Of a DNA stretch of 64,000 nt, positions 1-64,000 are shown one piece after another. The translations under genes and the position numbers were made by a program. The first letter of the stretch is position 1; the number at the start of each line of letters is the position of its first letter. The notes below the pieces were generated by a model. That model did no database searches. It was not told where the DNA came from and saw nothing but the letters and a program-made list of their open reading frames with translations. The stretch spans positions 1 through 64,000 of the forward strand of contig JALRME010000076.1 of NCBI GenBank assembly GCA_026120035.1, read 5' to 3'. Source of the stretch: Coleophoma eucalyptorum. Taxonomy: Eukaryota; Ascomycota; Leotiomycetes; Helotiales; Dermateaceae.

Positions 1-392
1 TACGTCGATATTACAAATATATGTATATGTAGGGGTATTGTGATATACCCTTACATATCTACCGTATGACAATGTTGTGATCACGTGTAGGTGATATAAT
101 GATATTCCAACAGTAACCCTATAAAATGTAACCCTTTGAGAAACTTCCTACTTCAACTGCTCCCCACCAAGTGACCGGCCGCCATTAATGAACAACGTGT
201 CGCGTTCGCGGATATTTGACAATAAGTGAATGAAATATTCAGCCCATCACGCGCTGAAATGAATAAGCAGTAATGTCATCCACCAGTGCTAGTTCGAATT
301 CGCACGCTCCAGCGATGCCAAATTTTCGAAGTAGTATTATGAAGGTACTGTATTTATTCTAGTTACACAACATTATTACCGTAATGCAGTCT
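1..392. other. AT-rich stretch, no gene seen
   Basis: No reading frame or motif is recognisable here. It borders the C-terminal end of the decayed Tc1/mariner transposase and may hold that element's outer end, but no terminal inverted repeat was identified. Confidence 0.4.
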
Positions 393-1602
393 TAATTGCT
401 TTCCCACCATTTTTATTAAGGCGGCTACATCGCCCAAGAATAGGGGTTAACTTATACGTTTTCTGATTTTGTCATTGTAATATTGCTCCATTACTCTTGA
501 GGAGCAACCTTGTTTACCCCTCCTCTGATTAAAAGACCTTACGTCGTAATCGTTGCTTTATTATATTCCAAATAGCTTCAATTGGATTAATATCAGGGCT
601 CTGAGCTGGTGCTTAAGTTTTATAATCCAATTAGCATCCTTAAGCTGGCGAGCAATACCCTCCTTCTGTATACCGTGAGAAGGGTCTCTATCCTCCTGGA
701 ATAACCATGGCTCTGCATCGTATAGACTGGCATTATGGATAGCTCTAATATAAACTGGTATTAGACGCTCTGCATACTACTTCTGTGCCATATAGTTCCC
801 TTTAACATTAATCCCTGTCGTATGTGACTTTAAAGCATCCAATTCTAGTCGGCGACGTGGTCGTGGAGTCATCGTCATTATAGAACTCAAGTTTCTCGGC
901 TTTTGCAAACCAAGTAATCCAAGATGCAACATGAAACTTGACTCCTTTCTTCTCTGGGCTTTCTTGGATATTCGTATTGTCATATCGATAGCCACGCTCT
1001 CTTAGGACTCCTTGAGGGGCCAGAGAAGAAGGGTCAATATGTGCTTCATTAGAAAAAAAGATATAACTCCAGAAATCCTCGACTGATTGTCGTCCTTGTG
1101 CTCCCAACCATACGCCTCTCTTTCTTGGCAATTCCTGGACGAGATATCCTTCTAAATAATGCACACTTATAGATTTAACCTCCTTTAGTATGCTCCTTTC
1201 ATTTCTTATTCAACTGGCGTCTTTGGACTGGTATAATATTGTTATTATGGTATGCAAGCTGGGAATCAAGAGACTGGTTTCGTACAGGGTCTCTAGATGG
1301 AGAAATAAGCATCTTACAGAGCGATATTGTGACCTCTAAAGGCCTTCCAAGCTTTTTAGACCTAGACCGTGTACTTCTATATGCTATAGAACCAAGATTC
1401 TGTCGTTGTGTAAACCATCGGCGTGCAGAAGCTTCAGAGGTTTTTGTCTCTCTAACTTACATATCTGACTTGTTGACTTCTTAGTATGATCCTTGTGTCA
1501 AGCATCATAGAATCGAGTATTCTTCAAGGTATTAGCTCCTTGACCTTCTGAAAGATCTATTAGAGGGGCAATTCGAAGACTAGCGCGTGATGTGGGTGCC
1601 AT
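393..1602 (-). pseudogene. Tc1/mariner-type DDE transposase pseudogene
   Basis: The minus strand reads as a near-complete fungal Tc1/mariner transposase broken across frames. It begins at an ATG (1600-1602) with MAPTSRASLRIAPLIDLSEG, continues through a helix-turn-helix segment (KLGRPLEV, about 1330), and then the catalytic core (FFSNEAHIDPSS, near 1050). The second acidic block reads WLFQEDRDPSHG (about 690), followed by a C-terminal NPIEAIWNIIKQRLRR-like stretch (about 560) and a GRCSRLNKNGGKAIKTAL tail (about 400). In-frame stops (1498-1500, 803-805 and others) and frame changes make it non-functional. In life it would cut and paste its own element. Family assignment is firm; the termini of the element were not located. 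Confidence 0.88.
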
Positions 1603-2635
1603 ATTGTATAGATAAATGTGTTCTTTTGATACTTCGTAAATCGTGATTTTAATAGTTCGATGCTGTTCGTTGCTGGTACTGAAGAGGATGAGCAAGTGAG
1701 TCGACTGATTGAAGAAGATACCGTCAAACTGAATCACAGAAACAAGAGCTGTAGAATATGCTGAACGCCGCACATTAGGTATATATTTAACTGAGATCCA
1801 GGTAGCCATCAATGTGGCTGTGTAGACTGTCGCAATAGAAGGAAATCAATAATCCCTCTGAGGCTAGTGGGCTTTGAACTACAAGTCGACTCGTGGCGTC
1901 CCTCCGGGATCGCTTGGGACCTTTCCTAGCTGGCTACGCAGATATCTTACTTTAGTAATATCTTCGTTGCTTTAAATTTTAGTTTAGATCATTCGAGGTG
2001 GCTCTTGAGGCTAGTCAGATGCCTACGTGCCTGAATGGTGGCAAGATTGTAGTACGCTGGACCTTCCTCATTTGAACAGTCTTGGGATACAATTTCTATC
2101 ACCTTTCGGTGAGTCGTTTTAGGCAACTCTCTTGGGTTGGAGTCATTCAGACTACGAAGCTATACAGTACTTGAATAGAATAGTGTTCCGGCGTACGGTA
2201 AGGCTTTTCTCGATAAAAATAAGCCTTAGAGGACGTGATCAAGGTGGCTCATCATGGGAGACGGCACAGCGCGCAATTCACGGTCAAGAGAATATTTAGT
2301 GGCAGTTTCTTTTCTTTTGGACCAACTAATCTTTGAGCACGAAAATGCTCCAGCAACTTACTTCGTGCTGCGTGGGTATAAGTCGCTGACTGTGAAGTAT
2401 TTTTATATTGCGTGTTTCTACTGTCTCTCACAAACTTTCACTGTTACTAAGGCCCTTAGATACTCTAGATTTGAATACCTTTGAGTATTTCTAAGCTAAC
2501 ACTCTTCCACTTCCTGCTCAAACCTTCTCGGTAACCGGCTATGCTCTGCTTGGGAGATCAATGTTGATCTTCGGTGCTTCATGACTAATTTGACTTTCGA
2601 CCTCGACCTAAGTCCATCAGCCTTAACATTCCCAA
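1603..2635. other. No supported gene
   Basis: The frame upstream of the transposase ATG stays open to 1812, but nothing there looks like protein. An isolated ORF at 2254-2484 (+) has no recognisable family. The stretch may include the 5' terminus of the Tc1/mariner element. Confidence 0.35.
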
Positions 2636-3392
2636 TCAAACATGGTTTCTTACTTGGCTATCTCTATAACCGTTAAGTTCTCCTAGTGGAAGAGTCCATC
2701 TTATTTTCTGGTCTTTGAACAATGCATGTGCCAGGTCATACCATCCAGCCAACGCTCCAAGAATGAGGAAAGAACCTGCTGCCTAAAATTAAAATAGTGA
2801 GAAATCTAAGTATAAATTCAAATAAAATGAGAAGTACCTTTTGAAGGTTGAGCGCGGTATCATCCGCATTCATTGCTGTCATGAAGTGAGATGCAGAGAC
2901 GAACGCTGCCGTCAGAGTTACCGAAGTGAATATTGTGAGTAGAACTAAGTTTGTCTTGATACCAGCAATGGTGAAGAGAATAAATAGAAAGAACCATGCC
3001 AGAAAGAGCAAAGCAATGGCATTTTGAAATTCTTTCGTAGTAGTGTATCCAGAATTCACGGAAAATACCGGACTCATTGTGGCGGCATATGAGAAATAGT
3101 AGGCGCCAAAACACGCAAAGACCGTAAACTCAAAAGTCTTTCCGTTCTATATAGCGTTAGAGTATATATAATATAATAAATTTGTCTAGAGACTTACCAT
3201 ATACTCTAAGATAGCTGTAACCCAAGAACCCAGGCCACCAACGAACCACAACATCCCAACAATCATAACATCCTCATGAATCCCTTTCGTTTCTAAGAGA
3301 AGAAATGCCAACATCGTGTTCGTTACTGCAAAGACAGCTATTCCACTAGAATTTAATGTGGTAAGTCCTGCAGTTTCTGATTGATAATTCAT
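2636..3392 (-). CDS. GPR1/FUN34/YaaH family membrane protein (acetate/ammonium transporter type)
   Basis: Three exons (3392-3198, 3146-2838, 2782-2636) separated by GT-AG introns of 51 and 55 bp give an unbroken 216-residue protein with about six hydrophobic segments. The first membrane segment follows AGLTTLNSSG, and the second contains WFVGGLGSWVTAILEYM, the position of the family's GG-containing helix. The next exon opens with NGKTFEFTVFACFGAYYFSY, the usual family sequence at this point. Family members (Ato2, AcpA) carry acetate or ammonium across the plasma membrane. The NPxP-type N-terminal motif is missing, so the protein may be short at its N-terminus; the same frame stays open to an ATG at 3579-3581. 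Start and substrate are uncertain, the family is not. The only intact gene in the first 7 kb. Confidence 0.82.
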
Positions 3393-3730
3393 TACACCTA
3401 CAGTGGTCCAGGATCCACATTTCTCTGGGCGCGTCGCTCCGTAGTGTAGGAAAGATCCATATTGTCTAGTTACGGTTTTTGAATCTCTAGGAGCAGAGTG
3501 GAGCTTCACCTTGTACTGCAACAATGTAAAATCAAGATGGAAGGTTTCAACCAGATTCATATAGTCATGTATTGGTGACATCTAATGAAAAGCAACTTGA
3601 CATTCTTTGCGAGGTTTAGATGACACCACTGACCAACGAACTTGATAATAGACATGTACTGTTTTCATGACATCTACCGGACCACTAAAACAAAAGCAAA
3701 CATAATCACTCCAACTGTGCATGACGAAGC
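3393..3730. other. Intergenic between transporter gene and GATase pseudogene
   Basis: Minus-strand frame open from 3581 to the transporter ATG may be a 5' leader or N-terminal extension. No other feature seen. Confidence 0.35.
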
Positions 3731-4475
3731 TTAACAGAGACTAATAGGTGGTTGTAAGAAAAAAATCCAAATGGCTTGTCTTGTCCACCAACAGTCATCA
3801 TCTTGATTGATGGCTTGCATGATTTTCTTTCTAAGGCTTGAGTCCATCTTCAAGTCTTCTATAAGGAAAATATCAGTGATCTCTCTGCAAATATGGCGAT
3901 CAAACTTAGGGTGGCCTTGGAATGTCAGCACACGGCGTGGCCAATATACTCCTTGTATTTGGCAATGAGCACTTCTGCCTAGGATAATACAATTTGGAGG
4001 TAAAATCCCATTAGGACGTGATCCTGATGAACCAGCTGAATCCGCATGGGATTGGGGGGGTTTGAACTCGTTACATTACTGAACTCATCTACGAAATCCG
4101 ATGAGAGGGTGATACGCTGTACACCCATCTCCCACTCAATTCGTTTCACATCTAGCTCTAAAATAGTTTTGCAGAGAATTTGATGACCAAAAAAACATCC
4201 AAAAAAGCTTAATATAAGGCTCAAAATACCACACAGCCTTGATGAAAAGCTGCAAATTACATATATAGTTTTCATGTCTATCGTTAACGGAAGCAGCTGG
4301 AGTAAAAATTATTAATAGTATGAAGAAATATAACGTTATCATTTTGCTTACACGAACCAGTGATCACAAGAACATCCACGCCACTGAGTGATCTCGGGTA
4401 TTCTTCTTAAACCACATCGTAACTAGATATAACAGGTATAACGGAAGGCCCCTCCTTGTTTATTAAGATTTCTGA
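3731..4475 (-). pseudogene. Class-I glutamine amidotransferase-like pseudogene
   Basis: Reading the minus strand across frames gives most of a GATase1 domain of the fungal YLR126C type. The order is EGPSVIPVISSYDVV, then EEYPRSLSGVDVLVITGS, then (after a plausible 55-bp intron at about 4362-4308) SASVNDRHENYI, then the nucleophile-elbow region GCFFGHQIL, then a His-containing VHQDHVLMGF and finally RVLTFQGHPKFD. Lesions: a TAA after SYDVV, a frame change in the T-rich tract around 4190-4206, and another near 3980. The elbow normally reads G-I-C-F-G-H-Q; here the Cys sits one place too early and Phe occupies the nucleophile position. The C-terminal frame is intact to the stop at 3731. Family members hydrolyse glutamine or related gamma-glutamyl compounds. 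Degeneration is seen directly; past function is inferred. Confidence 0.78.
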
Positions 4476-7400
4476 GTTCCTTGAAAAGAGGAGAAATTTA
4501 CTCTTTTCCCGGTGGAAGTTAGGCTTGTTGGCATTAAGAATTATGATCTGCAGAGTACTGCTTATGTTGACTGTATCTTCGAGTTGATGGATGGAAGAGA
4601 CAACCTAAACTCGGCTCTAAATATATATTATCCTGAGTCCATAGTAGACCTCTCCACAACAGAAAACGTATTGTACTATTATTGCTTAGTATCTTTCTAT
4701 TTCACTATAGAGAAGTCAGCTGTAATCAGTACCCCAACCTATATGGTCGTCTTCATCTTTTTTAGATGTGCACAAGTCATGTGAATGCAGAATTTATAAA
4801 TCCAAAGCGCTCATTCAACACTTTGCTAGTTGCATCAGGTGTGACTGAGAAAATTAGATGACTTGATAACAGGAATAGTTATTCTCAATCCATTATTCTA
4901 GTAAAGCTCACCGTATCTGCTGACTAATAGCAGTTTATGCAGAATGATGGAATAAATCAAGATTTGTTATATTTCAGACCCTGTGAAAGTTGCTTCGCCG
5001 CTCAAATTGGGACAGCACCTCCTCTATGCCGGTGGCGAGTACCCGGTGCTCAAGGGGTATCTTCACGAGGCATTCTTGGAAGAGGGGCCTGAAGCTGCGT
5101 CAAGAAAGCCGAATTCACGTCACCGAGTGTCCAGGTGAACATAGATTGGCCACCCTCCAGCTTCAACACTACCAACGGTAGCGAATTTCCAACGAAATTT
5201 CGCGACCTACTATGCCAGATGAACAACAAAATATAGAATAGCGTCTTAGAGCTATGATTACGTATCTTCCAGTAGTAATTTCCGGGGCCCTGCAGATCGA
5301 TTTACATATTACCTTTTAAGTTTTGAAGATCTCTCATCGTGGACTCTAATATCTCGGACGGCCGGTATATGATCACAGCCAATTTGTGTGGTCTGTCCAC
5401 ACCTAGAGAAGGCCTTAGCGCTTTGATATAGCACATCAGGTGATCTTAGAGCAGTTTATTTAAGAAAGCTCTCTCAAGCAACGCCTTGGGAAATATGCTC
5501 ATAATCTGGGAAATGACAATTGTTAGTTCCAACCACCCATCAAAAACCTTTGTAATCTCACTTGAGCTTTCTCACCGATATCTTATTAACTGCTCCAGTC
5601 GCAGCAATGTCGTGAACGCAACAAGTGCCATTACATGGATAACAAAAGGGACTTTCTTTGTGTGTGCATCAACCGATATTGAAGCCTATGGCATGAGACG
5701 TGACATGATGGGAAAATATGGTTGTGGAAGGGAAGATTACGATAGGACAGGGGAGCTCGCATAGATAGTTTGGGTGGAAGACGCCGCGATGGAGATTCAT
5801 AGTTAGAAAATGGTTTGAAGATACTAACAGTGACTATTCTTGCACATTCTATGCTTGAGCTCGGAGGAGCAATGACGTGAGCCTTTAGAGAAAGATACAA
5901 TGTAAACAATGCATGTCTGAAGAATAGTGCGAATGATTGAGTATACTTCGCTTAGTTGCTTGTCATTTCAATGTCATTGCTCACTTTGCTCAGCCGCTGC
6001 CAATTTGCCTTCAACAGAAACTGATTTAGGTCTGAGGTGGTTCCCTTTCACGCGTCAAGAGCCAGGTTCATGCAGTGGCGTGGAGTTGGTTGATGGCAAC
6101 CGATAAGCTACCATCAACTCTACTTACGTGAGAAATATATATATCTAACGCGATTGTTAAATCGTCTGAGGTTACCAACACAAGATATACCTCCCCTCCA
6201 TATATCCTAGTATATCGTTGGGATCACCGGGACAATTATCATTTTGATACAGCGTCTCACAGCTTTTTGTGTTATAACGGTTTATATCTTCCTGACTCAA
6301 ATCCAGGTTTATGATCACAAAGTGTTTACTAACAGCTACCGTTAAACTATAGTTCATAAAATCGCTGCCTAACCTCGATATGCTTCAGCTGGAAACATTA
6401 GAAGCCCAGGCTGGGCTACGAAATGAAATTCAATCTGCGAATGAGCTTGGTTGGAAGGTTAGAATACGAAAGGAATGGAATTGTGCTGAGAATGACGTCA
6501 TAATTGGTCAGTTTTGGGTTAGGACGAGTCAAGCATGGAGTGTAAACGAAGCTGGAGCCATAGAAGCAACCCCTGCTCAAGAAACCAAGTTACGTTTACG
6601 ATGTAAGCAAATATTTCTCACAACTTCTCAATGTGGCTTCTCGAGGCATACGATCTCGATATAGGAAATTGTTGTCAGCAGATGATGACGAAAATTAGTG
6701 GTGGGGACCATACTGTACAAGTAGTCATCATATGTGTAATTCTTGTAGCCTCAAGTCCCATTTGAGACTGTCCAACATTAGGCGAGCAGGGATCCACCAT
6801 TTAGTTACCCAACTCGATGATGTATGCAGTACAATGTCATCACTCGTATCGTTCGCTGAAGTCACTACAGTAGTGACTTTGCGAGTCGAACTTTTGTATG
6901 TGGGGCGGAGCCTAGCAAGGACTTCGCCAGGTGACACGTTCTCGGTGGGATACCTTCCTTGGAAGCTGTTAAGCGCTAGTATTGCACAATGCGCTGAACT
7001 TATGGTTGGTAGATTCGTGCATACTGTAACTGTCGGGATATAAGATCATGGGATGCTTGCCTTTCGATCGTGAGACCATTGTTCGCATATCTCTCGATGG
7101 GAACATTTACCTGGTAAGAGGCTGATGATCCTTGTACAATTGATTTGTCCTGAGAGGGTGATGTGGAGACGTCTTGGCCCTGTTAAGAATTTCTCGGACT
7201 TTTGCTTTCTATATGCGAACAACTCAATGATTGACTGCCCTCGGAGTTCTTTGAAATTGAGTTATGTAAATGAGCGTACTTCTAGAGAGGGCAATTTTGA
7301 TTTTGTTTGAACATCAACCAGATCACAGCATTGTTTAGCGAATTGCATCTGCGGGATATAGGCGATTAATTGACATATAGTCGTGGTTCCATGATAAATA

Positions 7401-7938
7401 ATCTCTAAGTTAAGTTAGCTAGGCTTGGACAGAAATTACAACTCAAGCACTGGGAAGAATAGTTGAAGCAGTCGAAGGCGAGTGGAGCCTCCCAGTAATT
7501 GAGGAGTATGGGATGCAGGTCACACGTTCTGAAGTCCCATAAATCTTGCAAGTAATAAGCACTAAAGCTTTCACTATAGTTCTTTCGTAAATTGCTCAGG
7601 TTATACTAACAATACTTATATAATAAATTGAATGTACGTAGTTACATGCTTCACGATTCTATTTAGTAGATTATTTATCCAGAGCTTTCAAACTTTCTCA
7701 TCAATTAATGGCTGGCTCTAAACTAAATATGCCATTCCACAGAATAAGCTGACCGCGCGCACACCGGATAATATTCCCCTTGGTAACCGAAGCTCCTTTC
7801 AATATTCCCCGAACGTTTATATTTGTCTATTAGGATGTCGTATTATTATTTGCCAATTCGTATGGCTTGAGAATGACAGGCTGTTGTTGGCTGCATTGGA
7901 TTAACTGAGAAATTTCCCATCTATTTGATTTAATGGGC
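4476..7938. other. 3.4 kb without a recognisable gene
   Basis: Only weak open frames are present. One stretch on the plus strand (4980-5150) reads like protein (KLGQHLLYAGGEYPVLKGYL) before frames break, and could be the tail of a lost gene, but no family was recognised. ORFs at 5486-5764, 6380-6664 and 6732-7043 (+) and 6172-6357 (-) have no motifs. AT-rich throughout 7.5-7.9 kb. Confidence 0.4.
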
Positions 7939-8445
7939 TTACTGATGTTCCAGCCTTTTGATGAGTAGTGTCCATAACTTATTCCCGAGATCTGGAAACC
8001 CGGTTTGCAAATCTATAACAGCCGCCTGCAAATCTTGCACGAGTTTCCTCATCTCCTTCAGATCCGCTTCAAGGACTTTGTATTTCTCGTGACCTTTCTC
8101 TGTCATTCTCTTTTCCACCTCCTGAATCATACTTTCCGGTACAGGTTGTGCTCGTTTCATTATAATTTCCGCTATATCTTGACACTTCTGCTCAACTGTC
8201 GAATTCGTTCCGCTGTTAGAGTTAATCGGGAGGGGAGTTTGTAGTATGGGATCTTGACGTGTCCTAGATCTGATTTGGTCCTCTTGTCCTGAAAACGGGT
8301 TTGAGTTCGAAGGCGCAAAGGTGCCATGGCCATTAGTGTTGGATGGCAGAATGGATGGTCCTGGCGAGTTCAAAGGGTTAACGTTGATGTAGGGAATAAA
8401 ATCATCGGTGGTCCAGGTGCGTGAATCTAATCTGTGGGCCATCAT
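7939..8445 (-). CDS. Hypothetical protein with C-terminal coiled coil
   Basis: Single uninterrupted 168-codon frame starting with two adjacent ATG codons. The N-terminal half is rich in Pro, Ser, Asn and Thr and looks disordered; the second half (about residues 80-165) is charged with heptad-like hydrophobic spacing (IAEIIMKRA, KVLEADLKEMRKLVQDLQ), suggesting a helical coiled coil and self-association. No catalytic or membrane motif. It lies alone between gene-poor stretches, 600 bp from the next gene on the other strand. No family recognised; upstream introns cannot be excluded. Gene-like composition and length are the only support. Confidence 0.5.
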   Translation of the reverse strand: MMAHRLDSRTWTTDDFIPYINVNPLNSPGPSILPSNTNGHGTFAPSNSNPFSGQEDQIRSRTRQDPILQTPLPINSNSGTNSTVEQKCQDIAEIIMKRAQPVPESMIQEVEKRMTEKGHEKYKVLEADLKEMRKLVQDLQAAVIDLQTGFPDLGNKLWTLLIKRLEHQ

Positions 8446-9070
8446 AGACTAAGAACTCTGAAACTTATCTACTAGAACCAAAAGGAGTTGTACAAATAGG
8501 TACAGAAAAAGGAAAAAGTGAAATTTTGATAGTGAAAATCAATGGTTTTAGACCTCAAACTTCGCGTTGAAGATTTTATTTACCTGGTTACTATCCACAT
8601 ACCACTTGACTGAACTTACATGCGGCCAGGAAATGCTTGGCATCGTCTAGTCAGTCAACGATACGAACCGCCTTGCTCGGAATTCCGTATTTACATTGCT
8701 GACAACTAACCTCGGATGGAGTGGGTCTCGAATCTATCTCGGAATGGGATACTTCTATGCGAGCTCGTCAAATTGAATGTCTAGACAGATGCTGACATAG
8801 GAAACCTTACAGAATTGAGTTAGAAACTATTCTCGATACTCTATGACCTATCTATGGCAGTCCAAACAAAACCCGGTATGGGTAGATGAGGGGTAAGGGG
8901 GCATTTACGTCGGCAGGAGAAAAATATAGAGCATAACTCTTGTTCTAAAACCGTCCTTTAGCTCCCGAAGTCAGCGATGACAGCTATGCGATGACAGCAC
9001 TGCAATGATGCCCCTTTCTTTATAATGTGTGACCATCGAAAATGTCCTCGACGCCAACCTCCTCGGTATC
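8446..9070. promoter_or_regulatory. Divergent intergenic region between two hypothetical genes
   Basis: The minus-strand gene (start 8445) and plus-strand gene (start 9071) are head to head, so both promoters should lie here. No clear TATA box or repeat was identified; the assignment rests on position only. Confidence 0.35.
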
Positions 9071-10378
9071 ATGAATGTTGAGGATACCAAAAGTGAACTT
9101 GAGTATGCTAAGAGTAAACTTCAAAGCGAGCGAGAAGCGTATGTGAAGCATTTCACGGACCCCAGCTTCAAAAAATCAAAACGACGCGTTCAGAATCGAA
9201 TCAACAAATACGTATCTCGCTGGAGGACGTTCTTCTATCTTGAGACAGCCAAAGACTACGATATATTAACATGTGAAATTGAAGACATGCGTGAGGGTCG
9301 AGCAAAAAAAAGAGATGGAAGACCAAGACAGCCCAAGGATGAGTCGAAGAGGCGTACAAGCCAGCGTCTGGCTGGTAGACGGCCGAAGCCCGACGCAGAA
9401 ACTTTGGAGGAAGATAGTCTTTTTGGCTCAGCAATATTTGGTTTCGAAGAGCTTGATAACGCACCACCTTCCGGAGAGGACGTTAATATTACTACCGAGA
9501 CTATCACTAGCCATTCCTCAGCTACCTCGAGTAGTGACGAATTCGCGCACAGCTTTTCAAACGAAATTGATAGAACTCCTAGTAGCTTCTCCAGTAATCT
9601 CTTAGACCTTTGCAACCCAGAGATCTTGAGCCAATCCAATATACCGACACTGGCTGGTGAAAGGTGGTGTTATTCTGATGACACGAATGACCCTGCATCT
9701 ATTTCAGGAATGCTACATCCTAGAACGAATTTTGCTGGTGACAAATGGATCAGATCTTCACGGTCCGAAGGCTCGATGGACTTTGGGTGGCAAGACGACC
9801 CCACGAGCTCCAATGAGTCTCAATTCTTATTAGAAAATGCAGGAAGCTTGACTGGATCCAACTATTTCGTGCCAGAGTCCTATCAATCAGTTCCTCAACC
9901 CGTTCTACACTTCCCGACGGAGACTGCCGTTGATAGTATTGACAGTGGCGTTGAAATACAGCTGTTAGTAGCACCAATACCGCCATCGCAAGTTGACGAT
10001 GGAAGGCAACAACTGAAAGGGTCCGATCAGGCACAGCTTGAGAAATTATTGACGGAGCTGATATGTCAGTTACATGAAAGAGAACATGAAAGAAGAGAAC
10101 ATCAAGGAAAAGAACATGAAAGAAAAGAACATAGTATTCGCAAAATCTCGGTCCCAGCCAGACGACATTCACCTGCAGTGCGAGATGATTTGGCCTTGGT
10201 GATAGAACAGTGCTTGACTACGTTGAGAGGAATTACTTACACATCGGAAAACAAGACGGATCGAGCAATGTCGGAGGATAGAAGGACGGTTAAAAGCTAC
10301 GGATCAGAGGTGGAGAAGACAGTCGAACACATTTGGAACACGCTGAACTCTTACCGCATCCCTTCCGGTGTCACTTAA
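9071..10378 (+). CDS. Hypothetical protein with a short bZIP-like basic patch
   Basis: Intronless frame of 435 codons from the first in-frame ATG (the frame is open 14 codons further upstream but only via GTG). An N-terminal helix-rich region leads into KKSKRRVQNRINKY (residues 35-47), resembling the basic region of some fungal bZIP proteins (KRRxQNRxN), but no leucine zipper follows; a second basic cluster (KKRDGRPRQPKDESKRRTS) comes about 40 residues later and could be a nuclear localisation signal. The middle is Ser/Thr-rich and probably disordered. Near residue 340 is an imperfect repeat of R-E-H-E-R/K-K-E-H type, encoded by degenerate GAACATGAAAGA units at 10077-10135. Role unknown; a divergent transcription-related protein is only a possibility. 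Confidence 0.55.
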   Translation: MNVEDTKSELEYAKSKLQSEREAYVKHFTDPSFKKSKRRVQNRINKYVSRWRTFFYLETAKDYDILTCEIEDMREGRAKKRDGRPRQPKDESKRRTSQRLAGRRPKPDAETLEEDSLFGSAIFGFEELDNAPPSGEDVNITTETITSHSSATSSSDEFAHSFSNEIDRTPSSFSSNLLDLCNPEILSQSNIPTLAGERWCYSDDTNDPASISGMLHPRTNFAGDKWIRSSRSEGSMDFGWQDDPTSSNESQFLLENAGSLTGSNYFVPESYQSVPQPVLHFPTETAVDSIDSGVEIQLLVAPIPPSQVDDGRQQLKGSDQAQLEKLLTELICQLHEREHERREHQGKEHERKEHSIRKISVPARRHSPAVRDDLALVIEQCLTTLRGITYTSENKTDRAMSEDRRTVKSYGSEVEKTVEHIWNTLNSYRIPSGVT

Positions 10379-11853
10379 CTATTAAAATTCGAGAGGTAAT
10401 GACCAAATTTGATTGAGAAAAAGCTTAACTTAGTTCTTAAGCAATAATAATTATGAATATTTCTTTTGCAGGTGATCAGTGCCCCATCAGTGTGTAAAGA
10501 TGAGACATGTTTATTCAAAATTCCCTTAGCTAGTCCTAGAATTTGGTGTTTTCCAATTCGATAACAGTGAGTCTTGTTCAATGTTGTCATCCCAAAGGAC
10601 TTTTCCAACTTTCAGTAAGGCGGAATCTGTGAGAACTTAATTCTACATCCAAAATCACATCATGTCTGCATGGTTGCATAAATCGTCATGTTTCACAGGC
10701 GAATAAGCCACAGAACGTATCAACGCTGCCGCCTACATTCCACCTACGGTGCTACCACCAAATCAATCTCTTACCTTCGAATTGAAAAGTCGTATTCCTA
10801 GCTATGCCAGCGGTCAAAGAAGGCCAGTTTGGTAATATTAGAACTACTACTAATTCGTATGATGTATCACGTCTAAAAAATCTAACGACAGATTGATTAG
10901 TAGAATAGCTTCTCGACGCGACTCAATCCCCAACTCTCCGAAGGTCTGGCGAGGAGATTTCTCAAGGTGCTCTGCACGTGCTGGATCATCTTAAGTTTAC
11001 AGGCGTGAATTCCCAACTGCTCGAGCTTGTGGTTGAATTCCTCCAATAGCATAGTCAAGGCTAGTGTATCCATCTTCTTTCTCGATTGGATGGGCTAGGG
11101 GACCGTCTGCTCGTATCCGCATTGGTGACGTCTACGTTGTCACCACAGGTAGCCGTCCGCCAATACGACCAATTGAATGGTGGGGGCAGTGCCTCTGTCA
11201 GCTTGCGTAAAGTCAATTAAGGCCGGGTCGTGTCTTCTTCTGCTGCTCTTCATTTGTTGGTATGTATACATACTTGACCACCTCGGTACTAGCTTCAGCC
11301 TGAAATCTTGTGGAGCAGGGGTCTCTCGTCCCCGTGTCAGTGAATAGCATTATCTCTCGCAGAGCCTAACCACCGGATCGCCTTGTCTCTCGTTCTTGTA
11401 GATTCTACGACTATACTATTTTGATTTATACCATTTTGATAAGGTCTACAATCGTTGGGCCAGAGGTCATGCCGTCGATCGGTCACTGGACAAGACATCT
11501 CGTTTTAAAGCTTGCCATTGCAAAGGTCGAAGCAATACACGAGGATAGGACTCTAAAACACACTAATATCAGGAAAAGCACAGTTCTTAAGGTAGGCAGC
11601 AACAATGAGAATGTCATCCTCATCCTCATCCAAAAGTAGGTCGTGATTAGTCGTAAAATCAAAGCAAAGGGTGGGCCAGAGTCTTCATATAGTATAAACC
11701 CTCCCGGATGTCTCTATTGTGAATTTCTTTTCGTATCACATCTAATCTTCACTATTTTCGAAAGCACCATCTTAAGTTTACTTTTGCGATGTTCCATTTC
11801 TGAGCTAAACGCTTTGTGAGCAGATTATTTGCAATAGCCATATACGGCTGATC
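10379..11853. other. 1.5 kb intergenic, no gene supported
   Basis: Small ORFs at 10375-10608 (-) and 11421-11639 (+) have no recognisable content. The 3' end contains the likely promoter of the SWIRM gene. Confidence 0.4.
11693..11699 (+). promoter_or_regulatory. Candidate TATA box for the SWIRM gene
   Basis: TATAAAC lies 155 bp before the ATG at 11854, in the expected orientation. Support is positional only. Confidence 0.35.
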
Positions 11854-12495
11854 ATGGCCATGATCATAAGAAAACAGAGAAAATCTGCGCCCTGCAAGTC
11901 ATATCTACCAAACCAAAGCGTTGCCGGAGTTATTGAGTTCAGGTCAGAAGTCATAAAGAATTTCAATCGGGGTAGGGAGGGATGGCGCAGAAGAGAATAT
12001 GAATATTTACAACGTGATCGAAGAGCGAGGGAGAGACAAATGAGGCTCCCTAAATCCGATCCAATAGCACAAAAGGCTCCAGGAAAGACGGCCAATGCCA
12101 ATGCGGACCTAATCTACGAGGAGACTGACTTCAACTCTCTCCAAGATTACAGCCCACCTATATGTACGCTGGATGATGTGGGATTTGCCGAATGTAACTG
12201 GAAAGGAGAGCCGTTTGATCTTTCCGAAGACCTAGAAATTCACCTTCTGCACCCAGAAGAAATATTACTGGCTGCGAATCTTCGTATGGATTGTGCGACC
12301 TATCTTACAAATAAACGGAGAATATTCATCGCTTGCGTCGAGCGTATGAGGGTCGGCAAAGGATTTAAGAAGACGAACAGCCAGCAAGCATGCAAGATTG
12401 ATGTCAATAAGGCTTCTAAACTCTGGGAGGTATTCAATAAAGTCGGATGGTTTGAGAAACGGCACTTCTCCAGAGTAATTCGACGTCACGAATGA
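11854..12495 (+). CDS. SWIRM-domain protein
   Basis: A 213-codon intronless frame. The C-terminal third (about residues 130-208) is a clear SWIRM domain: HPEEILLAANLRMDCATYL, then KRRIFIACVERMRVGKGF, then QQACKIDVNKASKLWEVFNK and GWFEKRHF. This five-helix domain is found in chromatin proteins and binds DNA or nucleosomes; the spacing here is that of the fungal Fun19-type family rather than LSD1 or SWI3. Fungal Fun19-type proteins are usually longer, so this may be a short paralogue or may have unrecognised upstream exons. The N-terminal half is basic (RRREYEYLQRDRRARERQM) and probably disordered. No partner is suggested by its neighbours. Confidence 0.78.
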   Translation: MAMIIRKQRKSAPCKSYLPNQSVAGVIEFRSEVIKNFNRGREGWRRREYEYLQRDRRARERQMRLPKSDPIAQKAPGKTANANADLIYEETDFNSLQDYSPPICTLDDVGFAECNWKGEPFDLSEDLEIHLLHPEEILLAANLRMDCATYLTNKRRIFIACVERMRVGKGFKKTNSQQACKIDVNKASKLWEVFNKVGWFEKRHFSRVIRRHE

Positions 12496-13140
12496 TGCTT
12501 ACACATGAGGGGTCTACAAAAATATCCTAGAAGACTATAACGAAGATAGCTTGTCGTCAACGAAGACTAAGAATGATGCATGCAGTAGAATACAATCAAT
12601 TTTTTGCTCATAAATCATATTATTCTTAGTAACAAGGATCTCGAATCATGGCTTTACCTCTTTATCATGCCGTTAGAGCGAGAGAAGCTTCTGGAAATCT
12701 TAAATTGGAAGTGGAATTTTACTCTGTGCTACGTACCATAGTATTTGTCTACCGCCGCTGTTGGACTCGTAGGCAAAGATAAAAGTCCACTTAGCCATAT
12801 TTGGCTCAGATCCAGCTCTAGGCGAGGCGAAAGAAAGTTTCGTTGGTGACATTTGCGAGAACACCTAACATGCAGACAATCACACCACAATTAAAGATGA
12901 CTGTTTGTTATCTGGCCTGTTGCGAAACCATTCAAACTCCAAAACTATCTTTGCACTGTTTATCAACCTACACCGGCTTCTATTTGTGGTTATCCTTTCT
13001 GCAGCTAAGGAGCTTCGTGCAAGCTCCATCTCGAGATCGAGACTAACGTTAACTGGCCTGGCGCAATTTGGAGAGAAGTGCTAAGCCTAATATGGATACA
13101 ACCTTGTTTACGCACGTGAGAACTTTGAATTAGACAAGGA
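12496..13140. other. Intergenic, nothing recognised
   Basis: A 67-codon ORF at 12843-13046 (+) shows no family features. The stretch leads into the minisatellite-like region that follows. Confidence 0.4.
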
Positions 13141-13330
13141 AAGGTCATCACTCCGCGCTAGCATCTTAAATTCATCCGCTACCAAGGTAATTTTTAAGGT
13201 CATCACTCCACAATCCTTTCATTTGCTAGTAGGGCTCGCAGGGGAAGGTCATCACTCTACTCTAAACATCGAGCCCCATATTTTTTATTCACCACCAGGA
13301 GAATGGTCATCAATCCGCACTAGGATTCAA
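13141..13330 (+). repeat. Degenerate minisatellite with GGTCATCA core, locus A
   Basis: Four spaced copies of GGTCATCA(C/A)TC occur at about 13143, 13198, 13247 and 13305, with shared flanks such as GAGCCCCATATTTTTTATTC and CCGCACTAG. The same unit (GAGCCCCATTTTTCTCAACC, then GCAGGGTAAGGTCATCAAT) is present in the array at 32.4-33.0 kb, so both belong to one dispersed repeat family. No coding role seen. Confidence 0.7.
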
Positions 13331-13361
13331 AGCTTCACTCGGGACGTCAAGGTACCGGGTA

Positions 13362-13388
13362 GGACACGGTGGACACGGTGGACACGGT
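13362..13388 (+). repeat. 9-bp tandem repeat, three copies
   Basis: GGACACGGT is repeated three times head to tail directly after the minisatellite. Too short to interpret. Confidence 0.7.
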
Positions 13389-13603
13389 GGAGAAGAAATT
13401 CGTATCCTAGCAGATAAATGCATTCGGACAGCATTCGATCAGTCCAACCATTCATTCATGTGTGCCAAAGGTCTTGGACTCTTGATAACCTTGTTTGAGA
13501 TTTTGTTGCAGTAACGTCAATCTCATTTTGCTCTGACTAAATTGTATCTCCTTTTTTCTTGAACCGTGTTTAAAAATAGTGAATGTGGAGGAAAATAAAA
13601 AGA

Positions 13604-14398
13604 TTAAGAGATATAGAAAAGCTGTTGGTAAAGTGCCCAAGCTCCTAATGTTTTCGCATCTCTAGCTCCCTCCTTCCATAAGTCCTCGTAATCGAGGATC
13701 CTTACGCTAATTTTCTCTCCATGCTCCCTCAATCTAGTATGCTTTCCCTGCAATTTCTCAATGAATTGCCGGTCTACCACCTTCTCCCATAAATATAGTG
13801 TAATGGACTCATCTGAGCTGCCTGGAGATGGATACATAGCAGATTGGAGATTACTTGGACCCCCTAAATCGTCTAATGCGAGAGCAGTCATGTTCTGTAG
13901 CTCATTCTCTGGAATGACAAGTCCAGTTTCCTCCTTAATCTCGTCGGCTGCAGCACCAGAAAAACCCTTGTTGTCCAACATTCCTGCAGGAATCTCGAGG
14001 AAGGTAAGGGTACCAACTTGTATCCGTGCCTGGTCTACCATGACGACATATCTCTCATGCTTTGAGTCGGTTGGCCGAAGAATCATAAGGATAGCGACAC
14101 TACCACCTCGTAGGAAGACAATGCCGGGTAAGTAGTTGTCCTCGTTCTGTTCATTTCTGACGTCGGCTAAGAGTTTAACAAAGCCAACACGTTTGGGCCC
14201 AAACCAGTCAACTGATTGAATCTTAATTGATCGCAACGTATAAGTCGTTTTGTCTTGAGAGGCGAGTGAGGTCTTCAGGGCTTTCACCCAATCTAGAAAA
14301 GGAGGATGTGCTAGAAGCTGTTCTTTGGTGATATTTTCAGTCAAATCCACGGGGATAGGTTGCGAAAAACCGTCGAGATTGAAAGATGTGGTCGACAT
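13604..14398 (-). CDS. Nudix hydrolase, ADP-sugar pyrophosphatase type
   Basis: Intronless, 264 codons from the ATG at 14396-14398 (the frame is open 21 codons further up, but this ATG starts the family-like part MSTTSFNLDGFS). The core has the approach strand FLEIPAG leading into a Nudix box (about residues 139-159) with AAADEIKEETGL as the metal-binding helix. Related fungal and plant NUDX14-like enzymes cleave ADP-ribose and ADP-sugars to AMP and the sugar phosphate. The box is atypical: one residue longer than GX5EX7REUXEEXGU before the helix, with the first Glu absent and Asp in place of the usual Arg, while the E-E pair is kept. No targeting signal seen. It diverges from the nucleoside-hydrolase-like gene, 1.3 kb away, so two nucleotide-linked hydrolases sit back to back. 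Confidence 0.85.
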   Translation of the reverse strand: MSTTSFNLDGFSQPIPVDLTENITKEQLLAHPPFLDWVKALKTSLASQDKTTYTLRSIKIQSVDWFGPKRVGFVKLLADVRNEQNEDNYLPGIVFLRGGSVAILMILRPTDSKHERYVVMVDQARIQVGTLTFLEIPAGMLDNKGFSGAAADEIKEETGLVIPENELQNMTALALDDLGGPSNLQSAMYPSPGSSDESITLYLWEKVVDRQFIEKLQGKHTRLREHGEKISVRILDYEDLWKEGARDAKTLGAWALYQQLFYIS

Positions 14399-14744
14399 CG
14401 TCTGTTTAATAGTAGTGCTGTTGTCTGAAGTAGTATTGCAAATGACTGACACAAAATTCAAGATGTTGCAGTTGCAACTTCTCTTAGAGACTGAACTATT
14501 TATATATCCACCAATTCGTTGTAAAGTTGGAGCAGCAAGGCATATAATTTAGGGAAGAGCACCCGGTGGATGGTATTTTAGAATGTCTATCTTGCAGGCA
14601 GATCCTCTCAAAGAGGCTAGAGTTGAGATTCAGTTTCCTCAGCTCGTAATCTAGGTAGGGTGCAGTACGAGCCACGGAATAACACTTTGACACCCGCCCA
14701 GTGGATTTGGAAAAAAGTCAGCTTCTTTTCTTGGTAAAGCGCAA

Positions 14745-15300
14745 CTCCAATAGTCAGCCGTCTAGCCGTCTTCGAGTCATCAAGACATGAAATCATGTAA
14801 TTCATAAACCGCTCAGCTATCTTCATGTGGCAACATTGTCCTTGAAAGCCATCCATAGTCTCGAACAACTCAGCCATCTTCGAGTCATCAAGACGTAAAG
14901 TTATCCATAGTCTCAACTCACTCAGCTATCTTCGTTGCCACATTGCCTTGACTATTGGAGGTCATCCATAATCTCAAACAACCCAGCCATCTTCGAGTCA
15001 TCAAGGCATGAAGTCATGCATATTCGTAAACCGCTCAGCTATCTTCGTGTGGCAACATTGTCCTTGAAAGCCATCTAGAGTCGCGAACAATTCAGCCCTC
15101 TTTGTATCACTATTGCCCTTGAAAGCTGGATTTTATCCATAGTCTCGAACAACTCAGCCCTCTTTGTGTCATCATTGCCCTTGAAAGCTGGAGTTTATCC
15201 AGTCTCGAACAACTCAGCCCTCTTTGTGTCATCATTGCCCTTGAAAGCTAGAGGTCATCCATAGTCTAGAGAAACTCAGCCATCTTCGTGTCGTCACTGT
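14745..15300 (+). repeat. Imperfect tandem repeat array (units about 60-100 bp)
   Basis: Recurrent phrases CTCAGCCATCTTCGAGTCAT, ATCCATAGTCTCGAACAAC and TCATCATTGCCCTTGAAAGC occur at least seven times in direct orientation. The last copies (about 15130-15280) are nearly identical with a 60-bp period. Every unit holds a TCATCA core. Lies in the shared promoter region of two divergent genes. Confidence 0.85.
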
Positions 15301-15542
15301 GTGAAATTATTTCACTCCAGGAACCTTATTTGTAATACCGTACACCTGGTACTATCTTAATATCGTTTTTAAGAACTTTGAGGTGGAGGCTGAGTTTGAA
15401 TGAAGCTAAGCACAAGTAGTGACCAGTTCTTTAGCTCCACCTAGGACTTTGTTATCTTGACAATATTATATCTAGTGACAGCCTCATGTGTGTCTCTCCT
15501 ACGGACCATAGTTCCATTTTTCTCACCGGATTTGCTTGGAAA

Positions 15543-15554
15543 TATATATATAAA
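15543..15554 (+). promoter_or_regulatory. TATA-like tract before the nucleoside-hydrolase-like gene
   Basis: TATATATATAAA 128 bp ahead of the ATG at 15682, correctly oriented. Positional support only. Confidence 0.4.
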
Positions 15555-15681
15555 ACGAGTTCTGGACATGGTAAAACGACTTTAACTTGAACCATAATTC
15601 CTGACGTCGAACAACAGGCACCTCTCCTCGCAGCATCGATATCAAAATTCCAGGCTCAGCCTTCATAATAACTCATCCAGC

Positions 15682-17503
15682 ATGGCAAGAGATACAGCGA
15701 AATCAAGTACGACGGAAGTGGCATCAAAAACCACAGGCCGAGTCGTTGATTCTGAGCCGATACTACCAACACCTTCGAAATTTTCGAACGGACAGGATGA
15801 TACCCAAGAACGCAACTCTACCTCTGAACATGCATGGAAAGAGGCAGGAGCCCCGAAAATTCCATCCGGCTTGTCTATTGAAGAAGAACTCGTTTATCAG
15901 AGACTCATAGAACTGAGAAGAATTCGGGGATGCGAAAACAAAAGTCCGCTGGAGGCCGTTGCAATAACGGATTTGGCCAAGGACTATGATGATTTGTCCT
16001 CTATGGTAGCTCTGAAAGAACTTCATCGTATTGGCTTAAGTAAGTCATTGTTGAAGCAGTTATTTTCTTTTAGTTTCAAATAGCTAGTGTGCGTGAGATA
16101 TGTTTTGCACAAAGAATATGTCTTTCACAGCAGATTTTCAAAATTCATGCTACCTAGCTGTCTCTCTGTTATCAAGTAAAGCTAACTTCAGACCTTTTCA
16201 GTTAGAATCAGAGGTTTCATCGCCAATCTCCATCCAGCTATGGATCGTGCACAATTTGGAAGGGGATGCCTGGACTACCTCGACCTCGAAGGTATTAACA
16301 TTTGCTGGGGTGAGCAAGCGCAGGCCGACCCGTCGAAACTGGAAGACCCGCAGCCTTGGGAATTCCCCTACAACAATGCTTACTTCAAAGATTTCTCCGC
16401 TAAGCACGTATCTTTCACTCCTTACGACCAGGATAAACTCGATAAGGCGGATCATAATGAGATCCAATCGGGCGTGAAATTCCTGGAAGACATCATTGAA
16501 GAGAAAGTGATATCTACAGCGAAAGACCCGAATACACCAAAACTGACATTCCTCCTCATCTCTGGACTAGCAGATATCGCTACTATCGCTAAAAGAAACC
16601 CGGAGGAATTGGCATTAGCCACCGGCAGAGTCGTCTTGCAAGGTGACTATTCTTATCAGTCCTTTTTGTAAGTCAAATTCCCTATTCAGAGGAGCAACAT
16701 CTTTAGATTTAATCCGTATGAAATAACTACTGACTCGTTTTTTAACCAGGAAACCAAATTTGAAAGCTGCAAACAATAGCTTTGATACTCAAGCTGCAAT
16801 GGAGGTTCACGAGTATATCGACAGTTATCATATTCCCTCTGTCGTTTTTACTAGAGCTCCTGCAATGTGTGCCAAAATGGACTCTCAGCTCTTCAGGGAT
16901 CTAAAGGCTACCGGCCACCCTCTCGGTCAACATCTAGAAGAAGCTCAAAAGTTACAAGACGCGTCTTTCTATAAAAGAGCCTGTAACCCAGATCCAAAAA
17001 AGCGATTCTTACCACAGCTCGATCAACAGTGGTTCCTAAACGGGAAGACCAATTGGTACGAAAAAAATCCTAGGGATCCCAAAGATGGCTCAATGCCAAA
17101 ACCACCACCTGCTATGGAAGACGCAGAAGATATTATTCCTTATGTTCAATTGGTATTTTACGATGTCTTGGCTGCTATTGGAGCAGGAGGTGATGATTTA
17201 CTACAGGCACTTCAAGTCCTTGATCCGGCCGAACTGTTCGCCAATCAAGGATCCCATATACATAAGGTCGTTGGACGTGAGGAGGCAAATCATGACCCCG
17301 AAGCAAAGCCCAAGACTATTCAGATTCCAGAGATCAACGTCGAGAACATGAAGATAGTCATCTCAGCACTCCTGAAGGGAAGTTTGATGGCTGTTGAGCA
17401 GAAAATACTCTCAACGCATACAACTTGGGAAATGTGGACTCAGGCGAATGAACAGGCAGCTTCAATAGGGCTTGAGAGAAAAGTTTCGGCCGGAAATTTA
17501 TAG
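15682..17503 (+). CDS. Inosine-uridine nucleoside hydrolase-like protein
   Basis: Three exons (15682-16039, 16202-16667, 16750-17503) joined through GT-AG introns of 162 and 82 bp give 525 residues in frame. After a disordered Ser/Thr/Pro-rich N-terminus comes ITDLAKDYDD (residues 95-104), matching the TDxGxDD calcium/substrate site of nucleoside hydrolases with extra residues. The middle has LTFLLISGLADIATIA, the equivalent of the family's PLT-type strand, then NNSFDTQAA with the conserved Asn/Asp and IPSVVFTRAPA. The N-glycosidase fold splits ribonucleosides into base and ribose; such proteins serve purine/pyrimidine salvage. Fungal members of this long subfamily are largely uncharacterised, so activity is not certain. 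No signal peptide. A decayed second copy follows at 17.8 kb, showing past tandem duplication. Confidence 0.8.
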
Positions 17504-17799
17504 GGTCTGGTAGCGAAAGCTGGGAAGAGTAAGTTACTCTTGTGGAAATGCGAGCATGGAGGCACCATTGCAACTTGCAGATTTTTTAACACTGAAATAG
17601 AACAGTAAAATATTTACCAATGCAATTTACTTTCCAGCGGACTGGGCTTTGCCTAGCTATGAAATGTGTCGAAAAGTTCCAGCACTAATATTGCGCCAAT
17701 AGGCAGTGCATTGATTCCTCGTGGCCGACCAGATAATCTGAAGGCTACTTATACGATTCTCCTAGTCAAGCGCGACAATGACAAAAACAAAATTAAGCC

Positions 17800-18112
17800 G
17801 TTGAATTGATAGTCATCACAGATCTTGCCAAGACTACCACGATTGGGCGGTGATGATAGCACTCAAGGAACTCTACAGATTGGGCTTAATTGTGTGCTTG
17901 AAGGGGTCGTGGCCAGTCTGGAGCCAGCCAAGAAACGTGCAGGGTTTGGCAGAGGTGCACTGTAAATAACAAGTTCCACACAACGGCGGAAAAATTTCTC
18001 CAGACTAATAAAATACCATCAACGGTCTTCAACAGAACCGCTGCAACGAAGCTCAAGACTCCGCTTCGACAAGCATTGTTCATCGAAGTCCGATCGGGCA
18101 GTATTTAGACAA
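17800..18112 (+). pseudogene. Decayed second copy of the nucleoside-hydrolase-like gene
   Basis: Two pieces match the upstream gene. First, VITDLAK followed after a frame change by DWAVMIALKELYRLGL (17806-17895) equals the metal-site region of the intact copy. Second, NNKFHTTAEKFLQTNKIPST with VFNRTAATKLKTPL (17960-18075) equals the region after the conserved Asn. The segment between them has collapsed to a few dozen bases and stops interrupt both pieces. This is a relic tandem duplicate, not an expressed gene. Its sequence differs from the neighbour at many positions, so the duplication is old or the copies were already distinct paralogues. Confidence 0.75.
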
Positions 18113-19392
18113 CATTGGAGAACGGCAAGAGTCCTTCGTCTTCTCAACCGCCATGGGTCCCAGAGAAGCTAAATTTGGCTATTCCGGCGTTTGCAACTGA
18201 GATTGAAGAAAGCTCAGAAGGTATTTACTACGTATGCCAATTGAAGTCGTTGTGAGCCGTCCCCATTGTCAAGACCTATAACTACTCCCCACAGTTCAAT
18301 TTGCCGTTCCCTAGCGCTATTCTATTTTAAACCGCTTTTCCGTCCGCACAGCTCTTAAATTCCGTCCATAAAGTTCTGAATGCACATTTCCTCTTTATTC
18401 TCTGTTTAATCACCAAATCTTAAAATTCATCTCAACTAAACCAAGAGAATTTCAGCAAAGACTAACACCATAGAGAGGACCCGTTAATGATGACTTCGTC
18501 AACGACAGGTCAGGGTAGTGGAACATGTGGCTACGAAGTCGAGCAGCCGGAAGCCGAAGATAATGGCTGAAAGGATTAGTCGATATAGATAGCATCTAGT
18601 GGATTTAGGAAGTTACTTATTTTTCTCAGATCAAGTGGCTCGTATTGAATCACTCAGTCTTCCAAACGAAAAGCCAATGCGCTCTGCAATAATAATACGA
18701 GTGTTAGTATTCTCTCTCCTGTTGTCTAGAGGGAAGCAAGAAAATATGCATTGGATGACGCTCAGACCGGTGGCAATGCAACTACGCCCCAGCAATACTG
18801 ATATGAGCAATAACGTGTGCTCATTACTTGGAATGACATCTGGAGATGGCCGCCACAAGTCAGCTCAGCTGTGACTCGGTTCATCAAGCTTTACCCTCCT
18901 AGTCAGCAACTCGGGAGCGCACTTGAGCCAAAATAGGGTAGCATCTGCACTTCCATGTTCATACCGTGAAAAGCCTCGCTCAGATGCCACAGTGAGACTT
19001 TCTAGATGGAGACAAAGCCTGTGCTGAGTACACTTTGTGGGAGATGTGACAACACTACCTCGTCGACCTCGTCGACCGGATAGCCCCCATTGTTCTAGGT
19101 ATCAGGCAAGTTTCCTTGCAGTGCAGCACAGCCAAGGCAAATTCGACATTGCCTTGATCTGCCTCGCCTCCTCGTAGAGGCGAACAAGTTTCATTTTTGC
19201 TGTCGTGTCCATCCACTAAGTATAAAGGAGCGCTTTCGACCACCGGGGTTCTATCTATCACCAGCCCTCAAGCACCCACGTCCGCTGACATCCACTGCTC
19301 CTTTCACAGCCGTCAAACCGATTCCACGTCACCTAATACTATCTCAACATTCTTAGCTTGATTCATTGCCTTCGGCAAAACCACTCGTCAAT
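18113..19392. other. Intergenic with possible relic sequence and promoter
   Basis: Around 18260-18480 a CT-rich leader-like stretch ends in an ATA where a start might be expected, followed by a broken frame with protein-like pieces (DIWRWPPQVSSAVTRFIKL, about 18840). No family recognised. The right end carries a TATA box and a CT-rich 5' leader for the next gene. Confidence 0.35.
19221..19227 (+). promoter_or_regulatory. TATA box of the MGCFQST gene
   Basis: TATAAAG is 166 bp ahead of the ATG at 19393 and is followed by a pyrimidine-rich leader, as usual in filamentous fungal promoters. Confidence 0.45.
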
Positions 19393-20810
19393 ATGGGGTG
19401 TTTTCAGTCAACCGAGCAGAAAACCGAAAAAGCCCTGCCGGCTTATGAACAAGGGGTATCAAAATTCCTTGGGGAAATTGAAAAAGACCATGTCACCTCT
19501 GTAGATAAGCCCAAGGCCCCGGTCCACCATTCTTCAACATGGTCACCAAGCGGCATCGATCAAAATCCTTATGCCGACCCAACGCTCCGCTAGAGAAGTA
19601 CAACGAACTTACTTGGCGTGGCTATATTCTCTGGGCTCTAGGCGAAGCCCGAAATATTCTTGCAGAGTACGACCTGACCATTGAGTCCTTGGTTCAAACG
19701 GAAGTGACGCTTGTCGTCGACGATTGCCATCGGTATACTGATATGCAGATCAGTGCAATATTGATTACGGTCGGAGTCCTGATTAGTCTCTTCAATGCCA
19801 TCAATGCTAGGCTGCTTATCACCTTCATGGCCCACCAGAACCCAGAGAGAAGCGAGTTTACAGAAGAAGAGCAGGCAGCTGCAAAGTTCCTAGACGATAT
19901 CTACTTCTTAGGAAGCTCCAGTGAAGTCGTCACTGCACTTAGAGCAGATAATGTGCCAGTATTGATAAAGAAAAATAAGTTAAAAGGTGAGGGTATGACA
20001 GCGCTAAAGGAAGAAGTGGACAAAGTCATGAAGGACCAGAAAACTAGAGCCCTCCAACGACACCCAAGGATCCTGGCTCTCATTCGCGACACTAGATACG
20101 ACTATTCTGAACCCTACGACGCATCAGACCTAGACTTCAAGAAATGGGCCAGTTTGTATGAGCAGGCTAGAGCCAAGGACGCAAGGCAGAAAAAGGTGCT
20201 CAACAGTTACTCCTTTAATGCCATCCGCTTAGTCCAGCGACATCGAGCCGCATGGGCTGAGCGCAGCAAAGATACAACAGGCGCGCACGGGAGGACGAAG
20301 ACTATCATACCGACCGCTGCACAGATTGACCAGTCTGATTTCGACCATATAGTTGCCGAGCTCGGAAAGGTTGAGGGTGGCGGCGACGAGAATTCAATTC
20401 AGACGGCGCACTTCGCGGCGAATCCTTGGAGCGGTACAGCAAAGCGCCAGTAAGACCTGGACGACAAAATGGAGGGCAAAAAGGACATTTACGATTACAT
20501 GCCCATCGACATCAATGAATATTTGCTCAAGTTCCTGTCCCCCATTGGCCTCGTTAAGCTTCTTTTCAGCGAAGGTAGGCGGATCGACGCTATCAAGTCC
20601 AAATCTTCGAGACCCTTCTATGGAAAGATTGAATTGATCCGCGAAAGAGGATTAATCTTGATCCCCACCGCGGAGGAAGTCCGAATCTTGTTCTATGGCC
20701 AAGCCAAATCTGTTCAGAATAAGCCTAAGAAGGGAAGTCAAGGCAATATCGGAGCAGATTTGGTGGACCCTTCCACAGTTAAATCCACTGAGAGTGGCAA
20801 AGGCAATTAG
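19393..20810 (+). pseudogene. Putative acylated membrane-associated protein, interrupted by an in-frame TAA
   Basis: The start MGCFQST fits N-myristoylation (Gly2) with neighbouring palmitoylation (Cys3). The first frame stops at 19591-19593, while the long continuation (19539-20453) is in another frame; a GT-AG excision of about 50 bp (GTAGAT near 19501 to CCAAG near 19550) would join them in phase, but a frameshift is equally possible. The second part has one hydrophobic helix (MQISAILITVGVLISLFNA) and charged helices. It ends in TAA at 20451-20453, yet the same frame continues at once through ATG 20469 to 20810 with similar, lysine-rich sequence, so a single nonsense codon splits one longer protein. 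No family recognised. It could be one broken gene, two short genes, or a readthrough case. Confidence 0.5.
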
Positions 20811-23800
20811 CGAGAGAGAGGGATACGTGGGAAGTGAAAAGGGTTGGAATTTTTGCAGGTGGTCATTGGAGATACAGTTCGGCATTGCTTTGGTGCGTTA
20901 GCGGGATTCTTGTTGGGGTCATATATGTAATGGTATCAAATTCAATCTGTCAAGCCGGGATGATGCTAAGGTTATCGACGCTTTCTCTACCTACATATAT
21001 GATCAGAGCATGGCAAGAGGGGTAGCAAGAATATCTCCTCGCAAATTCTCATCGGTGGACCAAAAAACCTCTTTTTTTTGCCAAGGCAAACAATGGTACC
21101 TTGAAGAATGGGACGACAAAAGTATGGCTCCTGATGAAATTGTTAACTTTACCCGAGCTAGAGTATGGATATAAAGGGGGAAAGGGAAATTGGTGCTTCT
21201 GACAATTGCCGATATTGAGATCGGGCAGGTACCTTAGCATGCACCTGCACTCCATATATACATCCATCATTTCCAGTTAGTGTAGCATTACCAAGATTGA
21301 CCCAAACCTTCATTATTCTAGCTTAACATTCAGGACTGGGTTCCACGAAGTCATTCGTGCTGGCTGGCACGTTTGAAGCCTCTACTGATAGGAGTCCCAA
21401 AACGGAAATCACTAGATTTTCAATATATCACAACCATCTCTTTATTATCCCTTGCTTGCTACAATCGTGTGCTTTAATCTTGTCCACTATGCCCAGCTTT
21501 ACCGTTGTCATTAGAATTAAGACCTCTAAATCCATGGCCATTGATAACCCGCGAATTCCAACACGATTGGGAGCCCCTCAATTTACAATTGAATAGAAAA
21601 GAATGGCAGACAAGCAAGGTTCATGATTTTCTACTGTAAAATACTCTTACTCAACAGGAAAAGCGGCCATTCTGTTCAGCTCACATGTAAATGTTTTTAA
21701 CATTCAAGTCAGCGTTGAAGATTCGTCAGCACAGCACCAAGCTCGTGAAGAAAGAAAGTCACGCTCCAAGAATTCATCGGATCACAACTAAGCGACCAAG
21801 GGTGACATGCATGATCGCAGTTTGGATGGAAGGCTCTCTCTCCGTACAGCATGCAGCTGGCTGCCACCGAGACGTCAGTGAACGAGGGTCCAGTGATTAA
21901 TCATTAAAGACTAATCAGGGCAAGCTTGAGCCCCCGATTGTGCGTATTACTGAAAGTAGGCATGAAAAGCTGCCGCAGCTCCATCAACAATGATTCTACC
22001 CGAAACAGATTAGCTCCCATGAAAATGCCTTACAAGGCTGAATGTGGACCTGTAGGGCTTATTGGTACACCGTGCATAAATCTTGCCAGCACTATTTCCT
22101 CAATCACGGACAGCATCCAAATTCGTTCGAACACTTTGCGCACTCATCAACATCCAACTACCACATCAAAAAAATCTGGATTCACCCATAAATGCACCCT
22201 TTCGATGGCTTCTGTCACTAGGAAGCCGCAGTTTCCAGGCGTTGTCATTGGTACTGTACATGCGCCGTATTGTTTGCACCAACAACGACACTGCCGATAT
22301 TCTTATGGAATTTTCCGGTGGTTGCTGGTACAGTGTTATCGGTAATCTCTTTCTATTGGAGAGAATGAATTACATATTTTCTGCCAAGAGTATGCCATGG
22401 AACAATACGAAACTGGAATATGACATGGGTCCTGAAGAGACGGTGCCGTCCCTGTTGGTATTGAAAAATTCACTTGAAGGGAGGGATTGCGGAAGCTAGT
22501 GAGAGGTGGAGTGGCTGGGTAGCGATGCAGGATTCGCAAATCGTGTCAAGGAGTCTTTGATTCTGTTACAGAAAATATTTGCTCGAAAGACTGCGGGAGC
22601 GGAGTCATGGGATGTCAGAACGTGGGGTGAAGGATAACGAGTTATGAACTTTAATAGAATTATTTACTACTGTAACGCTTTTAAATTTCTTTCTTGTATT
22701 TTGCAGTATTTATTGAGGATAATCTCATTTCTTCTTGAAGATCTGCTGTCTTAGTAACGACGACCACGTTGAAGTCCGTCGCCGTACTTCTCACATGTGG
22801 AGATGAGATGACGAATAACAGTTGTAACAGGATTGATATTTTTGCCTTTACCGAAACCAAACTAGTAAATTTATACTATAGTACACTCTGAAATTAATGA
22901 GCGCACACTTTTGGATTAGAATAACAGGCATGTTCATGTTCTTGATTTGCTAGGTTGCCCCTATTCAGCCTGTGAATTTTGCCTTACTTTCCTTATAGCC
23001 TCAGACTTCCTTTCAAGCCTCTTCTGCATCTTGTCGTAATCACATTGTAGGCTCACTCTCTTATATCCCGCCTTCAACCGTGGTCGTGACGATGGTTCTG
23101 GTACCTTACTAGTAGGCACAGCCATATTTGCTAAAGTTGAACGAGAATCCGACGGATCATGTTCCATTTATCTGCAATGAATTCTCAAATCCTAGACAAT
23201 AAGCCGCCATTCATTGTACGACTGGAGCTCTTGGCTTTCACCGTCGTTATGTTCTACGCGAATCCGGTAGAGAGCGCTGTTGTGACCATAGCCAATGTCT
23301 ACGAGACGATGATATCCCCTGGCCTATAGTGAAGGGCTTAAGCCGTTTCGAAGGTTTGCCGTAAGCTGCCATTGAGAAGTATCTAGTCCAAAAAGTTGAT
23401 GGAGGCTCATAGGAAGCCATTTATTTTGATCCTGAACGGTGAATTGAAACAGGATTTCGTACTGAGCGGCAGGAACCATGACAACGCCAGCATTCGTCGC
23501 CATAGAAGAATTGAGCAAGCAATTTGCATATACATATAAAGGGGACTTGAATTTCAGGCCAATTTCAATTGCGTTTCCATCTTCCGGAAATTCGGTAATG
23601 TATCAAAGCTGCTCATCTCTATGTATTCGCCTTTCTACTCCTTGGACTGGCTTAGCACGCATGGCCTTCATAGAATCGAGATAGAAGGTGGATCTCAAAA
23701 CCATCATCCCGTAAGAGAAGCTCTACGAGGTTGCAGAATCCATGAGGGCATCGAGCATTATGTGATGTGTAAGACCCCTCCGCTCGCGTTCCTCGCCATG

Positions 23801-26459
23801 GTATCTGTATTTGAGGAAGGCCATAACTTGAGATCATTTGACAGGAAAATTATATCTACATTCATGTTGACAGTAAAACAGAGGTACCTTCCTCAAATCT
23901 ATAGAGAGCTAGACTGTGCAGCAATAAGATCAAAATAGCGACGTAGAGGATCGATGTCGAGAATACTTTGCTTTTTCATAGCTTTGGTTGCATAGGAGAT
24001 TAATCCTGATCAGCGTAGGATCAGACGTGGAACGGATGCCTATCCCCGGCGTCGAAGGTGCGATGCCATGCGACTTACTTCAGATTTACGATGACCAAAA
24101 TTGCATAAAGTGCCTTCTCCAATGGAAGGCAAAGTGGATCAATCAATATCAAGGTTCATGAGCACCCGCTTCCTTCGAATTCCTATCAAAATGAAAGCCG
24201 TCCTGTTTTGTCCTGAGGCTTTTGGAGCTTATCGTGACACGACCTGGGAAAATCTTGGGTACAATATTCCGCCCAAGACAAGTCGGATGTCCGGAGCGAC
24301 GGATGTTGCTTTGCAACTATTCTAAGCTTCAATCGCATATTAAGTCGAAGCCGCGACACTTTTGCCTCGCGTCAACTACAAAGCCATTTCTAATGACACA
24401 TTACTCACCTTTTCATTCTCCTGTCGGTCTAGTGAAGGAAGGCCTGTCTCCCAAATGGACTCAAACTAGGCTATTACGATGTCCAAACAAAGGTGTAGCC
24501 ATCACGGTAAGCGCAAAAGCAATCGTTTGCACACCATTGTGAAATGAAAGACCATACTTATCTCTACATTCATCTGGAGGTCAATAAATACGACTTTCTA
24601 CTCTCCTAGAGGTGTCGAGCAGGTTTAGGTTACCATTGACGAAGGTCGATTTGGACTTCCTACCGACTAATCACTTTATTAAGGCTGGTGAAGCAGGGGC
24701 AAAACACGTCAATGACGCTGGTCTTCTTGATCTACAGAGCATAGCAAACCTTAAAATTGATTGTAAATGTTCAAGAGCTTCAGCTTCCTCTAGTGAGCAT
24801 TAAACCTCTTACGAGCCCTCAGAGTACCGTCATCGCGTTGAACCTCTCCAATATTTTGGCCTTAGCATGCAGCCTTAAGAATCTTGATTTCACGCTAACA
24901 TAGGATGAGAAACGCTCAATTAGAATTGCTTTAATGCCCCTTGGATAAAAGTTTTCTATGATAACTTTTGGTTGCATTTTGTCAGCTTGAAATTTCTAGG
25001 AACACGAGTTCCCCACACCCAGGATATAAATCTCCAATAACTTAGCATCTAGATGCCCTAACCGCAGGGCATCGCATTCATATGGACGCCAATTGTCATC
25101 ATAAAATTCCTTCCTATTCAGAGCCAACCAGAAGTTGCATTCAAATCCCTCAGGGAAGATCGTGAGAAGTTCGCTATAGGTGCTACCTAAGATGTTGACT
25201 CCATCACCGCTAATGTGCAGGCGCCTCAAAGATGAAACATAAGTCAAGAGAAACCCTGCCAATAGATAGCAAGATTGGTCATTGGATACGGCTGACAGAA
25301 TGGGAGTGGTCTGACCGAGGCTCGATTGATTCTCTGGAAGGAATAAATCCCATCCTTTAGACGATTGTTAAATTGTAGAGCTTCATCGTTGCTCATTCTA
25401 TGATCCTTCTAAGGAATGCACCCTTATTGGTTATATGCAGTTCTAAGCCTCTACACGCCTAGCTGAAATCATCCAAGCCATAAACTTGGTAGGTTGATAA
25501 TATGATCTAAGGCCTCCCAATTTGTATCCCAGGAGTCTTTCGTCTTGTTTTCATGATGTAGGCCCATATATGTGTTCCAAGGTAGGTCAAGAGTTCCGGC
25601 CGAGTAACCTCGTATGTCCATCAGGTTCCTATGCCTAGGAGCTAACAAAGCTTGTTTGTTAGAGGTTTTCAATAGCAGAGATCGATTATTTTGGCCGTGA
25701 AATATATCTTCCAGGTGCTATAGGGGTTATTCGGAGAGTTATTGGTTGCGAGGCTAATAAAGAGTGGAAATGGAGGGCAAGAAAGAGGTGTAGACTGTGT
25801 GCCTTCGGCTCGTGATAGGGCGGCGAGAGGCTTCTGAGTTCCTTGGATCACCTCTTTCACCTTGCATATCCTTAGACATATACCAAGAGATTACAGGTCG
25901 TGAATAATTTCAATTCGTATGATTTATAGTTACATAGGTAAGTTATAGAATTATCAAACAGGGAGTTTGCCAAGACATACCCCAGACTAGTACTAGTGCG
26001 ACACTAAAAGTCACCCGTGGCAGTTAAAGGTGTATATAATAAGCGCATCTCCCCTTGCCTTCTTGTAATTGCCATTGTTTTTAATACACAATATGTCACT
26101 GTAATAGCTCAAACGGTATTAAAACTCTGCATACTTTACGTACCTTAGCTAACTTTCGCATTAGTTAAGTTAAGCTGTATTAGTAGACAGTAATTTGCGA
26201 TTATATCTGGCTCAACGAATATGTCTACTTGTTGCTCCTATCGCCAAGTGACTGGCCATAATAGCCACAAAGCATTTTACGAATATCCTTCCCGTGTCTA
26301 TATAGTAGAGCATAGAAAGACATGCTGGCGACACGTAAGTACTATACACTATAATTAGTACTAGAATTGACAGGGTTAACATATTCTTAGAACGCGGATA
26401 TATTGAAACTCCGGCTTCAGTTTGCTATGCACAAGATTAGACACGATCGGGTTAAGCTT
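20811..26459. other. 5.6 kb gene-poor relic region
   Basis: No gene is supported. Open frames that were examined and not recognised: 21691-21900, 22083-22499, 24101-24325 and 24612-24803 (+), 22961-23167, 23324-23518, 24996-25262 and 25469-25672 (-). The minus-strand pieces around 25.0-25.7 kb (RRLHISGDGVNILGS, LMDIRGYSAGTLDLPW) have the flavour of a leucine-rich/F-box-like protein cut into frames, but this is a weak impression. 25.9-26.4 kb is very AT-rich. Confidence 0.35.
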
Positions 26460-26469
26460 CAACCTAATG

Positions 26470-26665
26470 TTTCTCTAAAAATGCTAGAAGGCTTTCTACA
26501 AGGACAGTGCCCAAAGCGTCAAGCTGGCAATCCTTCTAGGCAAGGTTGATACAGAGACTCTTGACAGTAGCTCCAAACTCAAGCAGCAACGAGACAATAT
26601 CCGTATAACCAGAAGCGATAGCAAGTGACAGAGGTGTCTTATGATAGTAATGACATTTGATAGGA
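26470..26665 (-). pseudogene. Ankyrin-repeat fragment
   Basis: The minus strand at about 26560-26650 reads KTPLSLAIASGYTDIVSLLL followed by EFGATVKSL, one well-formed ankyrin repeat (TPLxxA, then GxxxIVxLLLxxGA). Flanking sequence in the same frame runs into stops within a few codons on both sides and no second repeat is intact. It is the last piece of a larger ankyrin protein or was captured from one. It lies next to the Dicer-like relic on the same strand but is not part of that family. Confidence 0.65.
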
Positions 26666-26871
26666 ATTTGCAGAAGGCATTACGTCCTGTGGCCTAGGGT
26701 GGTAGAGCAGGGAGAAAAGGTTCGCGACCACAGCTGTTAAGCGCTATCTCAGTATTAGGATAATGATGCTGCGTGAAGCGACACAGGTTCACGGAACATG
26801 AGCTCCGCCTTTCCTCAAAAGTGAAATCGTTATTTACTGCATCATGCTTTGAATGTACACCTACTACATTT

Positions 26872-27545
26872 TATTGTACGACTGCCTTTAGACACGGGTA
26901 GGCCAGGAAACCGGCATTCAATATGGCAGCTTTGATAAGATGCAGCCGCCCTGGCGCCAACCTTGGCGCGTGCTCGGTCAGGTACGAGATGATAGGCATA
27001 TCGATGGCGGCATTACCGACAAATTGAAGCCGTTTGTAGGAGAGGGTGTCTACATCATTCTAACAGGAAGGATGCGTCAGGTCTTTCCTGAGAAGACAGT
27101 TATCTCTTGACTTGTACCTAAGGAAATTTTCCAGACCTCAGAAGTAGTCATCGGGCAGCTGAGAAGACCCAGAACTGTCTAAACAAGTGAGGAGGTAAAT
27201 TTTGAGGATTGTAGCAAGTATCTCGGGCAGGAGTTGGGAGGTACAGGCTGCGGTATTTTGGAGACCCCCGTCCAGGAATGCACCTTCTATCAAAGCCTCA
27301 ACAACATCTGCAAGGACTTTGGTTGAGAGCGTACGCTTCTTAGTAACAACTGGCTGGGAATAATGTGAGACATATGCTGGGGCCCACTTCTTCGCAATAA
27401 ACGGTTGGCCTCCACCCCCGCACAAGCAAGGCGAGAATTAGCAACGATCTTACCCTTGGCCCTTGAGAGGTAGCCTTCGGGCCATGATCTATAATCATGG
27501 TAGAGATAAATGGAGACTAGGAGTATTAACTAATGCAGATCTGCT
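26872..27545 (-). pseudogene. Dicer-like pseudogene fragment (RNase IIIa tail and RNase IIIb start)
   Basis: Reading the minus strand from 27545: LLVSIYLYHDYRSWPEGYLS, then AKGKIVANSRLACAGVE, then (frame change) PFIAKKWAPAYVSHY and STKVLADVVEALIEGAFLDG with LLPEIL, which is the second half of a Dicer RNase IIIa domain. After a gap comes LLRKDLTHPSC, a TAG, NDVDTLSYKRLQFVGNAAID, and HLIKAAILNAGFLA, the first half of RNase IIIb. Order and spacing fit a fungal Dicer-like 2 protein. The IIIb signature should be ERLEFLGDA; here it is KRLQFVGNA, so both acidic residues in the signature are changed, and stops and frameshifts are present. Helicase, PAZ and dsRBD parts are not seen. The functional protein would process dsRNA into small RNAs. 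Domain identity is firm. Confidence 0.82.
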
Positions 27546-29964
27546 GATACAATACGGTCTCGCCAATCCATCGAATGTATCCGGTGACCGTGGTGGTGTA
27601 CAGGATCTTCAACAAATATTGTCGTCTCTAATATATCCACTATATAGGGGTTATGTCTCAAATGATAAAGACCTTTGTTATGAAATTTCAGATCATCTGC
27701 TTGATGTCTTGGTAATTGCTGATGCTCTACCGCCCCTTCGGAAATCGTCGACAGCTCAACTTGAAAGCGTCGCGACTACAGCTATGACTCACTTTCTGTC
27801 TGCAAGCCTGCTTGATTTTTCTAACCCGTGTCACTTTAATTTATCGACCGAGGCGCAAAGCCTTGGCTTTCTTCTTCAGACAAAATTGTGCGTAGTGAGC
27901 CTTGGTAAAAATGATCCTAGTTAAGCTTTTGTCCCTGATCTCCCAATACTGTAATACCAAAGCCTCAAAGCGTGTATCAATTTTTCTTGTTTAAACCCTG
28001 TAAAGCGCTGCGTATTCATTATAAATTTTCAAATGCCTGAGGCTGAGTAGAAAGACGAATCATGGATGCAAGGCACACTCGCGGCTCTGTCTGACTTGAA
28101 GTTTCTTATAACTTCAAACACTCAAGTTTGCATTATATCACAAACAAATATTAACTATTGCTTGCAACTTCTTTCCGACGAATAAACCACGATTTTAACA
28201 CATCAACAACGGCAAACATGTGGAGGTGGATTATTGCTCTCAGCTTGGTTGTTTTCTCAATTATCTCGAATACAAAGAGAGACAAGGCTGCATATAATGT
28301 CATCCGACGTATCAGAAGGAGAGCCGACAAAGTAGATGATTTGCAGAGCAATCATTCCTAGGCTATTTTATAATTCGGCGAATACGGCCTTCCAGCGATA
28401 CTATCTCCTAAGGACGCACTCGACGGCGTCTAGGGGTTTTATCTTAACTTCTCCAATAAGGAGAAGAGTCATTAAGGCTGGTGGGGGTGGGGAGCAGGGA
28501 AGGAACCTGATTAAGGAAGGAGAAACATATTATATGCTAGACGGGAAAGTTTTAATACATCGGATATTATCTCCCTGCCAAGTGCTTTGCTACCTACGCC
28601 TTTTCAAAACTATAGTAGATTTAACCGGTTCAAGCTTCTACAACATGACTCTCGTCAGGAATGGATGATGTATCGCTACCCAACGTGTCTTATGATATTA
28701 TTTGAACCGTAGTACTGGATTATCTCAAGCAAAGTCTGGGACGTGGCAGGCGTAAATGATGTTTGGGGTTTGTATATGGAAGGCTGGTAGTCTGACGACG
28801 GAGGTGAGCACCTACTATAAATCAGAAGGCTTTTGGTGGTGGGGTCGCGCCTTACCCCACAGGATGCTGCCCACCATGTGGTGACATCATTCCTAATCGC
28901 GGCCATGGGGTTCGCAACGTTTGGAATAAGGTATATTTATGTAGCATACCCTTCGATTTAGTTGCTCAGGATACTGAGAACATCCAAGGTCCCATCACGC
29001 ATCAACTACGCGCTGAATCTGATGCACAAAGCTTTGCATTGGGTCGCTAACCTTACTCGATAAGGTACCATTTTCGCGTTGGCTTGTTTCAGTTTTAAGA
29101 CTTTTAAAACCAGTTGTAAAGCAGGCGCTAGCAAGAGGAAGTAAAGTTGCCCGCGTCTACGAAAACCATAGCTTGTGAAATCACAACAGGCGCACCGCCG
29201 ATTGTGGGAGCCTGGGGGCCGGCGATTGAGGCAGGCGACCATAATATTAGGATCTGATCGTGCGTTTAAGCAATATACAAATTCGTCACTATCATTAGCG
29301 CATGGCAAAGTATTGTGCAACCCGATGTTGAGGGCATAGCAAGGAAGTCGGGGTTTATGCTGGCTTTATGATTGGTTGAGGCTGAAAGCTACCATTCGTT
29401 CCGGTTGGAATATTTCGATCTTAGCGCGCGCATAGCTTTCTCCGGCCTCCTTTTCATCAGACCAGAGGTGTAGACCCGTAATTCGAAATTTGGACAATCT
29501 CTGAATTCTGAACTTATTAGTCACCGGTCTCCTGCCCTCTTAGTGTTTTCATATGTCCACGTTTTCCCAGTTTTCACCTACGCTGTTGCAGAGGCAGTCA
29601 AATATCATTCCAATATGGCTTACCACCTGGATGCCCGGAAGTAATGTAAGCTCTAGGATCCGAAAAAATAGGGAAAAGCGGGTGTGGATTGGACAATCGG
29701 TATGGTGTTGTCGTGTTCGCTAGGAGTGAAACTTAACTCGGTGCAGGAGTTGTAGTGGGCGCGGCTGTGAGGTAACTCATAAAGCAGAGACAATGTCTTC
29801 CAACCCATGAATCTAAGGCAGCAAGAAGCTGTGGGAGTAACATTGAAAGCCTCAATAATCTCTTATGAATGATACTCGATGTGTCTGTACATGGTTCTGT
29901 ACGGACCTTAGTGTTCTAACATCTCACAATGACATCTGTAATTGATTAATTCAATCTAACTTAT
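27546..29964. other. 2.4 kb without a supported gene
   Basis: Plus-strand ORFs at 27484-27924 and 28336-28668 and a minus ORF at 29006-29320 show no family features. The first overlaps the Dicer relic and is doubtful. Confidence 0.35.
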
Positions 29965-30552
29965 TTAGGTACTATGCACATCGTAAATGATCAAGGGCTT
30001 AATAGGATAACCTTTGACTGAAAGCCCATTCTTAGAAAAGCAAACTTCGTACTTCTTTTCTTCGACACATTGGATATTACTTCCTGCCGGGTCGCAAAAC
30101 CATACTCTTATGGACTTTTCTCCTTCGACCTCTTGAGGGAAGTGCCTAAGAATTTCAAAAACCTTAGAACTAAACGTACGTAGCTTAGAGGCTTAGCAAA
30201 GTCCACTTGAAATACTCTGATACTTACATTTTCTTGTGGATTGATAGGTGCTCTCCAGTGTTCGCATGCTATAAGAAAAATACCGCACCAGCGGACGATA
30301 CTCTCGTCTTGAAGCTTCGACATGTCTAAAGTACTAGCGCAATCTTCCAATTGCATTTTGAAATCTTTAAGCTGAGAAATATTAGGTGTAATTCTTCAAG
30401 CGCTTTAAAATGTGAAGACTAACTCTTTGAGAATCTCCAACATTAAATTTATGAGACTCACACCACGTCTTGTATGCAATGTCGAAAATGTTAATGGGTC
30501 GTAGGACATCCTTATCGTCGACCTCCAATTTGATAGTTGCATTTGGACTCAT
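29965..30552 (-). CDS. Three-exon hypothetical protein, 156 residues
   Basis: Exons 30552-30424, 30371-30228 and 30162-29965 join through GT-AG introns of 52 and 65 bp (donors GTTAGT and GTAAGT), all phase 0, giving a continuous 156-residue protein starting MSPNATIKLEVDDKDVLRP. It is soluble, with six cysteines and a C-terminal segment RVWFCDPAGSNIQCVEEKKY and VCFSKNGLSVKG that looks like a beta-rich domain. No signal peptide or family was recognised. An upstream frame (30640-30718, GQHGLLARGKNITNGLNSHK) ends at another good donor but does not join in phase, so the gene may be longer or have lost an upstream exon. The consistent splicing is the main reason to believe it is real. Confidence 0.6.
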
Positions 30553-31020
30553 GATACTGTAGTGGTGATGATAAATGTCCTTGAACTATTGAGAAACGAG
30601 ATTCTGGGAAATGCACACTAACCTTATGTGAGTTGAGTCCGTTCGTGATGTTTTTCCCCCTCGCCAATAGACCATGCTGACCGTCGCGAAAAGTCTCCAC
30701 GCTTGTGGCATCCTTCAACCACCCAGATTTTACATCCTAGTCGCTTTCTGCTGACATCGAGTCTGTACACCATGCCAGTGATGTGACATGCAGATTCTAT
30801 TGTACGTGGTCAAACTGAGATCCACTTCTGTTATATAGCCGTCGAGCCAGAGCAGATCTGCTCCACTCTCCTTGCTACGCCTACAGCAGCTACCCACATT
30901 TTAACAACCCCTGCACTTCCAAGCAAGAGAGGTTCGTATAACTGCTCTCCAAACATCCTTCTAACACATCTCCAAGTGTCTAAAAGAGGCCCCAGCTGCC
31001 GGCTCTTCAATGTAGTAGCG
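30553..31020. other. Intergenic
   Basis: Contains the possible upstream exon noted for the neighbouring gene (about 30640-30718, minus); otherwise nothing recognised. Confidence 0.35.
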
Positions 31021-31021
31021 T

Positions 31022-31416
31022 CATAAGCAAGTGGGACAAATAAGTGAGTGGGACACTGGAAAACGCACCAAAAATCGCGATTTTCATATCCTTATGTTTC
31101 TTTAAATACTTGACTGAGTTTTCTAAAATTTAGCAAATAATCTTTCAATGGATACGTAAACCATATACATAGTCTTAGGTTAATATCTATTATAAATACT
31201 TAGATATAAAACTTGGGGGCCAAATAATCCATACCTTTCAATTTTTCTTTTATATTTCAACAACTATAGATCTTATGTAATCAGGGTTTAGGAAATCTCT
31301 AGATTATATATCAATAAATTTATTAATCAAGTCTTATAAGATACTATTCAAAATCGATGGGTCACTGAATTGCGAATTTTGGTGTATTTTCAAGTGTCCC
31401 ACTCGCTTATAACCTA
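31022..31416. mobile_element. About 0.4-kb MITE-like inverted-repeat element
   Basis: The left end reads GTGAGTGGGACACTGGAAAA followed by CGCACCAAAAATCGCGATT; the complement of the right end reads GCGAGTGGGACACTTGAAAA followed by TACACCAAAATTCGCAATT. These imperfect terminal inverted repeats of about 45 bp enclose AT-rich non-coding DNA. The termini resemble those of the adjacent pogo remnant (AGTGGG core), so it is probably a non-autonomous relative mobilised by a pogo transposase. Confidence 0.72.
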
Positions 31417-31445
31417 CGTTATTCAATTTAGCAATACCAACACTA

Positions 31446-32050
31446 CTAATTAGCTATAACTACATCTGAAATAGCTGAATCAGATGATTCTATAGCCTCT
31501 TGACAGGTACGTGCATTATGGCCAGGCTTACCACAGACACCACAACACCGTACCCGTGTTTCTTGCTCTACCTGCTTATTTATATCCCTCTGATCTAGTC
31601 TAAGTTAGTAGGTCGTTCGCATCTTGTATAATAAGGGCTCCTCCAAGCTGTATACGTGTTTTTGAGCCCTCCAACGTTTGCTTAAGTCTTCATTTGACCT
31701 ACGTAGTATAGAGACCTCACTATGAAGAAGGGCTACCTCGTGCATCATTGCCTTCGTGTAAGGACACAGGTTTGATCAAAGGCAGAATAGAGGTGTTTGG
31801 AAGCACAATAACCTTATATTGACTGAATCCTATAGGTCTCATACGAAGGACACAAAAAAGATCAGAAGAAACAGAAGAAAAAGAACCAATTTCCATGTCC
31901 TGTCCCCTCAACATGCTTCCTCGGTCCGAAACCCTTCTGACTCGGGTCATACCCGCTTATGCATACTGTCATCGAGTCACGTGATCTGTGTTCCTGGATA
32001 ATGCAATGTCCTGGATTATCCAATTAATCAATCTGGGCAGGTCAGGTTCT
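31446..32050 (-). pseudogene. pogo-type DDE transposase C-terminal fragment
   Basis: The minus strand reads AMMHEVALLHSEVSILRRS, NEDLSKRWRAQKHVYSLEEP, and later QVEQETRVRCCGVCGKPGHN followed by ARTCQEAIE, ending at a stop (31446-31448). This is the coiled-coil plus CCHC zinc-knuckle tail typical of fungal pogo/Fot-like transposases. Upstream parts are frame-broken and the DDE core is missing. A second copy of the 5' half lies at 34.39-34.69 kb. A terminal repeat (31-32.1 kb) flanks the right side at about 32060-32105. Confidence 0.82.
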
Positions 32051-32059
32051 CACACATTG

Positions 32060-32105
32060 GTGCAAAATGGCCCACTCGCTTATATGGCCCATTCACTTAC
32101 AAATC
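32060..32105. repeat. Terminal inverted repeat of the pogo remnant
   Basis: GGCCCACTCGCTTATATGGC followed by CCATTCACTTACAAATCACG is the complement-type end of the pogo element; it matches the ends of the neighbouring 0.4-kb element in the AGTGGG/CCCACT core and the CTTATA and ACGTTA steps. Confidence 0.65.
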
Positions 32106-32409
32106 ACGTTATTTTATCATAATATATGTATTGTAATTTGGTTAAGTTAAGATTGACGCTTAGTTAATGCATCAACCTATGAATTGTAAAGCGAAGCTGG
32201 AATAATATAGACGTCCCAGCCTTCGCATGCAATTCTCGCATATTCCCCGGAAAATCATATACTCGTTCCGAGGCTTCGCGAGGACTAAATGTAGATGGCT
32301 TAGCGTCCCCGTGTCATATGAGCTAATACCAATTTAGTCATACTTCTTGTTCCCACCCGCTTAAAATTTCTAATCCACCTAGCAGGGGTCATTATGTCCA
32401 GATCAACAA

Positions 32410-32990
32410 CCTTTTGAAACCAATTCTTTAAATACGACCAACCCCACTTTTCCTCACCCGCAAGCAGGATAGGGTCATCAATCAATCCTGGCCTGGCCGA
32501 TCCTCGCTGCACGCCTTTCTCGGCATCACGATTGGGTCATCATATCTGGACTAGAATTTCGGCTCCTATATCTTCTTACAGGGAAAGGCCATCAATCGAC
32601 ACTAGTACTTTGAACCCAATATCCTCGTCCACCAGTAAGGTAAAGTCATCATTCTCTAGTAAACACTTTTCGAGCCCGGGTGAGTTTATCAATCAATCAA
32701 TAGTGACATATTGAGCCCCATTTTTCTCAACCTCCAGCAGGGTAAGGTCATCAATTTCCACTAAACACTATGCCTTGTTCTCGGCATCAACGACACTAAT
32801 ACTCTGAACCTCATTTTTCTCATCCTCTAGCAGGGTAAGGGTCATCAATCCGACTAAACACTTTCGGTCCATAGCAGGGTAAAGTCATCAATCCGAACTA
32901 AACACTTTCGGTCTATAGCAGGGTAAAGTCATCAATCCGAACTAAACACTTTCAGTCTATAGCAGGGTAAAGTCATCATATCGGAATTAA
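32410..32990 (+). repeat. Minisatellite with GTCATCA core, locus B
   Basis: At least eight direct copies of a unit of about 45-70 bp: GCAGGGTAAAGTCATCAATC, CGAACTAAACACTTTCGGTC, TATA. The three units at 32870-32980 are nearly identical (49-bp spacing); earlier ones are degenerate and carry the GAGCCCCATTTTTCTCA segment shared with locus A at 13.1 kb. Lies directly upstream of the bZIP gene remnant. Confidence 0.88.
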
Positions 32991-33261
32991 GGATCAACGC
33001 TCTACCAAACATCATCGAGGCATCAGGTAGAAATTGCATTCTATTGACTGCATTACTGTTACCCCTATCTGTACCGAAATTGATGACTTGTTACGGGTCC
33101 AGATGACAATTTTTGGGCCATCATGAGGTTTAATGCTGGTAAGCGATGTTGGGTAATCTGACTCGTGGAGACCTCACAAAAGCGATGAGAATTATGTTTG
33201 AAGAATAATATAGCAGAGATGGCTATAGATCAGTTCGCGGGTGCTGTTCTCTTGGAATATC

Positions 33262-33524
33262 ATGGGCGATGAGATTTCTCACAAACATCCATGTGACCAT
33301 AACACTCCACAACGAGAAAAAAGAAGGATACAAAACCGGCTTAACCAAAGGAGACATCGGAAGAAGCTGAAGCTTGCTGCAGCTGGATCATGTAAGAAGG
33401 AAGCTCTCTTCACAATTTCTTTAGGAATTATGTTGACTTGATTTGGCTAGTAGTCGAAGAACCTGTGCCAAATCCTCACAAACACATCACTGATAATTTT
33501 CTGGAACCTACAAATACATATCAA
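33262..33524 (+). pseudogene. bZIP transcription factor gene, truncated by a repeat insertion
   Basis: Starts MGDEISHKHPCDH and enters a fungal bZIP basic region REKRRIQNRLNQRRHRKK (residues about 18-35). A GTAAGA donor follows at 33390; an intron of about 56-59 bp ending in TAG near 33447-33450 restores the frame into SFEEPVPNPHKHITDNFLEP. At about 33520 the sequence switches to the dispersed inverted-repeat element (R1), so the leucine zipper and remaining protein are missing. bZIP proteins of this fungal class bind DNA as dimers, often in stress or nutrient responses. With its C-terminus gone it is most likely dead. Confidence 0.65.
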
Positions 33525-33960
33525 CTAACGTCCATCCCTGCGTCGAGAGACCCACCCCGTGATGAGACAAAGCATCGGTACAGTACTTTGAACTCAATTA
33601 ATTCTACATTTGTGAATCCATTGAAAATTCCTATGAATATTGTGTCAGCCACATTGGGTGACCACTCCTAGACAGTCTAAACCCTGGGTACTCTGAATAT
33701 CACCGTCGCGTCGTCGTCGTCGCGCCTAATTGCGGAGAGTGTTAGTTCGTAGTAAATTGGGACCCCTCAGCCTATAGCACTACCACGAGCTCTTTGCGCC
33801 TTTCAAACTCGTAAAACAATTTGATCAGGGTTTCCAAGCCTCACCACGATGCTGAAAATTTGTTTTCAGCCTCGTAGTGATTAGGGAGTGCTGCATTATG
33901 CAACGTCGCCACATAGGTTGGTACCTCTGACCAAGCAATCAAGGGTCTCTGATCACCTGC
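33520..33960 (+). repeat. Dispersed repeat R1, copy 1 (left half)
   Basis: CATCCCTGCGTCGAGAGACC at the left edge, then about 430 bp matching 38875-39300 in direct orientation (for example CTGAATATCACCGTCGCGTC versus CTGAAAATTACGATCACGTC, and GCATTATGCAACGTCGCCAC versus GTATCATGCGGCGTCGCCAC). The opposite terminus was not found nearby, so this copy is truncated. It interrupts the bZIP gene. Confidence 0.82.
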
Positions 33961-34389
33961 GTTGTGTCTGATGTAGATAAAACCTGTGGCTGCTCAAGTT
34001 GTGGCTGCGATGTGTGTGGCTAAGCACGGCTCGTCTTGCCGAAATCCCTGTTTTCCAGGGAACGTTATCTGTTAGTTAAATTTTCAAGGAAACAATGTAC
34101 CGGCGCCTCTCTTCTATGGGCTGAGATATCGTAGTTAGTTGCTCGTTGTTAAAATAATTCCGTTAGACAAAGCAGTATATCTATTCTCTAGGAAAGTATC
34201 CAATCTTTCGAGAACAATTTTTGGTAGATCTTGTTATACAACTATAATAAGTTGCTACTCGCACGCCTATTTTATTGATTGATTGATTATATCAGACTCG
34301 GATCTAGCCTATCCAATAGGATGGCTATATCGGTAATAGCTTAGTTTTGGTATAGTTACCAAAGAGTGTATCTTCCTTAGAAGATGTAG

Positions 34390-34690
34390 CACACTTTAAG
34401 ACACTCATTGTAAGGATATAGGTGAATCAAAGGCAAGATAGAGGTGTTTGGGAGCACAATAACCTTATTGACTGAATCCTATAGGTCTCGTACAAAGGAC
34501 ACAAAAAATATACGAAGAAACGGAAGAAAGAAACCAATTTCCATGTCATATCCCCTTAATATGCTTCCTGGGTCCGAAACCCTTCCGACTCGGGTCATAC
34601 TCGCTTATGCCTATTGTCCTGGTCAGGTGACTGGGTACTGGATAATCCAATGTTCTAGATTATTCAACTAAGTAGGGCAGGTTCTTGCAC
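34390..34690 (-). pseudogene. Second pogo transposase fragment
   Basis: About 300 bp match 31740-32050 in the same orientation with scattered substitutions and small indels (shared AGGTGTTTGGGAGCACAATA). It contains only the segment before the zinc knuckle. Either an independent insertion or a segmental copy of the 31.7-kb remnant. Confidence 0.75.
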
Positions 34691-35759
34691 TCGTACGTCT
34701 ATCGACCTCCTCTACTGAGCGGTCTAGCTTCTATCTATGCATACACCCATACACGCCGATAGAAGCACTGTAACTATAACATTAATATTACGCTCTTCGA
34801 AGACCGGCTTGTCCTATATCTGACGTCCCTAGATGACTGATGGGCGACGGCCATAATAAAGCTATGTTGCAAGTCCGTTGGCTATAGCAGCCGTGATTCC
34901 ACCATCCCCCTGATCATCCTAGGGAAAACCTTTCTAACATCGTTCTCTACGGTCCATACCTCCTAGACTTACAGACTTGTATGTTCTTCGAGTATTAAGT
35001 TACAGTAAGTTTATGCTTGATTTAGCAATACTAGACTGCCTCACCACTCTTCACTTCATGGGGTAGGAGTTCCCTAGATACGTACAGTATCACATCGACA
35101 CTTCGATATCACAGTGACTCAACCGAATATCAGTTTTAAACTTCGAAACATGCTTTGTTTATTTTTGCGTTGGAGCTCTACAGACTCGAATTCCACAGGT
35201 GGTAGATCTTCCAGATTCAGGATGAGTTGAAACAAGTTTTACTTTGGAAAGTTAGCGAAGTCCGACGATGAAATGGACGACTGTCGACGTTCAGAGACGC
35301 CATCACCCAACAATAGCATGCTCGACAACTGAGGTATATGAACTAGTCTAGATAAGTATCCAGATATTGATAGATAGATGTAGACGAATAAACAATGCGT
35401 TGATCTCTATCCAATGCAAAATACCAAAGCTTTATCACATTTCTCATACTTACATTTTGATTCTGAAGATTTACAACTGGCTGGCTAGAATTTGGGTATA
35501 ACACCAATCATTCCTAAGTTAGAGGCTACATTACCCACGAATCAGTCACTCATATTCTCCAGTTGAATTCATCGAATCTTGGACTCAAGTCAATTCTTAT
35601 GAAATAGCTTTGGATCAGATCTAAGATTAATTAATTAGTACCTACAGACGAACCCGTCTTCTTGTCTAACTTCAGTTTTCTGCCAAGCAGTCATCTGCGA
35701 GTTTGGGCTTGCCGAATCCTTGATCAGCCATTGGTTCGATATCGGAGATGGACTATCTG
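34691..35759. other. 1.1 kb intergenic, nothing recognised
   Basis: AT-rich with no open frame of note and no repeat matched elsewhere in the window. Confidence 0.4.
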
Positions 35760-36411
35760 CTATGGGAAATTTTGACAGGTTGCTAAATCCTCTACTTCAG
35801 TAGCGCAAATCGTATTATGATTACTTGCAAAGAACTCAGTAAAGAGATCGTCCTGTATGGCACAGTTAAGAGCCTTTGAATCGAGGCTTAAGGATTCGTA
35901 TAGACTATGATCCTGGAACAGAGTTGCAATTGTCGCGTAATTACTCGCACCCTCGGCTAGACGCTTTTCGAGGTCACATATTGTCATATTTTGGCAGCGG
36001 ATGGTGGCTGATAGGTCTCGATTAAGTTGACAAGTTCTTGAAAGTTCACCCGTATGTGCTATGCTTTGATTTTCAAGCTCTAATATACGTAACTTTTGGG
36101 CTTCGATAAAGTGATTTTGTGCTTCGCTGAGTTCTTTATATTTATGCATGATTTCATCTTCGTCTTCTATTTCTCGATATCTATCTTCGCATAGTTTTAT
36201 TCGAGCCTCAAGCCCGGTGAGCCGCTCCTCTCCTAAATTTATTCGCTGCGCCAATCTTCGTTCCAGCCGGCGACGATGCCTCCCAATCTTCCGTTGTGCA
36301 TCATCAACCTGGAAAGTAACGTGACTGGTAGGGCTTCTACTTCGATATACCTAAGAGTTTTGAGTATTGTTGCAATGCGGCGGGGAAGTCACTTACGTTG
36401 TCAAGTCTCAT
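35760..36411 (-). CDS. Coiled-coil hypothetical protein
   Basis: A tiny first exon (36411-36397, MRLDN) is joined by an 88-bp GT-AG intron to exon 2 (36308-35760), giving 187 residues in frame. The splice restores a continuous VDDAQRKIGRHRRRLERR before the long helix. Residues about 10-135 are almost entirely charged heptad-type sequence (LTGLEARIKLCEDRYREIED, KLRILELENQ), a long coiled coil; the C-terminus is acidic. Possibly a scaffold or regulatory protein; no family recognised. It diverges from the gene at 37062 across a region carrying a 17-bp tandem repeat. Confidence 0.65.
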
Positions 36412-37061
36412 GTTAGCGAAGTGCTCTCACGTCTGAAGAAGTGTTGATTTGTGATATGTTTGTATTTTTTCTTGGTTGTTGGCAATTTGAGATCACTGTA
36501 CCCAAACTACCTCATATACTACTTAATACTTTCATGATGTGACGCTTATGAATCTTCGTACCTGTACTACAGCTATGATGCTCTCTGAGCTTGGAATAGT
36601 GACTATAGTAATCTTACCATGAATAAACATAGCCTTTCCCATCTGTAATCGTCTCTATGGCTCTAACGTCGTCAGGTGCTGCGCATCGATGGAAGCATTA
36701 GATTATTGATGACATTGAAGTCTGGATGACATTGAAGTCTGGATGACATTGAAGTCTGGATGACATTGAAGTCTGGATTACATTGAAGTCTGGATGATAT
36801 TGAAGTCTGGACAATAGCTATATGTCATAAGTGACAGTGTAGATTCAGAAGTTATAGAGCTGACTATGCGGCATATAACGTGATACTTGACGAGCACAAC
36901 TGGGCAAAGTTTTAAAGCCTGTGGATGACCAAACCACAGGCCAAACTATATGAAGACGCTTTTTGTCACCTAAGAGGGAACATCAAATCGCAAGCGCGTC
37001 GATAAGATATAAGGCATCAAGCTGCTGAATTCACCTCCACCCCATCGTATCACTCGAAACC
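36412..37061. promoter_or_regulatory. Divergent promoter region
   Basis: Head-to-head spacing of 650 bp between two hypothetical genes; contains the 17-bp repeat array annotated separately. Confidence 0.45.
36708..36809 (+). repeat. 17-bp tandem repeat, six units
   Basis: GATGACATTGAAGTCTG is repeated six times without gaps: four perfect units, then one with GATTAC and one with GATGAT. Lies mid-way between two divergent genes. Confidence 0.95.
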
Positions 37062-37824
37062 ATGTTCAAACATCCCGCTGATTATCACGAGCAGCCAGAG
37101 AAGCGTCGTCGTGCAGAGGTATCTTTGAACCAACAGTCACTAGCTAAGACAGCGAACAAGCACGGAACCAGCAACACGCCAATGAAGACAAACTCCACAG
37201 TAGCAACGGCACCCACACAGCCGCCACCATCGACGTCGAACACTCCGTCGATAAGCCCATCGGCAACCCAGGCATCTAAGAGCACGTCCACCTTGGGAAA
37301 TGCCACAGCAGAGCCTCTAACAGAGAACAAAGTGGCTCCTGAGTCGAAAACTGGAGATTCGTCATCTCTCAAACCGTTACAGGCATCATCAACCCCCTCA
37401 TCTACACATGGGTGAGTATTTGGAAGTTTATAGATATTGTGATTTAAAAGCTGACATAGACTACAGGAAAACACCTCTCCTGAACGGGAACAATGAGCCA
37501 ATTTCAGATAGTTTATCCTCCGTCGATCACATCCCAAGTACTGATGACAAGCAAGTAATGCTTCTTCCTAAGCGGATTGAAAAGGATGCTGCCGAGAGTG
37601 CAACAGGAGATCATCACGACAACAGTTTGTGGGCCGCTATAGATGCTGTCGAAAAGCGGAAGGGATGCGATGGAGACCTACCGAAAAAGAAGTCGGCTAA
37701 ACGAACCGCGATGGTAAGCTTAAATTGCGGCTCAAGCGATGAAGATACTAAAGTCATTGTCACAATTGCAAAGAATGGTCTGGATACACGTTTTGAAATC
37801 ATTCAGGAGGGGTCAGAATCTTGA
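37062..37824 (+). CDS. Hypothetical basic/low-complexity protein, likely nuclear
   Basis: Two exons (37062-37411 and 37467-37824) flank a 55-bp GT-AG intron in phase 2, giving 235 residues. The N-terminus has QPEKRRRAEV and the C-terminal part DLPKKKSAKRTA, both plausible nuclear localisation signals. Residues 35-115 are Thr/Ser/Pro/Gln-rich and probably disordered; the last 30 residues (VIVTIAKNGLDTRFEII) could form a small beta structure. No enzyme motif. Regulation may involve the tandem repeat in the shared upstream region. Function unknown. Confidence 0.65.
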
Positions 37825-38870
37825 TTGTCAACGAAATTAAAGTAGAAGGGGTTGCACGATGTCTGTAGAAACCGGAATCAAAGTTTATGTCATATTTTGA
37901 CGAAAGACTGCCATCGCGTTGCCGTAATTGCTACATCCCATTTGCTTCTCGTATCAGTATCAGTTTGGGGGAGAAGACGGAGCCATGTTGCCCTCTAGGA
38001 GAGTAACTTGGTGGGAGAAGCCCGAATAAGCCTGTTGTAAATAGTACAGCTTGAATCATGGTTTTGGTTTCGGGAAAAGAAGTGATGGCGAGAATGACAT
38101 AGCATCGAGATGAATGAAGTGTGCGGGAAGAAGCGATTCGTAATAGAGCGTAATGCTTGTAGTTACGAAAGTTTAGTTAAGTTAGTTATATTTAAAATAT
38201 ATCCCCATAGCCACCACCAAGGGAGTTAATAGAGCTAAATATCATCGCCATTTAGGCCTGGACATAGCTTTATAACAGTTCTAACTTTTATAGCTAACTT
38301 ATGGAAGTTTCTTGACAGTCAGGAGGCTAGAGAATTTCCACTTCCGTCCCAAAACCTGGGCCCATTTGTTGGCGGATAGGGTCACCGAGTAGTTACATCG
38401 CTCGGGTAGCCTATGAACTTCGTCTAGACAAATCAATGTCCTCCGCTTCAAGAACTCAAGCCGTGCTGGGCTCGCACATTGAACTCGGGGTTCCACCACA
38501 AGAATTGCATCTTGCATGTGTTGATCCAATCGAGATCCTGGTTCACAAGTACCATGTCATACGCATAAACAATCTTTGCAATTCTGGAACGCCATTTGTT
38601 CACACGCAAAGCTGCGGCAAGGCGGTCATTAAGTTAGCATCTTGATAGGTTCACTCGACAGAGCTGCGTGGGTGGAAAGGTTAGCTCACAGCTTTCCAGG
38701 GCGGACGCGAGGGCCGAGAGAGAACGGCTGGCTTGCTGACTTGACATCAGTGCAGTCTGGATCAATCCAGCGTTCAGATTTAAAGACGTATGGCTCCTTA
38801 CAGATGCGCTCGCACTCGTCGTGTGTAATAGAATTCAGTCTATAACTACGTAATCTCTCGATGCATGTTC
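37825..38870. other. Intergenic with a decayed coding stretch on the minus strand
   Basis: Minus-strand frames at 38300-38720 carry protein-like pieces (LNDRLAAALRVNKWRSRIAK, IVYAYDMVLVNQDLDWIN, TLICLDEVHRLP) broken by stops. A coding relic is likely, family not recognised. Confidence 0.4.
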
Positions 38871-38874
38871 AACG

Positions 38875-39712
38875 TAACATCCGTCCCTGCGTGGGGAGAC
38901 GCACCCCGTGGCGAGACAAACCATCGGTACTTTGAATTCAATTGATTCTTGAAACCTGAATTTACTGAAAATTTCTATTATTTTTGTGTCAATCATATTG
39001 TGTGACCACTTCTGAACAGTCCAAACCCCTGCTACTCTGAAAATTACGATCACGTCGTCGCCACCGCGCCTAATTGCAGAGGGCGTCAATTCGGAGTAAA
39101 ATAGACCCTTCAGCCTACAACACCACCACAATCACTTTGTGCCTTTCAAACTAACAGAACAGTTTGATTTGGGTTTCTAAGCTTCGCCACGATACTAAAA
39201 AATCATTGTCAGCATTGTGGTGACTAGGAAGTGCTGTATCATGCGGCGTCGCCACATCAGTTGATACTTCCAATCAAGCGAACAAGGGTCCCTGATACTA
39301 GTTACATTAATTGCAGTGTAGGTTAGTAGAATCGCTTTGATATTACAGTATATAGGATTTTAAAATGAAATATTTCAAGAATAAGTTAGATACAACTTTT
39401 TCGTTTAGTACATCATGCTCGAGCGGGCTTCCACATTAATGTTAATTTTCAGAGTAGCCGGGGGCTTGGACTGTGAATTTTCAATGAATTCACAAACTTA
39501 GAATCAATTGAATTCAAAGTACCGATTGCACGTTCATCTTTTTCTTGTTACTGAGTGGTTTCCTCATCGAAAAATGGTCAAAGAAGTTTGTATATTAATA
39601 CTGTATTATTGTAACAATTTCGAAGATTTCTCAAGAAAAGATTTGTGATTTTTAAACTTTAGATTCGTCTGGTAACAGGGTGCGTTTCTGGATGCAGCGA
39701 CGGATGTTAGTG
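38875..39712. mobile_element. Dispersed repeat R1, copy 2: element with long inverted repeats
   Basis: Left end TAACATCCGTCCCTGCGTGG and GGAGACGCACCCCGTGGCG; the complement of the right end (39665-39712) reads TAACATCCGTCGCTGCATCC and AGAAACGCACCCTGTTACC. The inverted similarity continues inward: GGTACTTTGAATTCAATTGA occurs at 38926 and, inverted, near 39515, and CTACTCTGAAAATTA near 39030 and, inverted, 39450. The right arm has internal deletions. No transposase is encoded, so this is a non-autonomous foldback/MITE-type element of about 840 bp. Confidence 0.82.
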
Positions 39713-39722
39713 TGTCTCTTGC

Positions 39723-40340
39723 TTATACTGGTAGCGTAACTGTCTTGTTTGTAATATATAGCTTATAAACTTGGCCAGAATATTTCAGCTTAATCTGGTA
39801 ATCTATACCATGTTTAGAAATTGGTCCTGGTATCTCAGAGCCATAGTTTTCCTTGTCCCACTCTACTATGCCACCTCCGTATACCTTCACAGATGTCGAA
39901 ATAGTATAAGTATCTCCGCTATCAAACTTATCATGAAATAGTCGCTGAGGCCTTTTTATGGCTACTGTTCCGTGTGACGATGTTTTATGATACAAATTGT
40001 AGACGTTCAACTTAACGTTTAGACTTGTGAACTGAATTTCATAGTTTTCTTCGTTATATGAGTGAGGATGAAGGCAGTCTCTAAAGGTATCCCAGCCGGC
40101 CGTAGTAAACTTGCCAGTAAATAAAGTAGCTATTGCCAATACCGGATCATCACCCATAAGTGGCGTACAAAATTTATCATTAGGATCTATGACGAATTGG
40201 AGGTTTGTTCCAAGTATGAGAAACGTCATTCCAGATTTGCTCCATGTATCAAACGGTTCTGTTTTTCTGAAACAAAAATTTCCATATCGAGTCGAAATCT
40301 TTGCTGGAGCAGAGATAAGAAGCCATACTAGAAGAAACAC
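39723..40340 (-). CDS. Putative small secreted protein (205 residues), start codon uncertain
   Basis: An uninterrupted frame whose first residues FLLVWLLISAPAKIS look like a signal peptide, followed by a soluble protein of about 185 residues with few cysteines and several aromatic-rich beta-like stretches. The first codon is GTG preceded two codons earlier by TAA, and the next in-frame ATG is at residue 38, which would remove the signal. So either the ATG lies in an upstream exon (an AG directly precedes the TG), or the start has mutated from ATG to GTG. A TATATA tract sits at about 40433-40438. The stop lies 11 bp from the right end of the R1 element. Secretion and an effector-like role are inferences; no family recognised. 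Confidence 0.5.
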   Translation of the reverse strand: MFLLVWLLISAPAKISTRYGNFCFRKTEPFDTWSKSGMTFLILGTNLQFVIDPNDKFCTPLMGDDPVLAIATLFTGKFTTAGWDTFRDCLHPHSYNEENYEIQFTSLNVKLNVYNLYHKTSSHGTVAIKRPQRLFHDKFDSGDTYTISTSVKVYGGGIVEWDKENYGSEIPGPISKHGIDYQIKLKYSGQVYKLYITNKTVTLPV

Positions 40341-41782
40341 TTGTTAAAGAGTACTAAAGAGGAAGGACGGGTTGGATATAGTCTTTAGAAGAGAGTAGCT
40401 TAGATAAAAGAACTACTCTGCTTTACCTGAAGGTATATAAACTGACAGTTCTAGGATAACGGAGGGCTAATTCTCCTTCACGCAAACGAAAGAGGCCGCA
40501 AGACGAGTCAGAGATCATCTACGCTCCTAGTAGCAATTTCTGCTGTCCATCGTCTCAAATCACACCGTGACATTGTCTTGGGAGGTAGACTCGTCTACTA
40601 GAGCTCTACCGTCATGAATACCTTGATTGAACTCACCACAGCATTGGGTCTGATTATCTCGCTCGTAAACTTGCACTAGCATAAGGAACGGAGTCATCAG
40701 TTACTCAAAACGTCAGTCTAACATATCTTTACTGTATATTTAATTTTTTAACAGCACAATACAGTACAGTACTGTGCTGTGCTATAATGATATCGAATCT
40801 CAAAGAACATGTTAGAAGAAAGGTCATCATGAGTCTCAAAGGCGGCGCTTTCTGGTCTTACAACTTTGCGGTGCCCTACCAACTTGGAAAGGAGTAGGGG
40901 GTTCCACGAAATATTACGTGTAAAGTTTAAGTTTTTCCTAAAATGTCAGCAATGTACAATGGTCCGTCACTGTGAGGTGCAAATCTTTAAGCATGTCATC
41001 AATGATATTAGGCAGCTGCAGATAGAGCGCGTCATCAGCTAAAGTAGGAATGCAAGAAAAACAACTTGCTCGTACTGTACAGTACTTAGCTTTACTAGAA
41101 TTTCGCTTGAATAAACAGAAAGATGCAGCCTCAGCGAGAACTAACCAAGATAGCATCTACAAATCCCAACTTTGTAACGTCTCCAGCCTGAATCTGAAAA
41201 CAATCTTAGATTTTGGCGTCATTTACATTCCAAACTCTTCAATTGCTCGAATACTTCATTATCAATACCAAGAAATATTTGTACTCGTTTTTCATGGCCG
41301 AGATATCTGGCTTTTTCTTCTGCATCGCTGCTGTGCCAAGCAATACCAAATGCTTCCCCTATGTCGTATCATTGTGGTGAAAATTCCATCTCGACTGAAT
41401 TATTTAGTTTACCAATTGACCATGCTGATGTTATTGGACGAACAATTACTATTGTAAACAAAAGAGGAAGATTCCTGTATGGGCCTTCAATACGTGGAAA
41501 TGTCTCGTACCGACCGTCGGGTTTCTTAGGAAACTCAATAACTGAGAATGATCTTGCTAGATTCATAGTAGACTCATAGTATAGCCAAGCAGCGGTAAAC
41601 TAGACGAGACAGTGGCAGAAGCCCTCATAGTAGTATGTTAAGTCCTGAAAAATATGCGGTGCAAAGCATATTGATCGATGGTAGGGTGAAGGTATCAAAC
41701 AGCTTTCTGACAACCAAATTTTATATCAAGGCCAATGGAAACAAAGTATAACTTCCGAGATTGATTAAGGGATCTTCATAAA
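40341..41782. other. 1.4 kb without a recognised gene
   Basis: ORFs at 41050-41457 and 41361-41579 (+) are not recognisable, but may be eroded 5' exons of the lipoxygenase relic that follows. Confidence 0.35.
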
Positions 41783-43127
41783 TTACACCAATGACTTGAT
41801 GTTCTCAATGGAAAGGCTTTCGGTCAACCTATATTCAAGCAATCGATTGTAGCCATCAATCACACAGTTCGGTTCCAAATCGAGGAATTGATCGCCTATG
41901 AAGTCGCCAATACAACTGTTCACTCAATTTTTGAGTCAGGAATCTCTTTTATGTGGATTATGTTATCAATCAATCTTACAGAGGACTGAAAGATTTGCCG
42001 CGGCTTGTGACGCATATTTCTATATTCACCCTACAAGAAGAGGAGAACTCCTTCCTTTGGCTATTCGCACAAACAATGAAAATTAATTTAGTTTATACAC
42101 CTGCAGACTCATTCGATGATTGGCTACTGGCGAAAATGATGTTTAACCTGAATGATTTCTGGCATTCGCAATGGTATCAACTTTCTGGTACCCATAATGA
42201 AGCGACCTATAGGGGACCAAGTAGAGAGCATCCAGTGATGGCTCTCTTGGACAGACGTACACTAATCCTTATTCAAATATCAATATCGTTTGGCTTTCAT
42301 ATTAACTTGTCTAGTAACCCCTAGCTCTCGAAGGTTGGGAGGTTATATTGACCGGTTATTTGCTTTCAGTAGAAATGCCGCCGCCCAGACTACTTTAGAC
42401 ATTTATAATACAGGGATTTCTACAGCCTTCCAAGTAAACTACTTTTACGAAAATCTCGCAAGTCGTGGTCTAATTAACACAACGCATGGTTCTCGGATTA
42501 AACACTTCCCATTCTTCGAAGATGCATCAGTCATCTACACCGCTATACAAATATTTATGAAAACTTTTATAGACTCTTACTGTATACATCCCTCAACTTT
42601 TGCGCAGGATGAAGAGCTGCAAGCTTGGATGTTGGAATTTGTGCTTGCAGATATTGTAGATTTTCCAAAATCAGCTGACCGAAGAACACTCGTCGATATT
42701 CTTACACATATCGCTTTCTTGGGTAGCGCGATACACCAAACTCTCAATACAAATGACATTTCAGAAGCATCAGGCTTGCTACCGTTCCATCCATTCGCAC
42801 TATACCAGCCAATTCCGATAGCTGAGGATGTCCAAGATATTATCCCTTTCTTGCCTAATCTAACACAGTCAATTGGTCAGATAGGCTTGACTGCCCTCTT
42901 TGCACGCCCCGAATATGTCAATCCCAATCAATCTTTGACGCAAATGTTTGATGATGGACAAATGCTAACACGGATGAACAAGAGGATAGCAGAGGCAGCA
43001 CGCTTATTTTCAGGTGGAGATGAAGAACTTAAGCAAAGTTCCAGGACCTTTGCTGCCCAAGCATGGAATGCCATTTATTGGGAAAGCCCTTGATCCCGAG
43101 AGATCTTCATACTATCTTACTATTTGA
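41783..43127 (+). pseudogene. Lipoxygenase pseudogene (fungal, Mn-lipoxygenase-like)
   Basis: The plus strand, read across several frames, follows a fungal lipoxygenase: LMFSMERLSVN, NTTVHSIFESGI, DAYFYIHPTRRGELLPLAIR, LVYTPADSFDDWLLAKMMFN, then the metal-site helix WYQLSGTH and SREHPVMALLDR, RLFAFSRNAAAQTTLDIYNTG, FPFFEDASVIYTAI, VDILTHIAFLGSAIHQTLNT, SGLLPFHPFALYQPIP. The last frame ends WESP at 43093, but a neighbouring frame reads HGMPFIGKALDPERSSYYLT then Ile and stop (43125-43127), the normal C-terminus whose terminal residue binds the metal. So at least four frame changes exist, the last about 20 codons before the end. In the first metal-binding pair the leading His is Gln, and a few residues after TH are missing. 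The enzyme would oxygenate linoleic or linolenic acid. Confidence 0.85.
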
Positions 43128-43724
43128 TCTTGAAGATCCGAGCGAGTACTTCTAAATCTTGTTATCAAACGGCCCTCCCTGCAAGAAAGAGGTGTCTAGT
43201 GGCTGTGAGTTTGTGACTATGGTCAATCACCATACTCTGCTGCACACGGATGATTTCAATCACGTCCAAGGACTACAGATGTCTGAAAGTGAGGTTGCCG
43301 TACTAAGTTATTAGCCCACTGGCTAATGGAATCATGGATGATATAACCGCAGGAGGTTGAATACCAGAAATTAATATGGGAGAGAGAAAACCTCGACTTG
43401 ACGTGTATACGTCTCCTGAAAGAAACAATGAGCGAAGGTGGCCACTCAGCTCTCCTCTATGCAGACACAAACCGACCTCTCACTGACAACCACGCGCCGC
43501 GCCCACAAATTCCCGCATATTCCAAGCTCCTCGCGTGAAAAGTCTAAGTGACAATAGTTTTATTACTCGTTCAAATCGAGCTTTCAGGGCCGTAATTGTG
43601 CCACAAACAAGATTTTCCCATTGGAAGTATACTTATCTTTCAATTATAGCCTCTGGTTGAACTAATTTGATATAATGTCGTATTTCCTCTTGATATGTTT
43701 ATCACTAACTTACTAAACTTAGCT
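43128..43724. other. Intergenic
   Basis: No gene recognised between the two convergent pseudogenes. Confidence 0.4.
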
Positions 43725-44415
43725 TCAGGATATTCTGAGCAACTTCTGAGCATTTCCGAATGCAATGTTGTCCCAGTCTTGGTTATTAATCAAACCGGAA
43801 GACTCAAGTGCTCCCATAAACGCCGTGCCCAATTCATTTCTTGACCAAGGATAATCAACCGAGTACTACATCCCGATCAATCGCTTTCTCACTGCAAGTT
43901 ATTCATAAAAGCTTACCATAATTCTATCTAGAGCGGTAAGTTAGTCCATAGCAGCGTAATGAATGGATCTAAGCTGAAGATTCCACTTGTCGTCACCCAG
44001 ATGTTGTTAGCGTAAGCCTCTAGGATAATTAAGTAGCTCCTGTACTTTTAACCTAGCCAAGTGTTAAATCTGCCCGTGTAAGCATATATGGGAGCATTTC
44101 TCCCATGTGACCAAGGATCATCTTGAAATTTGGATGCTTGTCAAAGGTTCCTGCTAACCAGAGTCGGAGAAATTGCATGCCGGCATCACTATGCCAGCCC
44201 CAGCGAGCTGTAGCCAAAAGTGAGGCATCATTTAAGGTGAAACTATTTTGATATAGTGTATAGAGACCTCCTACTACATTGACTTCTAAGATTGGTGGAT
44301 ATGTCGGGTGAATGTAAATGGAAAAATCGAGCTTTTCGAGAGCGGACCAGAAAACTTCGTACTCAGGACCGTCATAGAGGTTGTTAAGGAGGTGGTCGTC
44401 AACGAGAGCACCTAT
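43725..44415 (-). pseudogene. Amidohydrolase-2 family pseudogene (decarboxylase type)
   Basis: From a splice acceptor at about 44416 the minus strand reads GALVDDHLLNNLYDGPEYEV, FWSALEKLDFSIYIHPTYPP, then WGWHSDAGMQFLRLWLAGTF and MILGHMGEMLPYMLTRAD, all diagnostic of the amidohydrolase-2 family (metal-dependent non-oxidative decarboxylases such as gamma-resorcylate decarboxylase). A TAG and a frame change follow, then NNIWVTTSGIFSLDP and, after a 62-bp GT-AG intron, YSVDYPWSRNELGTAF to the stop at 43725. The catalytic Asp of SVDYP and the HxH-type IHP residues are kept, but the N-terminal third with the first metal ligands was not found. Truncated and interrupted, so a pseudogene; substrate unknown. 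Confidence 0.8.
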
Positions 44416-46153
44416 AATCTAACAAGTTAGAGGTTCGTGAAACTGATACAGTAACATTGTTGCTAGGTTGATATATTTGTTGGACTTGTTGACAAAAAAA
44501 GGACTGACAATTTCATAAAACTTAAGTCTTGTCATCAGTAATGGCAATGCGAAGCGAAACATGCTTCATTTGCAGTATTGGCCTACTACTCATCTCATTG
44601 CACTTCCAGCCAATTAAAAATGTAAGATTAAAATAGTGGAAAAAAAAGTCTCCCAAAAACGGAGGCTATATAATTGGGAGACAACGTTCCGAACATTCTT
44701 TGCTCTGTTAGGGAACCTCTATAGTATGAGCTAACTTATTTATAATGCCCACTGTCTAGTTATCAACTGTCTCTAATTACCACCTTGATATTTGCTTCTA
44801 ATCAAATGTCATAAAGGGATTGTTGGCGGCGATTTAACGAGTCGGCGTTGGTTCGACGCCGACATTAAGCACAAATCAACGATAAATTTCTATGGTACTT
44901 TCAAGACTAATTAAATGATATCTTCGGTATTTTGTTTTTTTGTTTCGCTTGCCATTGTTTCCACGCAACACCCCCACACCAGCTTTTGCCCTATCCTGGC
45001 GACAGGTTGAAACATATGGATGGGTGCCTCAGTCGCTCAGCAACTCCCTCAACTACTTCTTAAAACTAAGTAGTTGTCTCATACGTTCATTCCGGGGCTA
45101 ACATTCAAACGCGAGCAATCCATCTCTCAGCCTATGTGTTTCTCATCTGCAAAAGAAGAATCAGTCGTAGGAGCCCTGGCTCTCACGTTTCCTGTTCACC
45201 GATCTGTGGCGTTGTTTCTTTGGGGGCATAGATCGGTCCATAAAGCTTTGCGCCATTTCTAACAGGATATTCGCCTTACCTGCTCTCCTGTGACTGATCA
45301 CAGGAAGCACCACTTCCTCTATTGCCCCAAAATTCGTCCTCATATGGCCGATCAACCAACAACGAAAGATATGTGATGGTCCGACCTCATAATTTTGCAA
45401 GCCACTGCAAATCCATGGTTTGAACAAAAACGCAGAATCAACGCATGCACGCCCCATGGATGAAGATATGCCTTGTTTTCCTCTAATCAGGGAGTGGATG
45501 GCGATCGGTTGGTAGTTTTTTCGAAGCAGCTCCGAACGAATCCCCTAAAAAGAGTAGTGGTCGGGTCGAGGCGAGATTCGTCGAAGCAATGACCCATTCA
45601 TCCGCTAGTATACGAGCGGAGCATCTATGTCAGTTTACCCGGCATGCTGTGCAATGGGATGCACGAAGATGTTCCCCGTTGGTTTTATGCTTCCTAACTT
45701 GGAGATTATTTAAACCTGGAGCTAGAAAGCAAGTCTAGGGATTCTAGTACAGTATTATGATCTTGTACTTCCAAATTTCTAGGGATACGTTGACCGCTGA
45801 TTGAAATGGTCATCCGGGAGTGCTATGCTCATGGAAGATATCATTGTAGAAATCGTTAGATGATGACATTATTGCATTAGGACTCCCAGCTTCAGCACCT
45901 TGTCGTCGAGTGCAGCTGTATAAACCTACCTGTGCATTAGGACATATCTCTTCTATAAATACCAAATTTCGATTCAGTGAATCAGAATCTCCTCCGGGAT
46001 AGCTACATGTGCCAAAAGGTTTCGTACGTCAAGTTTTTAATCATGAGTACCAGCCTTCTTTTTGCTTCTATCCATAGCGGCTGTTCCTGGCTAGCCGAAC
46101 ACATCGAGTCATTTGTTAAAAAGTACTTTCCAGATGCAGAAACCACGTCGATT
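44416..46153. other. 1.7 kb without a recognised gene
   Basis: ORFs at 45074-45262 (+), 45161-45457 (-) and 45977-46177 (+) have no recognisable content. Confidence 0.4.
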
Positions 46154-48239
46154 TCAATACAGATTGTTAGGGCGTAGCAAACCATATAACGGAATCTCAT
46201 TGTCTCCGCGAGTTGGCCGAGTCTTCGGCCACTGATATCCATAGAGTTGACGGTGACGCAGATCTCTATGGTAGAGGCATGTAATTAGAGGAGATTTTAA
46301 AGTAAAACAGCCAGAATCTTGTGTAAACCTAGATTGATCACCTCTCCTGACACGCTTTGCCGAGGGTCCGTTCTTAATGTTGGAATTCTTTGAGATTTGA
46401 CCCGCATCTCTTTTGCGATTCGGCATAGTGTTGCAACCATGATTTGGTTGAGGCTGGATATCATGATAGTCTAGCTCGCAAGTTTCGCAAAGGCAGTCTT
46501 GATTGTCGTCTCCAAAGTATTCATCACCGTAGGATACGGTGATTTCCTGACCGGGTTGAATGTCCTTGATGGCAGTAATTTTCGCTCCAGAGGAGCTTTG
46601 ATCAAGCCGAGCGTTGGGATTACAGTCATGGTTGACGAAACGTGCAGGTCCAAGCATGAGCGACGTAATTTTTTTCCTATACGATTCCATGATACTGAAG
46701 TCGCTCCCATCCTGAGACAGCAGAGCTAGCTCTTCTTTGTGCAGGGGCACTGTAGTCCCGCAGAGATACCTGATCTCTTCACCGCGCAAAATGCGCTTCC
46801 GCGCTACAATCGAGGCTTCTTGCTTGGAAGCGGAGTATCTGTAGGTAGTCGATATCTCAAAGGGACAATCCTGTAGATAGATGTCAAGATACTTCCTCAT
46901 GTGACGATGGAAGTCCTTCACCTCACTAGGGGATCGAAAGCTCTCTGAGTATTGCTTCAGGCCGGGTAGCTTAAGAATCTGCGCCATCGCTTTCGGAAAA
47001 TCCCTCTGTAGTATTACGTTTTCGCGCAAGGCGGAGATCACATCATCGTGGACAAGAATGAGGGGCTGATATGACTTGCGAGCCTTACGAACTGTGGTCC
47101 AGTAGAGAGCCTGGGTAGCAAATTAGCCATAAATTACTTCTAAACAGAGTCGAAATCTTACATGATCCACGAGTACATCGGTAAGTCTGTCATCGTATTC
47201 ACACAGCCGGTCATATGTGAGACGATGAGCAGGTGGTTTCAAGTTGTAAAGTCGGGCAATTGCATCACAATCGCCTGGGTAGACGTAGTCAAACAGGGGT
47301 TTGAGCTTGGATGACGGCTCCTCTTTGCCAACCCAGAAGGTCTTGCCACCAAAGCTCCGAGCTGCGTCACGCAGATTTTTAACCAAACTCCGAATATTGT
47401 CGGATGTGGGAGTCATTCCAGCCACCAGGACGAGATCTGGACATTCCTCCACATCATCTTGCAGCGAATCTTGGATAGTATCTCCGTCCGGATCAGGCTC
47501 GTCGTACAGGAGAACATTGGGCCTCAGTAACCCAATTTCGAGCTTGCGTCGACCCTTTGAAATCCGTTCAACACTCCTCTCGAGGCAATTTGAACATGAG
47601 CGTAGTCCGGCACCCGGGAATGGCGGTGGCTCAAACTGGAACGTGTGGTCGCACCGTGTACATCTCAATTGGTCAACTCGCCCATGGAGGCGCACAGTAT
47701 TAGCCTCAAGCCTAGGAAGGGACTGCTCGAGACAGTCGATATTCAGTGTGTATTGGCGCATGAGTCGGTGCTCGTTCGCGAGCTCCTGCATGAGCTCATG
47801 AAATGGCGTTGGTTGGGTGGAATGTGCCTTCAGGTGATTGAACAGGCAGCTGATCGCAGAGTAGAACCTTGCACTCCTTGTGTGCGATGAAAGGAGTGCA
47901 AAGTCGAGGTCTGTCTGCTTTTTTATGCATCGAATATTGGGAACTAAATAGATTTAGGGTTTGAAGGAAACAGGATAGCGACAAGATCTTACATCCTGCA
48001 TTCACAGAAATGCCTGATCCGCTTACAACAACGATTTTCTGTCTCGATTTCAAGAGCTCCACCAATTGCAGTAAGTTTGCTGAGGTAGCGGGATCTTCAA
48101 GCACTATCGGATCGTCTGTCTTTCCGTCAGTAAGGTCAGAATGAGGGCCAAAAAGACGCACCATGCGTTCCTTTTTCACGAAATAATTCTGGTCGGCAAG
48201 AGAGATCAATTGGGTACTCCATGGTCGCTCCAGGTTCAC
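46154..48239 (-). CDS. Fusion of divergent sirtuin and SET9/Suv4-20-type histone H4K20 methyltransferase
   Basis: Exons 48239-47993, 47910-47162 and 47110-46154, with GT-AG introns of 82 and 51 bp, give 650 in-frame codons. Residues about 60-300 are a sirtuin: KIVVVSGSGIS (68-78), YTLNIDCLE (136-144), LHG with the catalytic-type His (157-159), four zinc Cys (166, 169, 188, 191), then GLLRPNVLLYDE. Its NAD-site motifs are changed (GAGIS to GSGIS, PDFR to LDFA, TQNID to TLNID). From about residue 308 the protein is SET9: LCEYDDRLTDVLVDH, ALYWTTVRKA, HMRKYLDIYLQDCPFEIST, GPARFVNHDC (486-495), YGD (526-528) and the CxCxxC post-SET (538-543). SET9 methylates H4 Lys20; sirtuins deacetylate lysines. 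No splice signal suggesting separation lies at the junction, which falls inside exon 2. The first codon is GTG; the in-frame ATG is at 48162-48164, or an upstream exon exists. Confidence 0.85.
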
Positions 48240-51129
48240 CTTTGGCTATCAAAGCAGTGGGTTGGGTTGACAGCATGATTGTAGCGAATTGATCGATATC
48301 TCACAAAGCAGGAAAGTTTGGGGGTGAGGGGGTGCTCTTATACTAGAACAGCACAGCCCTGATATCGACTCTCAGCTGCAGCATAGTATTCGAGGACTGG
48401 GGTGCCAACTCCTTCAGCCATACCGTTGGACCAGGGGTTGTTATCTGGTGTTTTTCCAGGCAGAGAGTGTATGGAGTCACCGCCACCCGATCTATACGTT
48501 CCACGGAGCAGCACCGGGTTTGAGGGTATGAAAGTTCACCAAAATCATCTCTAATAGTAGCCAAAACCTATGCGGTATTAGTAGGTAGGGGGTATGAATG
48601 GGACGAGGGGGGTTGGAAACTGGATTGAGGGCAACTCCATGAGCAAATTCCCAAGGGCGTTCGACCGGATTCGGGCCTCGCAGCAAAGCGAAGGACTTCA
48701 TGGTGGACGCCATCCTCGAAGAGCTGAAGAACCTCGCTATGCTGATCTCAGCAACCTGGAAGCGGGATGAATATCAGGCATGGTGTGTATAGAGTCTCGG
48801 GGACGAACAGTCCCCCCAAAACCCGAAGAAGCACTGTTCTGGGTCGTACATCGAGGATACGAATGCTCAATGCTCTTTCCCAAGAACAAGCATGAGCATA
48901 TCGAATTATAGTGGTGTCGACTGGTTGCCAGAAAGAAGATAATTGGGTCATTTCGCTTTCAGCGGAATGGTAAGATGCAACTCATCACCTTCCCGACGGC
49001 TTCACACACCTGTGCGAGCCTTTCTTTTCCGCTAGTGTTGACCAACATGAACAAGTCGGACTTCAACTCAGCTTCAATCGTCTTCACATCCAACTTCGCG
49101 CGATAACTTCTCCTGTAATGGACGAACCATCAAATGTCACGTCCGGCATCAAGCTCCCGCAAAATGATGTTTCTAGAAGTGGGGACTCTTGCCCTGCTGG
49201 ACAACGGGAATGGACGGGCTCATCACAGACCAGGGCAACTACCTAGTCCGATTGTAGTTCAGCTTTGTAGACAGGCTGACAATAAATTAAAACAGCATTC
49301 AGAAATCAAAGCCTTTCACAAGAACCTTCTACGATCGAACGAGTTACTCGACTGAGATTTGAATGCAAGGATTTTTAGCAGGAACAACTGCTGTGAGTTA
49401 AGGACATCCAGGCTCGGGAAAATGACGTGATTGAAAAGATCGAAGAGGTAAAATTCGACAAGGCCGCACACGTCGGGCAAGTCGGAGCAAAGCTCCTGGT
49501 AGCGGACAACCCTCAGAGCTGGGAGATTGACAACTTTCTGGGATGAAAGCAAACAACAGGGTGAGCTTACTGAAGGTGAAACGGCCTTCTCATTCATGCC
49601 TCGCACTACTGACAAAATTACAGTGATTGCAATTCAGGACAAGCTGGCCAGTATGGGAGGTCGTTTCTGTTCTGAGCGGCTTCTGCATTCTATGTTGAAG
49701 AGTATTGTGAAGAGATTACCAGTTGCCGCACATATGAGAGGCACTAAAGCATATATCTGGGTCCAAGAGACCGGGAATGATAAGGTATTTAAGCTTGGAG
49801 ATAATAGCCTTCGCAGTTCGGACAACGAGGCATAGCTGTGGAGGAGAGATCGTATTTTATGCCGTAGATGCCGAAGACTTGAAGGACGAGATGGAGCTTG
49901 AGGGTATGGACATAAGTGCAGAGGCCCACATGTCCGAGACACGAAGCCTCACCAGGGTGATCATGGTGGATCTAGTTCGGGAGGTTTTGGTTTGTCGGGA
50001 ATTAGGGATGACTGACCATATTCCCAGCATTACAATTACAGAGAGGAGGCCATAGTGAGCATTCAACGAAGCATGCCGAACGACATCCTGCCGTTTGTAA
50101 ACATTGTGGCAAGTACGGTAATTTGGAGGTAGGATTGGAGTAGAAATCGGGCGGTGACATCTTTCAGTGGGAATGGGCATGTGATAACCAGGGGGTGGTA
50201 ATGATGCAGTACCAACAAGTTCCTTCCTTTCAAGATTTTGCTCGTTAGCAAATGGCAGATGCATCGCAGAATAGCTTTCAATGGAAAATGACATAAGCAA
50301 TGTCGATGGCACTGCGATATGCTTTGTGATGTAATCATGACCTCGAACGTAGGAAATTCCATTGAAGCAGCCCAAGACAATAGGACTGCCTGACGGAGTC
50401 GGTCCCCTAGGATCCTCCCCGAGGTCTAGGCAGGATAACCAGAACCTACATTTAAGACTTAGTGCTCAAATTAAACAGTAAAGTATTTTACGCTTGCAAC
50501 CAGAAAGCAACCATTCAACGCAAAATACGACATGTACGAACACTTTGGGCTTACTGGATATATTGAGCTAGCTTTCTATTAGCTATCTCCCCCCCATATG
50601 TCGTTTGATACATCTGCGTCAAATCGGCAACTCCTTCATATTCATTTACCTCCACACCATCTCAGTTTACAGCAGCGTTTGCTCAGCTGTTGCAGTCATA
50701 AGTGCGGTAATCTGCTCCAGCAAGTTTGAGGATTCCTTAACATATACCCACGGCAGTCACCTCACGCCAACCTAACCCCGACCTCAAGTACACTCGCCCT
50801 CCCAACCTAATCTCCCCGTCTTGGTCCCTCCCTCCAAAATATCATCCACGGTCTCCGCACTCCCCGTACCTACCCTAACCTCAATCCCTTCTCCCTCATC
50901 AAAAACATCGCCACCCTAAGTAACACGCCTTCCAAAGAGCCTGCTCTCCTCTCCCCTTCCCTATTCCACCTCTCACCACTTCAATCCCGATTTTAGTCGC
51001 GCTTTTAAAGGCTTTGTAGCTGCCGTACAGCGGGATCGCAGGTGTGGACCGGCTCTCGATTTGTAGGGGGTAGGTTCGTACGCGTTTGGCGTCGCGATGA
51101 AGGGACTTGGGTCAGGGGTGTTCAGGGGA
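48240..51129. other. 2.9 kb of mostly unrecognised, partly coding-like sequence
   Basis: Minus frames at 48300-48713 (HRPIHTPYLLIPHRF-like, VLEYYAAAESRYQGCAVLV) and plus frames at 49134-50055 (DEMELEGMDISAEAHMSE) look like eroded protein, but no family was recognised. A 172-codon minus ORF at 49857-50375 overlaps the latter antisense. 50740-50990 is strikingly pyrimidine-rich on the plus strand and may encode a fragment (PFSLIKNIATLSNTPSKEPA). Confidence 0.35.
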
Positions 51130-51262
51130 GGTATACAATACACAGAAATAAAAATAAATAGAAATTTTAACGCGGTCACAGATTTGAAGTCGCTTGAACT
51201 TGAAGTACCTACGATTTGTCTCGCTACAGGGTGCGTCTCCCTACGTAGGGACAGACGTTAGT
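51130..51262 (-). repeat. Dispersed repeat R1, copy 3 (inverted terminal part)
   Basis: TTTGTCTCGCTACAGGGTGC and GTCTCCCTACGTAGGGACAG ACGTTAG at the right edge is the reverse complement of the left end of the 38.9-kb element; similarity continues leftwards for about 130 bp (complement AAAATTTCTATTTATTTTTA). A further end-like motif, CGCTACACAGGGATAGACGT, lies at about 51380-51400. Confidence 0.75.
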
Positions 51263-51903
51263 ACTTTCTCATGTTTCATACAACCAACACGAAAGCCAGC
51301 TTCATCAAAGTTGATTATATCCCTCTTTCTTCTAATACCTAGCTCTTTTACTAAGGTTATTTTATGGCACAGTGGGTTTTTCGCTACACAGGGATAGACG
51401 TTAGGTTGATCGATTTTATAACCCCTAAAACGAGCTATGGGCGCGGTGTCAGAAGGCAGGCAACTAAGCACCTCCTACCAATTCGCCCTTTACTGTATAC
51501 CAGTTTTCAACTAAGTTATATTATATCTTCTGGAAGATAAGCTGTGGGATCGATCTCAATTAAAACCAGGAGTGAAATTGAATTTGCTCCCATATCGCTG
51601 GCGGCTGGCACTTTCAGATGGTTGCTTACAGAACGTCATCTGTAACTAGTTGGTGATCTCGGCTATTCTTAGGAAAATCAATGAAATTGTTTGCTAATTA
51701 TTTGAATAAGTACGGAGTTATACTTCATTGTGAAGCTGTAAAATCGATACTGCATATGTTCTACTCTATACTTCATCAAACAAAAGGTTCTGTGCAGAAA
51801 CAAAAGACATGAAACTAAAGATAACATACTTAAAAGGACGCAAATTGATGATCAAAATAGTACTGGTTTGGTGCAAGGCTCATTTCTTGATTTATCAAGT
51901 GCA
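51263..51903. other. Intergenic
   Basis: Apart from the extra R1-end-like motif near 51380 nothing is recognised. Likely 3' flank of the SAP-domain gene. Confidence 0.4.
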
Positions 51904-53493
51904 TTAAGGGTCTGAAGTCTCTGTCGTTGGTTTTGCTACATTTGTAAAATTTGTTCCCTTATCAGAGTTTTTCTTTGCATCATCGTGAGTGTCATCAGGT
52001 GTACTTCCGCGAGTCTCTAGAGTAGGGATTCCAGGTGTACGTTCCCTTTCCCGACTGCTGTCACGACTGTCTGGAGTGTTGTCACGACTGTCTTGTAGCA
52101 CATTGTCGGATCTCTTCACCTTTGTGCCGTTAACTCGAGCAGTTGCAGGTGTACTTTCCCTATTATCTGGAGTGTTGTCACGACTGTCTTGGAGTATCTT
52201 CTCGTCCTCGCTTTCGACTTCCAATCCGGCCTCTTCGAGTTGCTTGTAACTGTCAGGGTGTTCTTGCTCAAGCCAAGCCTCCCATGCAGATTGCTCATAT
52301 TCTGCTGCACCCTTTACTAATTTAAGTCCCGCAGGATCTTTTTCAGGATCTTGAAATCCGGCAACCTTGAGCCAGTGAGTAAATGGCAGATGTTTTTTGA
52401 AGCGCACCCCCTCTCTCTCATAACTCATGATGATGTGAACGTGTCTGCGGTGTTTGCTTGCTACAATGCTCTTGATATCCTCCGTTGAGTTAGCAGGCAA
52501 GCTTTTAACCTTGTCTTCTCGTGATTTAGGTGACCTTTTCTCGAATACCTTGTCCATGGACAATCCCACCACTATTGGACGGGCAAAGCCAATACCAATG
52601 ATCTGCCGCGCTTCGACGGATGTTGTCTTTTTCTCAGTTTGGGTGTCTTCGGATTTTACACGGTTAATAGCCCAGTCGCCTGCTTCCGCAAAGCCCTCGT
52701 ACGCGCGAGCCTCAGCTAGTGTTACAACTCGCCAAATGGCCGCTTTAGTTGGACCACATGTGATCATAGCTCTTTTCATACCCGGGTCCGTCCATATAAC
52801 ACGTTTCAAAAGAATAGTTGGATCGCTTGGCGAGCTGTAGATGACATAGCCTTCTTGATCGTATGTCTTCGGTTTCGATAGAGACTCGAGTTTCTCGATA
52901 GCCTCCTGACTCTTATTCAGATCCTCTATTGAAGCTCCACTTTTAAGCAGTTCTACGAACTTCTTCTTCGCTTCATCCAATTTTTTCTTTGTACTTTCCT
53001 CCTCGGGTTTACCGCCGATTTGCATCTGCTTCAATTTGGCTAATGCTTGTTCGTACTCATCATCAAGGTTGTCGTCTCCTGTTCCTGAAGTAGCTGGGTT
53101 TTTATTATCACTTAGATTTCTCACAGATCCCTTCTTAGGTCCTCCGGTCTTGCCTCCGTTCAATTCTGCAGCATTGGGCTTCTCAACATCGGGTTTCTCA
53201 GCATCGGGTTTCTCATCATCCGGTTTCTTAGCATCGGGTTTCTCAGCATCGGGTTTCTCAGCATCGGGTTTCTCAGCATCGGGTTTCTCAGCATCGGGTT
53301 TCTCAGCATTGCCTGTAGCACCGGTCGTCTCAGTACCTTTCGCTCCCGCAGCAGCATTCTTGTTACGGGCATCTTTGAGTAGCTTAATGAGATCAAGCCT
53401 CAGTGCATTAGAGGGAAATTTGACATTTTCTGCATCGAGACCTTTTTTTAATTGGTCAACGGTCATCTTATCGATTGGGCGAGTGTCAGACAT
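51904..53493 (-). CDS. SAP-domain protein with a pentapeptide repeat tract
   Basis: Single 529-codon frame. Residues about 9-43 ([20 protein letters not shown] then [10 protein letters not shown]) fit a SAP motif, the helix-extended-helix that binds AT-rich DNA in chromatin and RNA-processing proteins. Next is a run of roughly nine A-E-K-P-D pentapeptides (residues about 63-107), encoded by a 15-bp tandem repeat at 53170-53310. Residues about 140-210 form a charged helix; 210-420 look like a folded domain ([40 protein letters not shown]) with an unidentified family. The tail repeats DSRDNTPD twice and is disordered. Probably nuclear. Its upstream region carries several ATGATGAC motifs (53704-53790). 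Confidence 0.75.
53170..53310 (-). repeat. 15-bp tandem repeat inside the SAP-domain gene
   Basis: GCATCGGGTTTCTCA is repeated head to tail (encoding A-E-K-P-D on the minus strand), with variants at the ends (AACATC, TCATCC). Unit length is a multiple of three, so copy number can change without breaking the frame. Confidence 0.92.
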
Positions 53494-54018
53494 GATGGCT
53501 CGGTGTTATTCTTGCTTGTATGATGGAAGATGTTAATGCCCTATTTCAAACGAGAAGGCGTTTGTCTTTATATTAATCGGAACCCCTCAATGTTCGACTA
53601 CTTCTGCCCTGCTTTTAGAGAAGTAGTCTTGACGGCCATGTTTTAAAGCTTTCAGCCTAGCTAATCTATTTAAAGAGCTACAGGAACTGCGTTTGCAAGA
53701 ATCAGGAAAGCATGATGACCATTGTAGATTGTAGCAGAAAAGCATGATGACGGTAGGAAGTATGATGACCGAAGTAAGAGAAATGATGACCCAAACGGAA
53801 AGACTGGTGGCCAAGCAGGAGGAGATAGCAGTGGCAGTTTGGTCAAGGCGCGCATTTATTTTAAGACCTCATTATTGGATTTTGAGTCTTATTTCAGAGG
53901 AGGTAGACTCTAATTCTTGGTCCAACTAATAATAAGACCAATCCAGGCGCAGATATAAGCACGAAGTCAGTAAGTAATCAGCTGTCTCTGAGACGTGCTA
54001 CAGTACCAGCTTCCTACC
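53494..54018. promoter_or_regulatory. Divergent promoter region between SAP-domain and CAX genes
   Basis: Both genes start outward from this 525-bp interval. ATGATGAC occurs near 53713, 53744, 53761 and 53783, i.e. GTCATCAT on the strand of the SAP gene, similar to the core of the minisatellites elsewhere in the window. Confidence 0.45.
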
Positions 54019-55429
54019 ATGTCTGGATTTCCTATGTTTAAGTTTCCCAAGTCTGAATCCTCTAAATCTGAGATTCTCAAATCTGAAGATAACCATGTGT
54101 TCTCCCGATTGGACAAGTTACTTCTTTTGACTGGCGCAGTTACCTCAATTGTGCTCGTCGCAGCCGGAGCAGCAATGCACGGTCTACGCCGTGGATCACT
54201 TGCTGAATTGATCCTAAATACCTTGGCTATTATTCCGTTATCTACGTTTATTTCTTTCTCTACGAAAAAGATAGTGCTTAAATTGCAGAAGAGAAAATTC
54301 GAGTTCTTATCAGGCTTGATCAATGCACTACTTGGGTAAGCTTCCTCGAGTTTTTAAAGGGCTATGGTGTTGACGTTTAGTAGAAATTTTACAGAGCTCG
54401 CCTTTGTTATTGTGGCAGTCGCCAAAAATGAACCAGTTGTTGCTCAGACCGCCCTAGCTGGTAGCTTGCTCTCCCACACACTACTGATACTAGGAACGTG
54501 TTTCTTGTGTGGTGGACTTCAGAATCACACTCAATCATACTCTCTTATCATTGCAAGAGTAACATCTCAACTACTGCTTATCAGCCTATCAAGTCTCATA
54601 GTCCCGACCGCTTTCAAGATATGGTCGGATTGTAAGTAAATTGTCCTCTTATAAGAATATGTATTAATGAATCACAGCGGGTGATTCGGGCTTGGTGGCT
54701 ATATCCCGCGTAGGTGCAATAGTACTCCTGATTATATTTGGATGTTACCTGGGTTTCTTTTACTACACCCATTCGGAGTTAACGTCTCACAAATACACCA
54801 TCGAGAGTCTGGTTGAGTACACTGCATATAGTGTAGTCAGTATACGCACAAAAGAGCAGCTTTTGCAGCTGCGTGAAGCTTCTTTGAAGAGGAAAGGTGA
54901 TAACTTGCATTGGATCGTTCATCTTTTCATTTTAATCTTGTCGGCATCTTTGTTAGTGCTTTCATCTATCTTCATGTTAGAAGCAATCGACTCGCCAAGC
55001 GTAGATATAGGATTTTCGAAGTCGTTCGTTGGGCTTGTTGTAATACCAATCATCATAGGAGCAGCAGAGCATATTGCAACAGCTATACGCGCCCATAAGA
55101 ATCGCCGGGATGAGATCGAGTGGATCATTGAGGTTGCAATTATATCAAGCATCCGAACCTCGCTCTTCGTTCTACCCCTGGCTGTTCTACTAGGCTGGAT
55201 ACTTGACGTTCCTGGAATCTCCCTTTTCTTCGATGGGTTTCAAGTCACTATACTGACTCTTGCTATTATCCTCGTAAACTACATTGTGCACGCAGGTATA
55301 GCGCACTGGTGAGTATTCTTATATCTTATAAAGCCACAAACTGACATTTTCAGGCTCGAAGGTATCATGCTCATTGGCGCATACATCCTATTCGCAAATG
55401 CGGCCTGGAGATATCCAAACGAGGCTTAG
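54019..55429 (+). CDS. CAX-family Ca2+/H+ exchanger
   Basis: Four exons (54019-54335, 54384-54631, 54678-55308, 55354-55429) joined by introns of 48, 46 and 45 bp give 423 residues. Eleven or so hydrophobic segments are arranged in two halves. The first signature, NALLGNFTELAFVIVAVAKN (residues about 102-121), spans intron 1; the second, GAAEHIATAIRAHKNRRDEI then VAIISSIRTSLFVLPLAVLL, is at about 316-358. These are the cation-binding c-1 and c-2 repeats of the VCX1/CAX group, with the essential Glu of GNxxE and AAEH kept. The protein should sit in the vacuolar membrane and exchange cytosolic Ca2+ for protons. An acidic loop lies between the halves. c-1 normally reads GNAxEL and c-2 GNAAEH; here c-2 has lost the Asn (IIGAAEH), a possible change in ion preference. 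Confidence 0.88.
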
Positions 55430-55501
55430 GATCGAGTAGAGGCGGCTATATTAAGTAGAATTAATGAAATTGTGTTATTTCAAAATTTGTTTTCAACTAG
55501 G

Positions 55502-56581
55502 TTATTTTACAGATCGTACTAGCTCTTCATTATAGGAGCCCAAGGGAATATAACGACTGCTATGCTCTGGATAAGATAAGGTTGGTTTTTCAACGTCAAT
55601 CCGATAATCCAGCCGTATAGCACCAGTGCTACCAAAATAAATGATTGAGTGACTGCCAAAAATAAAGCCAATGTACTGCCCTAGGTACTTTGGAAAACCG
55701 TCCCCGAGTGGCTCAATCTCTGCCAGTAGTTGACCCTTGGATAACGAGTAGAAGTCGAAATGCGGTGTGATTGCAGCCTCATTGTCTGAAACACTGCTGA
55801 GTGCGACGGCATCACAGTATTCATCTGTGCGAAGCTTGCAATCAGGATGTTGATTCTTTGCTGGAATCGTTTTCCACTCATCCGATTCGAGGTATGCTGC
55901 TGTAATGGACTGAGGATTGTTGACAACAACCACCCTCCGTTCATCCCGGCTCATTGAGATACTGCTCACTTTTAGCCCAAGCGTAGGCGACTGACTTCGA
56001 GCTTGAATTCTAGAGTTGTGAAAATCCTGATCCCAAAAGGCTACTTGTCCATCACATGTCGTGGCAACAATGGATCTCTCTCCAACTGTGATGTCACTGA
56101 AATGATCTCTGTTGTTTGCCACATCTGGTTTGTTGGGCCCAAAGAGTACCAACGTTGTTATATGGCGGAATTCTGTTCGATTCCAGACCAATATATCTAA
56201 GTCATGGGCCATAAAGATATAATTTTTACTTATGGCCACGGCAACTATGTGAGATGGATGGAGCCCATCTGGTAAGTGTGGTGGAGTGATTCGCTTGATA
56301 GGCTCTTCTAGCTCTATATCAATAGAATATGAAGATAGCGAAGTGTACGAAGATGCACCCTCAATTTCCGATATTATGATCATCAAACCGAGGTGGTATG
56401 CTGCGTGTAGTATCTTGTGATCTCCCAACTTGCGTCCATGATGTCGCTGGTCAGACAGCGGCCAATCTACGCTTAACAGTTCTTCTTTATCGATATGGTA
56501 TCCCGAAAAGCTGTTATTATCGATTATGGCTAAGCCATTCTTTGATACAAGTATTATGTGTCGCCTGATAGAGTCAGCCAT
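55502..56581 (-). CDS. WD/beta-propeller-like hypothetical protein
   Basis: Intronless 359-codon frame from MADSIRRHIILVSKNG. Repeated beta-type blades are visible, such as HIVAVAISKNYIFMAHDLDI, VWNRTEFRH, SDITVGERSIVATTCDGQVA with FWDQDF, and VSSISMSRDERRVVVVNNPQ. This resembles degenerate WD40 blades, possibly the propeller half of a fungal F-box/WD protein, but no F-box is present. It starts only 10 bp after the stop of the upstream Smr gene on the same strand, unusually close for a fungal gene pair. Protein-protein interaction role inferred. Confidence 0.65.
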   Translation of the reverse strand: MADSIRRHIILVSKNGLAIIDNNSFSGYHIDKEELLSVDWPLSDQRHHGRKLGDHKILHAAYHLGLMIIISEIEGASSYTSLSSYSIDIELEEPIKRITPPHLPDGLHPSHIVAVAISKNYIFMAHDLDILVWNRTEFRHITTLVLFGPNKPDVANNRDHFSDITVGERSIVATTCDGQVAFWDQDFHNSRIQARSQSPTLGLKVSSISMSRDERRVVVVNNPQSITAAYLESDEWKTIPAKNQHPDCKLRTDEYCDAVALSSVSDNEAAITPHFDFYSLSKGQLLAEIEPLGDGFPKYLGQYIGFIFGSHSIIYFGSTGAIRLDYRIDVEKPTLSYPEHSSRYIPLGSYNEELVRSVK

Positions 56582-56591
56582 AGTATCAACT

Positions 56592-57530
56592 CTAGATGGG
56601 GGCGATCAATAGGTACCCGTCACTTAGCATATCTAATTCCCTGATCCCTGACAAGCCATGCATCTCTAACACCAGCACCTCAGGGTTCCGTCTCTCGACT
56701 CTCGTAAATAAGTGTTGCATGGCATTTCTAGTCGTGTTCTTGAAACCGACGATATCTGATCCGTTTTCCAATATTTTCGGAGTCTGCATGCGCATTTTGG
56801 AAGATGTGGTGGCTTGATGAGGATGTAAACCGTGGTCTTTGTATTGTCCTGGACTTTCATGCGTAGGCAGCATGACGGCTGGCCCACCTTGTAAATTGAT
56901 ATATATCCTTCCTTCGTTTTGTTCAGTGGCATATTGGAGGTTCAATTTTTGACAGATCTGCTCAACACGGGGCTTTATTTTCTGGATGTGGTTTACGGAA
57001 TGGTTGCCCTTTCCTACAATTCTGTTCAAAACATTAATATTGTGTGCCAGTCGCTTCCTCAATCTCCAGAATCCCTTTACCAAAGATAATCCAAACTAAG
57101 AACTATGGTCTAAAAGCTCAAAAGAAATAGAAAGAAAACTTACACATGCAGCCCACTCTGCCCATTTGACTGCGCATGTCTAACCCTATCCTCTAAAATC
57201 CTCTCTGCCTCCTCAACGAACTGTCCATGTAAATCAACTATGTCATCAGACACTCTTCCGGGAGCATTATTTTGCCTGAAAATATAATCAGAAGCTTGTT
57301 TATTATAAGCATCCATTTTGGCCGCATGTGCCTTTCCTTCCTCGGAGTACTCGTGTGCTACTGCACCACCACCATTGCTATAAGCGTTGTGTGCCTGTTG
57401 TAGCGTTAAAAAGTACTTCCATTGGGGTTCAAGAGAGCTGTACTTTATCAAAACAACTCGATCGTTTCCCAGCTTCTTGTCGTGCTAGATCCCGCAACCT
57501 GTCGTATTCGGCTTCGGCTTCGTTGCTCAT
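56592..57530 (-). CDS. Smr-domain protein (DUF1771 + Smr)
   Basis: Exons 57530-57444, 57394-57144 and 57021-56592 are joined by GT-AG introns of 49 and 122 bp and yield 255 residues. It opens MSNEAEAEYDRLRDLARQEA, has the DUF1771 helix (HAAKMDAYNKQASDYIFRQN, about 52-71), then the Smr domain with DIVDLHG (80-86) and LHVIVGKGNHS (111-121). These are the DLHG and GxGxHS nuclease/nucleic-acid-binding motifs, and RIYINLQGG ends the domain. Yeast YPL199C and related proteins of this type are thought to bind or nick nucleic acids. After residue about 170 the usual glutamine-rich tail is replaced by unrelated sequence ending LDMSDGYLL-type (GIRELDMLSDGYLLIAPI), which may be a mis-joined or altered 3' end. 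Confidence 0.82.
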
Positions 57531-58011
57531 GTTATGGTTGAACGCTGTGAATCTCAGTAAATTCCTTCGCCATACCTCAGCATAACTTGAGACCGTTCAC
57601 CATACAGTGGCGGCTAGAATGTTTTGGTGATAAAACGTACCATGCCCCCCCAAACGGGTCACTGGATAATTCTGCGATGACATCCTTGTGAGAAGGGCTG
57701 TTTTGGCGATGGGAGAGCTAAGATTGAAAGAGTGAATCGTAGAGAGTTAGAATTTGCTCTATGACAAGCTTCCATAGCTTTGATTTTGTGTCTAGGCTAT
57801 GGCAGATTTGCTCAGGATGACTATTTTTTTCCACACGCTGACAGAAGGATCATCTAGTGCTAGCGGTCAGTCGTCCGTCATCATTGGAGAGTTGAGTATA
57901 CATATTACTTTTTCTTGATGTAAATCATACAATAATCTCATCCTTTCAGACATAATACTGCAAACGTACGCAGAAAACAGATTTTGTGGGAGCCGACAGA
58001 GGAGGTATACC
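57531..58011. promoter_or_regulatory. Divergent promoter region between Smr and phospholipase D genes
   Basis: Both genes start outward from this 481-bp interval. No clear element picked out. Confidence 0.4.
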
Positions 58012-60320
58012 ATGGTACCTGTATCACACAACAGACATAATAGCTTTGCGCCTCCTCGAGGAGAAAATCAAGTGAACTATTTTATAGATGGGTGTGAGTA
58101 TTTTCATGCTGTTGCGACGGCATTAGAATATGCGCGTTCAGAGATCTGGATCATGGACTGGTGGCTCTCTCCAGAGCTCTACCTGAGGAGACCACCATCT
58201 TCAAACGAACAATACCGCCTAGACCGGATGATACTGAACGCCGCGCAACGAGGGGTAAAAGTGTATGTTATCGTTTACAACGAAGTTCCTAGTGTCCTAT
58301 CTAGTAAGTGCTCCAACCTGTCTGCGAGAAACTTCAGCAAGTCGTAAAGCCTTTGGAGTGGAATACTAATGGAAGAATCCAGTCTGTTCTAAGCACACCA
58401 AAGCTGCACTAGAAGCTCTCCACAATAATGTTGCTGTACTTCAACATCCTGCTCATATCCCGAGTTTTCAAGACCACCACCTTGATGATATAGCATTCTA
58501 TTGGGCGCACCACGAAAAGTTGTGTCTAGTAGACACAGAGATTGCTTTTATGGGAGGTCTGGACCTCTGCTTTGGTCGATGGGATACCCATCAGCATCAA
58601 ATAGCGTATGGAGTTAGCTCTTTCTTAAAATCATTTCTGACATTTTTTAACAGCGACAACCATCCCTCTCAACAGGAAGCTAAAATTTGGCCTGGTCAGG
58701 ATTTCAATAACGGAAGAATTATGGATTTTGAAAATGTTGCTAAATTTTATAACAACGAGCTTGACAGAGCAACAAATTCAAGAATGGGCTGGTCTGATAT
58801 CTCACTCTCCATCAAAGGTCCTGCTGTTGAAGACCTCCGGGATCATTTCCTGACCAGATGGGACTGGATCTGTTCTCAACTAAACCTGCGAAGTATTGAA
58901 ACTAGATATGTAACTCCATCAAACGCGCTAAAGGTCCCAGAAGCTACAGCTACAGACAGCATCAGTAAGCCCGGTGCTACTTTACAAATACTTCGATCCT
59001 GCAGTCAGTGGAGCCACGGGATATCTACTGAAGTACCTGACTCCTTTGTTTCCCGTACGCCATGGAAAGCCTCCGCTAACAGTCTCATAGCACTCAATTC
59101 AAAACGCATACGTCGATGTCATTTATAAATCAGAACATTTCATATATATTGAGAATCAGTTCTTCATCACTGCTACGGGTAGTGAACAGAGCCCGATCCA
59201 AAACAGAGTGGGAGCAGCGATAGTTGAACGTGTGATTCGGGCTTATAAAACTGGTCAGAAGTACAAGATCATGATCTGCATACCTGCCGTGCCGGGGTTC
59301 CCTGGAGATCTCCATGATGAAAAGCAAAACGGTATCCTGGCTATTATGAACCTTCAGTACCGGTCAATATGCCGTGGAGGTCATAGTATCATGGAAAAGT
59401 TAGAGCAAGAAGGAGTTAAAGATATAGGGGAGTACATTCGCTTTTATAACCTTCGCAACTATGACCGGATTAATAACGCACGAGCGATTCGGAATAAACC
59501 AGGAGATATAGCTGCGTGGGGAAGCTTTGTAGAGAAGTATGGAGATATTAGCGATTCTATAAGCTCCTGCTATATGCTTGGCGGGCCACCACTCTCTTCT
59601 ATGCCTTGGGTGGCTGGCGATGAGACCGAGATGGATGCATTTGTCAGTGAGCAGTTATACATCCATTCCAAATGCCTAATCGCAGATGACCGAGTTGTTA
59701 TTATTGGAAGTGCCAATCTCAATGACAGGTCTCTTCTTGGAGACCACGACTCGGAGATTGCTGTGGTTGTGGAAGATGCGCCATCCGTAGCGTCAAGAAT
59801 GAACAGTCAACCATACGTGGTTTCGAAATTTGCCACTACCCTACGCCGAAGGCTATTTCGAAAGCATATGGGCCTTTTAGAGTCTCAGGATTTGACAAAG
59901 CTAGGGATGAGCCCTCTAGGGGTTGGGCCCGATAGTTACGACTGGGAATCTCAAGCTGATCTATCAGTTGAAGATCCGCTGTCGCCAGACTTTGATCTAT
60001 TATGGAATGGCACAGCAAAGACTAACACAAAAATCCTGGCCCATGTCTTCTCACCCGTGCCTTCCAACCAAGTTCGATGCTGGGAGGACTACGAGTTGTA
60101 CTATGGGGAATTATTTGGTAGCAGTCGCAAGCGTGCAAAATACGGCTATGGACACGTTGTAAAGCAAAATTTTCCGGGCGGTATCACTCAAATGAAGAAT
60201 ACTTTGGGCCAAGTAAGAGGTACCTTAGTAGAGATGCCATTGGATTTTTTGTGTAAAGTTGATGGCCTTGTAAAGAAAGGCTGGAGTTACAATAGGTTGA
60301 CAGAGACCATCTATTCCTAG
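58012..60320 (+). CDS. Phospholipase D
   Basis: Three exons (58012-58303, 58383-59032, 59091-60320) with GT-AG introns of 79 and 58 bp give 723 residues in frame. Two HKD motifs are intact: HEKLCLVD-type HxKxxxxD (residues 141-148), followed by IAFMGGLDLCFGRWD, and HSKCLIADD (506-514) followed by IIGSANLNDRSLLGDHDSEI. The region EHSIQNAYVDVIYKSEHFIY then IENQF, before the second half, is also typical. PLD enzymes cleave phosphatidylcholine to phosphatidic acid and choline, acting on membrane traffic and signalling. The protein lacks PX and PH domains, as in many fungal PLDs of this size. It diverges from the Smr gene. Confidence 0.92.
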
Positions 60321-60807
60321 AAGGTACAATATCAGCTGTGGAGTTCAGGTCTTCTCCTGCTTCGCATACAGCTGTTCGGCTGTCCAGGTGGGATGGGGTC
60401 CGAGTGCATTTCAAAATACACAAGTTGTACATTCTACAATTTCTTCAACCACCCCAAGGCGTGAAATTTCCCAGCGGTGCTCATTACCTTCGCATCAAAA
60501 ACCGGAACAATGTACTTGCACCCTATAACAGATTGTAGGAGTTCAAGTATCTTCGTATAACTTTGTATGTGGCTAGCTTCCAAGCACTGCTGAATCTACC
60601 ATAGAGGCAAGGATCTGCTCCATTCTGCAAAAGAAAGCCCACCGCTTCCATATTCAGTCAGGGCGTCTAAAGTTAGACTCAAATTCCAAAAATATTCCAA
60701 ATTTGTTGCTATTTTTGGAATGATGACGGCTCCGTATCCACCACTAGACGCTATGTAATAGGCAGTAATACCTCAAGAAAACAGAAACTGAGGGACGATC
60801 TTCCAAA
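60321..60807. other. Intergenic
   Basis: 3' flank of the phospholipase D gene; no further gene recognised. Confidence 0.4.
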
Positions 60808-61008
60808 ATGGTAGGTAGTGAAAATCAATGGTCTAGTGGTAGTGATACACCGGATCTTGAGAAAGGAGACTGGGTATCTCAATTCCATAATAATGGACAC
60901 AAGCCGACTTATACCAACAGCCCGCAATCGCACCCTTCCATGGGCTTGAACCCGGAGGACATCCCTATAACGAGCATTGAAGATCCTTCATCGCATGAAC
61001 CCCACTGA
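60808..61008 (+). CDS. Short hypothetical protein or 5' exon
   Basis: 66-codon hydrophilic ORF beginning MVGSENQWSSGSDTPDLEKG. Gene-like in that it lies just ahead of a small membrane protein on the same strand and could be its first exon, but no splice join was confirmed. No motif. Confidence 0.3.
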   Translation: MVGSENQWSSGSDTPDLEKGDWVSQFHNNGHKPTYTNSPQSHPSMGLNPEDIPITSIEDPSSHEPH

Positions 61009-61176
61009 ATAGCCTTTGTTCTGCCGAAGTTGCACACCATTTGGTGGTGTGTTAGAATTCTTTCAATATTAGTAACAATGATTTAATTCTGGTAGCTGTT
61101 GGTTTATACAACCACGCCAAAAGGCGTGTATTTGACTCTCTCCGTAACTTATTAAACTTGTTAATCCGTTCACAGC

Positions 61177-61625
61177 GTGTCAGATAATCACTTGCACAGA
61201 ACTGAGACGGGAAATCCGAATTCTCCTTCCATCACCAACTTTCCATGTGTGGTTTTTGCTTCAGTGGGAGCGATGAATACAGGATTAGGCATAGGGACCT
61301 TGCTACTCGTTTGTATTTCGAAGAAGGTATGTACGCAGCTTTCTTACAGTATTCTGAAAATGGCTACTCAGCATTATGACTCTTAAATGCGGATGGTTAA
61401 CAATATCAGCAATGCAATATTCGTCATAATTTCTGCCATCGGGTTCGGGACAGCAATGGGAGCTTGCCACTTCTTGCAACAGAAAACAATTCTTGAGAAT
61501 GATCTCTGGTTAGTTACCTTATTATGGAATTTATTATCATATCATATGGTGCTCAAGTAATTTACAGGCAATGGGCATGTAACAAAGAACATGGGGGCGA
61601 TACCGACCCGGGTAAACCTCAATGA
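61177..61625 (+). CDS. Small membrane protein, exon structure partly unresolved
   Basis: Starts after a splice acceptor (ACAG at 61170-61174) with SDNHLHRTETGNPN and a first hydrophobic helix (CVVFASVGAMNTGLGIGTLL). A GTATGT donor follows at 61326. The next exon (about 61411-61508) encodes a second helix (NAIFVIISAIGFGTAMGACH) and splices in phase to a short last exon (61567-61625) ending GGDTDPGKPQ. The join between the first two exons does not keep frame with the obvious sites, so a base or splice site is misread or mutated. Two transmembrane helices, about 100 residues; no family recognised. The upstream 60.8-kb ORF may contribute the N-terminus. Confidence 0.45.
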
Positions 61626-62129
61626 TTCATTGTCCCTGAATTCTGTTAACAGATCACAGCTTTAAATTTTCATCATGTGTCCTTCAAGATGGCCATCGTG
61701 GTGGAACCCTATTTTGTTACAAGACCCAGGCAAATTCCTATCATTCCCTTGAGTGCCGTCTCACTCTTATATAACACGCCGGCAATTCTGCGCAAGGCGC
61801 AACTCGGCCCCCAGATCTTCTCGCCACCCATAGCGAAATTCCTTGAGTCACATAGGCTGCACGATCAACAAATATTTGCTCGCACCTCCTGGCGAGGAGC
61901 AGGGGTCGGGGCAAGAAATCAGAGTCATGCATTAGACTTCCATACCACAGCCCACATGGGTGGAAACTTCTCACTTCAGTACCCATCATGCCTCTGAACG
62001 ACTTCCAACTAAGTTTTAAATGATCTATTTGGCATTTGTCATGATAGCAGGTCAAAAGTCAAGCTCACTTCAGAATATTTTGCGGTCTCCCTTTGATATT
62101 CACATAAGTTAAAGATCGACGAAGTTGTT
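61626..62129. other. Intergenic
   Basis: ORFs at 61677-61997 (+) and 61741-62055 (-) overlap each other and have no recognisable content. Confidence 0.4.
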
Positions 62130-62372
62130 TCAGAAGGTGCTATCTAAGTTCAATTCCAAGTCTCTAGAACTACCCTTAGTCAAAGGATGAAGGGACGAAA
62201 AACGCGACGCCAAGCCCATGAAATAGCTCAGATTCTTTCACCAGCAGAAGAAAATACTCTTGTACGACGGATTACACGTTTAACATTCACTAATTATCCA
62301 GCGACACCTGCTTTGTTGAAAGAAATGGCTCAAGAGGTCCGAAATCGACGGGCCTGCATCAGTTACCAATGA
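62130..62372 (+). pseudogene. pogo-type transposase N-terminal (HTH) fragment
   Basis: Reads GRKTRRQAHEIAQILSPAEE then NTLVRRITRLTFTNYPATPA and LLKEMAQEVRNRR, the second half of the CENP-B/Psq-type helix-turn-helix of fungal pogo transposases. A stop follows at 62370-62372; the DDE domain is absent. Only 5 bp later the GH71-like frame begins, so the transposon piece sits at the exact 5' edge of the truncated glucanase gene. Confidence 0.78.
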
Positions 62373-62376
62373 GAAT

Positions 62377-63839
62377 GTGAAATCATGGTACCGTCCAAAT
62401 CCTAAAACTTCCTGCGGTACTGGTGAGACTACGGGTAATACGGCTAGTCAATTGCAGACTGTGTATTCTCCTGGTGAGTTGATAGCAGATGAAGTCTTCT
62501 TCGCTGCATTACTCGGTTCTGCTGCTACTATCAGTGTGTCGATAAGTGGGGTGACTTCGCCAGCTACATGTACCTATAATCCTAGTAATGGAGTCGGTTT
62601 ATACCGTGGCAGTATCCCATTTAACGGTCGTACAGGAGCAGTGGTGGTGACCATCGCTAGGGGGGGCACAATTCTGACTGCAACTGGAGATCCGATCACA
62701 ATTACTTGCACAAGTAGCATGCAAAATTATAATCCAATTGTCATTGCAGGTTCAGGAAGAGCCATCGGGGCTGTAGCCACCGTTTCTCTTAATGCATCTG
62801 GATGCACATCGGGTTTTGGAGACAAGAAATATCGCAACCTTTGTGAAATGCTTGCAAATACAACTACTGCCCTCGCAGCTCTTGTACTTGCACATCTATT
62901 GTGAGTTTGATATTCTTTGCATAGTCCGGAGAAACCATAAAATTTCAATTAGGGCACACCACTTGAAAAACCAAATTCAAAAAATCTCTTCGCTTGTGCA
63001 GCACCCGGGATTGATACAACTTATTTGGGTCTGTGCTCTTTTGTATGCAACTACGCAATTTGCCCAGGTATGACATTCAACCCTGCACTAAGGCACATAC
63101 TAAGAATTCTTTGGCAGATGTTTGTAAAATCGCTCCTACTGGAACCGTTTGTCAAACTCCATATCCAGTTGCCCCTCCAGTCCCAGTTTGCGTCGAGGGT
63201 ATGGCCGAAGATAAATATGCAATGATGTGTTCGTTTTCTTGTGGTCTGGGTTTCTGTCCCCCAAGGTAAGTGGTTTTCGCTATTTATTGCGATTCCTCCC
63301 AAGCGAGAGCACATGTCTGTACGACAGATTGATGCCAGCACCTCAAAACTACTCTTAGTCATTCCAGTGTTGACTCTACTACCTATAGGGTTTGTTCGTG
63401 TACCAAGGCTGGCACTTCTAGTCCTCGATCTCCACCTATAACCAACGTAGTGGGAACCTTTAAAACTGACGAAGACTACAGACTGTGTTCATATGCATGT
63501 AAACGCGGAGGTAAGCCCCCCCCCCCGGCAATAATGGCCATATTGCAGCCACACAAGTGTTCTCAAATAGGTGATAATAACAAAAATACTAAACTTAGTC
63601 TCTTTATAGTTTGTCCTACAAATCTCTGTAACAGTTCAGGAAGTGGCTGCCCTACCGGCTCGGGTATTGGCAGTGGACCGAACTTGCCTGGTGATAGCTT
63701 CAAACAGGTAACAAATTCTTTGGTGATAAACGAAATTAAGGGAGAGCTTGGTGAAGGATGCAGAACTCTCACCTCGTGTACCGACCAGACAGATGAGGCT
63801 GCATCTGCGTGCCCTTCAGGTCAATTTAAAATTGGGTAA
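62377..63839 (+). pseudogene. Alpha-1,3-glucanase (GH71, mutanase-like) 3' portion
   Basis: The first frame has no ATG (opens at GTG) and starts inside the protein: SWYRPNPKTSCGTGETTGN, then a beta-sandwich (ATISVSISGVTSPATCTYNP, SIPFNGRTGAVVVTIARGG) matching the module after the GH71 catalytic domain. Cysteine-rich modules of the type LCxFxCxYxxCPxxxCxCT follow: NLCE, then (one-base frame change near 62850) ACKYNYCPRSSCTCTS; TYLGLCSFVCNYAICP before GTATGA; KYAMMCSFSCGLGFCPPR before GTAAGT; VCSCTKAG and YRLCSYACKRGG before GTAAGC; and VCPTNLCNSSGSGCPTGS to a GTAAGT donor at 63838. These modules are found at the C-terminus of fungal GH71 enzymes, which hydrolyse cell-wall alpha-1,3-glucan. The catalytic domain is absent upstream and the 3' end is beyond the window. 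Confidence 0.7.
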
Positions 63840-64000
63840 GTCTTTGGTTTCCCCCACAAACATCAATTCTCTCGAATTTGTAGAGTACAGGGACTACGTT
63901 AAGCGTGAGGCGTAGGATAGGCAAGAATCAGCTCCCCTCCATGTTGAATGAAAAATGACTTAAGAGTTGAGTGAACCTGTAGTTTGAAAAGCTCTCGATT
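63840..64000 (+). other. Likely intron and 3' continuation of the GH71-like gene
   Basis: Begins with GTAAGT after the last coding stretch; the window ends before a following exon can be recognised. Confidence 0.35.

Follow-up and report, generated by a model that had tools for sequence, protein, structure and literature searches.

Gene model of the sirtuin-Set9 fusion

The window, that is, the whole stretch of 64,000 nucleotides of Coleophoma eucalyptorum DNA analysed here, lies in a 66,239-bp contig (C75) of a genome assembly of 45.26 Mb in 101 contigs. On its minus strand, positions 46154-48276 hold a single spliced frame with three introns and a start codon at 48276-48274. This frame encodes a protein of 658 aa in which a sirtuin domain is followed, with a near-zero linker, by a complete KMT5/SUV4-20 (Set9) unit. 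A second fused copy was found on contig C52, at about 131514-132672. The features of the gene in the window are the following:

48335 to 48342, minus strand: TATA-like element TATAAGAG, 66 bases upstream of the ATG, named by resemblance only
48162 to 48276, minus strand: exon 1, 38 codons plus 1 base, its ATG and frame shared with the C52 copy; dN/dS 0.16 over 38 codons
48116 to 48161, minus strand: intron 1, 46 bp, GTGCGT...ACAG, aligned with GTGAGT...GCTAAC...ACAG in the C52 copy
47993 to 48115, minus strand: exon 2, start of the sirtuin domain, to GSGISVNAG, with SIR2 beginning at residue 71 of 658, at 48020
47944 to 47992, minus strand: intron 2, 49 bp, GT-AG, phase 1, within the codon before the P of FPNIR
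47162 to 47943, minus strand: exon 3, 782 bp, with the remaining sirtuin domain, the junction (~47230) and the initial 23 residues of the KMT5 N-domain
47111 to 47161, minus strand: intron 3, 51 bp, GT-AG, phase 0 after LVDH
46154 to 47110, minus strand: exon 4, with the remaining KMT5 N-domain, SET, post-SET, C-terminal tail and stop codon
47417 to 48020, minus strand: sirtuin domain, SIR2 PF02146, Pfam E 1.2e-15, residues 71-255, spanning intron 2, with degenerate catalytic motifs
46478 to 47230, minus strand: KMT5/SUV4-20 catalytic unit (N-domain, SET, post-SET CxCxxC), complete, spanning intron 3
46526 to 46810, minus strand: SET domain PF00856, Pfam E 4.5e-13, residues 441-535, with NHDC at 46633 and YGD
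46220 to 46246, minus strand: C-terminal motif LYGYQWPKT, found by tblastn, the counterpart of LYGFLWPKT in core SET9

The initial annotation had described one frame of 650 codons kept open by two GT-AG introns. Both of these introns and the fused frame were recovered, and the model was corrected to three introns, a start at 48276 and 658 aa. The frame upstream of 48160, previously taken as coding, was replaced by exon 1 (48276-48162) and intron 1, which were included in the gene model because the start codon and reading frame of exon 1, with a short intron after it, are preserved in the C52 copy. At the place aligned with the TATA-like TATAAGAG, the C52 copy reads TATAAAAG.

A domain search of the predicted protein had been proposed as a check on the fusion, and both SIR2 and SET were found above the Pfam curated cut-offs in the 658-aa protein, with nearly the same outcome in a 636-aa reading, which is the model before correction and the query to which the phmmer residue numbers given below refer. 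Moreover, all the motifs first listed for the protein (GSGIS, NID, LHG, CxxC...CxxC, NHDC, YGD and CxCxxC) are present. With a simple codon-usage score for which five core open frames served as training set, the annotated frame came first among the three forward frames in each of the five pieces tested; the scores were low (-0.044 to 0.147), reverse frames scored slightly higher in the short exons 1 and 2, and the support given to the model was weak.

Junction and origin of the fusion

The sirtuin part ends in ...DCDAIARLYNL (residue 314), and four residues later, at residue 319, begins HRLTYDRLCEYDD, which is the counterpart of core SET9 residues ~11-23. The junction had been placed near 47235 within exon 2; it does lie inside one exon, at ~47230, and this is exon 3 of the corrected model. 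The frame running from the sirtuin to Set9 is open through the junction in the window sequence, in agreement with what had been claimed. Translation of the Set9 part alone would leave its N-domain (from ~318) incomplete, as no methionine occurs between residues 256 and 382.

These observations bear on whether a false single frame was produced from two neighbouring genes or by misassembly, which we regard as highly improbable: the contig is short (66,239 bp) and repeat-rich, as would suit such an artefact, but the junction falls inside one 782-bp exon, the Set9 part does not have its own start methionine until residue 382, and C52 repeats the part order, the strand and the 5′ flank, although the junction falls in its missing middle. 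Misassembly in particular was rejected because the second copy, with the same part order, is carried by an independent contig. The fusion is also more than a chance association, since low E-values link each half to a known family and their order recurs on a second contig. The sirtuin-Set9 fusion is real.

The introns of each half can be traced to a separate gene of the same genome. The position of intron 3 and its phase 0 after LVDH are identical in core SET9 on contig C17, and the position and phase 1 of intron 2, before the P of (F/I)P, are identical in a core sirtuin on contig C24, whose 229-residue C-terminal tail is absent from the fused protein. As the introns of the parent genes were kept in each half, the halves were most likely joined as DNA, with introns retained, rather than through retroposition. 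By this route, a truncated Hst-type sirtuin gene would have been joined as DNA, introns included, to the start of a SET9/KMT5 gene, and the fused gene would afterwards have been copied inside a repeat-rich, accessory-like part of the genome.

The SET half

Fungal SET9/KMT5, such as Set9 of S. pombe and SET-10 of N. crassa, is the H4K20 methyltransferase. The SET half of the fused protein had been described as a full SET9-type methyltransferase, and this was borne out by a phmmer match to 3rq4 (human SUV420H2) that runs from the N-domain to the post-SET (E 1.7e-35, residues ~295-531 of the 636-aa query); over the same residues, matches to 4au7 (E 2.3e-35) and 7yrd (E 6.9e-34) were obtained. In fact, the homology with KMT5B/C, SUV4-20 and Set9 spans the N-domain, SET and post-SET together, and NHDC, YGD and the post-SET CxCxxC are intact and aligned with those of core SET9, KMT5B and KMT5C. 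Of the columns invariant in core SET9 (C17), human KMT5C and human KMT5B, 45 out of 54 are kept. By sequence, the SET half is SUV4-20/KMT5B-C-like, not PR-Set7/KMT5A.

Identities with human KMT5C amounted to 79/231 for the fused protein versus 72/232 for core SET9, and those with human KMT5B to 78/232 versus 70/234. It was thus ruled out that the SET half is a recent, fast-decaying copy of core SET9, as its distance to human KMT5C/B is no greater than that of core SET9. Compared with the fused copy, core SET9 (L022) lies at a slightly greater distance from human KMT5C, and it reads FANHDCQSN where the fused copy and the human KMT5s read F(V/I)NHDCxPN.

When the genome was searched with the fused protein, only weak SET matches on contigs C10 (E 1.7e-6) and C13 (E 4.6e-4) were found beyond core SET9 on C17 and the C75 and C52 copies. 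By sequence, therefore, the genes of H4K20 methyltransferase type are core SET9, the fused gene on C75 and the broken fused gene on C52, and the family is not single-copy in this genome.

The sirtuin half

The motifs GAGxS, (I)PDFR with the cofactor loop, QN(I)D, HG and GTS of sirtuins have roles in NAD binding and catalysis, and in the fused sirtuin this NAD-dependent deacylase motif set is incomplete. The fused protein scores 58.3 bits against the SIR2 profile (cut-off 24), its zinc CxxC...CxxC is aligned, and LHG, NID and the four zinc cysteines are retained, with the His, Asn and Asp of the site. The remaining motifs have changed from GAG to GSG, from IPDFRS to FPNIRC, from QNID to LNID and from GTSL to GMTP, and the cofactor-loop GLF/Y is missing. 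The initial annotation had pointed out neither these changes nor the core SET9, the core sirtuins and the second fused copy elsewhere in the genome.

The sirtuin half was compared with four sirtuins of the same genome, on contigs C24, C3, C57 and C14, with which its identity is 33.5%, 30.5%, 22.3% and 25.6%, respectively, an order also obtained in the own-genome search. From their signatures, we tentatively assign C24 and C3 to the Hst3/Hst4 class and C57 and C14 to the Sir2/Hst2 class, the comparison being one within a single genome. Of 46 columns invariant in these four sirtuins, 30 are kept in the fused protein, and the 16 lost columns include the A of GAG, the D and F of PDFR, the G-L of the cofactor loop, the Q of QNID and the T-S-L of GTSL. 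As a yardstick, the four sirtuins were left out one at a time: the sirtuin set aside retains 46 of the 51-63 columns that do not vary among the remaining three, versus 32-35 of these for the fused protein. A sirtuin match on contig C33 and four stretches on contig C46 were left out of this count; read by eye, the C33 match keeps GAG, the D of the PDFR motif, QN and GTSL. On contig C46, at 655947-656479, two adjacent sirtuin-like stretches with internal stops were observed, possibly a sirtuin relic or exons with introns.

On the basis of the motif roles and of this comparison within one genome, the sirtuin half is probably catalytically inactive; a residual activity is possible, given the kept LHG and NID. 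Judged by sequence, the fusion is unusual and its halves are in mixed states, with a well-kept SET and degenerate sirtuin motifs.

It had been proposed that deacetylation is followed by methylation in one polypeptide, the sirtuin half deacetylating H4K16 or H3K56 and the SET half then methylating H4K20 on the same nucleosome. The retention of LHG, NID and all four zinc cysteines would agree with such a two-step enzyme, and parallels are provided by animal SIRT2, which deacetylates H4K16ac and also recruits and deacetylates PR-Set7 (as far as the available text of PMC13281814, which covers the pair, reports), and by H3K56, the substrate of fungal Hst3/Hst4-type sirtuins (Hst3/Hst4 and HstD are H3K56 deacetylases in the part of PMC10454297 at hand). 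The changes or losses in GAG, PDFR, the cofactor loop, QNID and GTSL weigh against it, and the mechanism is weakened because the residues lost are kept by the four other aligned sirtuins; we consider it improbable, and less likely than a pseudo-sirtuin. The analogy with SirT2 and PR-Set7 on which the proposal drew proved imprecise as well, with a sirtuin half closest to C24 and C3 and a SET half of the SUV4-20/KMT5B-C rather than the PR-Set7/KMT5A type.

The second copy and its divergence

The C52 copy presents the 5′ flank, exon 1, exon 2 and the end from SET to tail, in the same order and on the same strand as the gene on C75, with 74.8% and 78.4% DNA identity in a two-piece alignment. It lacks the middle part, to which the sirtuin core and the junction belong, and also carries stops and frameshifts. 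The comparable parts, from which codons with gaps and two with stops were left out, comprised 275 codons with a dN of 0.194, a dS of 0.527 and a dN/dS of 0.37 (bootstrap 95% 0.26-0.53), a value averaged over both branches, one of whose copies (C52) is dead, and silent on exon 3, which falls outside the comparison because the C52 copy is devoid of the sirtuin core. This ratio points to purifying selection on the pair. By parts, exon 1 showed a dN of 0.19, a dS of 1.19 and a dN/dS of 0.16 (38 codons), and the dN/dS was 0.28 in exon 2 (40 codons), 0.38 in the SET core (77 codons) and 0.55 in the C-terminal tail (120 codons), the last indicating weak constraint.

Differences between the copies amounted to 58/284 at first, 46/281 at second and 80/282 at third codon positions, and to 65/233 in the 5′ flank, from which second codon positions departed with a Fisher p of 0.0018. 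Aligned intron sites differed at 10/54, below both third positions and the 5′ flank; this low intron divergence is unlike a simple neutral yardstick, and the yardstick is noisy. The divergence of the pair is best explained by constraint on coding sequence during much of the period that followed the duplication, and the dN/dS of the pair could reflect past, not present, function.

In a rival reading, the gene is a fossil in the making, that is, a once-functional duplicate of an accessory region which has become dispensable and is decaying as the C52 copy did. We judge this rather unlikely, with a chance that still deserves weight. It would be in line with the loss of catalytic motifs in the sirtuin half, the broken sister copy, the other partial duplicates on C75 and the weak constraint on the C-terminal tail (dN/dS 0.55), and is opposed by the intact 658-codon frame with its clean introns, by a SET half whose distance to human KMT5C/B does not exceed that of core SET9 and by the dN/dS of 0.16 and 0.28 over the 38 and 40 codons of exons 1 and 2.

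Genomic setting

Contig C75 carries numerous short interspersed repeats and partial duplicates of pieces of contigs C52, C65, C61 and C48, mostly 73-82% identical and in two cases 66-70%, as found in a search that covered the window except positions 40001-41999. For example, window positions 3718-4436, 6417-7761, 35033-37841, 38874-39305 and 42000-43135 match stretches of C65, C52 and C61, mostly at 73-82% identity. Within the last of these, a lipoxygenase-like frame was recognised (PF00305, E 3.1e-10), with a 76% identical stretch at C52:14920-16117. Several duplicated pieces are common to C75 and C52, as if these were related accessory-like regions. C75 is possibly a repeat-rich, lineage-specific compartment.

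The first 115 bases of the window (1-115) are a repeat that recurs in many contigs with 79-99% identity, among them C37, C12, C10, C39, C84 and C58, where it sits at a contig end or close to one; a search of the window for the telomere repeat (TTAGGG)2 with at most one mismatch found none. Interspersed repeats of ~150 and ~55 bases at 51108-51270 and 51348-51407 occur on many contigs, the ~55-base one mostly on C52, C65, C72, C86 and C49. A pair of direct repeats at 31817-31970 and 34466-34618, ~2,650 bases apart and 85-88% identical, are possibly the ends of an old mobile element. At 53139-53339, a 15-base tandem repeat of about ten units lies within a frame that has HeH/LEM and extensin-like matches. 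At 58370-60320, phospholipase D motifs occur in two frames that overlap and of which the second has 50-55% identity with C30; the two are probably one gene with an intron, or a broken one. No Rfam family reached its gathering score.

Proposed function and significance

We hold it moderately probable that the fusion took place at the DNA level and was later copied, and that its product is a second working H4K20 methyltransferase equipped, for targeting or sensing, with a sirtuin module that is probably inactive. Such a protein would act beside core SET9, with a SET half predicted to bind S-adenosylmethionine and to methylate H4K20. For the sirtuin half, the prediction is that NAD-dependent deacetylation has been lost and that this half serves as a rigid N-terminal module by which the methyltransferase is positioned, held in check or regulated; it might bind acetylated histone tails, nucleosomes or a core-sirtuin partner. 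Expression, H4K20 activity, sirtuin inactivity and a targeting role of the fused protein are inferred, and what was observed is its anatomy, the dN/dS of the comparable parts and the state of its motifs.

A bolder and distinctly doubtful proposal is that, as an accessory-region H4K20 methyltransferase, the protein would use the dead sirtuin as a reader of acetyl-lysine or NAD, so that H4K20 methylation would be guided by acetylation or metabolic state, and that the accessory DNA in which its gene lies may be stabilised by it. For Zymoseptoria, the accessible part of PMC10553808 gives an accessory chromosome loss of ~3% in the wild type versus 58% without kmt5.

KMT5 is described as single in fungi (PMC10553808, PMC9224773, in the sections available), SET as the only domain of SUV4-20-family proteins (PMC2474616, likewise) and SET9 homologues in an Aspergillus set as SET-only (PMC9676040, likewise). 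A second KMT5 with a built-in sirtuin would be an exception both to the single fungal KMT5 and to the SET-only rule, as far as the available parts of these sources state them. Moreover, the fused protein would offer a natural test of the coupling between acetylation and H4K20 methylation. If C75 is accessory DNA, H4K20 would join the marks whose writers are duplicated in accessory DNA, and if the sirtuin part is non-catalytic, it would illustrate how an enzyme fold can become a regulator or reader.

Comparison with known systems

In the open-licence PubMed Central literature searched, represented largely by titles and the beginnings of abstracts, no description of a sirtuin-Set9 fusion was found, in line with the initial annotation, which knew of none, and searches of the same literature for inactive sirtuins and for Hst4 with Set9 gave none either. 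Relatives of the fusion were also sought by pattern scans in viral contigs, with 4 and 24 stretches and none confirmed, and in prokaryote genome contigs, with 47 stretches and none confirmed, no fungal collection being among those scanned.

The fused protein resembles fungal SET9/KMT5 in its complete N-domain, SET and post-SET, in the intron position of core SET9 and in the C-terminal LYG..WPKT, and differs from it by the added amino-terminal sirtuin, by a shortened tail and in being a second copy. Similarly, the sirtuins that we take to be of the Hst3/Hst4 type (C24 and C3) are the closest of the same-genome sirtuins compared, with zinc cysteines, LHG and NID in common and, in the case of C24, also an intron position and phase; unlike them, the fused protein is devoid of PDFR, the cofactor loop, the Q of QNID and GTSL.

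In animals, SIRT2 and PR-Set7 (KMT5A) are likewise a sirtuin and an H4K20 methyltransferase that work jointly, but they are separate proteins from other subclasses of both families, and the sirtuin is active (PMC13281814, in the text available). In the context of accessory genomes, Kmt6 encoded by an accessory chromosome of Fusarium oxysporum and the histone modifiers cited for Metarhizium accessory chromosomes (PMC12774646) are comparable as extra histone methyltransferase copies in a dispensable part of the genome. They differ in being an H3K27 methyltransferase (Kmt6) or an unspecified enzyme, and the accessible portion of that source makes no mention of a sirtuin fusion. Finally, SIR8 of early-branching animals, which combines CAP-C with Sir2, has an actin-binding partner, present in about half of the SIR8 sequences, and is predicted to have kept NAD binding, in contrast with the protein described here; according to the part of PMC9486876 available, it is nevertheless, like the sirtuin-Set9 protein, a natural sirtuin fusion.
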